Positions 1-37,209 of a stretch of DNA of 37,209 bases are shown in pieces; position 1 is the first letter of the stretch, and every line of letters begins with the position of its first letter. Made by a program: the position numbers and the translations under genes. Under the pieces are notes generated by a model. It worked only from the letters and a program-made list of their open reading frames with translations. It had not been told where the DNA came from and did no database searches. This DNA is from Prevotella sp. (GTDB lineage: Bacteria > Bacteroidota > Bacteroidia > Bacteroidales > Bacteroidaceae): assembly GCA_017474845.1 (NCBI GenBank), contig JAFVGS010000003.1:1-37209 (forward strand), written 5' to 3'.

Positions 1-29
1 TCTCGTCTGTACTCTTTGCCATACGGATG

Positions 30-37
30 CAAAGGTA
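30..37 (-). promoter_or_regulatory. possible leftward Bacteroidetes -7 element
   Basis: Read on the minus strand this is TACCTTTG followed by C, matching TAnnTTTG. It would serve a gene lying off the left edge of the window. I do not see a convincing -33 TTTG at the right distance, so the call rests on the -7 box alone. Confidence 0.35.
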
Positions 38-244
38 CGAAGAATATTTGGTTTGTATGCATACTCAACTGTTAAACACTTTAACGAATGGAAATGTTAA
101 CTCACACTAAATCCAGTAGAACCAAAAAAATATGTACCTTGTAAATAAAGCACTTAAAGGTACTAATTTTTGTCGACATGGCAAAGAATAATGCTTCTTT
201 TTTTATGTCCTTATGAATTATTCAGGTAAAAAAAAGTCAGATTG

Positions 245-276
245 TTTGGCGGCTTGGATTATTCTTCGTAATTTTG
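245..276 (+). promoter_or_regulatory. promoter of the surface-protein operon
   Basis: TTTG at 245-248 and TAATTTTG at 269-276 are separated by 20 bases, which fits the Bacteroidetes sigma-70 consensus. Transcription would begin near 283, giving a leader of about 60 bases before the ATG at 343. The next three genes follow with gaps of 3, 14 and 15 bases, so this promoter probably serves all four. The stretch 60-240 is AT-rich and shows no gene. Confidence 0.65.
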
Positions 277-342
277 CAACTAAATTATAATTGGTTTCTT
301 TTTATAAAGAGGATATAGAAAAAACAAACTAAGTACAAGTCA

Positions 343-3300
343 ATGAAGAAGATACTGATGACAATCGCCCTGCTCTGCACACTCGCACAGGGGGCATGGG
401 CAGAGAAATTCACTGTGGACGGTCTGAAATACATCACCGACAGCAACAATCCCAGCAACGTGAGTGTGACTGGCGCAGCCGATGAGACCATGGCAGGCGC
501 ACTGACCATTCCCTCCACCGTCACGTATGACGGCAAGACCTACAACGTGACAACCATCGGATATGGAGCTTTCGCATGGTGCGAAAACATCACCTCCGTC
601 ACCATCTCCGAGGGCGTGACCACCATCGAAAACGATGCTTTCGGCAACTGCGAGAAACTGGAGTCGGTGTCCATCCCAGCCAGCGTGACATCTGTCGGTG
701 AATACCTTTTTCTTCATTCCGATGCCCTAAAGACCATCACCGTGGCTGACGACAACACGGTGTATGACAGCCGCGAGGGCTGCAACGCCATCATCGAGAC
801 CAGCACCAACACGCTGGTGAGAGCCTGCAATACGACCGTCATCCCCAGCAGCGTGACGGCCATCGGCCAACGTGCCTTCTTCAGTTTGGGTGGCCTGACA
901 AGCATCACCATTCCTAACCATGTGACCACCATCGACTATGGCGCATTCTATGGTTGCAAAAATCTGGTGTCAGTCACTATAGGCGATAGAGTGACGGACA
1001 TACCCTGGAGCTGCTTCTCAGAATGTAAGAACCTTGAGACCATCACGCTGGGAAACGGAGTGCAATCCATTGGAAATTCTGCATTTAACAACTGCTCCAA
1101 GCTGGAGACCATCAATTTCGCTGTCGACAGCCATCTGACCTTCATCGATGGCTATGCTTTTTACAACTGCGGTTTGAAGAGCGTCACCCTGCCCAACAGC
1201 GTGACGACGTTGGGTGAGACCATCTTCTCATGGTGCCGGCAGTTGAAGGAGGTCACCTTTGGCAGTGCCATTACCTCCATACCATTCTATTCGTTTACCG
1301 GTTGTCAAGCCCTGAAGAGTCTGTACATCCCCGCTGGCGTCGTCAGTATGGGCGGGTTCTTTGAATATTGTTGCGAACAAATGGAGGACGTCTATTGCTC
1401 TGCCGACCCGGCCACAATGTATTGGTGGAGCAATGACGATGATTTCGCCCCCGGCAAGTCCACCCGCTTCCATGTGTTCGACAAGGCAGCATGGGAGGCG
1501 AAGTTCCCCGATGCCAACGTTACCTTCGTCCAAGACCTGGTGGGTGGTGGCTCGCTGACCTATTCGGTCAACCAGGGCGTAGCTGCCGTCACGGGCACTA
1601 TAGAGGAGAACCCCACCGGCGTACTGATGATTCCCGCCACTTATACCGATGCCAATGGCACCTATCCGGTGAAGACCATCGCCGCTAATGCCTTTAAGGA
1701 CAAGACAGGACTGACCGCCGTCAGCTTCCCCAGCGTCACGGTCATCGGCCCCAGCGCCTTCGAGGGCTGCACGGGGCTGACGACGCTCACCATCCCTGCC
1801 ACCGTCAGCAGCATCAGTACCGATGCCTTCAAGGGCTGCACGGGGCTGCGCTCGCTGGTCATCAATGCCAACGTCGGCAACGGCAGTGTCTTTGCGGGTT
1901 GCACCAACGTGGCGGCTGTCACCTTCGGACAGGGCGTGACCACCATCGGTGCCCAACTCTTCCAAGGCTTCACCCAGCTCACGGCTGTCACCATCCCCTC
2001 CAGCGTTACCTCCATCGGCACCGAGGCCTTCGATGGCTGTAGCGCGTTGTCGTCCGTCACCTTCGAGGGTGACACGCCCCCTGCCACAATAGGAACTCCA
2101 CTTTTCTACGGCACTTCCTCCGACCTGCGCATCGTCGTGCCTGCCGGAAGCGTCGATGCCTACAAGACGGCCTTGGACCACTATGCCAGCCGGGTGGAGT
2201 GCAAGTCCTGGACCGGTAACGGCAGCGAGAGCACGCCCTATCTCATCAGCCACAAGGACGAACTGGACCTGCTGGCCAAGCGCGTGAACGAGGGCATCAC
2301 CTACGATGCCACCTGGTTCAAGGTGACTGCCGACATCACCTACAACTACGCTGGTCTCGGCTCCACCGATAGCAATTACGAGGCCATCGGCTGCCACAAT
2401 GGCAGCGACCGCTGTTTCAAAGGCACCTTCGACGGTCAAAACCACGTCATCAGCGGCATCCGCATCTATAAGGACGGCTATGATGACGAGTATCAGGCTC
2501 TCTTCGGCCTAATCTGCCGGCCTGCCGAAGTAAAGAACGTCATCCTCGCCGATGCCACTATCACCGGCTACGGATCAACTGGTGCCATCGTGGGCTTCAA
2601 TCCTGGCGGCACAGTAGCTAACTGCCACGCCCTCAGCACCGTCACTGTCCACAATGTTATGAGCTGGGTACATAATCACGGTGGCATCGCAGGCTATAAC
2701 GGCTCCAGGGGCACCATCACCGGCTGCACCAGCGCCGCCTCCATCACCAACGCCGACGGCACCTTGCTCTATGCTGGTGGCATCGCAGGCCTCAACGGTG
2801 ATGGCACCATCAGCGACTGCATCTACCTTGGCACCAGCCTCGGCGGCTCGCGTCATGTCGGGGCCATCGTAGGCGACAACTACGACGACGGCATCATCAA
2901 AACCAGTTACTTCACCGACACCGCCATTCAGGGCAAGGACGGCAGCGTCAATACGCTCGATAATGCTCACTGCGCTGTCGGCTCCAACGAAGCAACCGTA
3001 GACGCCACCGTAGGACCCGCTCTGCGCGACGATGCTGACAACAGCCACTTCCTCTCCCTCATGGCCGCCCGCACCCAGGCTCTCACCGCCGTCAGCCGTA
3101 CCCCCGCGCTAAACACTACCGTCACCCTGGCACTCCACGGCCGCACGCTCTACAAGGACGGCAAGTGGAACACGCTGTGTCTGCCCTTCGACGTGACCAT
3201 CAGCGGTAGCCCACTTGACGGCGACGGCGTGGACGTGCGGACACTCACGGGCGCATCGTTTGAGGCTGGAACCCTAACCCTCAACTTCACCGCCAGCGGA

Positions 3301-3810
3301 GCCGTCACCAAACTGGAGGCGGGCAAGCCCTACCTCATCAAGTGGAACAACACGGGTGCGAACCTGACGGAGTCCGAACTCGTATTCAGCAACGTGACTA
3401 TCAAGAACGGCACGAACGACGTAGCGTGCGACCTCGGCAACGAGAGGTCCGTCACCTTCATGGGCACTTACAAGAAACTGTCCTATGATGCTGAAGACCG
3501 CTCCATCCTCCTCCTCGGTGCCAACAACACGCTCTACTATCCGCAGAGCGGAGCCAGCCTCGGTGCACAGCGAGCTTACTTCAAGCTCAGCGGCATCACC
3601 GCCGGCGACAAGGCAGCTGGTGTCCGTTCCTTCGTGCTTGACTTCGGCGACGGGGAAGAGGCAACGGGCATTGGCAATCTAACTGTCAACTCTCAACTGT
3701 CAACTCTCAACTCCGACACATGGTACACCCTTGACGGTCGTCGTCTCAGCGGCAAGCCAGCACAGAAAGGCATATATATAAATAATGGTAAGAAAATAGT
3801 AATCAAATAG
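343..3810 (+). CDS. BspA-like leucine-rich-repeat surface protein with GLUG-like region and C-terminal tail
   Basis: A secreted or cell-surface protein of 1155 aa, probably for adhesion or binding to host or food polymers, which is the known role of BspA-family proteins. A signal peptide covers about residues 1-20 (cleavage after AWA). Two blocks of BspA/LRR_5 repeats follow (about 40-395 and 440-600), each unit with a pattern like I-x-x-x-A-F-x-x-C-x-x-L. Residues about 630-860 hold GLUG-like repeats (GGIAGYN, GGIAGLN, GAIVGDN). A domain starting with LYKDGKWNTLCLPFDV follows from about 930. The last 30 residues (WYTLDGRRL to KKIVIK) match the tails of the next two proteins and resemble a type IX secretion sorting tail; that link is my inference. 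A heptanucleotide repeat sits in frame just before the tail. First gene of a four-gene operon. Confidence 0.88.
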   Translation: MKKILMTIALLCTLAQGAWAEKFTVDGLKYITDSNNPSNVSVTGAADETMAGALTIPSTVTYDGKTYNVTTIGYGAFAWCENITSVTISEGVTTIENDAFGNCEKLESVSIPASVTSVGEYLFLHSDALKTITVADDNTVYDSREGCNAIIETSTNTLVRACNTTVIPSSVTAIGQRAFFSLGGLTSITIPNHVTTIDYGAFYGCKNLVSVTIGDRVTDIPWSCFSECKNLETITLGNGVQSIGNSAFNNCSKLETINFAVDSHLTFIDGYAFYNCGLKSVTLPNSVTTLGETIFSWCRQLKEVTFGSAITSIPFYSFTGCQALKSLYIPAGVVSMGGFFEYCCEQMEDVYCSADPATMYWWSNDDDFAPGKSTRFHVFDKAAWEAKFPDANVTFVQDLVGGGSLTYSVNQGVAAVTGTIEENPTGVLMIPATYTDANGTYPVKTIAANAFKDKTGLTAVSFPSVTVIGPSAFEGCTGLTTLTIPATVSSISTDAFKGCTGLRSLVINANVGNGSVFAGCTNVAAVTFGQGVTTIGAQLFQGFTQLTAVTIPSSVTSIGTEAFDGCSALSSVTFEGDTPPATIGTPLFYGTSSDLRIVVPAGSVDAYKTALDHYASRVECKSWTGNGSESTPYLISHKDELDLLAKRVNEGITYDATWFKVTADITYNYAGLGSTDSNYEAIGCHNGSDRCFKGTFDGQNHVISGIRIYKDGYDDEYQALFGLICRPAEVKNVILADATITGYGSTGAIVGFNPGGTVANCHALSTVTVHNVMSWVHNHGGIAGYNGSRGTITGCTSAASITNADGTLLYAGGIAGLNGDGTISDCIYLGTSLGGSRHVGAIVGDNYDDGIIKTSYFTDTAIQGKDGSVNTLDNAHCAVGSNEATVDATVGPALRDDADNSHFLSLMAARTQALTAVSRTPALNTTVTLALHGRTLYKDGKWNTLCLPFDVTISGSPLDGDGVDVRTLTGASFEAGTLTLNFTASGAVTKLEAGKPYLIKWNNTGANLTESELVFSNVTIKNGTNDVACDLGNERSVTFMGTYKKLSYDAEDRSILLLGANNTLYYPQSGASLGAQRAYFKLSGITAGDKAAGVRSFVLDFGDGEEATGIGNLTVNSQLSTLNSDTWYTLDGRRLSGKPAQKGIYINNGKKIVIK
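3681..3715 (+). repeat. in-frame heptanucleotide tandem repeat in the first surface gene
   Basis: AACTGTC and AACTCTC alternate twice (3681-3708), followed by AACTCCG. The array lies inside the reading frame and encodes the low-complexity linker LTVNSQLSTLNS, exactly between the conserved C-terminal domain and the last 30 residues. One unit is 7 bases, so gain or loss of a single unit would shift the frame and remove the tail. Confidence 0.8.
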
Positions 3811-3813
3811 AAT

Positions 3814-6486
3814 ATGAAGAAGATACTGATGACAATCGCCCTGCTGTGCATGGTCGCACAGGGAGCATGGGCAGAGGGCGTGAACTACATCTACTACAAG
3901 GCAGTTGATGTTGGCAATCATGCCAGCTTAAACAAATTCAATGGCACAGCCACGGACTTTACCGTGCTCACGAGCACGCTGCTGGAAAACAGCTCTGAGG
4001 ACAACCTCGTCACTGGCTGGTATGTGTTGAACTCAACGTTCTCCTACGGCGAGCGCATCGTCATCAGCGGTGACGTGCACCTGATATTGAAAGACGGCTG
4101 TACGCTGACGGCAGAGCAGGGCATCCGCATCAATACCGATGCCACGCTCTCCATCTACGCCCAGAGCGAGACGGTGGGAACGATGGGCAAACTCGTTGCC
4201 ATAGAGACGCATCACGACAAGGCTGCCATTGGCGGCAACAAGAACTATCAAGCCGGCAAACTCTACATCCACGGCGGCGAGATCGAGGCTAACTGCAAGA
4301 GTGGCAGCAAGTATGCTGCTGGCATCGGTGGCGGCTATGGCGACGGCTCTGGCATGAAAGAGATTACCATCTACAGCGGCAAGGTGACTGCCCAGGGTGC
4401 GAGTTATGGTGCAGGCATTGGTGGCGGCAAGAATAACAACCACCCCGGCACCATCAACATCTATGGCGGCACCATCAAAGCCAATGGCGGCAGGAATGGT
4501 GCCGGCATCGGCGGCGGCGAGAACCGCGACGGCTGGACAACGACTATCAATGGCGGCAAGGTGACGGCCAGGGGCTTAGAAGACGGCGCAGGCATTGGCG
4601 GCGGGAAAAGCGGCAATGGCGGCACGATTACCATCAATGATGGTGACATCGATGCAAGATGCATCCTATTATCCTGGTTTTATAACGCCTTTGGTGCAGG
4701 TATCGGCGGCGGCAATGGGGGAGATGGAGGCATCATCACCATTCATGGCGGCAAGATTTACGCAAGTGGAAACGGAAGTGAATCGTACGGCGATATACAT
4801 ACTTTTTATGGTGCAGCGGGCATCGGCGGCGGCTATAAAGGTGCCGGTGGCACCATCGTCATTGACGGAGGAGAGGTGACAGCATCAGATTTCAACGGAC
4901 ATACCTCCCATATCGGGAAAGGTTCGCTGGGCAGAAGCCTGCCTTCCGACCTGAACACCCCAGAGAAGGCTGGCACCCTCACGCTTGGCGACAACATGCA
5001 AGTCATTGCGCAGGAATATGGAGGCATACAGGCTGCAGCCAATCGGGTCACTACTCTCCAAAGATTTACGGGAAAATATTATGCTACTGATTTCACCGTC
5101 AAGCCCTGCACGCACGGTGACTACACCTACACACTCTCTAACGACAACACCGCACACACAGCCCATTGCAAATACTGCCTCTACACTGGCGAGGCTGAGG
5201 CTCATGACATCAGCGACGCTGGCAGTTGCAGCAAGTGTGGCTACGACAATACCGGCAACACCGTAACGCTGACACCCCAGGTTCCCGCAAGCGGCAGCTA
5301 CATGGGTTCGGGCTTCAAGATGGTGAAGAATGCGACGTATGTGCTGCCTGAATGTAGCACAGCGGTTGACAACATGGAGTTTGCAGGATGGCTCGTCGGC
5401 GGCAGCATGCCCTCAGGCTATGAGACATCAGACAGCGAGACCTTACTGCAGCCCGGCGCGGAAATCACGGTGGATGAGAGTAAGAACATCTGGGCCCGCT
5501 ACCGCTATGTGTTTACGGAGAACTGGCAGTGGTGGATAGGAGCCGGCAGTGACCAGGTTGCTGTGACGGTCAATAATGGCAGTGGTCCGCAGTTAGTATA
5601 CGCTACCGTCACATCCGAGGTTGTGGCTGCCACAGAAACCACCCCTGGCTATACCGTCTATACCGCCACAGCTAACTACAAGCCCAACGGTTACACCTAC
5701 ACCTTCACCGATGTGCAAACGGTGGTGAACTATACCACGGTGGAACTGAACGAGACGGACAACACCACGACGCTCGAAACAAGCAACGGTCTCGAAGCGA
5801 AGGTAGCCCTCACCGGCCGCACGCTCTACAAGGACGGTAAATGGAACACGCTCTGCCTGCCCTTCGACGTAGCTGTGGGCGAGGGCTCACCTCTTGAAGG
5901 AGCCACCGTGAAGGAGCTTACCGACGCCTCGTTTGCCAACGGCACACTGACACTCACCTTCGCTGATGCCACCAGCATCGAGGCAGGGAAACCGTATCTC
6001 ATCAAGTGGGGCAACGGCAACAACCTCGGTCCGTCTGACCTCATCTTTAACGGCGTCACCCTCACCAAGGACTTGTACGAAGACGAGATTTCGACCGACG
6101 ACAACGGCACGGCCACCGTCACCTTCATGGGCACTTACAAGAAACTGTCCTATGATGCTGACGACCGCTCCATCCTCCTCCTCGGCGCCAACAACACGCT
6201 CTACTATCCGCAGAACGGAGCCAGCCTCGGTGCACAGCGAGCTTACTTCAAGCTCAGCAGCATCACGGCAGGCGACCTGCCACAGCAGGCACGCACCTTC
6301 GTACTCGATTTGGGGGACGAAGACAATGTGACGGGCATCATTGAAGCGGAAGCAAATTCTTCACTCTTCACTCTTCACTCTGCACTTAAAGAAGCCTGGT
6401 ACACCCTCGACGGTCGCAAGCTCGCTGGCAAGCCGACGCAGAAAGGACTATATATAAATAAAGGTGTAAAAATCGTAATAAAATAA
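3814..6486 (+). CDS. AGIGGG-repeat surface protein with CxxC pairs and shared C-terminal cassette
   Basis: A secreted protein of 890 aa with unknown ligand. The signal peptide (residues 1-20) is almost identical to that of the preceding gene. Residues about 165-340 carry six AGIGGG motifs spaced about 30 residues apart, each with an ITIxGGxVxA-type strand, suggesting a parallel beta-helix. Two CxxC pairs follow (CKYC near 452, CSKC near 472), which could bind a metal. Next is an InlB B-repeat-like segment (about 475-570, with FAGWLVGG and IWARY). The LTGRTLYKDGKWNTLCLPFDV domain starts near 665 and the tail ends in KIVIK. The start is 3 bases after the previous stop, so the genes are probably cotranscribed. 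The closest relative here is the next gene. Function beyond surface binding is not evident. Confidence 0.86.
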   Translation: MKKILMTIALLCMVAQGAWAEGVNYIYYKAVDVGNHASLNKFNGTATDFTVLTSTLLENSSEDNLVTGWYVLNSTFSYGERIVISGDVHLILKDGCTLTAEQGIRINTDATLSIYAQSETVGTMGKLVAIETHHDKAAIGGNKNYQAGKLYIHGGEIEANCKSGSKYAAGIGGGYGDGSGMKEITIYSGKVTAQGASYGAGIGGGKNNNHPGTINIYGGTIKANGGRNGAGIGGGENRDGWTTTINGGKVTARGLEDGAGIGGGKSGNGGTITINDGDIDARCILLSWFYNAFGAGIGGGNGGDGGIITIHGGKIYASGNGSESYGDIHTFYGAAGIGGGYKGAGGTIVIDGGEVTASDFNGHTSHIGKGSLGRSLPSDLNTPEKAGTLTLGDNMQVIAQEYGGIQAAANRVTTLQRFTGKYYATDFTVKPCTHGDYTYTLSNDNTAHTAHCKYCLYTGEAEAHDISDAGSCSKCGYDNTGNTVTLTPQVPASGSYMGSGFKMVKNATYVLPECSTAVDNMEFAGWLVGGSMPSGYETSDSETLLQPGAEITVDESKNIWARYRYVFTENWQWWIGAGSDQVAVTVNNGSGPQLVYATVTSEVVAATETTPGYTVYTATANYKPNGYTYTFTDVQTVVNYTTVELNETDNTTTLETSNGLEAKVALTGRTLYKDGKWNTLCLPFDVAVGEGSPLEGATVKELTDASFANGTLTLTFADATSIEAGKPYLIKWGNGNNLGPSDLIFNGVTLTKDLYEDEISTDDNGTATVTFMGTYKKLSYDADDRSILLLGANNTLYYPQNGASLGAQRAYFKLSSITAGDLPQQARTFVLDLGDEDNVTGIIEAEANSSLFTLHSALKEAWYTLDGRKLAGKPTQKGLYINKGVKIVIK
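6362..6389 (+). repeat. in-frame heptanucleotide tandem repeat in the second surface gene
   Basis: CACTCTT, CACTCTT, CACTCTG and CACTTAA lie end to end. They encode part of the linker SSLFTLHSAL at the same place as in the neighbouring genes, between the conserved C-terminal domain and the tail. The unit sequence differs from that of the first gene although the flanking coding sequence is closely related. Confidence 0.75.
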
Positions 6487-6500
6487 ATATTGTTAGCAAA

Positions 6501-9500
6501 ATGAAAAAGATTCTTTTATCACTCGCCTTGCTGTGCGCAGTCGTACAGGGGGCATGGGCAGATTACGTGAGCTACATCTACTACACAGAGAGCAGTAACG
6601 GTGAGACCATCACGAAGCACACGGATGGCCAGGCTTTGAATTCCCCGCTTACCGCAGACGTGATCAGAAACAACCCGGAGGACCGGCTGTACAGTGGTAC
6701 GTATGTACTGAACGAGTCATTCACTTACGACGAACGCATCGTCATCTTCGGCGACGTGAAGCTGGTATTGAAAGACGGCTGCACACTGACGGCCAAGAAG
6801 GGCATCCGCATCAACACCGATGCCTCGCTCACCATCTACGCTCAGAGCGAAGGCGACAACATGGGCAAGATAGTGGCAGAAATCGCCGAGCACGACAAGG
6901 CGGCCATCGGCGGCAACAAGAACTACAAGGCTGGACGGCTCATCATACACGGTGGTGAAATCCAGGCCACCTGTAAGTCTGGCAGCAAGTATGCCGCAGG
7001 CATCGGCGGCGGCTATGGTGACGGTTCGGGCATGGAAGAGATTACCATCTACGGCGGCAAGGTGACGGCGACAGGCGCTTATCTCGGCGCGGGTATCGGT
7101 GGCGGCAAGAACAACAACAACCCTTGCACCATCAAGATCTATGGCGGCACCGTAGAGGCTACGGGCGGCGATTATGGCGCAGGCATTGGCGGCGGCGAGA
7201 ACCGTGCCGGATGGAATACCAATATCTATGGCGGTGATGTCACTGCCAAGGGCGGCAAGTATGGCGCAGGCATCGGCGGTGGTGACGAGGGCAATGGCTG
7301 TGTCATCAACATCAAAGCCGGCACCGTCACTGCCATAGGCGGCTACTTTGGCGCAGGCATCGGCGGTGGCGATGGTATAAAAGATCAAACTGGTGGCACC
7401 ATCACTATCAGTGGCGGCAAGGTGACGGCCACAGGCGGTGAAGCTGGCGCCGGCATCGGCAGTGGTAGCCACTCTGGCGATAGCGGCAACATTACTATCG
7501 AAGGCGATGCTGAGGTGATAGCCACAGGCGGAGAATACGCTTCCGGTATTGGTGCCAATCATTCTGAATGCGCCATAGGAACCGTCATCATCCGAGGCAA
7601 TGCCAAGGTGACTGCTATTGGTGGTGATGTCTTTGGAGCCGGCATCGGAACAGGCAGCGATAAAGGAGAAGGTTCTCTCACCATCAGCGGCAATGCCGTT
7701 GTGACTGCCACAGGTAAATGGGGCGGTGCTGGCATAGGTGGCTGTACGGAATCTCCCGGATTTCCCGTCATTATCGAGAGCGGCGCCACCGTCACGGCAT
7801 ACGGTTCCTTCAAATTAGGCCGTGAAACTGATACATATTATACGTCAGCAGCCATCGGAGGCGGAGCCGAGAAAGAGGATGGCAGCAGTGTCACCATAGC
7901 CAACGGTGCCACGGTGCATCTGTACACTGCGAAAAAAGATGATGGTCGTGGTGTTGACCGCTATGCCATCGGCAGGAGCTACCACAGCAAGAAGACGGGT
8001 TCGCTCACGCTGGGTGACCAGCTGTTGGTGAAGCGTATGAAAGCTGACGGTTCTGATACAAAGTTCATCAGTACTGACAACCGCATCGCGGCATGTCAGC
8101 TCGAAGAATGTGAGCGCTTGGAAATACTCCCCTGCGAGCATAGTGATTACGACTACCAGATCGTGGGCGGCGATGACGGGCAGCACTATAAACAGTGTAA
8201 ATACTGCGCATATAAGTACGACACAGAGGCCCACACCTACAACACAAATGGCTACTGTAGTGTCTGTAACTACAAGGCGACGGAGGTCATTAAGGTAAAC
8301 TTATATAGTGGCGGCAACTCAGGATATACGGCACAAACAATCCGCATGCCAAAGGGCCACAGTTATATCCTTCCCAGCCAGTACTTACTGCCTGAGTACA
8401 TGGTGTTCGAGGGCTGGCTGAAGGATCCCGCCACGGCTCTCACCACCTGGGAGAAACAGGACGGCGAGACGCTCCTCGCCCCCGGCGCAGAGATTACACC
8501 CGATGCCGACGTCAACCTCTATGCCCGCTATAGCTACCACTACGGCACGGAGTGGACATGGGCAGCTACCAGTAATACGGCATCGGCTACGCTTAAGATC
8601 ATCAATCTGGAGGACAACAGCGTAGTGAAGACCATCACCTCTGGGGATATACAGATTAGAGCCCAAAGCATCACGCCAACCGCCAGTGAACCTGGCTCAG
8701 TCATGTGGACCGCTGAGGTCAGCTATACCGACGCAAAGGGACGCAGCTTCAACTTCACCGACGAGCACACCGTGCCTTACTACTTTGGCGTCAGCCTCGG
8801 CGAGGACGACAACACCACAACGCTCAACGAAAATGATAAAGGTATAGTTACCGCCAGCCTCACCGGCCGCACGCTCTACAAGGACGGCAAGTGGAACACG
8901 CTCTGCCTGCCCTTCGACGTCGAGATTGCGGGCTCGCCCCTCGCCGGAGCCACGGTGAAGCAGCTGAGCGATGCCTCGTTCGAGAACGGCACACTGACGC
9001 TCACGTTCGAGGATGCCACCGGCATCAAGGCAGGGAAGCCGTACCTCATCAAGTGGGAAATCGGCGACAACCTCGGTCCCTCCGACCTCGTGTTCACCGG
9101 CGTTACCCTCAGCAAGGACTTGCGCGACGACGAGATTTCGACAGACGATGACGGCACAGCCACTGTCACCTTCATGGGCACCTACAAGAAGCAGTCCTAC
9201 ACCGCTGACGACAAGAGCATCCTCTTCCTCGGCGACGGCAACACGCTCTACTATCCGCAGAGCGGAGCCACCATCGGTGCCCAGCGCGGCTTCTTCAAGC
9301 TCAGCGGCATCACCGCCGGCGACAAGGCAGCTAGTGTCCGTTCCTTCGTCATTGACTTCGGCGGAGATGACGGCGAGACCACGGGCATCATCGAAACAGT
9401 AGCCAATTCTTCACTCTTCATTCTTCATTCTTCATTTAAAGAAGGCTGGCACACCCTCGACGGGCGCAAACTCTCGACTCAGCCGGTACAGAAAGGTATA

Positions 9501-9536
9501 TATATATATAATGGTAAAAAGGTAATAATCAAATAA
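6501..9536 (+). CDS. AGIGGG-repeat surface protein, longer paralog
   Basis: A secreted protein of 1011 aa and a paralog of the preceding gene. The signal peptide ends after AWA (about residue 20). Residues 60-480 are a run of glycine-rich strands with AGIGGG motifs that degrade towards the end (AGIGSG, AGIGTG, AGIGGC), about three more units than its neighbour. Two CxxC pairs (CKYC near 566, CSVC near 586), an InlB-like segment (VFEGWLKDP, NLYARYSY) and the shared LTGRTLYKDGKW domain (from about 787) follow. The tail ends in KKVIIK. The gap to the previous gene is 14 bases. Part of its C-terminal domain matches the first gene almost exactly at DNA level (9303-9360), while other parts differ, which points to gene conversion. 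Probable role: adhesion or polymer binding at the cell surface. Confidence 0.86.
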   Translation: MKKILLSLALLCAVVQGAWADYVSYIYYTESSNGETITKHTDGQALNSPLTADVIRNNPEDRLYSGTYVLNESFTYDERIVIFGDVKLVLKDGCTLTAKKGIRINTDASLTIYAQSEGDNMGKIVAEIAEHDKAAIGGNKNYKAGRLIIHGGEIQATCKSGSKYAAGIGGGYGDGSGMEEITIYGGKVTATGAYLGAGIGGGKNNNNPCTIKIYGGTVEATGGDYGAGIGGGENRAGWNTNIYGGDVTAKGGKYGAGIGGGDEGNGCVINIKAGTVTAIGGYFGAGIGGGDGIKDQTGGTITISGGKVTATGGEAGAGIGSGSHSGDSGNITIEGDAEVIATGGEYASGIGANHSECAIGTVIIRGNAKVTAIGGDVFGAGIGTGSDKGEGSLTISGNAVVTATGKWGGAGIGGCTESPGFPVIIESGATVTAYGSFKLGRETDTYYTSAAIGGGAEKEDGSSVTIANGATVHLYTAKKDDGRGVDRYAIGRSYHSKKTGSLTLGDQLLVKRMKADGSDTKFISTDNRIAACQLEECERLEILPCEHSDYDYQIVGGDDGQHYKQCKYCAYKYDTEAHTYNTNGYCSVCNYKATEVIKVNLYSGGNSGYTAQTIRMPKGHSYILPSQYLLPEYMVFEGWLKDPATALTTWEKQDGETLLAPGAEITPDADVNLYARYSYHYGTEWTWAATSNTASATLKIINLEDNSVVKTITSGDIQIRAQSITPTASEPGSVMWTAEVSYTDAKGRSFNFTDEHTVPYYFGVSLGEDDNTTTLNENDKGIVTASLTGRTLYKDGKWNTLCLPFDVEIAGSPLAGATVKQLSDASFENGTLTLTFEDATGIKAGKPYLIKWEIGDNLGPSDLVFTGVTLSKDLRDDEISTDDDGTATVTFMGTYKKQSYTADDKSILFLGDGNTLYYPQSGATIGAQRGFFKLSGITAGDKAASVRSFVIDFGGDDGETTGIIETVANSSLFILHSSFKEGWHTLDGRKLSTQPVQKGIYIYNGKKVIIK
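9406..9440 (+). repeat. in-frame heptanucleotide tandem repeat in the third surface gene
   Basis: ATTCTTC, ACTCTTC, ATTCTTC, ATTCTTC and ATTTAAA follow each other. They encode the linker NSSLFILHSSF just before the C-terminal tail, the same position as the arrays in the two upstream genes. Confidence 0.78.
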
Positions 9537-9551
9537 TAAAAGAATGTGAAT

Positions 9552-9728
9552 ATGAAAAGAGACTACATGAAGCCCGCCATGCGGGTCTGCGAGTTGAAAC
9601 AGAAGTGCCACATCCTGGTAGGGAGCGACATGGTAGTGAGCAAAACCGTGAACACCATCAAGGGAGAAGAGTTGGACGAAGGAGATGGGTTGGACTATAT
9701 AGGTGGTGGCAGTGGCCTTGGACGGTAA
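9552..9728 (+). CDS. 58-aa peptide with glycine-rich tail, end of surface-protein operon
   Basis: A small protein starting MKRDYMKPAMRVCELKQK and ending GGGSGLGR. Its layout (basic start with a Y-x-K-P segment, then a CELKQKC-x-ILVGS stretch, then a polar and glycine-rich end) resembles short uncharacterised Bacteroidales peptides that I know from memory and could not check. It has no clear signal peptide. A GTG six bases upstream (9546) would add two residues; I prefer the ATG at 9552. It begins 15 bases after the third surface gene and is followed by a strong terminator, so it probably shares that mRNA. Function unknown; a secreted or processed peptide is one possibility. Confidence 0.6.
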   Translation: MKRDYMKPAMRVCELKQKCHILVGSDMVVSKTVNTIKGEELDEGDGLDYIGGGSGLGR

Positions 9729-9758
9729 TGGCCTCAGCTGCCCTGTTGGCAGTCAGGA

Positions 9759-9801
9759 AATAATAGATCCCGAAACGGTCAAACGTTTCGGGATTATTAT
9801 T
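9759..9801 (+). terminator. strong intrinsic terminator ending the surface operon
   Basis: An 11-bp perfect stem (ATCCCGAAACG at 9767-9777, CGTTTCGGGAT at 9784-9794) encloses a 6-base loop. It extends through AATAATA/TATTATT flanks with one bulged base. Being AT-rich on both sides it may also stop transcription arriving from the right. Confidence 0.85.
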
Positions 9802-9807
9802 ATCGGG

Positions 9808-9892
9808 ATCACACGACTCCTGTCCCGGTGTGCGATGTCTTTATGATCTTCACGCTTCTGCTGAATCACACGACTCCTGTCCCTGTGTGCGA
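9808..9892. repeat. two 28-bp near-identical hairpin-forming repeats
   Basis: Copies at 9808-9835 and 9865-9892 differ at one base. Each begins ATCACACGACTCCTGTCCC and ends GTGTGCGA, so CACAC and GTGTG can pair in a small hairpin. They are spaced 57 bases start to start, between the terminator and the transposase remnant, in non-coding DNA. Confidence 0.6.
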
Positions 9893-9918
9893 ATTCCTTT
9901 TCCAGCCTATACCTTATA

Positions 9919-10360
9919 CTATTGCGGAATTGCCCTTACGCGTTCAGGTCTGACGGCACGGACATTCAGCAGCAGCCTATAATCCTTATAGTTGTTGGTG
10001 ACGATGATGCCGCACTTTTGCTTCATGGCCAATACGTACTGCACATTGTCCTCGGTGGACTGGGAGGACAAGTCTGAGTCTGACGGCTTGCGACCCACGG
10101 ACATCTTCAGCGCACTGTCGCTGCGAAGCTGGTTGCAGTCGTTTGCATCCTCGTATCCGCAGAGTATCTGACCGATGCGCTGGCTCACCATCTCCATGTA
10201 AGTGTGATGGATGAATTCCTTTTTGCGGGAATCGGGAATGAGCTGCCCGATTTGCCAGGCCAGAGAGTTTTGCATGTTGCCGATCAGTACGGGTTTTATT
10301 TGAAACCACCAAATATTTTGTGGAAAAGTTGCAAATTAGAGTGCTAGGAACGTTGTGCAC
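9919..10360 (-). pseudogene. IS1380-type transposase fragment joined to a PIN-domain remnant
   Basis: The open frame 10275-9919 (118 aa) is a chimera. Residues about 1-72 match the N-terminal part of IS1380-family transposases (IGQLIPDSRKK, CGYEDANDCNQLRSDSALK, DLSSQ), which are normally above 400 aa. From about residue 74 the sequence changes to a PIN-domain end (DNVQYVLAMKQK, GIIVTNNYKDY, ending VRPERVRAIPQ), typical of VapC-like toxins. A second frame upstream (to 10360, with TRTDRQHAKLSGLA) appears to be the earlier part of the transposase, moved out of frame near 10255. No product is expected to act as transposase or nuclease. The scar marks a past insertion and deletion at the left edge of the island. 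Confidence 0.7.
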
Positions 10361-10383
10361 GTGGAGAATTTTATTTACCTTTG
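10353..10383 (+). promoter_or_regulatory. possible rightward promoter, distal
   Basis: TTG at 10353-10355 and TACCTTTG at 10376-10383 are 20 bases apart. It lies about 90 bases upstream of a better promoter and reads in the same direction, so the island may have two tandem starts. Confidence 0.5.
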
Positions 10384-10472
10384 TAGCCGTTTATCTCATA
10401 ACTAAACTTAAATATAGAATGATGGATGGATATATTTTTTTAGGGCTAAGCCCATAAATAAGTTCATATTTA

Positions 10473-10504
10473 TTTGTGGGTGTCAAAGATTTGATTTATC
10501 TTTG
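10473..10504 (+). promoter_or_regulatory. promoter at the head of the accessory island
   Basis: TTTG at 10473-10476 and TATCTTTG at 10497-10504 are 20 bases apart, a near-perfect Bacteroidetes promoter. The start point would fall near 10511, inside an 18-bp inverted repeat. The leader to the ATG at 10620 is about 110 bases. Confidence 0.65.
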
Positions 10505-10508
10505 CACA

Positions 10509-10526
10509 CAGATTGTAAACAATCTG
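10509..10526. promoter_or_regulatory. 18-bp inverted repeat at the transcription start, operator candidate
   Basis: CAGATTGT and ACAATCTG flank a central AA. The palindrome is perfect and sits just after the -7 box, where a bound repressor would block transcription. The HTH protein of the island (12233-12583) is one possible partner, but nothing in the sequence proves this. Confidence 0.4.
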
Positions 10527-10561
10527 CAGAAACCATAATACAAGTGAATGAGTGCGACATG

Positions 10562-10581
10562 CAAGGCATGGATCTGCCTTG
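10562..10581 (+). other. leader hairpin before the first island gene
   Basis: CAAGGCA (10562-10568) and TGCCTTG (10575-10581) pair around a six-base loop. The hairpin overlaps a possible 12-codon reading frame (ATG 10548, stop 10584-10586). No U-tract follows, so it is not a classic terminator; attenuation or mRNA stability are possible roles. Confidence 0.4.
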
Positions 10582-10619
10582 TATAGTGAATAACTATCCC
10601 CAAACATAAATGAGTGACT

Positions 10620-10985
10620 ATGACACCTGAGAGTTCAGACGAACTGGAAGCGCTAAAGCCGCAGCCGTCTAAAAGAAAGAAGAAACGGCTGCGGAATCAA
10701 AAAACAAAAACTGAGATCAGACTAATAATTGAGGAAGTAGAACAATATTGTAAAGACTGTATGGAATGGAGTGAAGTCAAGCCCATTCTTTATATGCTGG
10801 AGAAACTTCTTCCGAGAGACGGCCCCCAAGAGATAAGGGATGCCATCAAGAGAATAAAGGATGTTTATATGGAAAGGCTGTACGGCAAAAGGATTAATGC
10901 CAAAAATCTGGTGATTAAGCGACCATATATCAAAGGTCCTTTAAATAGTTTCAAAAATAATAAAAGAATAGATTTAAGCAAATAA
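10620..10985 (+). CDS. hypothetical basic protein, first gene of the island
   Basis: A 121-aa protein I do not recognise. Residues 15-32 are very basic (QPSKRKKKRLRNQKTKTE), followed by predicted helices with acidic and basic patches, and a basic C-terminal end (KRPYIKGPLNSFKNNKRIDLSK). The charge pattern would fit nucleic-acid binding, which is inference only. The GTG at 10614 is an alternative start. The stop is 4 bases before the next ATG, so the two genes are translated from one message. The region is more AT-rich than the flanking housekeeping genes, in keeping with acquisition by transfer. Confidence 0.65.
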   Translation: MTPESSDELEALKPQPSKRKKKRLRNQKTKTEIRLIIEEVEQYCKDCMEWSEVKPILYMLEKLLPRDGPQEIRDAIKRIKDVYMERLYGKRINAKNLVIKRPYIKGPLNSFKNNKRIDLSK

Positions 10986-10989
10986 AAAA

Positions 10990-11610
10990 ATGGAGAGCGA
11001 TAATAAGAACAAGAAATATGGTTTTGCCATTTATGGGGACATCCATGTGGCTGGCCCGATGTTTGAAATACATGACAATGGGACTGTGTATATAGACGGT
11101 TTTAGACAGAATGGCCAAAGAGAGGAGGTTGCACATGAGGATCCGTGGGTAATAAAAGATTTGAAGTTCTTTGATATGCAGGACTTTGGTACGGCAGAAA
11201 AGCAGCAGATGCTCGCCAGGGCACTGAGGATGGCTGCGTTGAAGATAGACACCAATAACGGACGCGACTGGTTCGGTCACTATGCAGCATACCGCTATGC
11301 CAAAGAACAGGTAAGAGTCAGCGGCGGTTATGTTGCTTTCTTCAGTGACATAGAGATGCTGATCCCTGATATGCTTCAAGTGAAGAACCCTAATGTCAGT
11401 GGTGATCTTAGATATAAGAACTATACTAAAAGACTTGGAAAGGAGGTCAAGGCCTGGTATGTGGATGAATTGCATCTGCCTCCAATAAGCAATCTCGCTT
11501 ATCGTTCATACGCTTTTGGCTGTAATGAGACAAGATTCAAAAGAATGAAAGGCATTATCAGCGAACTCTATAAATGGATCATTGAACAGAATAAAGCAAG
11601 AAAACTTTAA
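10990..11610 (+). CDS. hypothetical protein, second gene of the island
   Basis: A soluble protein of 206 aa with no signal peptide and no family I can name. The N-terminal part (YGFAIYGDIHVAGPMFEIHDNG) looks like short beta strands; the middle and end are helical with many aromatic and charged residues (KNYTKRLGKEVKAW, KRMKGIISELYKWI). It follows the preceding gene by 4 bases and is closed by a hairpin terminator a few bases after its stop, so these two genes form a small transcription unit distinct from the larger island operon. No motif indicates an enzyme. Confidence 0.65.
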   Translation: MESDNKNKKYGFAIYGDIHVAGPMFEIHDNGTVYIDGFRQNGQREEVAHEDPWVIKDLKFFDMQDFGTAEKQQMLARALRMAALKIDTNNGRDWFGHYAAYRYAKEQVRVSGGYVAFFSDIEMLIPDMLQVKNPNVSGDLRYKNYTKRLGKEVKAWYVDELHLPPISNLAYRSYAFGCNETRFKRMKGIISELYKWIIEQNKARKL

Positions 11611-11614
11611 TGAC

Positions 11615-11642
11615 AAGGCGTAACGAAAGTTGCGCCTTTTTT
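11615..11642 (+). terminator. intrinsic terminator with GAAA tetraloop
   Basis: A 9-bp stem (AGGCGTAAC at 11616-11624, GTTGCGCCT at 11629-11637, with one G-T pair) closed by a GAAA tetraloop and followed by six T. It starts about six bases after the stop of the previous gene. Confidence 0.85.
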
Positions 11643-11653
11643 AGTGGCGTCAT

Positions 11654-11702
11654 GGGGGGCAGAGGCGGTGAAAAAGACTATGTTGGGGGGTGCGGGGGGC
11701 GG
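11654..11702 (+). other. G-run cluster with quadruplex potential
   Basis: Three runs of six G (11654-11659, 11685-11690, 11694-11699) and a further GG at 11701-11702 lie on the same strand in a gap without a convincing gene. An 82-aa open frame crosses the stretch but also crosses the terminator and has no recognisable content. Runs like this are unusual next to the AT-rich genes on the left. A G-quadruplex in DNA or RNA is possible. Confidence 0.4.
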
Positions 11703-11758
11703 CCATCGAAAAACGCAAAAAATCACAAACCTATCATTTTTTTTATTTCTAATTTTGG

Positions 11759-11816
11759 CCCCGGAAACCAGCAAGTAGGGGAAAGTCCGGACCCCCGAAC
11801 GCCGGTAATAACGTTC
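11759..11816 (+). ncRNA. possible structured leader or small RNA upstream of 11830
   Basis: Several short complementary pieces are packed together: CCGGA (11761-11765) with TCCGG (11786-11790), GGGG (11778-11781) with CCCC (11792-11795), and GAACG (11797-11801) with CGTTC (11812-11816). The first two pairs interleave, so they are alternatives or a strained pseudoknot. GGGGAAAGTCCGGAC (11778-11792) resembles the conserved P4-strand motif of RNase P RNA, yet the rest of that RNA is absent. It lies 14 bases before an ATG. TAATTTTG at 11750-11757 could be a -7 box but has no -33 partner. Confidence 0.3.
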
Positions 11817-11829
11817 AAAATAATAAAAA

Positions 11830-12222
11830 ATGAAAGAACTATTTTTGAGAAAGGGTAAAGACGGGAGAATGACCGTCATGACCAAACAAAGGCTGGTGAT
11901 GACATCTATCTTCGTCGATGGTGTGAAAGTGGAGGATGTAGACATGAGCATGGACTTCCCCGTGGCGAAGAAGGCAGAGCGGGAGATGGAGACCATTCGC
12001 AAGAAGGTGAGCCAGGGACTCTTCGACCTGCTGATGATGCAGCTGATGGGGTTCCGCGGAGACATGCAGTATGTGATGGCTGAGAATCTTGTGATATTCA
12101 CTTGCGACCACACGGCCTATACCACTGGTTGCCCCAGCGTCGATACGGTGCTCGACATCTGCTACACATGGATCGCCGACGAGCAGGGGATCATAGTCAA
12201 GAACTTCAAGAACCTTAAATGA
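11830..12222 (+). CDS. hypothetical protein, head of the main island operon
   Basis: A 130-aa soluble protein with no family I recognise. The first third (MTKQRLVMTSIFVDGVKVEDVDM) is strand-rich; the centre (VAKKAEREMETIRKKVSQGLFDLLMMQLMG) is an amphipathic helix; the end contains TCDHTAYTTGC with two cysteines and a histidine. It follows the possible structured leader and begins a series of closely spaced genes to 17629. The ATG at 11830 is preceded by an A-rich stretch, usual for this phylum. No enzymatic motif is seen. Confidence 0.6.
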   Translation: MKELFLRKGKDGRMTVMTKQRLVMTSIFVDGVKVEDVDMSMDFPVAKKAEREMETIRKKVSQGLFDLLMMQLMGFRGDMQYVMAENLVIFTCDHTAYTTGCPSVDTVLDICYTWIADEQGIIVKNFKNLK

Positions 12223-12232
12223 TGATTCGCGT

Positions 12233-12583
12233 ATGACTATGCATGTGTTTGCAACGATAATGGCGCTTTATCCCTTTACCAAGACGGAGGAGATCGCCGA
12301 CGAGTTCGGACTCCCTGTTGTCAAAATCAGAAAGATGGCCAGAATCTGCCGGGTGAGCAAGAATGCGGAATTCCGCAGTGACATCGGACGTCTGAATGGA
12401 CGGAAGTCTGTTGACAGGCTCATAAAACAGAAAATCCGTCGGGAGCAACGAACGGTTAAGTTGTGGAATGACGGTCTGACAATGGACGAGATTGCCAAGA
12501 GACTGCGCATCTCGAAGAAGACGGTTTACAAATATCTGCTCCACGCAAAGAAAAAGGGTGTTAAATTTAACAGACAATCGTAA
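12233..12583 (+). CDS. helix-turn-helix DNA-binding protein
   Basis: A 116-aa protein with two HTH-like regions. The C-terminal one is clear: LWNDGLTMDEIAKRLRISKKTVYKYL (about residues 77-102), in the style of sigma-70 region 4 or resolvase/Hin HTH segments. The N-terminal one (PFTKTEEIADEFGLPVVKIRKMARI) has a similar pattern. No ligand or catalytic domain fits in the remaining length, so it is probably a small regulator or accessory DNA-binding protein of the island. It begins 10 bases after the preceding stop; an in-frame ATG at 12239 is an alternative start. The palindrome at 10509-10526 is a possible target, not shown. Confidence 0.68.
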   Translation: MTMHVFATIMALYPFTKTEEIADEFGLPVVKIRKMARICRVSKNAEFRSDIGRLNGRKSVDRLIKQKIRREQRTVKLWNDGLTMDEIAKRLRISKKTVYKYLLHAKKKGVKFNRQS

Positions 12584-12585
12584 AA

Positions 12586-12975
12586 ATGAAGAAGGAATTC
12601 AGAAAACATTTGCAGAAATACTGCGACATCAGCAACTGGACTCGTATGCACAAGCCCAGAGCTGGCAAGAAGAATGCGGAGGCTGCTGAGAAACTGGCAG
12701 AGGACATCCTCCGTATGTTCCTGAGGAATGAGCCTGGATATGACGGCACTGCCATCATGCTGACGGCTCTGGCTATGGTGAATTCGTATGTGCAGAAGGC
12801 GGTATTCTTCAGCAATGCCTTTGACTTCGACACTGAGATTCTCCTGAAAGACAAGTATGAAGAACTTTTCGGAGGTGAAGCTTGGATGATGGTTCATCAT
12901 GACAGGATACAGTTCCAGATGGAGGACTTTATCAGGGGCAAGGTTAACCCGATGCATAATGAACTGCGGATTTAG
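12586..12975 (+). CDS. hypothetical helical protein
   Basis: A 129-aa protein, unrecognised. It is basic at the start (MKKEFRKHLQKYCD), has an alanine- and glutamate-rich helix (KKNAEAAEKLAEDILRMFL), and ends in an acidic and aromatic section (GGEAWMMVHHDRIQFQMEDF). There is no signal peptide or transmembrane segment. The start follows the HTH gene by two bases, which suggests coupled translation. The 60-base gap after it holds A-rich sequence with repeated AACAG words and no gene. Confidence 0.6.
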   Translation: MKKEFRKHLQKYCDISNWTRMHKPRAGKKNAEAAEKLAEDILRMFLRNEPGYDGTAIMLTALAMVNSYVQKAVFFSNAFDFDTEILLKDKYEELFGGEAWMMVHHDRIQFQMEDFIRGKVNPMHNELRI

Positions 12976-13035
12976 ACAGAGTAACAGAATAACAGTTTAA
13001 AGACAGAAGTACATAAGAACATAATAAATAATAAG

Positions 13036-13593
13036 ATGACAGAAGAAATGTTTGTTGAGAAGCCGGAGGGAAAGCCGGTGAAGAAATTCAAGGCGAGAGT
13101 AAGTCTTTATCCCAATGACGTGGTAGTGGTAAACCCGCAGGAGCCAAGGGAGAGCAATCGCAAGATGATCAAGCAGAAGGGCAAGAGCTCTTTCTACAAG
13201 TCGGAAGGCGAAAAGGAATCAAGCTATTCCATTCATATTAATGTGGATGCGAATGATCCGGATCCCGTGGCAACGATGCAGGAACGATTCAACGAACTCA
13301 CCAAGGGGGAACTCAAAGGAGAGTTGAAGCTTCAGGTAAAAGGAAAGTTGATTTACGACACGCCTGTGTTAAAGGTGTATCTGAACATGACCCAGAAGCA
13401 GGTGATTATCAAGACGACCTTGGACTGTGGGCCTACTATTGAGCGGGAACTGCTGCAGCTTCAGGGAGACATGGGACGCGTAATCGGTGCGAACTACTCA
13501 GAGATCATCAAGGTGTTCAATCAGGCAACGAAGAAGAAGGAAGGCAAAGAGCCTTCTTATCCGACAGCCGAGGAAATCATCGACAGAGTTTAA
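13036..13593 (+). CDS. hypothetical protein
   Basis: A 185-aa soluble protein of unknown family. It has a highly charged first half (KKFKARVSLYPNDVVVVNP, then a lysine- and serine-rich stretch), a strand-like centre (ELKLQVKGKLIYDTPVLKVYLNMTQKQ) and a helical end. The beta-rich centre could be a small nucleic-acid or protein-binding fold, but no conserved motif supports a specific call. It is in the middle of the island operon, between a helical protein and another unknown, and upstream of an OB-fold-sized protein and the primase-like gene, so a part in DNA processing is possible by context only. Confidence 0.6.
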   Translation: MTEEMFVEKPEGKPVKKFKARVSLYPNDVVVVNPQEPRESNRKMIKQKGKSSFYKSEGEKESSYSIHINVDANDPDPVATMQERFNELTKGELKGELKLQVKGKLIYDTPVLKVYLNMTQKQVIIKTTLDCGPTIERELLQLQGDMGRVIGANYSEIIKVFNQATKKKEGKEPSYPTAEEIIDRV

Positions 13594-13607
13594 CGACAAC
13601 TAATTAC

Positions 13608-13625
13608 ACGAATTAAACGAATTAA
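13608..13625 (+). repeat. two 9-bp direct repeats just before a start codon
   Basis: ACGAATTAA occurs twice, end to end, and the ATG of the next gene follows after one base. The related words ACACGAATTAAAAC (14379-14392) and ACAACGAATTTCAC (14319-14332) occur in the gap before the primase-like gene. Confidence 0.6.
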
Positions 13626-13626
13626 G

Positions 13627-13995
13627 ATGTTATATCATTATCTTTTAGACGGTCAGGGTTTGGACCAGAAGGTGGTTGCAGACCTGGTTCTTGAGAACAC
13701 GCTGAGACTGAAAAGGGCTGATATCATGCCTGAGAGGAACTATCAGAATCTGGTAGAGTGTATAGCAAAGTGGCTCGATCGTTGGTTGTCATGCGCTATT
13801 CCAAGCCCCACGGAACTGATAGCGCTATTGTCGGAGGCGTTCCTGCTGGTGATGAAGGGTAAACGTATGACTCCCTCGATGGAGAATTACCTGATCTTCG
13901 TGGATAACATCAGGGCTGACGTCATCAAGGTGCTTGCGAAGGATTATCTGAAGAAGAACAAGGGCATCAGCACGAACTTTCCCTACAAGAAATAA
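13627..13995 (+). CDS. hypothetical helical protein
   Basis: A 122-aa protein, mostly alpha-helical by composition (VVADLVLENTLRLKRADI, LIALLSEAFLLVMKG, IRADVIKVLAKDYLKK) with no transmembrane segment and a basic C-terminus (NFPYKK). I do not recognise the family. It starts one base after a 9-bp direct repeat and is followed after 32 bases by the next island gene. Size and charge are compatible with a small accessory factor for the downstream primase-like protein; this is context inference only. Confidence 0.6.
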   Translation: MLYHYLLDGQGLDQKVVADLVLENTLRLKRADIMPERNYQNLVECIAKWLDRWLSCAIPSPTELIALLSEAFLLVMKGKRMTPSMENYLIFVDNIRADVIKVLAKDYLKKNKGISTNFPYKK

Positions 13996-14027
13996 TCAAA
14001 AAATTAAAGAATTAAAAACAAGCTATA

Positions 14028-14315
14028 ATGGAAAACTTAGTAACAATCGTAGAGGTGGGCGCATACTCTGAGCGCCAGTATCAGAAACAGGACGGTTCAA
14101 CGGAGTACTTCAAGAGCCGTGGGGTGGTGATGAAACGAGGCGGCGATGTCGTCTATGGCGAGATGACGGGAGAACTGGCATCGAAGAACCGTGACACGCA
14201 GTACTACCAGAACCAGCCGTATATCGTGAAGGGTTTCTGGAAGCATCGCACGTGGGGCGAGAACAATGACCGCCACGAGAATGCGTTCTACATCACAGAC
14301 CTGCAAACTCTTTAA
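14028..14315 (+). CDS. hypothetical small beta-rich protein, OB-fold-like in size
   Basis: A 95-aa protein made mainly of predicted strands (LVTIVEVGAYSERQY, EYFKSRGVVMKRGGDVVYGEMTG, PYIVKGFWKHRTW, NAFYITDLQTL). The alternation of short strands with glycines and aromatic residues is what one expects of a single-stranded-DNA-binding OB fold of about 100 aa, and it lies directly upstream of the primase-like gene. I cannot point to a diagnostic SSB motif, so the name is only a suggestion. A gap of 85 bases with a hairpin separates it from the next gene. Confidence 0.58.
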   Translation: MENLVTIVEVGAYSERQYQKQDGSTEYFKSRGVVMKRGGDVVYGEMTGELASKNRDTQYYQNQPYIVKGFWKHRTWGENNDRHENAFYITDLQTL

Positions 14316-14335
14316 AGACAACGAATTTCACGCGC

Positions 14336-14368
14336 TCGGCTTTGCCGCTTTTTAAAGGCGACAGCCGA
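14336..14368 (+). other. stem-loop upstream of the primase-like gene
   Basis: TCGGCT (14336-14341) and AGCCGA (14363-14368) pair, with a further GCC/GGC inside. A run of five T (14449 is not involved; the run is 14349-14353) lies in the loop, not after the stem, so it is unlikely to be a terminator. It may affect translation or stability of the downstream message. Confidence 0.4.
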
Positions 14369-14400
14369 CTAAAAGAATTACACGAATTAAAACTATTTGA

Positions 14401-17088
14401 ATGATAACATTTCAAGAGAATACACATTTTTCTCAGGCTCTTCCCTGCACAAGGGAAGAGTTCTGGGAGCAAGTGAAGAAACCCAGTACGAGGTGGCGCA
14501 TTGATATGCGAAGGGCAATCTTAGCAGCGGTGGAAGCCTCGAAGAATCAGGGCGCAGTAGCTTTGCACAATTTGTTGCAGAACAGCGAATATCAGAAGTT
14601 CCAGATTAAGAAGCAGGGACTGAAAAAAAAGGCTGCCAAGGAGGCATGGGAGAAGAAAACGGATGCAGAGAAGCTTTTGGCCTTTGCCCAGGAGGTCAAG
14701 GATAATCTGCCGGCATTCATCTTTGCATGTCGTGAGTTTGATGAGACGGAAACTGCCAAGGGCGGGATGTTTCGCCACAGAAGACTCGCAGACTGCCATC
14801 TGAATGGACTCTTTATGCTGGATATTGACCACATTGAGAACCCTATGGAGGTTTGGTATAAGATGAGGGAGGACAAAGAACTCATGAAGAGTATCGTCCT
14901 TGTGCATATTACCAGCAGCTCATGCGGCATCCGTATTGTGGCCACGGCAGACATCAATATCGGAAACCTTGCAGACAATCAGATTACTTTGGCTCAGAAG
15001 CTGGGCTATAAGGCTGATGAGAGCTGCATCGATGCCACCAGAAACTCTTTTGCTCCCAAAGAGGAGGATATTATTTACATTAATGAGGATTTACTTTTCA
15101 ATTATTATGATGAAGCATTCGACAAGCGGTTTACGGATGAGTACCGTCAAAAGAAAACTCAGCCGATTCATTTTCAATTTGATGCTGGCGATGTTCCTGC
15201 TGATGTACGTCATTCTCAGGATTCTGTTCTGGCCGCTCAGGCTGCTGTACAAGGGGCTGGCGATGTCAGCGGAATGGATGTGCAGAGAATGGAAAGCATA
15301 AAATGGAGAGGATATGATGTACAGGCTATTATTAATGCTCGGTATGGCGATAGGCTGCCATGCGCAGAGGATAGCAACAGACACAAGGAAAGTCTTAAAC
15401 TGGCCACAGACCTGTTGCTCATGCTCGACGGCGACACAAAACTGGTGCAGAGAATCATCGAGGCACAGCCCTGGGTGCAGGAGATCATTGAGGAAAGAGA
15501 TGAGAATGTCGGGCAGACAGTGGAGAGTGCAGCCTCGTGCGTCGCGGAGAAGGAAAAGAAGTATGCAGGCTCGCTGCCCAGTAAGGCCATGCAGGAGGCG
15601 GTGAAGAGGGTGACGGGGAAAGACTATCGGGAGGTCACTGGCGCTTCTTCAGACCACCCCGCCCATCCGGGCACCCCTCCTGACTCAGGAGGGGAAATAA
15701 ATAGACTGTTGGATCAGTGGGGGGCGGAGATTGAGGAGATGTTTGATGATTTCCCCTTGCTGAGGGATGTGTGCAAAGGATTGAAGAGGTCTCAGTATCC
15801 GGCGGCGATGTTCGTGGGGGCAGGAGCTATGATGACGCTGATGACCAGATGTACTTATAGGTTCTATCATCGCCCGGAGAGGGAAAGGAGATTGAATTGC
15901 TCGCTGCTCATCATCGGACACCCGGCATCAAATAAGTCGATGGCTGATGACATCTGCGATATCCTCATGGCTCCCGTGGAGGCTTCGGACAAGGCAGGAC
16001 TGGCAGCACTCAACCGCTATAAGCAGGACACGAAGAAGAAAGCTGCGAATAAGGAGGGCAAGGATAAGCCCCAGGGTATCATCAGGATCCATCCTGCAAG
16101 AACGAGTAACGGCCAGCTGATTCAGGACATGCTGAATGCGAAGGAGATGGTGGATGGCAAGGAGATCCAGCTGCACATGTTCACTTTCGACACGGAATTG
16201 GATAATTCCATTACGTTGCAGAGCGGCGGATCATGGATCAATAAGCAGAGCATGGAGTTGAAGGCCTTCCATAATGAGGAGGATGGCCAGATGTATCAGA
16301 ACTCGGATTCTCCGGTGGATAAGTTCCATGTGACTTGGAACTATATCTATACAGGTACGCCCATAGCTTTGAAAAAGAAGGTAAATGAGAAGAACTTCGG
16401 CAGTGGCCTCAGCACGCGTCTCACGGTGATCCCCATGCCTAAGACGAACTACGAGATGATAGAATTCCAAGAGAAAACGGCCATAGACTGGCAACGTCTG
16501 GAACGCATGAAGACCTGGGCTTATAAGCTTGATGCACGTGCCGGGGAACTGCCTTTCTGGCCTCTCGTGAAACGCCTCTATGACTGGACTAAGAACCGTA
16601 TGGCCGATTGTGCGGAAGATGATTCTGAGGCTAATGAGTTGATGTTGAAGCGTGTGCCGTATCACGCATTGAACTATGCTGCACCGTTTATAGACATGCG
16701 CCATTTCGAGAGTATGCATCTGGAAGGCAAGTTCTGGGAAGGGGAGTACGAGGTGGATGACACGGACTGGAAACTCTGTGAACTTATCGCCCGCATCCAG
16801 TATGCCACGCAGCAGCACTTCTTCGGCGTGATGGCTGAGAAGTATTTCGATGACATGAACAACGATGTGCAGATTACGGGCAAGCGGCATTATTCGAAGT
16901 CTTTGGAAAGCTATAATCGTCTGCCAGAAGTTTTTACCTTGAAGGATGTCAGGAAGTGCTACGGTTATGATAAAGACACAGCCGTCTATACAAGAATCCG
17001 AAGACTGACTGAAAATGGGGTGGCTGAAAGAATTCAGACGGGTGAAGACAAAGGCAAATATAAGAAAGTAGTTAAGATGTTAGTTTAG
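14401..17088 (+). CDS. BT4734/VirE_N-type primase-like protein with ATPase-like (DUF3987-like) region
   Basis: An 895-aa protein with the layout of Bacteroidetes VirE_N/BT4734 proteins. The N-terminal half carries primase-like motifs: LFMLDIDHI (acidic pair), HITSSSCGIRIVA, and a D-x-x-R-x-S-F segment (DATRNSFAPKEEDIIYIN). A helical segment follows (about 305-365). The second half has a nucleotide-binding loop, IIGHPASNKS (G506 to S513), where N replaces the usual last glycine, and DUF3987-like sequence to about 690. The end (RKCYGYDKDTAVYTRIRRLTENGVAE) looks like a winged-helix domain. Such proteins are known in Bacteroidetes mobile elements and are thought to act in replication; the exact reaction is not established here. 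It is the largest gene of the island. Its stop codon lies inside a tandem repeat. Confidence 0.8.
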   Translation: MITFQENTHFSQALPCTREEFWEQVKKPSTRWRIDMRRAILAAVEASKNQGAVALHNLLQNSEYQKFQIKKQGLKKKAAKEAWEKKTDAEKLLAFAQEVKDNLPAFIFACREFDETETAKGGMFRHRRLADCHLNGLFMLDIDHIENPMEVWYKMREDKELMKSIVLVHITSSSCGIRIVATADINIGNLADNQITLAQKLGYKADESCIDATRNSFAPKEEDIIYINEDLLFNYYDEAFDKRFTDEYRQKKTQPIHFQFDAGDVPADVRHSQDSVLAAQAAVQGAGDVSGMDVQRMESIKWRGYDVQAIINARYGDRLPCAEDSNRHKESLKLATDLLLMLDGDTKLVQRIIEAQPWVQEIIEERDENVGQTVESAASCVAEKEKKYAGSLPSKAMQEAVKRVTGKDYREVTGASSDHPAHPGTPPDSGGEINRLLDQWGAEIEEMFDDFPLLRDVCKGLKRSQYPAAMFVGAGAMMTLMTRCTYRFYHRPERERRLNCSLLIIGHPASNKSMADDICDILMAPVEASDKAGLAALNRYKQDTKKKAANKEGKDKPQGIIRIHPARTSNGQLIQDMLNAKEMVDGKEIQLHMFTFDTELDNSITLQSGGSWINKQSMELKAFHNEEDGQMYQNSDSPVDKFHVTWNYIYTGTPIALKKKVNEKNFGSGLSTRLTVIPMPKTNYEMIEFQEKTAIDWQRLERMKTWAYKLDARAGELPFWPLVKRLYDWTKNRMADCAEDDSEANELMLKRVPYHALNYAAPFIDMRHFESMHLEGKFWEGEYEVDDTDWKLCELIARIQYATQQHFFGVMAEKYFDDMNNDVQITGKRHYSKSLESYNRLPEVFTLKDVRKCYGYDKDTAVYTRIRRLTENGVAERIQTGEDKGKYKKVVKMLV

Positions 17089-17115
17089 TCATTTAGTCAA
17101 TTAGTCATTTAGTCA
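17084..17115 (+). repeat. octanucleotide tandem repeat across the stop codon of the primase-like gene
   Basis: TTTAGTCA (17084-17091), TTTAGTCA, ATTAGTCA and TTTAGTCA follow in exact 8-base register. The TAG stop (17086-17088) is part of the first unit. Expansion or loss of units would change only the gap to the peptidase gene, which starts at 17129. Confidence 0.8.
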
Positions 17116-17128
17116 TTTTGTTTTTTCA

Positions 17129-17629
17129 ATGGAAGATGTAAGTATTAATAAAAGTATCCACCTCTCCGAGCATTTTACGCTCGGGGAGGTAACCAAGAGC
17201 AAGCATGCAGATATCTACAACATCCCCAGTCATGTTGCTATTGAGAACTTGAAAAGCGTATGCGAGTGGTTGGAGGAACTGAGGTTCACCTACAATGCCC
17301 TCTATTGCCTGAAGCCCGGCGAGGATTATGAGACCTCAAAGAATGTGGAACCGATTCTCATTAACAGCGGTTATCGGAGTCCGGAGCTGAATAAGAAGGT
17401 GGGAGGCTCTGCGACGAGCAATCACCTGACGGGCTGCGCCGTGGATATCAGAGTCGCTGGCATCGAGCAAGCCTTACGCTATGCGGTGATCCTGATGGAC
17501 TATGCCGACGAGACCAAGCAGGATTATGATGAAATCCTCATCGAGCGAAACAAATGCGGCGGCTACTGGCTGCACTTAGCGGTGCGTCCCAAGGATAATC
17601 GACGAAAGACGATGTTTATTCAAAAGTGA
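17129..17629 (+). CDS. M15-family D-Ala-D-Ala peptidase
   Basis: A 166-aa zinc peptidase of the M15 type, which cuts D-Ala-D-Ala or related peptidoglycan cross-links. The metal ligands are visible: H99 and D106 in SNHLTGCAVDIR and H149 in YWLHLAV; INSGYRSPELN (about 79-89) holds the substrate-binding arginine region. There is no signal peptide, so export would need a partner or lysis, as with phage endolysins. It follows the primase-like gene by 40 bases, which contain an 8-base repeat, and is the last gene of the island. Pairing of a VirE_N/DUF3987 protein with a cell-wall hydrolase is a recurring layout in Bacteroidetes from memory. It may release or help transfer the element, or be a prophage relic. 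Confidence 0.85.
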   Translation: MEDVSINKSIHLSEHFTLGEVTKSKHADIYNIPSHVAIENLKSVCEWLEELRFTYNALYCLKPGEDYETSKNVEPILINSGYRSPELNKKVGGSATSNHLTGCAVDIRVAGIEQALRYAVILMDYADETKQDYDEILIERNKCGGYWLHLAVRPKDNRRKTMFIQK

Positions 17630-17653
17630 CATCAATGGCATCGCCCGCATCTT

Positions 17654-17695
17654 GCACGCATTTGGGATTTGTCCCCTATGCGTGCATTTAATTAA
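17654..17695 (+). terminator. hairpin terminator at the end of the island
   Basis: GCACGCAT (17654-17661) and ATGCGTGC (17678-17685) form a perfect 8-bp stem with a 16-base loop, followed by ATTTAATTAAA. The U-tract is broken, so termination may be partial. It separates the peptidase gene from the lipoprotein gene. Confidence 0.6.
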
Positions 17696-17706
17696 AGGTA
17701 TTAACA

Positions 17707-18321
17707 ATGAAAAAGAATTTATTATGGATGCTTGCCGCCATTCTCGCTTGCGGCTCAATGTTCACATCGTGTACAAGTAATGAAGACAGTCCCGTGCAGC
17801 CGGAACAGCCAGTGCTGCCTGATCAGGCTGCCATGTTCGTCCAGAATGTGCTTGCCGACGGTCGCTACACCCCGACAATCATGGCAGTTGGTGAAGAAAA
17901 TCTCATCTATCTGCGTCTCGACGTTGCTGACTACGAAGAGGCTAAGGCCGAGTTCCTGAAGCTCCTGCCAGAGGGCGTGGCCGAAACCGCTGTTGAAGGT
18001 GATCTCTATCAAGGAATATTCGTCGAGGCAACTGACTATACCCTTTTTGCTCCCCAGAAGAATGTCAGCGACAGTATTTCCTTCCAGAAAGTACATCCAT
18101 TGATGAACACTGCTTTTGGCTTTGCCTGGGTAGATCTGTCACCAGATTTGCAGGAAGCTCTCCAAGTCGAATGCATCATCTATATGCTGGCTTCCTCCAA
18201 TGATGACTTGGACAATTTCGTGACGTGCCTGATGGGCATCATGCCTTATAGCATGCCTGACCCGGAGGATCCGACTCACCTCATCTGCAACGTTCCCTCA
18301 CAAGAGGTATGGAACTGGTAA
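17707..18321 (+). CDS. hypothetical lipoprotein
   Basis: A 204-aa lipoprotein. The signal peptide ends in the lipobox FTSC with the lipidated cysteine at residue 22; the next residues TSNED are acidic, resembling the Bacteroidetes signal for export to the cell surface (inference). The mature part has predicted alternating helices and strands (IYLRLDVADYEEAKAEFLKLLPEG, GDLYQGIFVEATDYTLFAPQ) and no family I recognise. Its end overlaps the next frame by 13 bases in a different phase, so a once longer protein split by a frameshift is a real alternative. It is not part of the island by style, with normal Bacteroidales secretion features. Confidence 0.68.
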   Translation: MKKNLLWMLAAILACGSMFTSCTSNEDSPVQPEQPVLPDQAAMFVQNVLADGRYTPTIMAVGEENLIYLRLDVADYEEAKAEFLKLLPEGVAETAVEGDLYQGIFVEATDYTLFAPQKNVSDSISFQKVHPLMNTAFGFAWVDLSPDLQEALQVECIIYMLASSNDDLDNFVTCLMGIMPYSMPDPEDPTHLICNVPSQEVWNW

Positions 18322-18566
18322 CTGCCATGTATACTAACAAAATGGTGCTCTCGTCAGAATACCTCGAAGATGGCAACATGAGAGTGACGCTGACCGACAA
18401 GGATGACAAGAGCTATGGTAAGCTCACCGTACTCGGTGAGGCTAACAGGCCCGCAGATGCTATCAACGTATTCTTGTTTGATGAAGACCTGCAGGCCAGC
18501 ATGGCTGCCAGAATCGGCGGTGCCTTCACCAAACTCTCGTTCTACTTCGATCCTGCCGCTGAATAG
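18309..18566 (+). CDS. hypothetical 85-aa frame, probably a gene fragment
   Basis: The frame (MELVTAMYTNKMVLSSEYLEDG to KLSFYFDPAAE) has a coding look, with strand-forming segments (MRVTLTDKDDKSYGKLTVLG, INVFLFDEDLQ), but no start signal of its own. It overlaps the lipoprotein stop in another phase. Other ATG codons lie at 18327 and 18342. It could be the C-terminal part of the lipoprotein after a frameshift, or a separate decayed gene. After its stop another open stretch in a different phase (about 18563-18660, with DDKFYFSIQIIDSKGRKL) continues the same style, which supports decay. Confidence 0.4.
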   Translation: MELVTAMYTNKMVLSSEYLEDGNMRVTLTDKDDKSYGKLTVLGEANRPADAINVFLFDEDLQASMAARIGGAFTKLSFYFDPAAE

Positions 18567-18654
18567 TTAACAAGGGTCAGAGTGACTCTAAAAACATCGG
18601 GGAATCTGATGACAAATTCTATTTCTCTATCCAGATTATCGACAGCAAAGGCCG

Positions 18655-18777
18655 GAAGCTCTCGACCTGCGGACAGGCCGCCTGCTCTACTGCAATGCCG
18701 GCCACGACGCGCCCTATCTTCAGGATAAGCTGCTTCCGTGCGACCCGAACCTTCCCGTCGGCATCATGCCAGACTAA
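18655..18777 (+). pseudogene. C-terminal remnant of a SpoIIE/RsbU-type protein phosphatase
   Basis: In the frame ending at TAA 18775-18777 the translation reads LDLRTGRLLYCNAGHDAPYL and then LLPCDPNLPVGIMPD. CNAGH and LPxG are hallmarks of the PP2C-like SpoIIE domain. Less than 45 of the roughly 200 residues of that domain are present, and there is no start codon. The remnant is not functional. It shows that a regulator gene was lost here. Confidence 0.7.
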
Positions 18778-18851
18778 AGAGTGAAATCTGTTATATCACT
18801 CATTAAGTGTGTCCGTTATCCGCGTAAAGATGCAAAATCTGGTTAAATCCT

Positions 18852-18882
18852 TTTGCGGTTTCGGAAATAATTCGTATATTTG
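18852..18882 (+). promoter_or_regulatory. promoter of the glucan phosphorylase gene
   Basis: TTTG at 18852-18855 and TATATTTG at 18875-18882 are 19 bases apart. Transcription would start near 18889, only about 20 bases before the ATG at 18909. The 18780-18850 stretch is non-coding with no other signal. Confidence 0.7.
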
Positions 18883-18908
18883 CATACGATAACCAACCCA
18901 TAAAGATT

Positions 18909-21482
18909 ATGAAGATTAAAGCAGATTACGCAAATGAACCCCAGTGGAAGATTTTGACCGTCAAGGCTACGCTGCCTGAAGAACTGAAGTGTTTGAACGA
19001 GATGGCCCACAACATGTGGTGGGTATGGAACCATGAGGCCCGTGACCTGTTCCGCGACATCGATGTCGATCTCTATCACAAGACGAGGCACAACCCCGTG
19101 ATGCAGCTGGAACGCCTGAAGTTCGAGCGCAAGGAAGCCATCATGAAGGACAAGGCGCTGATGAAGCGTATCAAGGACGTTTACGCAAAGTTCCGTAAGT
19201 ATATGGACGTGAAGCCCGACAGCAAGCGCCCGTCTGTGGCCTACTTCTGTATGGAGTATGGTATCCACTCGGCCCTCAAGATCTACAGCGGCGGTCTGGG
19301 TATGCTGGCTGGTGACTATGTGAAGGAGGCTTCCGACTCTAACGTCGATATGTGTGCCGTCGGTTTCCTGTATCGCTACGGCTACTTCACCCAGAGCCTG
19401 ACGATGGACGGGCAGCAGGTGGCCAACTACGAAGCCCAGAACTTCGGCAGCCTGCCCTTGGAGCGTCAGCTCGGCGAGGACGGCAATCCACTGGTGGTCG
19501 ATGTGCCCTATCTCGACTATTATGTGCATGCCTACGTCTGGCGTGTCAATGTCGGTCGTGTGAAGCTCTATCTGCTCGACACCGACAACGAGATGAACTC
19601 TGAGTTCGACAAGCGCATCACCCACTCCCTCTATGGCGGTGACTGGGAGAACCGCCTGAAGCAGGAGATCCTGCTCGGTATCGGCGGTATGCTGCTGTTG
19701 AAGAAGCTCGGCATCAAGAAGGATGTCTACCATTGCAACGAGGGTCATGCCGCACTCTGCAATCTGCAGCGCCTGTGCGATTATATCGAGGAAGACGGTC
19801 TGAACTTCAACCAGGCCATGGAGCTGGTGCGTGCCAGCGGCCTCTATACCGTTCACACACCAGTGCCAGCCGGTCACGACTATTTCGAAGAGGGGCTCTT
19901 CGGCAAGTACATGGGCGGCTATCCCGCCAAGCTCGGCATCACGTGGGACGAGTTCATCGGCATGGGGCGCACCAATCCCGACGACCATGGTGAGAAGTTC
20001 TGCATGTCGACCTTCGCCTGCAACACCTGTCAGGAGGTCAACGGCGTGTCGATGCTCCACGGCTGGGTATCGCAGAAGATGTTTGCACCTATCTGGTCGG
20101 GTTACTTTCCCGAGGAGAACCATGTGGGCTACGTGACCAATGGCGTCCACATGCCCACCTGGACGGCTACGAGCTGGTTAGAGGATATCTATAAGAAGTA
20201 TCTCGATCCCGCCTACATGACAGACCAGTCGAACGAGGAGAGATGGAAGGGCATCTACGACTGTCCAGACGAGGTGCTCTGGAACACCCGTAAGGTCATG
20301 AAGCGGAATCTGCTCTTCTATATTGAAAAGCAGCTGAAAGCGACGTGGCTGAAGCGTCAGAACGATCCGCGCCGCATCACCAAGCTGGCGGAGCGCTTCA
20401 ATCCCAATTCGCTGATCATCGGCTTCTGCCGTCGCTTTGCCACCTACAAGCGTGCCCACCTGCTGTTTACCGACCTCGACCGTCTGTCGAAGATCGTGAA
20501 CAATCCGGAGCGACCCGTGGTGTTCCTCTTCGCCGGCAAGGCCCATCCTGCCGACGGCGCCGGACAGGGTCTCATCAGGCAGATCTTTGAGATCTCGCAG
20601 CGCGATGAGTTCCAGGGCAAGGTGATCTTCGTAGAGGACTACGACTTCCTGCTGGCCCGTCGGCTCGTATCGGGCGTGGACATCTGGATGAATACCCCGA
20701 CACGTCCGATGGAGGCATCGGGCACCTCCGGCGAGAAGGCCGAGATGAACGGCGTGGTGAACCTCTCTGTGAAGGACGGCTGGTGGCTGGAGGGCTATCG
20801 CGAGGGCGCCGGATGGGCTCTCACCGAGAAGCGTACCTACCAGAACCAGGGCTATCAGGACCAGCTCGACGCCGCCACCATCTATAGCCTGTTGGAGAAC
20901 GAGATCATTCCGCTCTATTACGACATAGACAAGAAGGGCGTCTCGAAGGGCTGGTGCAAGGTGATCAAGAACTCCATCGCCCAGATAGCCCCGCACTATA
21001 CGATGAAGCGTCAGCTCGACGACTACTATTCGAAGTTCTATGAGAAGGAGGCCAGGCGCTTCAAGGAACTCTCCAAGGACGACTACCGCCTGGCGAAGGA
21101 GATTGCCCTGTGGAAGGAGACGGTGGCCCAGCGCTGGGACACCATCAAAGTGGTCTTCTGCGAGTGGGATTTCCCGACTACGGGAGGCATGACCGGTCAG
21201 AAGTATCATCTGAAGTATGTGATCAACGAACAGGGTCTCGACGATGCCATCGGCCTGGAACTGGTGAACATCTTCACCGACAAGAACGGCGAGGAGCGGA
21301 TACACCATATTGAACCGCTGAAGGTGACGGGGCACGAGGGCAACAACTATACCTTCGAGGCAGAGCTGGAGCCCAAGCAGTTCGGTGAGTACAGGAGTGC
21401 CGTCCGTATGTATCCGAAGAACAAGAACCTGCCGCACCGCCAGGACTTCTGTTACACCAGATGGCTGGATCTGCCGGTGTGA
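18909..21482 (+). CDS. glgP: alpha-glucan (glycogen/maltodextrin) phosphorylase
   Basis: An 857-aa GT35 phosphorylase of the shorter, non-classical type. It releases glucose-1-phosphate from alpha-1,4-glucan chains in the cytoplasm, so it works in glycogen or maltodextrin breakdown. Visible family features are an N-terminal DUF3417-like start ([17 protein letters not shown]), [26 protein letters not shown] (about 110-135), [31 protein letters not shown], and the PLP site EASGTSGEK (602-610, with K610 as the likely PLP lysine) followed by [13 protein letters not shown]. The gene has its own promoter. The DUF4421 gene begins 4 bases after its stop, so the two are probably cotranscribed. Confidence 0.93.
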
Positions 21483-21486
21483 TGGT

Positions 21487-22485
21487 ATGAGCAGGACATC
21501 GCTGATAGGTTTATCGTTCCTCTTCTTCTCTCTGCCGATATCTGCCCAGAGCAGGTATCAGCAGAAGAAGGCGAGGATAGACAGTGCCCTCACTGCCCGC
21601 TACTACCGTACGCCGTATGACACCAACTACGTCATCAGGCCTGAGGGGAGATGGACGCTGAAACTCAGGCTGAACCAGACGGGCAACACCATCCATGCGA
21701 AGGGGACGGTGAACGATCATCAGTCGAAGGCCGACCTGAAAACCCTCCACAAGACCACGCTCAGCATAGGAGCCTCCTATCGGGGGCTGTCTGCCTCGCT
21801 GGCCATCAATCCCGCCAAGTTGAGCGGGGCGTATAAGGATCATGAGATCAACCTGAACTACTACAGCAGCCGTGTCAGTCTCGACTTCAGCTATCAGAAG
21901 TCGGAGACGCTGGCGGGTGACGTAGAACGGGGAGGCAACATCTCGCAGATGGAGTCGGGCGACGCCACGATGAAGGTGATCAATCTCGTGGGCTACTATA
22001 CCTTCAACCATCGCCGTTTCTCCTATCCTGCTGCCTTCACGCAGACCTACATCCAGCGCCGCTCTGCTGGCTCCTGGCTCGCGGGCATCAGCTATCAGGG
22101 CGGTACCATCGAGACGACAGAAGACTTAAAGAAGCGAAGTCCGTCGTCGCCCGACATACAGATCCGTATCGGCCACATCGGCATCGGCGGGGGCTATGGC
22201 TACAACCTCGTGCTCGGGGAGAAATGGCTGCTGCATCTCTCCCTGCTGCCCACCTTCGTGGTGTACAACTACAATAAACTGACGGTGAATGACGAACCCC
22301 GTGAGGCGAAGCACATGCGTTTCAACATGATTTTCAACGAGCGTGCTGCTGTCATCTATAACTTCTCGCCACGCTACTTCGCCGGTGCCACGCTGGTGAT
22401 GAACAACTCTGTCTTCGACGATGAGGCGGTTGTCGTCAATCAGAACAAATGGCGTGCCCGCGCCTTCATTGGCCTGCGCCTCTGA
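21487..22485 (+). CDS. DUF4421 family secreted or outer-membrane protein
   Basis: A protein of 332 aa when started at ATG 21487 (the open frame extends further left, but only into the phosphorylase gene). This start gives a clean signal peptide, SLIGLSFLFFSLPISAQS. The rest is rich in amphipathic strands ending in aromatic residues (WTLKLRLNQTG, LNYYSSRVSLDFSYQK, FAGATLVMNNSVF, ending WRARAFIGLRL), as in an outer-membrane beta barrel. These features fit DUF4421 proteins of Bacteroidetes, whose function is unknown. The start is 4 bases after the phosphorylase stop, suggesting translational coupling. It converges with nadB; a tandem repeat fills the gap. Confidence 0.8.
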   Translation: MSRTSLIGLSFLFFSLPISAQSRYQQKKARIDSALTARYYRTPYDTNYVIRPEGRWTLKLRLNQTGNTIHAKGTVNDHQSKADLKTLHKTTLSIGASYRGLSASLAINPAKLSGAYKDHEINLNYYSSRVSLDFSYQKSETLAGDVERGGNISQMESGDATMKVINLVGYYTFNHRRFSYPAAFTQTYIQRRSAGSWLAGISYQGGTIETTEDLKKRSPSSPDIQIRIGHIGIGGGYGYNLVLGEKWLLHLSLLPTFVVYNYNKLTVNDEPREAKHMRFNMIFNERAAVIYNFSPRYFAGATLVMNNSVFDDEAVVVNQNKWRARAFIGLRL

Positions 22486-22535
22486 ACCTTTTTTTACCTT
22501 TTTACTTTTTTACCTTTTCACCTTTTTACCTTTTC
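22486..22535. repeat. octanucleotide tandem repeat at the convergent gene ends
   Basis: Units such as ACCTTTTT, ACTTTTTT and ACCTTTTC follow in mostly 8-base register (the first unit is 10 bases). The array begins one base after the stop of the DUF4421 gene and includes the stop codon and last lysine and arginine codons of nadB on the other strand. Its reverse complement has the same style as the array at 25546-25589. No terminator hairpin is present here. Confidence 0.78.
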
Positions 22536-24127
22536 TCGTCGTAGGCATGGACGGGATAGTCGGTGGTGAAGTGCAGGCCGCGGCTCTCCTTGCGCTCGAG
22601 GGCGAAGCGGGTGATGAGGTAACCCACGTTGATCATGTTACGCAGTTCGCAGATGTCCTTCGACGCCTTCACGCGCTTGAAGAGATTCTCCGTCTCCTCA
22701 TAGAGCATGTCGAGACGGTCCCAGGCACGGTGCAGGCGCAGGTCGCTGCGCACGATACCCACGTAGTTGGCCATGATCTGGTTCACCTCGCGGACACTCT
22801 GCGTGATGAGCACCTTCTCCTCGTTGGTCATCGTCCCTTCGTCGTTCCACTCAGGCACCTTCTCGTTGAAGTCGTAGAGATCGACATGCTTCAGCGAGTC
22901 CTGGGCGGCTGTCTCTGCATAGACGACGGCCTCGATGAGTGAGTTGGATGCCAGACGGTTGCCGCCGTGCAGGCCTGTGCACGAACATTCGCCGAGGGCA
23001 TAGAGACGGTCGATGCTGGTCTGGCCGTTGAGGTCGACCTTGATGCCGCCACACATGTAGTGGGCCGCAGGGCGCACGGGGATATAGTCGGTGGTGATGT
23101 CGATGCCCATGGAGAGACACTTCTGGTAGATGTTGGGGAAGTGGTGGCGCGTCTCCTCGGGATTCTTGTGGGTGACGTCGAGGCAGACATGGTCGATGCC
23201 GTGGATCTTCATCTCCTTGTCGATGGCACGGGCGACGATGTCACGGGGTGCCAGGGAGAGACGCTCGTCGTACTTCTCCATGAACGTCTCGCCGTTGGGC
23301 AGCTTGAGGATGCCGCCGTACCCGCGCATCGCCTCGGTGATGAGGTAGGCGGGGTGTGTTTCGTTGGGATTGTGGAGTACCGTCGGGTGGAACTGCACGA
23401 ACTCCATGTCCTGCACCGTTCCCTTGGCGCGATAGACCATGGCGATGCCGTCGCCTGTGGCGATGACGGGGTTGGAGGTGGTCAGATAGACGGCTCCGCA
23501 GCCACCCGTACACATGACGGTGACTTTCGCCAGATAGGTGTCCACCTTCTGCGTCTTGGGGTTGAGCACGTAGGCACCGTAGCAGTGGATATAGGGTGAG
23601 CGGCGGGTGACCTTCGCACCGAGGTGGTGCTGGGTGATGATCTCCACGGCAAAGTGGTTCTCCTTGACGTCGATGCCGGGATTGCTCTTCACGGCTTCCA
23701 TGAGTCCGCGCTGGATCTCAGCACCCGTGTCGTCGGCATGGTGGAGGATGCGGAACTCGGAGTGTCCGCCCTCACGATGGAGGTCGAACGTGCCGTCGTC
23801 TTTCTTGTCGAAGTTCACGCCCCATTTCACGAGTTCCTGGATCTGTGAGGGTGCCATGCGCACCACCTGCTCCACCGCCTTGGGGTCGGAGATGTAGTCG
23901 CCGGCGATCATCGTGTCCTCGATATGCTTGTCGAAGTTGTCGAGTTCCATGTTCGTCACAGAGGCGACACCGCCCTGTGCAAACGAGGTGTTCGCTTCGT
24001 CGAGGGACGTCTTGCAGATCATACACACCTTGCCCTTGTTGGCCTTCGCCACCTTCAGGGCATAACTCATGCCAGCCACGCCAGCACCGATCACGAGGAA
24101 GTCGTATTTGTATACCATACTTGACAT
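22526..24127 (-). CDS. nadB: L-aspartate oxidase
   Basis: A flavoenzyme that oxidises L-aspartate to iminoaspartate, the first step of NAD synthesis, used by NadA. The FAD-binding start is YDFLVIGAGVAGMSYALK; further family motifs are SFAQGGVA, the HREGGHS segment, MEFVQFHPT, and GLHGGNRLASNSLIEAVVY near residue 390. The length of 533 aa fits the family. The open frame extends upstream to 24178, but a -7 box (TATCTTTG) lies within that extension, so transcription starts near 24137 and the real start must be ATG 24127 or 24118. The upstream gene is divergent. nadA and nadC are not adjacent in this window. Confidence 0.93.
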   Translation of the reverse strand: MSSMVYKYDFLVIGAGVAGMSYALKVAKANKGKVCMICKTSLDEANTSFAQGGVASVTNMELDNFDKHIEDTMIAGDYISDPKAVEQVVRMAPSQIQELVKWGVNFDKKDDGTFDLHREGGHSEFRILHHADDTGAEIQRGLMEAVKSNPGIDVKENHFAVEIITQHHLGAKVTRRSPYIHCYGAYVLNPKTQKVDTYLAKVTVMCTGGCGAVYLTTSNPVIATGDGIAMVYRAKGTVQDMEFVQFHPTVLHNPNETHPAYLITEAMRGYGGILKLPNGETFMEKYDERLSLAPRDIVARAIDKEMKIHGIDHVCLDVTHKNPEETRHHFPNIYQKCLSMGIDITTDYIPVRPAAHYMCGGIKVDLNGQTSIDRLYALGECSCTGLHGGNRLASNSLIEAVVYAETAAQDSLKHVDLYDFNEKVPEWNDEGTMTNEEKVLITQSVREVNQIMANYVGIVRSDLRLHRAWDRLDMLYEETENLFKRVKASKDICELRNMINVGYLITRFALERKESRGLHFTTDYPVHAYDEKR

Positions 24128-24143
24128 TTTTTGCAATTCTGCT

Positions 24144-24171
24144 GCAAAGATAATCATTTTTTTCAGACAAA
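24144..24171 (-). promoter_or_regulatory. nadB promoter
   Basis: Read on the minus strand, TATCTTTG (24152-24145) followed by C is a clear -7 box; TTTG lies 15 bases upstream, which is shorter than usual. It mirrors the promoter on the other side of the palindrome at 24277-24303. It fixes the translation start of nadB downstream of it. Confidence 0.6.
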
Positions 24172-24276
24172 AGAACAAATAAAAGACATATTAACATACT
24201 AACAATATTTTCTTCTATTCTTAATTATATCAAAATATTAATATGTTCGTATGTTAATATGTCTTTATGGAGTTAC

Positions 24277-24303
24277 TTTGTCTAAGATTTTTTTGTATCT
24301 TTG
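24277..24303 (+). promoter_or_regulatory. promoter of the carboxypeptidase-regulatory-domain gene
   Basis: TATCTTTG at 24296-24303 is a good -7 box. TTTG at 24277-24280 is 15 bases upstream, the same short spacing as on the nadB side. The ATG at 24329 follows about 20 bases after the expected start point. Confidence 0.6.
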
Positions 24304-24328
24304 CAGCAGAACCAAGACATAAGACGAC

Positions 24329-25543
24329 ATGAAAAGACTAGGACTCATATTAATGCTGCTTGCACCTCTGGCTGTGATGGCACAGCAGGTGGTGGTCAGC
24401 GGAACGGTGGTCGACCAGAAGACGGGCGACCCATTGCGGCAGGTAAGCATATCTGCCGGACGTATTTCGGTAGTGACAAACGAGGACGGTGACTTCTCGC
24501 TGAAGTTGAACGAGATGCCGTCGGCCGTGAACATCTCCCACCTGGGATACAAGACCCAGCGCCTGACACTGAAAGACGGTAAGACGGAGGGAATGAAAAT
24601 CCGCATGGTGCCGACGACGATCCAGTTGCGTGAGGTCGTAATCCGTAACTATGATCCGCGCAGGCTCGTAGATATCGCCATCGACAAGATACCCGAGAAC
24701 TACAGTAAGGTGCCCGAGCTGCTGAAGGGTTTCTACCGTGAGACGGCCATGAAGCGCAAACACTATATCTATGTGGCCGAGGGCGTGGAGGATATGTACA
24801 AGACACCCTACAGCCGTGGTATGGCTCGTGACCGTGTGTCGATCATCAAAGGCCGCCGGCTGCTCAGCCAGAAGGCAGGCGACACACTGGGTATCAAGGT
24901 GATAGGCGGTCCGGTGCAGGCTGTGGTGATGGACCTTGTGAAGAACCGTGACTTCCTGTTGAATCAGGAAGACCTCGACAACTATCGTTTCAGCATGGGC
25001 ACACCCGAATTCATCAACGACCGTCAGCAGTATGTGGTGCTGATGGAACCGTATCTCATCACGGATTATGCCCTCTACCATGGCAAGCTGTATATCGATG
25101 CCGAGCGGCTGGCATTCACCCGCATAGAGCTCGACCTCGACATGCGCGACAAGGACAAGGCCACGCAGACGATGCTCGTGAAGAAACCCATTGGCGTCAG
25201 GTTCAAGCCGCGTGAGCTGTCTACCGTTGTGGACTACCGCTATGAGGACGGTGTGACGCGTATCAGCTATCTGCGGAATATCTTCCGCTTCAACTGCGAC
25301 TGGAAACGGAAGTTGTTCTCGACATCGTTCACAGCTACCTGTGAGATGGCCGTCACCGACAGCCAGTCGGATGATGTGAAGCCCATTGCCAACCGTAGCT
25401 CGTTCGATTCGCGTGAGGCCTATTACGACAAGGTGGAGTACTTCCTGGATCCCGAGTATTGGAGCAACTATAATATCATCGAACCCTCGGAGTCGCTCGA
25501 CAAGGCCATCAAGAGGCTGGTGTCGAGGTACAGGAGGAACTGA
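24329..25543 (+). CDS. carboxypeptidase-regulatory-like domain protein, exported
   Basis: A 404-aa exported protein. The signal peptide ends near residue 18 (LAPLAVMAQ). Residues about 20-100 are a CarboxypepD_reg-like beta-sandwich (VSGTVVDQKTGDPLRQVSISAGR, FSLKL, NISHLGYKTQRL), common in TonB-dependent receptors and other Bacteroidetes envelope proteins. The rest (RRLVDIAIDKIPENY, GFYRETAMKRKHYIYVAEGV, and strand-rich blocks to the end) looks like the conserved part of this Bacteroidetes family, without a known catalytic role. No plug or barrel of a receptor is present. It is divergent from nadB across a shared palindrome, and the PBP4-type gene starts 37 bases later, perhaps in the same operon. 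Confidence 0.78.
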   Translation: MKRLGLILMLLAPLAVMAQQVVVSGTVVDQKTGDPLRQVSISAGRISVVTNEDGDFSLKLNEMPSAVNISHLGYKTQRLTLKDGKTEGMKIRMVPTTIQLREVVIRNYDPRRLVDIAIDKIPENYSKVPELLKGFYRETAMKRKHYIYVAEGVEDMYKTPYSRGMARDRVSIIKGRRLLSQKAGDTLGIKVIGGPVQAVVMDLVKNRDFLLNQEDLDNYRFSMGTPEFINDRQQYVVLMEPYLITDYALYHGKLYIDAERLAFTRIELDLDMRDKDKATQTMLVKKPIGVRFKPRELSTVVDYRYEDGVTRISYLRNIFRFNCDWKRKLFSTSFTATCEMAVTDSQSDDVKPIANRSSFDSREAYYDKVEYFLDPEYWSNYNIIEPSESLDKAIKRLVSRYRRN

Positions 25544-25545
25544 TT

Positions 25546-25589
25546 AAAGGTAAAAAAGTAAAAAGGTCAAAAAGTAAAAAGTGAAAAAG
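25546..25589 (+). repeat. octanucleotide tandem repeat covering the start codon of dacB
   Basis: AAAGGTAA, AAAAGTAA, AAAGGTCA, AAAAGTAA and AAAGTGAA follow in exact 8-base register, then AAAG. The GTG start (25581-25583) and the first lysine codons of the next gene lie in the last unit. The same type of array, inverted, is at 22486-22535. Confidence 0.8.
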
Positions 25590-26807
25590 ATAGTTTTGCT
25601 GATGGCACTGGCGTGGAGCCAGTGCTTTGCTATGCAGGCACAGACCTTGCCAGAAGTGTCGCTGTTGCGACAAGATACGGCCGAGGTGGTGCTGCCTTGG
25701 CCTGTAAACGTACAGACACGATTGGACAGCCTGATGACTGACCCCCTGCTCGAACGGACACAACTCGGACTGATGGTCTACGACCTCTCTGCCGATTCGG
25801 TGCTCTACAGCTATGGTGGCAAGCAGACGTTACGCCCTGCCTCGACGATGAAGCTGCTGACGTCTGTCACCGCCCTCGATCTCCTGGGCAGCGGCTATGC
25901 CTATCGTACCTATTTATATTATAAGGGTAAGATTGCCAGGGGTGTGCTCTCGGGCGATGTGTGGCTCGTGGGCGGCATGGATCCGCTCTTCGACGAGAAG
26001 GACATGCAGGTGTTTGCCGAGACGCTCCATAGGGTGGGGGTAGACACCATCCGAGGCCAGATCATGCAGGATGTATCCTTCAAGGAGGAACCGCGGTTAG
26101 GCGAGGGCTGGTGCTGGGATGACGACAACCCCCAGCTGACGCCGTTGCTCATGTCCCGTAAGGACGAGTTCGCCAGTCTGTTCAAGGATGAACTGATGAA
26201 GTGCGGCATCTTTGTCGATGCCCCCGTCTCAACAGGACGTATGCCGAAGGATAAGGATGTGCTGCTCGTCTGCTCCCGTTCTCATCCGCTCAGTGAGGTG
26301 CTGGTGCCGATGATGAAGGAGAGTGACAATCTCTATGCCGAGTCGATGTTCTACCAGATTGCCGCATCATTGGGCAAGCGTCCTGCTGAGGCTTCGCATG
26401 CCCGTCAGCTGATCAAACAGGTGTTGGCGAAGGCGGGTGTCACAGGTGTCCAGTATCGTATCGCCGACGGCAGCGGACTGTCGTTGTATAACTACGTGAC
26501 ACCAGAACTGATGGTGCGCTTGCTGCGCTATGCCTATCTGAAGCGCGACGTGATCGCAGCGCTCTATCCCGCACTTCCTGTAGCAGGTGTCGACGGCACG
26601 TTGAAGAAACGCATGACGAAGGGTCCTGCTTTTGAGAATGTGCATGCCAAGACGGGTACGGTGTCCGGCGTCTCGTCCTTGGCAGGCTATTGCAGGGCGG
26701 CAAACCATCATTTCCTGGCTTTCTGTATCATCAACCAGGGTGTGATGAAGAATGCCGACGGCAGGGATTTTCAGGACAAAGTCTGTGAGGCAATGTGTAA
26801 ACCGTAA
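25581..26807 (+). CDS. dacB: D-alanyl-D-alanine carboxypeptidase/endopeptidase, PBP4 type (S13)
   Basis: A periplasmic penicillin-binding protein of 408 aa that trims D-Ala from peptidoglycan or cuts cross-bridges. The three active-site motifs are present: S88-T-M-K91 in RPASTMKLLT, S248-D-N250 in KESDNLYAE, and K357-T-G in HAKTGTVSG. The signal peptide is KKIVLLMALAWSQCFAMQAQ. The start is a GTG that lies inside an octanucleotide repeat; no ATG gives a full signal peptide, so GTG is preferred. The protein is shorter than E. coli PBP4 (477 aa), probably lacking part of the inserted domains. The MscS gene follows after 9 bases. Confidence 0.9.
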   Translation: MKKIVLLMALAWSQCFAMQAQTLPEVSLLRQDTAEVVLPWPVNVQTRLDSLMTDPLLERTQLGLMVYDLSADSVLYSYGGKQTLRPASTMKLLTSVTALDLLGSGYAYRTYLYYKGKIARGVLSGDVWLVGGMDPLFDEKDMQVFAETLHRVGVDTIRGQIMQDVSFKEEPRLGEGWCWDDDNPQLTPLLMSRKDEFASLFKDELMKCGIFVDAPVSTGRMPKDKDVLLVCSRSHPLSEVLVPMMKESDNLYAESMFYQIAASLGKRPAEASHARQLIKQVLAKAGVTGVQYRIADGSGLSLYNYVTPELMVRLLRYAYLKRDVIAALYPALPVAGVDGTLKKRMTKGPAFENVHAKTGTVSGVSSLAGYCRAANHHFLAFCIINQGVMKNADGRDFQDKVCEAMCKP

Positions 26808-26816
26808 AGAAAGAGT

Positions 26817-27968
26817 ATGGAAAAAGTAAAGATAGCTATTGAGAGCCTGATAGGCTGGATGGGACTGTCGGGCGAGTATGTGCCTGCGGTAAGATACGCG
26901 ATATTGGTGGTGCTGGCGTTTGTGCTGGCATGGCTGGCAGGATGGCTCTGCCGGACGTTTGTCGTGCCTGTGTTGTTGAAGATCACTAACAAGACCGATG
27001 TAAAGTGGGATGATGTCATCTTCAACCGTAAGGTGCTGCTGTCGGCCTGTCGTATCATTCCTGCCATAGTGATTTGGCTGCTGCTGCCGCTGGTGTTCTT
27101 CGAGTATCCGAAGGTGGAAGAAATCGTCGGACGACTCACTGCCATCTATTTCACCATTATGACGGTGCGCACCATCATCGTGTTCATCGACTCGTTCAAA
27201 CAGTTGGAGAGTGGTCAGCGCTCGTCGAGGCAACAGTATTTGTACAGCGTCTGCGGGGTATTGAAGATCCTTATGATTTTCATCAGTGTCATTGTGGTCA
27301 TTGCCATCATCATCAACAAGAATCCAGCGACACTCTTTGCCGGACTGGGTGCTGCCTCGGCCATCCTGATGCTCGCCTTCCAGGACACCATCAAGGGCTT
27401 GGTGGCAGGCATTCGTCTGACGGCTAACGACATGCTGCATATCGGCGACTGGATCACTGTGCCTTCGGCTGGTGCCAACGGTAAGGTGGAAGAGATCGCC
27501 CTGACGATGGTGAAGGTGCGCAATTTCGATAATACGATTGTCACGCTGAGTCCGCAGTCGCTCGTCGACGGGTCATTCCAGAATTGGCAGGGAATGATCG
27601 AGAACGAGGGTCGCAAGCAGGTGAGAAGGGTGTATTATGATTACAGCTCAATTGTGACGGAGAAGCCCGAAATTCCTGAAGATCAGGATCCTCAGGAAAA
27701 GGCTCCTCTGGCGACGACGAACATCACCCGTTTCCGCCAAGACATCGAACAATGGCTCACGCAGCACCCCAGGACCATCGACAGTCGTCCGTCGCTGGTG
27801 AAACAGGCCGATACGCCTCAGGCCACGGGTTGTTGTCTGGAATTCATCTTCTGGCTGAAATCACAGGATATTATCAGCTATGAACACGACACCAGCGACA
27901 TCATGGAGTACATCTATGCCGCTGGTGCTGAGTATGGGCTGAAAGTCTATCAGCCGGCTGTTAGCTAA
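26817..27968 (+). CDS. MscS-family mechanosensitive ion channel
   Basis: A 383-aa inner-membrane channel of the small-conductance mechanosensitive type, which releases solutes when cell tension rises. Four to five membrane segments are visible (YAILVVLAFVLAWLAGWL, IIPAIVIWLLLPLVFF, and VLKILMIFISVIVVIAIII among them). The pore-lining and beta-domain signature follows: FAGLGAASAILMLAFQDTIKGLVAGI, then GDWITVPSAGANGKVEEIALTMVKVRNFDNT and PQSLVDGSFQNW. The C-terminal half carries a longer cytoplasmic part (ending YGLKVYQPAVS), in line with YbdG-like members. It starts 9 bases after dacB, and its stop overlaps the stop of the convergent oxidoreductase gene. Confidence 0.9.
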   Translation: MEKVKIAIESLIGWMGLSGEYVPAVRYAILVVLAFVLAWLAGWLCRTFVVPVLLKITNKTDVKWDDVIFNRKVLLSACRIIPAIVIWLLLPLVFFEYPKVEEIVGRLTAIYFTIMTVRTIIVFIDSFKQLESGQRSSRQQYLYSVCGVLKILMIFISVIVVIAIIINKNPATLFAGLGAASAILMLAFQDTIKGLVAGIRLTANDMLHIGDWITVPSAGANGKVEEIALTMVKVRNFDNTIVTLSPQSLVDGSFQNWQGMIENEGRKQVRRVYYDYSSIVTEKPEIPEDQDPQEKAPLATTNITRFRQDIEQWLTQHPRTIDSRPSLVKQADTPQATGCCLEFIFWLKSQDIISYEHDTSDIMEYIYAAGAEYGLKVYQPAVS

Positions 27969-30900
27969 TCTGTTTTCTTTGCCGTGGTGCAGACGTTCAC
28001 CAGATAGACGATGTTCAGATACGGGATGCCCGTATTGGTCTCGAGGCCGATCTCACAGGTACGGCTGTTAGAATAACCCACCTCGATATGGTTCGCCTCA
28101 ATCTGCGGACGGAGTTTCCTTAATCCGTATTTGTTCAGTTCGGGGAAGGTGAAGCCACGGTCTCCGGCAAAGCCGCAGCAGCCCACACCCTCGGGAATGA
28201 GCACCTTCGTGGAACACATCTTCGCCAAGGCAATCATGTCTTTGTCGACACCCATCTGGCGCGTAGAACAGGTGAGGTGTATGGCAATGGGCTGATCCGT
28301 CGGATGGAAGTCGAGACGGTCTACGAGATAGGTCATGATAAACTCGGCAGGCTCGTAGAGTTTCATCTTCTTCATCACTTTCTTCATGCGGTGCAGACAC
28401 GGACTCTGGGCACAAAGCACAGGATACTTGCCCTGTTCGGATGCCTTCCACAAAGCCGCCTCTAACTCGGCACTCTTACGGTCGGCGATGTCGAGCATAC
28501 CCTTCGACTCCCAGATCTGTCCGCAGCACATCTTCTCCATGCCCTCTGGGAAGATTACTTCGTACCCCGCCTTCGCCATCAGCTGGATGACCTCGTCGAC
28601 GAGATCATGCTTCATCTTACTCTCTTTCGACTGTCCCATCGTCTGGTTGATACAGCTGGGGAAGTAGACAACCTTCAGGTCGGAGTGTTCTTCCTCGGGG
28701 TGGGGGATGGATTTCTCGATGATGAACTGCGTGAGGTCCGATTTCTTCGGCTGACGCTTCTTCTTCGGCATAGCGGTAGTCCAGAGGGGCAGGCCCATCT
28801 TGTTCATCGTTCGGCAGACGGTGGTCATCAGCGTGGGACCGAGGGTGACGTGGGCGAGATGAGCCACGTCGAGCACGACGCGAAGGCCGCTCTTGATGCC
28901 GGCCATGTGGTTCGCGGCAAACTCTCCCACCTGATAGCCTAACGTGCTTTTGTTCATGTCGAGCTGGCGGATGAGATGCGTGAGCTCGCCTGTATTGATC
29001 TTCATCGGGCACGAGGTGGAGCAGAGACCGTCCGTGGCACAGGTCTGGTCACCATAGTACTTATACTGCTTCCTCAGTCTGGCGGCTCTCTCGGGGTCTT
29101 TGCCTGTGGACTCCAGTTCGCGGATCTCACGCTGTACGGCGATACGCATCCTCGACGAGAGCGTCAGACCGCACGACATACAGTTCACCTCGCAGAAGCC
29201 GCACTCGATACACTTGTTCGCACGCTTCACCTGTTCGATGGTCTCCTTCGCCGTCGAGAGCTTGGGATCCATCAGGAAGTGTCCGCCGTCAGGCACACTC
29301 TTGAAGTCGTAGTCGAGTACGGGCAGCGGCTTCAGGCACTTGATGAAACAGTCGGGATCGTCGTTGAAGATCACGCCCTGGTTCAGCAGCCCCTCGGGGT
29401 CGAAGATGGCCTTCAGCTCCTTCATTGCCTCGTAGGCCTTGTCGCCCCACTCATACTTCACGAAGGGAGCCATGTTCCGTCCAGTTCCGTGTTCGGCCTT
29501 CAACGAACCGTCGTATCCCTCCACCACGAGTTTCGCCACGTCGCGCATCATCTCGGCATAACGTGCCACCTCGTGTTCGTAGGCAAAACTCTGGTTCAGG
29601 ATGAAGTGGTAGTTGCCCTCGAAGGCATGACCGTAGATACAGGCGTCGTCGTAGCCGTGGTCTGCGATGAGCTTCTGCAGCTTCACCGTGGCCTCTGGCA
29701 GCGACTCGATGGGGAAGGCGACATCCTCGATAAGACACGAGGTGCCCACAGGACGCGTGCCGCCCACTGAGGGGAAGATGCCTGAGCGGATGGCCCAGTA
29801 CTTGCCGTAGACGGCAGGATCCTCCGTGAACTCCGCAGGGACATAGAGCCTGAACTTACCCAGACATGCTTTGATCTTCTCAATCTTCTCCAACAGCTGT
29901 TCGTGGGTGATGCCCTTCGTCTCGGTGAGGATGGCGGTGAGGTTGTGGTAGTCGCCAGGATCGACTCCTGCCACCTTGCCGGCATCAACATCCTTCTTAT
30001 ATTGCAGGTACACAGGATCGTCGACAGAGCTGAGTGACTTGTAGTCGAGCATCTCGGCACTCTTCACCATCAGGTTCTCGGCACTCATCTCCAGGTCCTC
30101 GTCGCCGGCCTTCAGCTTCTTCATCGCCACAACGGCCTCGCAGCTCTCCTTCATCGTATGGAAGTAGACCATCGCAGAGGCCTTGTAGGGATAGTCCTTC
30201 AGCGTCTTCATCGTCACTTCTGAGAGGAAGGCGAGGGTACCCTCAGAGCCTACCATCGAGTGGGCGATGATGTCGAAGGGATCGTCGTAGGCGATAAGCG
30301 GACGGAGGTTCAGGCCCGTCACGTTCTTGATGCTGTATTTCCTGGCGATGCGCTCAGCCAGGTCCTTGTCGGCACGCACCTTGTCGCGCAGGGCCTCGAT
30401 CTTCTTCAGGAACTCGGGATGACTCTTGCGGAAAGCCTCTTTACTCTCCTCTGAACTCGTATCCAGCACGGTGCCGTCGGTGAGGATGATGCGGGCACTG
30501 ACCATCATACGGTCGCTGTTGGCATGCACGCCGCAGTTCATACCCGAGGCATTGTTGATGACGATGCCACCAACCATTGCACTTCCTATCGATGCAGGAT
30601 CTGGTGGGAACACACGACCGTAGGGCTTTAAGATCTGATTCACCCTCGCACCCACGATACCGGGCTGCAGTCTGATGGTCTCCTGGTTCGCGCCGATTTC
30701 ATACTTCTCCCAGTGCTTGCCGGCAACGATGAGCACGCTGTCGGTACAGCTCTGGCCTGAAAGCGAGGTGCCTGCGGCACGGAAGGTGAACGGCAGCTTG
30801 TACTTCTGGCAGAGACGTACGATCTTCGAGATCTCCTCCTCGCCGTCGCTGCGGAGGACCACCTTCGGGATCTGACGGTAGAAACTGGCGTCCGTTCCCC

Positions 30901-30982
30901 ATCCGAGGGTGCGGAGCTCATCGGTGTAGATACGTTCAGACGGCATGAATTGTCTGAGATCGGATAAGAACTGATTGAACAT
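27965..30982 (-). CDS. FAD-linked oxidase fused to Fe-S (GlpC/LldE-like) domain, D-lactate dehydrogenase type
   Basis: A 1005-aa fusion of the two parts of a glycolate/D-lactate oxidase. The N-terminal part has the FAD-binding fold (TFRAAGTSLSGQS, NNASGMNCGV, MVGSEGTLAFLSE) and an FAD-oxidase C-terminal domain (YGHAFEGNYHFILNQ, LKAEHGTGRNMAPF). Two iron-sulfur sites follow: CIECGFCEVNC (near 590) and CATDGLCSTSCP (near 648). The end has the two CCG modules (CCGQIWESKG near 817, GVGCCGFAGDRGF near 934). It would pass electrons from a 2-hydroxy acid to the respiratory chain. Being divergent from lactate permease, lactate is the likely substrate; the chirality is inference. The stop overlaps the end of the MscS gene. 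Confidence 0.88.
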   Translation of the reverse strand: MFNQFLSDLRQFMPSERIYTDELRTLGWGTDASFYRQIPKVVLRSDGEEEISKIVRLCQKYKLPFTFRAAGTSLSGQSCTDSVLIVAGKHWEKYEIGANQETIRLQPGIVGARVNQILKPYGRVFPPDPASIGSAMVGGIVINNASGMNCGVHANSDRMMVSARIILTDGTVLDTSSEESKEAFRKSHPEFLKKIEALRDKVRADKDLAERIARKYSIKNVTGLNLRPLIAYDDPFDIIAHSMVGSEGTLAFLSEVTMKTLKDYPYKASAMVYFHTMKESCEAVVAMKKLKAGDEDLEMSAENLMVKSAEMLDYKSLSSVDDPVYLQYKKDVDAGKVAGVDPGDYHNLTAILTETKGITHEQLLEKIEKIKACLGKFRLYVPAEFTEDPAVYGKYWAIRSGIFPSVGGTRPVGTSCLIEDVAFPIESLPEATVKLQKLIADHGYDDACIYGHAFEGNYHFILNQSFAYEHEVARYAEMMRDVAKLVVEGYDGSLKAEHGTGRNMAPFVKYEWGDKAYEAMKELKAIFDPEGLLNQGVIFNDDPDCFIKCLKPLPVLDYDFKSVPDGGHFLMDPKLSTAKETIEQVKRANKCIECGFCEVNCMSCGLTLSSRMRIAVQREIRELESTGKDPERAARLRKQYKYYGDQTCATDGLCSTSCPMKINTGELTHLIRQLDMNKSTLGYQVGEFAANHMAGIKSGLRVVLDVAHLAHVTLGPTLMTTVCRTMNKMGLPLWTTAMPKKKRQPKKSDLTQFIIEKSIPHPEEEHSDLKVVYFPSCINQTMGQSKESKMKHDLVDEVIQLMAKAGYEVIFPEGMEKMCCGQIWESKGMLDIADRKSAELEAALWKASEQGKYPVLCAQSPCLHRMKKVMKKMKLYEPAEFIMTYLVDRLDFHPTDQPIAIHLTCSTRQMGVDKDMIALAKMCSTKVLIPEGVGCCGFAGDRGFTFPELNKYGLRKLRPQIEANHIEVGYSNSRTCEIGLETNTGIPYLNIVYLVNVCTTAKKTD

Positions 30983-31039
30983 ACTATTTATGATTTATAA
31001 TTATTTCTGCGGTGGCTTTAAGTTATTCACTAATATGGC

Positions 31040-31048
31040 GCAAATATA
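31040..31048 (-). promoter_or_regulatory. promoter element of the FAD/Fe-S oxidoreductase gene
   Basis: TATATTTGC on the minus strand matches the -7 consensus. A good -33 box is not seen. The expected start is about 50 bases before the ATG at 30982. Confidence 0.5.
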
Positions 31049-31119
31049 CGAAAAAATATTGATAGTTGGTAGCAGAAATTGGAAAGATTTCCCCTGTTTT
31101 TGTTTTTTTCACTAAAATA

Positions 31120-31152
31120 TTGTGGCTATGTGGCAAAAAAGTCGTAAATTTG
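31120..31152 (+). promoter_or_regulatory. promoter of the lactate permease operon
   Basis: TTG at 31120-31122 and TAAATTTG at 31145-31152 are 22 bases apart. The start near 31159 leaves a leader of about 50 bases. The divergent oxidoreductase promoter lies about 70 bases to the left, so both could share a regulator; no obvious palindromic operator is visible. Confidence 0.55.
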
Positions 31153-31208
31153 ACGGCAAATATTAAGCAAGACAAACTTATATAATAATCATAAATAACT
31201 CAAGACCT

Positions 31209-32813
31209 ATGACAGCATTAGTTTCTGTTATCCCGATTGTGTTGCTCATCGTCCTGATGATGGGCTTCAAAGTGTCTGGTTACAAGAGTGCCGTGATCAC
31301 TCTTATCGTTACCATCCTCCTGGCGCTCTTTGCCGTTCCGGCGATGGGCATCCTGCCGGAGAAGTTCGCTGGTGTCAGCATCTTTGGCATCACCCTCTGG
31401 TCTGTTGTCGAGGGCTTCCTCAAAGCCTGTTTCCCCATCATCCTGATTATCATCTGCGCCATCTTCAGCTACAACATCCTTTGCGAGACGAAGGAGATTG
31501 AGACCATCAAGACGCAGTTCATCCAGATGACCTCCGACAAAGGTCTGCTCGTGCTCCTGTTGACGTGGGGTCTCGGTGGTGTGCTCGAAGGTATGGCCGG
31601 CTTCGGTACGGCTGTAGCCATCCCCGCTGCCATCCTCATCGGACTGGGCTTCAAGCCGATGTTCTCCGCTGTGATCTGTCTGGTGGCGAACACGGTGGCT
31701 GTAGGCTTCGGTGCCGTCGGACTGCCAGCTACGACGCTCGCCAACCAGGTGGCTGTCAGTGGTGTGGCAACGCCTGAGGAACTCTGCGAGGTGGCTACGT
31801 TCATTATTCTGCAGCTTTCGCTGATGTTCTTCATCACGCCGTTCCTCATTCTGATGATGACGGATCGCACGAAGATCTTAAAGAACCTCACCATCGCCCT
31901 GTTCGTGGGTAGCTTCTCCATCATCGTGCAGTTCTGCTGTGCTCACTTCATCGGCCCTGAGACGCCTGCCATCCTCGGCTCTGTGGCTGCCATCATCGCG
32001 ATGCTCATTTACAATAAGCTGTTCATCCACGATGACAACCCTGCCGACGAGGTGATTGTCGAGAAGAAGAAGTTCGGTCTGGCGAAGACCTTGAAGGCCT
32101 GGAGTGTCTATGGCCTGATCATCTTCTTCATCCTCATTTCCAGCAAGATTGTGCCGCCCATCAACGAACTGCTGGGCAGCACACTCGTCACCAAGTTCGA
32201 CCTGCCCGTCATCGGCAATACCTTCAAGTTCGGCTGGCTTTCCAATGCTGGTCTGATGATCTTCCTTGGTGCCGTTATCGGCGGACTTATCCAGGGCATG
32301 AGCATCGGCAGATTGCTGAAGCTGCTGGCCAAGACCACCATCAACCTGCAGAAGACCGTCGTCACCATCTGCTGCCTCGTGGCTATGGCCATGCTGATGA
32401 ACAATACGGGTATGACCAACGACATCGCCAAGGGCCTTGTGCTGCTCACGGGTGCTGCCTTCCCGTTCTTCGCACCGCTGATCGGTTCGATAGGTACTTT
32501 CGTTACGGGTTCTGCCACCAATGCCAATATCCTCTTCGGTAAATTGCAGGCTACGGCTGCCGCTGACCTCGGCCTCGTGAACCAGGGCACGTTCTTCGGT
32601 GTCACGGGTAGCGAGACCAACTGGCTTGCCGCTGCCAACTGTGCAGGTTCTGAGGGTGGTAAGCTGCTCTCGCCGCAGAGTATCGCCATCGCTACGGCTG
32701 CCTGCGATATGGAGGGTCAGGACGGTGACATTATGCGTAAGACCATGCCGTTCGCTATCTTCTGGATACTCATGAACGGTCTGATGGTATTCCTCGGATT
32801 ACACGTCATTTAA
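31209..32813 (+). CDS. lctP: L-lactate permease family transporter
   Basis: A 534-aa inner-membrane transporter of the LctP/LldP family, which imports lactate and glycolate with protons. It has about 12 hydrophobic segments, and family patterns such as GFGTAVAIPAAILIGLGFKP, GFGAVGLPATTLANQVAVSG, NNTGMTNDIAKGL, and FVTGSATNANILFGKLQ. The length matches the family (about 530-560 aa). It is preceded by its own promoter, is divergent from the FAD/Fe-S oxidoreductase, and serB follows 3 bases after the stop. Together with the oxidoreductase it suggests uptake and oxidation of lactate. It could also import other small hydroxy acids. Confidence 0.92.
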   Translation: MTALVSVIPIVLLIVLMMGFKVSGYKSAVITLIVTILLALFAVPAMGILPEKFAGVSIFGITLWSVVEGFLKACFPIILIIICAIFSYNILCETKEIETIKTQFIQMTSDKGLLVLLLTWGLGGVLEGMAGFGTAVAIPAAILIGLGFKPMFSAVICLVANTVAVGFGAVGLPATTLANQVAVSGVATPEELCEVATFIILQLSLMFFITPFLILMMTDRTKILKNLTIALFVGSFSIIVQFCCAHFIGPETPAILGSVAAIIAMLIYNKLFIHDDNPADEVIVEKKKFGLAKTLKAWSVYGLIIFFILISSKIVPPINELLGSTLVTKFDLPVIGNTFKFGWLSNAGLMIFLGAVIGGLIQGMSIGRLLKLLAKTTINLQKTVVTICCLVAMAMLMNNTGMTNDIAKGLVLLTGAAFPFFAPLIGSIGTFVTGSATNANILFGKLQATAAADLGLVNQGTFFGVTGSETNWLAAANCAGSEGGKLLSPQSIAIATAACDMEGQDGDIMRKTMPFAIFWILMNGLMVFLGLHVI

Positions 32814-32816
32814 TAT

Positions 32817-34058
32817 ATGGAATCAGACAACAAATTTGAACAGATACTGGTGAGGATTACCGGACAGGATCGTCCGGGCCTCACCGCTTCTATTATGGGC
32901 ATCCTTGCCCGCTACGACGCCCAGATCCTCGACATCGGACAGGCCGACATCCATTCCACCCTGTCGCTGGGCATCCTCATCCGTATGAATGAGTCCAACT
33001 CCGGACAGGTCATGAAGGAACTGCTCTTCAAGGCCACGGAACTCGGTGTGCAGATAGGTTTCTCGCCCATCAGCGACGATGAGTACGAAGACTGGGTGGG
33101 CCATCAGGGCAAGAACCGTTACATTCTGATGGTGATGGGTCGCCAGTTGGAGGCCCGTCAGATAGAGGGTGCCACGCGCATCCTTGCAGACCAGGGACTG
33201 AACATCGACTCTATCCTGCGCCTCACGGGCCGTAAAAGCATCAAGAACCCCACTCAGCACTCCCGTGCCTGTATACAGTTCTCCCTACGTGGCGAACCCA
33301 CCAACCGTCAGGAGATGCAGTCGAAACTCATGAAACTGTCGTCGGAGATGGAGATCGACTTCTCCTTCCAGCGCGACGATATGTTCCGTCGTATGCGTCG
33401 CCTCATCTGCTTCGATATGGACTCCACGCTCATCCAGACGGAGTGCATCGACGAACTGGCAGAGCGCAATGGGGTAGGGGCTCAGGTGCGGGCCATCACC
33501 GAGAGTGCCATGCGTGGTGAGATTGACTTCAAGGAGAGCTTCACCCGTCGCGTGGCTTTGTTGAAGGGCCTTGATGTCAGCGTCATGCAGGAGATTGCCG
33601 AAAACCTGCCCATCACTGAGGGCGTCGACCGTCTGATGACGATATTGAAGCGCTGTGGTTATAAGATCGCCATCCTCTCCGGCGGATTCACCTACTTCGG
33701 CGAATATCTCCAGCGGCGTTATGGCATCGATTATGTCTATGCCAACGAACTCGAGATCGGTGAGGACGGCAAGCTCACGGGCCGTTATGTGGGTGAAATC
33801 GTCGATGGCCATCGCAAGGCAGAACTCCTGAAACTCATCGCGCAGGTGGAGAAGGTGAACCTTGCCCAGACCATTGCCGTGGGTGATGGTGCCAACGACC
33901 TGCCGATGATCTCCGAAGCCGGCCTCGGTATCGCCTTCCACGCCAAACCCCGTGTCGTTGCCAATGCCAAGCAGTCCATCAATACCATCGGCCTCGACGG
34001 TGTCCTCTACTTCCTCGGCTTCAAGGACTCCTACCTCGGCGAACAAGGCAAACTGTGA
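32817..34058 (+). CDS. serB: phosphoserine phosphatase with N-terminal ACT domains
   Basis: A 413-aa cytoplasmic enzyme that turns phosphoserine into serine, the last step of serine synthesis. The N-terminal half has two ACT-like regions (about 8-85: LVRITGQDRPGLTASIMGIL; about 100-180), which often bind serine for feedback control. The HAD phosphatase part has DMDST (nucleophile D200, acid-base D202), the conserved ILSGGFTYF, and GDGANDLPMI near 356. The total length is longer than E. coli SerB (322 aa) but usual for Bacteroidetes. It is in an operon with lactate permease (3-base gap). The reason for this pairing is not obvious. Confidence 0.94.
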   Translation: MESDNKFEQILVRITGQDRPGLTASIMGILARYDAQILDIGQADIHSTLSLGILIRMNESNSGQVMKELLFKATELGVQIGFSPISDDEYEDWVGHQGKNRYILMVMGRQLEARQIEGATRILADQGLNIDSILRLTGRKSIKNPTQHSRACIQFSLRGEPTNRQEMQSKLMKLSSEMEIDFSFQRDDMFRRMRRLICFDMDSTLIQTECIDELAERNGVGAQVRAITESAMRGEIDFKESFTRRVALLKGLDVSVMQEIAENLPITEGVDRLMTILKRCGYKIAILSGGFTYFGEYLQRRYGIDYVYANELEIGEDGKLTGRYVGEIVDGHRKAELLKLIAQVEKVNLAQTIAVGDGANDLPMISEAGLGIAFHAKPRVVANAKQSINTIGLDGVLYFLGFKDSYLGEQGKL

Positions 34059-34067
34059 AATGAGGGA

Positions 34068-34110
34068 GTCAAAGAAGTTAAAGAAGTTAGGGGAAGTTAA
34101 GGGACAATAG
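34068..34110. repeat. left inverted-repeat arm beside the four-helix-bundle gene
   Basis: GTCAAAGAA, GTTAAAGAA, GTTAGGGGAA and GTTAAGGGA follow in 9- to 10-base register and end in CAATAG. The arm is complementary, with few mismatches, to 34593-34640 on the other side of the gene, which ends or starts with the same CTATTG. Confidence 0.75.
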
Positions 34111-34124
34111 AAGAAGTGCAGAAT

Positions 34125-34520
34125 ATGGGTGATGCTTTGACATATAGTTTTGAGAATGTCTTGGCTTGGCAGAAGGCACATGCTTTTGTGCTTTTTACTT
34201 ACAGAGTGACTCGGCACTTCCCTGAAGATGAGAAATTCGGGTTAACATCACAATTCCGTCGAGCCGCAGTATCCATAGAAGCCAATATTGCTGAGGGATA
34301 TAAGAAACTGAGTAAAGCAGATAAACTCCGATTCTTTAATATTTCTCAAGGTAGTTTGGAAGAATGTAGGGATTATCATATCCTCTCAAGGGATTTAGGT
34401 TATCTGTTCGAAGGTGAATTTGAACAATTACATCAAAGTATAGAAGAGACCAGCAAATTCCTTAATTCGTATTGCAAGGCCATAGTCAATAATGTTGCAA
34501 TGAAAGATGACGCGATATAG
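34125..34520 (+). CDS. four-helix-bundle protein (S23/IVP family)
   Basis: A 131-aa helical protein of the family first seen as ORFs in intervening sequences of 23S rRNA genes (TIGR02436 type). Typical sequence is present: FENVLAWQKAHAFVL, LTSQFRRAAVSIEANIAEGYKK, FFNISQGSLEECRDYH, ending in a fourth helix IEETSKFLNSYCKAI. Related proteins include the accessory protein of diversity-generating retroelements; no reverse transcriptase is found here. The start ATG 34125 is preferred over GTG 34116. The gene lies between serB and mutY and is bracketed by inverted repeats, so it looks like an inserted cassette. Its molecular role is unknown. Confidence 0.85.
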   Translation: MGDALTYSFENVLAWQKAHAFVLFTYRVTRHFPEDEKFGLTSQFRRAAVSIEANIAEGYKKLSKADKLRFFNISQGSLEECRDYHILSRDLGYLFEGEFEQLHQSIEETSKFLNSYCKAIVNNVAMKDDAI

Positions 34521-34523
34521 TGG

Positions 34524-34640
34524 ATTGTCCTTTAACTACTTTTATTCAGATTATGACTATTGTCCTTTAACTACTTTTATTCAGGTTTATGACTATTGTC
34601 CTTTAACTTCTTTAACTTCCTCTAACTTCTTTAACTTCCT
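34524..34640. repeat. direct 35-bp repeats and right inverted-repeat arm
   Basis: ATTGTCCTTTAACTACTT begins two copies of a 35- to 36-bp unit (34524-34558, 34559-34594), and a third, altered copy starts at 34595. The third copy runs into 9-base units (TTTAACTTC, TCTAACTTC) up to 34640. From 34593 the sequence is the inverted partner of 34068-34110. The array ends 2 bases before the ATG of mutY. Confidence 0.78.
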
Positions 34641-34642
34641 AT

Positions 34643-35665
34643 ATGAATGATTTTGCTTTAACGCTCTTGGAGTGGTTCCGTGAGAACGGTCGTGACCTGC
34701 CTTGGCGGCAGACACGCGACCCCTATGCCATCTGGCTCTCAGAGATCATCCTCCAGCAGACGCAGGTCAAGCAGGGCTGGGACTACTGGAAGCGTTTCAT
34801 GCATCGCTGGCCGACGGTTGAGGCCCTCGCCGCAGCTACGGAAGACGAGGTACTTCGCGAATGGCAGGGCTTGGGCTATTACAGCCGTGCCCGCAATCTC
34901 CACTACGCTGCCAAGCAGATCGTCGCCCTCGGCCATTTCCCTGACACCCTCGACGAGATCCGGAAACTCAAAGGCGTGGGCGACTATACCGCAGCCGCCA
35001 TCGGGAGTATCGCCTTCGGCCTCCCCGCAGCCGTTGTCGATGGCAACGTCTACCGTGTCCTCGCCCGTCACTTCGGCATCGATACCCCCATCAACACCAC
35101 CGAGGGCAAAAAGACCTTCACCGCCCTCGCCCAGTCCCTCCTGCCGTCAGATAATTGTCAATTGTCAATTTTCAATTATCAATTGCCGCAAGTTGCGGCC
35201 TACAACCAGGCCATCATGGACTTCGGTGCCATCCAATGCACTCCATCCTCCCCCAATTGTCCAAACTGCCCATTACAGGAGTCCTGCTCTGCCTTCCGCT
35301 CCGGCCGCGTCTCTGACCTCCCCGTCAAGCAGAAGACCCTCAAAGTCCGTGAGCGCCACCTCATTTATATATATATAAGGTATAACGGCCAGACCGCCAT
35401 CCACCGCCGTGGCCCTGGCGACATCTGGCAAGGCCTCTACGAACCTTGGCTCGTCGATACAGTTCCGGCAGGAGCGGTATTGATCAAGCAGAACGTCAAG
35501 CACGTTCTCACCCACCGCATTCTCCTTGCCGACTTCTATTTGTTGGAAGTCTCAGAGAAGCCTTCCCTTCCCCCCGACTACATCTGGATCCCAGAAGCAG
35601 ACCTCGACTCGTATGCCGTGCCTCGCCTCATCGAAAAATTCCTCCAAGATTTCAGGCCAATTTGA
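34643..35665 (+). CDS. mutY: A/G-specific adenine glycosylase
   Basis: A DNA repair enzyme that removes adenine paired with 8-oxoguanine. Family motifs are clear: WLSEIILQQTQV (E34 is the catalytic glutamate), KLKGVGDYTAAAIGS (helix-hairpin-helix, about 110-124), VVDGNVYRV (catalytic D133) and the 4Fe-4S cysteines C199, C206, C209 and C215. The end (about 225-340) is the NUDIX-like domain that recognises 8-oxoguanine. The protein has an extra segment of about 12 residues, NCQLSIFNYQLP (172-183), encoded by a heptanucleotide array. The start lies 2 bases after a repeat array, so its original upstream region may have been replaced. Confidence 0.93.
   Translation: MNDFALTLLEWFRENGRDLPWRQTRDPYAIWLSEIILQQTQVKQGWDYWKRFMHRWPTVEALAAATEDEVLREWQGLGYYSRARNLHYAAKQIVALGHFPDTLDEIRKLKGVGDYTAAAIGSIAFGLPAAVVDGNVYRVLARHFGIDTPINTTEGKKTFTALAQSLLPSDNCQLSIFNYQLPQVAAYNQAIMDFGAIQCTPSSPNCPNCPLQESCSAFRSGRVSDLPVKQKTLKVRERHLIYIYIRYNGQTAIHRRGPGDIWQGLYEPWLVDTVPAGAVLIKQNVKHVLTHRILLADFYLLEVSEKPSLPPDYIWIPEADLDSYAVPRLIEKFLQDFRPI
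35153..35187 (+). repeat. in-frame heptanucleotide tandem repeat inside mutY
   Basis: AATTGTC, AATTGTC, AATTTTC, AATTATC and AATTGCC lie in exact 7-base register. They encode the extra residues just before VAAYNQAIMDFGA. The AT-rich array stands out in an otherwise GC-rich gene. It falls on the surface loop between the HhH domain and the Fe-S cluster region, a position that can accept an insertion. Confidence 0.85.
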
Positions 35666-35701
35666 CCATTCCGTTAGTGATATCCCAAACACAAGATGAT
35701 T

Positions 35702-36322
35702 ATGGAAAAGAAAACTGATACTCTATTTGCATCGCTACTCGGCATATTCATGTTTCTTATGCCGACAAATGCTCATGCACAGAATCGCACAGGGGATCTT
35801 AAAGCACCATCCAGTCCTACGCAAATCGAGGTTAGGGAACGCACGATTAGCGATTTGCTCTATTTCCCCTTCTCGTGCGTAGAAGACCCCATGCCCACAA
35901 GAGAACAGGCCTGGCAGGTGGTGACAGACATCTTTGGTAACTGCGAAAGCGTGAATCACTACCCTGGTCTTCATGCTGGCGTAACCTTTGATTTCACCTA
36001 TCGAGGTACTCCCATCGGCATTTGTTATTATGACTGGTATGACAATAGAAATTGGTATGACTTCTTTTTTGAAACGAAAAACGAGGCTGATCAGTTCTAT
36101 AACAATCTCGTCAATGACATACGTGGTGCAGGCATCCCGCTCACTAATGACAATCTATATGGTGGCATGTCGAACCGAAAGAAGCCCGTTTCCGTCTTTA
36201 AATGGGTGAGTGTCGATGCTCCTGTGAAGGTAAAAGAGGTCAGCCCGTCAAACATTGAGACCGCCGATCACGTCGGAAATTACAAAGTGGAATTAGGTGT
36301 TTATAAAAAGAAGAGTAGATAA
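35702..36322 (+). CDS. hypothetical secreted protein
   Basis: A 206-aa protein with a signal peptide (LFASLLGIFMFLMPTNAHAQ) and no family I recognise. The mature part mixes helices and strands with many aromatic residues (FDFTYRGTPIGICYYDWYDNRNWYDFFFE), a single visible cysteine pair distance (C61 and C82 region), and a basic end (GVYKKKSR). An in-frame ATG at 35696 is an alternative start. It follows mutY by 36 bases and could be cotranscribed, but no functional link is seen. After its stop no terminator hairpin is evident. Confidence 0.65.
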   Translation: MEKKTDTLFASLLGIFMFLMPTNAHAQNRTGDLKAPSSPTQIEVRERTISDLLYFPFSCVEDPMPTREQAWQVVTDIFGNCESVNHYPGLHAGVTFDFTYRGTPIGICYYDWYDNRNWYDFFFETKNEADQFYNNLVNDIRGAGIPLTNDNLYGGMSNRKKPVSVFKWVSVDAPVKVKEVSPSNIETADHVGNYKVELGVYKKKSR

Positions 36323-36388
36323 TTCCGTTTGTGATTTTGTGATTTGTGATGCAGGTTATTTTTTCATCGTCATTATTTTAATGAAATA

Positions 36389-36420
36389 TTTGGTGGTTTC
36401 AAAGAAATGCCTTATCTTTG
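36389..36420 (+). promoter_or_regulatory. strong promoter of the 47-aa gene
   Basis: TTTG at 36389-36392 and TATCTTTG at 36413-36420 are 20 bases apart, the best match to the consensus in this part of the window. The start point near 36427 leaves a 30-base leader to the ATG at 36457. Confidence 0.7.
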
Positions 36421-36456
36421 CACCGTGAATGAATAATAACACTTAACATCTTAAAT

Positions 36457-36600
36457 ATGGTACAGGCAAAAAACTACAAGAACAAAGACGAGGTGATTGC
36501 TGATTTCAAGAAGGCTTTCGCTCGCAAAAGAGAATGGCTTGAACAAGCCGAGAGGGAATTAGCAGAGATTCAAGCGAAACGAAAACTCTCAGTCGTCTAA
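36457..36600 (+). CDS. 47-aa charged coiled-coil protein
   Basis: A short gene not long enough for a usual ORF cut-off. It starts MVQAKNYKNKDEVIADFKKA and ends AEIQAKRKLSVV. About residues 9-43 form one long amphipathic helix rich in K, E and R, fit for a coiled coil. A near-perfect promoter 30 bases upstream, an ATG in an A/T-rich leader and a clean stop support expression. The sequence is soluble and carries no secretion signal. The function is unknown; short helical proteins like this may bind a partner or nucleic acid. Confidence 0.65.
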   Translation: MVQAKNYKNKDEVIADFKKAFARKREWLEQAERELAEIQAKRKLSVV

Positions 36601-37044
36601 CCTTTCAATCCGAATCTCTACTATGAACACTTTAAATCTTCTATGTTGCTTTCCAAATAAATGGATAATATTTATTGTTTATTAACTGTTTAATATCAAA
36701 TAGTTACACTATTTCACGAGAGTACGATGGCTATTGAGGAAGCCGTGTTTATCAGCCCATCACATTTGTGACGGTTATTATATGATTATAAACTACAGGC
36801 CTATCAGACAAACTTCTATGAGTAGACACGGACTTGTCCGTACCACAATTTACTTCTTCAGAATATATAGTAAGACGCAACAATCTAATACAAGAGGACA
36901 CCTTTATCGGCACCTCAGATTTAAGCAGGAGTCGTCTTATGAAGTAGTCTGATAATCTGTATATATTTATCACTAGTGTCTATTAAATTCCGTTAAATTT
37001 GAATATAACTCTCTCATGCACAACATAATAAGTTCCGAAAACCT
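36601..37044. other. non-coding AT-rich stretch with a small palindrome
   Basis: No convincing gene is seen. Open frames on both strands (72-73 aa) have no recognisable content and overlap each other. A 14-bp palindrome, ACGGAC-TT-GTCCGT, lies at 36828-36841. The stretch is AT-rich and may be decayed sequence. Confidence 0.4.
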
Positions 37045-37074
37045 TGTCGCACTTTTGAAATGCGTACCTTTGGG
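37045..37074 (+). promoter_or_regulatory. possible promoter near the right edge
   Basis: TTG at 37045-37047 and TACCTTTG at 37067-37074 are 19 bases apart. Only a 15-codon reading frame (ATG near 37098) follows before the next promoter, so it may be a leader or a leftover promoter. Confidence 0.45.
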
Positions 37075-37157
37075 TTCAGCGTCAATTTGGGTGGTAACAA
37101 ATGATTACAAAATTTAACTATCTTCCTGATAATCAATGCATTAGTTAACATGATAAA

Positions 37158-37189
37158 GTTGCAGATGTGCGTAATTTTTCGTATCTTTG
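37158..37189 (+). promoter_or_regulatory. promoter of a gene beyond the right edge
   Basis: GTTG at 37158-37161 and TATCTTTG at 37182-37189 are 20 bases apart. No gene start is seen before the window ends at 37209, so the gene lies to the right. Confidence 0.6.
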
Positions 37190-37209
37190 TATGTGCGAAA
37201 AAGAAAGAA

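Follow-up and report, generated by a model that had tools for sequence, protein, structure and literature searches.

What kind of element is the block of co-directional genes, including a primase-helicase gene and a phage-type endolysin gene, on Prevotella sp. contig JAFVGS010000003.1? The window considered here is the 37,209-nucleotide stretch of that contig. A first-pass annotation proposed a phage satellite, a degenerate integrative element or a defence island. There is support for a satellite-like element or a degenerate integrative one: the block has moved as a unit, has its own presumed initiator and origin-like array, belongs to a family in which the phage antirepressors Rha/KilAC occur in sister copies, and carries a phage-type endolysin; a role in defence is weighed below. 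On balance the block is probably, though by no means securely, a SaPI/SCC-like replicon island that lacks an integrase, carries a tag-coupled sensor and belongs to a multi-copy family of rumen Prevotella and relatives. Two features are new: an 8-bp tandem array right behind the primase-helicase gene, and pair-specific tags on the upstream neighbours of sister copies.

Limits and layout of the island

Comparison with a second copy in another assembly (locus L117) places the island at 10297-17629. Homology begins at 10297, which corrects the left edge of 10473 given earlier; on the right, BLAST likeness ends at 17616 and by eye extends to the stop codon of the last gene at 17629. Island G+C is 0.47, against 0.55 and 0.54 in the flanks. 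The leader (10297-10613, forward strand) is A+T rich (G+C 0.33), and its 317 bp match L117 at 98.7% identity; further left there is no homology. It contains a promoter-like TATCTTTG at 10497-10504, which we take to be the Bacteroidetes promoter motif, and the palindrome previously noticed at the presumed start point is present at 10509-10526 (CAGATTGT-AA-ACAATCTG, read by eye). ORF calling gives ten forward-strand genes (g1 to g10) spanning 10614-17629, in agreement with the first-pass count of about ten.

Outside the left limit lies a transposase remnant (9919-10275, reverse strand; DDE_Tnp_1_4, E 7e-15). The earlier reading of this scar as IS1380-type with a PIN-like tail thus stands for the transposase fragment; the IS1380 type and the tail have no tool match and are readings by inspection. 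A check for att-like repeats, as suggested earlier, found no direct repeat of at least 14 nt common to both edges. As first described, the ten genes have no integrase, transfer or capsid gene in Pfam and PHROG profile searches beyond weak cross-matches: among capsid families only a fusellovirus one is matched, by g1 and below its cut-off (E 0.014), and the helix-turn-helix of g4 cross-matches those portions of resolvases, transposases and small terminases that bind DNA.

Distribution and movement

The block at L117 has unrelated flanks, and its primase is 77-89% identical to that of the window, which indicates that the block has moved between genomes. In rumen Prevotella relatives a genome has several diverged copies of the island; the window's own genome has seven primase matches, the window's copy included. 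BT4734-like primases are common in Bacteroidales genomes under labels such as VirE or DUF3987, and one scan returned 412 related stretches. The present primase family is unevenly distributed, occurring in 50 of 301 genomes of the family (the window's own among them), and island genes are absent around glgP of relatives in 20 stretches of 5-17 kb. The block is therefore not a fixture of one locus in all related strains, the finding that would have spoken against mobility.

The primase has no match among 50,697 phage and 72,556 plasmid records. Scanning IMG/VR by pattern gave first none and then two contigs, the visible parts of which look chromosomal. PF00589 integrases are not associated with island copies in six genomes: they occur on only two copy-bearing contigs, 8 and 14 kb away, many contigs being short. 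The search for an empty site with conserved flanks found none. Read depth taken from record titles gives no clear excess for copy-bearing contigs, with values in one MAG of 12.4 (L118), 12.2 (L167) and 15.8 (L153), and in another of 37.0 (L126), 40.0 (L128) and 36.1 (L182).

The primase-helicase and its downstream array

The presumed replication initiator, g9 (14401-17088, 895 aa), combines by its sequence three fused modules: an archaeo-eukaryotic primase (AEP) of the BT4734 family, an MCM-like AAA+ helicase and a C-terminal domain that varies among copies; secondary structure in a structure model suggests that the last of these is a winged helix. The BT4734-like N-terminal match (PF08800, E 3.3e-7) is above cut-off and is accompanied by intact, conserved acidic and Gly/Ser motifs: D141, D143, G176 and D206 are invariant in the family and S173 is found in at least 90%. 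The original VirE_N/DUF3987-like label thus proves apt, with DUF3987 itself sub-threshold (E 0.012).

Adjoining the g9 stop codon on its 3' side is a tandem array (17084-17121, forward strand) of 8-bp units, TTTAGTCA. It consists of four units, of which one carries a mismatch, plus a partial unit, and these are presumed to be origin iterons. Such arrays lie behind 67 of 108 copies, compared with 24 of 447 flanking host genes, and in most copies sit between g9 and the hydrolase gene. The unit differs among most copies and covaries with the winged helix beyond the share explained by the helicase core (raw correlation of unit with core, 0.18); part of this covariation may be shared inheritance, because the array lies next to the winged-helix region. 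Copies within a genome need not be distinct: L176 and L191, from one isolate, have the same unit and the same winged helix. The array at the stop codon, together with the covariation, has the layout of SaPI/SCC-type origins.

Other genes of the island

The last gene, g10 (17129-17629, 166 aa), is the cell-wall peptidase recognized at the outset (Peptidase_M15_3, E 8.6e-14) and is of the phage endolysin type (phrog_894, E 5.7e-29), a type found in 267 phage records. By eye, neither a signal peptide on g10 nor a holin is seen. The terminal hydrolase is exchanged among copies: at 95 loci it is M15 in 64, a P5-like family in 12, DUF5675-type in 2 and none seen in 17.

Upstream of g9, g8 (14028-14315, 95 aa; family at 42 of 95 loci, own included; dN/dS 0.03) is a candidate single-stranded DNA-binding protein judged by size, position and the look of its sequence. 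It has no Pfam match, and the description as OB-fold-sized is upheld in length only. The helix-turn-helix protein reported earlier is g4 (12233-12583, 116 aa), which matches many HTH families, the best being Sigma70_r4_2 (E 1.1e-8). The best call for the third gene is 11830-12222 (g3, 130 aa, dN/dS 0.19), a small conserved protein of cluster c8 with homologs in 12 further loci; g5 (12586-12975, 129 aa) is conserved in L117 and in L032, whose contig is shared with L118. Most copies have an unrelated 107-aa protein (c2) in place of g6 (13036-13593, 185 aa): of 95 loci, 58 have c2 only, 19 the g6 type only, none both and 18 neither. A single-gene indel accounts for g7 (13627-13995, 122 aa), which has no match in L117 and corresponds to a 374-bp gap (13629-14002) in the alignment of the two copies.

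Tag pairs of the upstream genes

The first two genes may form a signalling pair. Putative sensor or partner A, g1 (10614-10985, 123 aa), is identical in L117 and ends in the tag GPLNSFKNNKRIDL; partner B, g2 (10990-11610, 206 aa; dN/dS against L117, 0.16), begins with the tag GPMFEIHDNGTVYI, followed by a conserved domain, and has homologs with other tags in sister operons. A structure model of g2 was too low in quality for use.

In sister copies, the products of adjacent upstream genes often carry common short tags specific to the pair. At the family level the C-terminus of one product and the N-terminus of its neighbour, the BASS-type arrangement, share a tag in 22 of 372 cases versus 2 of 294, and the own partner ranks within the top 5% in 21 of 41. 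The window's own pair is not significant in plain pairwise tests (score 22, rank 18 of 42); a tag profile made from partner-B N-termini places the C-terminus of g1 third of 898. Sequence comparison thus supports tag pairing for the family and, more weakly and by profile, for g1/g2. Sensor-like genes, WYL and S24 among them, precede the g1/g2-type pair in sister copies. A survey by cluster (one member of each scanned; 95 loci, only 54 with at least 5 kb upstream) found WYL at 7 loci, S24 at 5, HsdR at 4, HsdS at 3, DNA methylase at 3, Vsr at 3, and at 4 a family with one sub-threshold HIRAN match (E 7e-5). No NLR/STAND was identified among the upstream proteins scanned.

Proposed mode of action and alternatives

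In the preferred reading, replication would proceed as it does in the modules of SaPI and SCC: the winged helix of g9 would bind its own array, the AAA+ ring would melt this origin, the primase would start DNA synthesis and g8 would coat single strands. The g1/g2 pair would be a tag-coupled sensor/adaptor that switches the operon on, most plausibly upon phage infection, and g10 would help release, for which the trigger phage would provide holin and capsid. Differing winged-helix/array pairs could allow copies to coexist in one cell; since there is no integrase, new positions would come from recombination with resident copies. Replication, trigger and tag function are all inferred. A bolder proposal, possible though doubtful, is that the islands are chromosomal replicons of a new class. 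Each lineage would have many diverging islands, most of them with a separate winged-helix/8-bp-iteron specificity that lets several coexist per cell; they would be fired by phage sensors via matched short signalling tags in a receptor-adaptor-replicon-lysin relay, and would spread integrase-free by recombining with resident copies.

The same genes could make up an abortive-defence operon, mobile as ordinary defence islands are, in which sensors signal via matched tags, the primase-helicase either senses foreign DNA or copies it to excess, and cell death is brought about by the wall hydrolase. The tag pairs do look like the signalling motifs that occur in pairs in immune receptor/effector genes (PMC12261475, excerpt), and the WYL, S24, restriction-type, methylase, Vsr and HIRAN-like genes upstream, the exchange of the terminal hydrolase and the several different copies per genome all fit. 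This is nonetheless unlikely: PADLOC found no complete defence system among six island proteins (g1, g2, g6, g8, g9 and g10) and four sister proteins, matching only g9 in the island (PrimPol, E 4e-7; RTasVirE-PriCT2, E 1.3e-4) and, among sisters, the WYL protein and weakly the c29 protein; the hydrolase lacks a signal peptide or holin partner by eye; no NLR/STAND was identified in the upstream proteins scanned; and defence has no need of a copy-specific, origin-like array.

That array might instead be an operator or translational spacer regulating the lysin gene, with g9 autoregulating through its winged helix and no origin present. Winged helices often act as repressors, the array mostly precedes the hydrolase gene, and its covariation would suit any binding site. 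Arrays are, however, retained beside M15 and P5-like hydrolases alike, the primase and helicase motifs of g9 would be superfluous, and the origins of SaPI (PMC7581432) and pRN1 (PMC4234260), in the excerpts of both sources, lie at the same place; this reading is less likely still. Least probable is that the copies are mere remnants: replication and lysis modules left behind by phages or plasmids now lost, shuffled by recombination and without an independent existence. The missing integrase and structural set, the split primase genes at L036, L047, L052 and L056, the incomplete motif in 7 of 65 M15 ORFs, some of which lie at contig ends, and the patchwork that copies L169 and L176 form within one isolate point that way; against it stand purifying selection on the window's genes, g9 included, the match to loose patterns for the primase in 90 of 95 copies and for Walker A in 93, and the movement of the block between the window and L117.

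Comparison with known systems

The island resembles SaPI/PICI elements in being small, in its phage-related genes and in the short direct repeats directly behind its presumed initiator gene; in SaPIs the C-terminal domain of the initiator helicase reads such repeats immediately downstream of its gene (PMC7581432, excerpt). It differs in having no integrase (ten genes; six genomes for PF00589), no att repeats at its edges and no packaging or capsid-redirecting gene with a significant PHROG or Pfam match, in the fusion of a BT4734-type primase to the helicase, in its several diverged copies per genome and in the endolysin within the operon. Structural genes of a prophage are likewise absent from the ten genes, the fusellovirus cross-match of g1 being weak. 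With the Cch/LP1413 operon of SCC it shares a small candidate single-stranded DNA-binding protein upstream of an MCM-like helicase and repeats behind the helicase gene; it differs in the fused primase, in the lack of a sequence match to solved relatives, and in having no ccr serine recombinase, no recombinase catalytic domain being present among the families listed for g1 to g10. The pRN1 initiator offers the same domain order, AEP-helicase-winged-helix, with an origin just downstream of the gene (PMC4234260, excerpt); that origin is a stem-loop on a free archaeal plasmid, whereas the island is chromosomal and has repeats.

BT4734 is one unplaced AEP family, and g9 shares PF08800 and the fusion to a DUF3987-type/MCM-like ATPase with the BT4734-like primases and DUF3987-type helicases of integrated elements, for which a role in element replication is predicted; the excerpted part of that account does not feature the island, its arrays or its tags (PMC5862659). 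For g9-type primases this prediction has so far been the only role; should the array be an origin, these anonymous genes would turn into testable replicons whose specificity can be predicted, and rumen Prevotella genomes would contain several resident elements that may respond to phages. Like bacterial amyloid signalling sequences and effector-associated domains, the tags are short, pair-specific motifs common to the end of one product and the start of its neighbour; in contrast to those systems, no NLR was seen among the proteins scanned and the genes downstream are a replicon and a lysin, so that the tag pairs would carry receptor-to-effector motif signalling beyond NLR systems to mobile replicons.

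Island genes and limits

The ten island ORFs (g1-g10) are co-directional and span 10614-17629, on contig C85 of a 2.15-Mb assembly that is 58.9% complete. Three of them match Pfam families above cut-off: g4 (an HTH), g9 (895 aa; a BT4734-like primase domain), and g10 (an M15 peptidase); g1-g3 and g5-g8 have no Pfam match above cut-off. PHROGs classes g10 as an endolysin, and its relatives occur in 267 of 50,697 phage records, whose first name words include Bacteroides (57) and Prevotella (15).

Movement of the block, whose genes are under selection, is seen in another assembly, RUG12181, where window positions 10297-17616 correspond to positions 6278-13288 of the sister locus L117; the flanks are unrelated, with only scattered 40-60-base matches beyond the block. 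Identity to L117 is high in the front part (leader, 98.7%; g1, 100%; g2, 94.7%; g3, 97.7%; g4, 97.4%; g5, 93.9%) and lower across the aligned stretches of the rear part (g6, 84.6%; g8, 92.7%; g9, 77-89%; g10, 82-86%), and dS does not exceed 0.18 in any of g1-g5 but spans 0.39-1.08 across g6 and g8-g10; this unevenness indicates separate histories for the sensor half (g1 and g2 being a putative sensor pair) and the replicon half. The gene g7 is absent from L117, leaving a clean single-gene gap. A transposase remnant adjoins the block at its left edge, and comparison of 76 downstream tails of copies gave no common end. Among six genomes, a copy and a PF00589 match share a contig only on C32 of the window's own genome (8 kb apart) and on one contig of a second genome, where the match lies 14 kb from a weak copy match.

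Several features surround or punctuate the block. Three tandem large secreted-looking proteins with nearly identical signal peptides are encoded at 343-9536; the two that were scanned, the first and the third, carry BspA-type leucine-rich repeats and beta-helix repeats, respectively. A pair of 35-nt direct repeats (ATCACACGACTCCTGTCCC..., 89%), 57 nt apart, occupies 9808-9899, flanked by a terminator-like hairpin on one side and the transposase remnant on the other. The leader's outer end bears TTTGAAACCACCAAATATT (10295-10318, also at 36384-36407), which belongs to a repeat present in many genomes of the genus and looks like part of a divergent promoter. The 219-bp gap between g2 and g3 (11611-11829) contains a terminator-like hairpin at 11615-11638, one of a number of such sites not above chance, that may set the sensor pair apart from the replicon part.

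The array behind g9

Directly 3' of the g9 stop, at 17084-17121 on the (+) strand, lies an array of the 8-bp repeat TTTAGTCA, whose three exact occurrences on both strands of the window all fall within it. Once 6 of 114 entries had been removed as duplicates, 91 of 108 copies scored above the 99% level for base-shuffled sequence, and period 8 with a score of at least 11 was seen in 67 copies, against 0 of 59 stretches behind M15 genes and 24 of 447 behind flanking host genes. Of five copies examined in the window's own genome, four have period-8 units (TTTAGTCA, TTTCCTAT, ACTTATGC, and AAATGCGG) and the other has an array of period 7. One unit is common to two copies (L176 and L191) of isolate ne3005.

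The array unit tracks the predicted C-terminal winged helix of g9. Pairs with winged-helix identity of at least 0.9 have a common unit in 12 of 12 cases (7/8 or better), and pairs below 0.6 almost never do. In 64 of the 67 copies, the partial correlation of unit with winged helix, helicase core held, is 0.133 (p 0.0005), and that of unit with helicase core, winged helix held, is 0.015 (p 0.33). Between the window and the sister locus L119 the core is 92% identical, the winged helix 37%, and the units match at 3/8. No covariation with the winged helix was seen for the gene 3' of the array (41 copies); this makes plain linkage a less likely cause, but the array is nearer, so linkage may still contribute.

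Distribution and gene exchange

Of 60 genomes searched, 22 have relatives of g9, the window's own among them, and all 22 belong to one genus; across the family, relatives at E<=1e-10 were found in 50 of 301 genomes and 12 of 30 genera. The window's own genome has them at seven places including the window, two of these short or weak, and another genome (G018) has at least 19 matching pieces, a split gene counting more than once. A two-pattern scan of GTDB representatives picked out 458 stretches, 412 of them relatives, and the best 80 were retained. Judging by record titles, the named relatives (Prevotella, Xylanibacter, and uncultured Prevotellaceae, Bacteroidaceae or Bacteroidales) come chiefly from samples of the rumen or other parts of the ruminant gut. 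The phage and plasmid records searched contained no g9 relative; in IMG/VR a first scan gave 0 copies and a second gave 2, both with visible neighbours of chromosomal type. On one of these contigs (L197) the copy is followed by ADP-ribosylglycohydrolase-, sirtuin-, and Nudix-like genes (names read by eye), and its visible part looks chromosomal rather than viral.

Joint analysis covered 95 loci: besides the window, 82 came from two scans of collections and 12 from genomes. The terminal hydrolase is M15 in 64, P5-like in 12, and DUF5675-type in 2, with none seen in 17, some of which end at contig ends. The g6 position holds a g6-type gene in 19 loci, the 107-aa substitute c2 in 58, both in 0, and neither in 18. 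Upstream of sister copies, on the same strand, are clusters of Rha/KilAC (15 loci), WYL (7), S24 (5), HsdR (4), a family with one sub-threshold HIRAN match (4), HsdS (3), DNA methylase (3), and Vsr (3), as judged from one or two members scanned per cluster and with at least 5 kb upstream present at 54 of 95 loci; divergent HU-HIG-type genes lie 3.7-9.1 kb upstream in nine loci. Copies recur at the same chromosomal neighbourhoods, such as those flanking an rsmF-topB block in L139 and L196 (gene names read by eye). In one sublineage (L047, L052, and L056) two ORFs, of 255-257 and 665-666 aa, take the place of a single primase gene, with the break at a similar position in each locus, which suggests two subunits, not decay. 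Two copies of isolate ne3005 (L169 and L176) are mosaics of each other, with identity varying between about 78% and 98%, a pattern like that left by gene conversion.

Tags between neighbouring proteins

In these operons, adjacent proteins often share an operon-specific tag of 15-20 residues, placed C-terminally in the first protein and N-terminally in the second. Among selected genes, 22 of 372 pairs in operons passed (score at least 34, shuffle p at most 0.005) versus 2 of 294 pairs from the 3' flanks (Fisher p 1.3e-4), although the 22 include spurious-looking cases (such as L131, L140, and L168) and three share one isolate (L169, L176, and L191), so independent cases are fewer. The same test passed 0 of 372 reversed comparisons, 4 N-N pairs, and 1 C-C pair. 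The own partner ranked in the top 5% for 21 of 41 candidate pairs, in partner families picked after the first pairs had been inspected.

The g1/g2 pair of the window fails the plain pairwise test (score 22, rank 18 of 42). With a profile of the g2 tag class, which was picked after inspection and contains g2's own tag, the g1 end ranks 3rd of 898 C-termini; L064 and L045 rank above it, and the identical L117 ties with it. As read by eye, the operon partner of all four carries a g2-class tag. Of the same class, L131 ranks 12th and L124 is outside the 15 matches listed. At L138 (5326-7578) a middle protein has two different tags, one per neighbour, and at L137 (2300-5327) one tag is on three consecutive genes, on the first of them as read by eye; this layout is like a relay. 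The tag pairs resemble effector-associated domains (PMC8195603) and the amyloid signalling motifs that adjoining genes carry in matched pairs (PMC12261475).

Proposed mechanism and known replicons

We favour reading the block as a replicon island, in which the sensor pair would switch the island on, g9 would open its own array and prime synthesis, the candidate ssDNA-binding protein g8 would coat single strands, and g10 would lyse jointly with a phage-supplied holin. Against the replicon reading, read depth given in the record titles of two assemblies showed no clear excess at copies, and neither an integrase nor a circular form was seen. Literature searches on the island, the tags, and iterons, covering mainly titles and abstract openings and few subscription journals or preprints, turned up no account of the island family.

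The proposed replicon island has parallels in known replicons. In SCC pattern 1 a ssDNA-binding protein is paired with an MCM-like helicase (PMC7581432); the pRN1 origin lies downstream of an AEP-helicase-winged-helix gene (PMC4234260); and the satellite PLE likewise uses iterons (PMC7145576). SaPI origins occupy the same place as the array, and Rep recognizes them through its C-terminal domain (PMC7581432); the C-terminal domain of g9 is predicted to bind the array.
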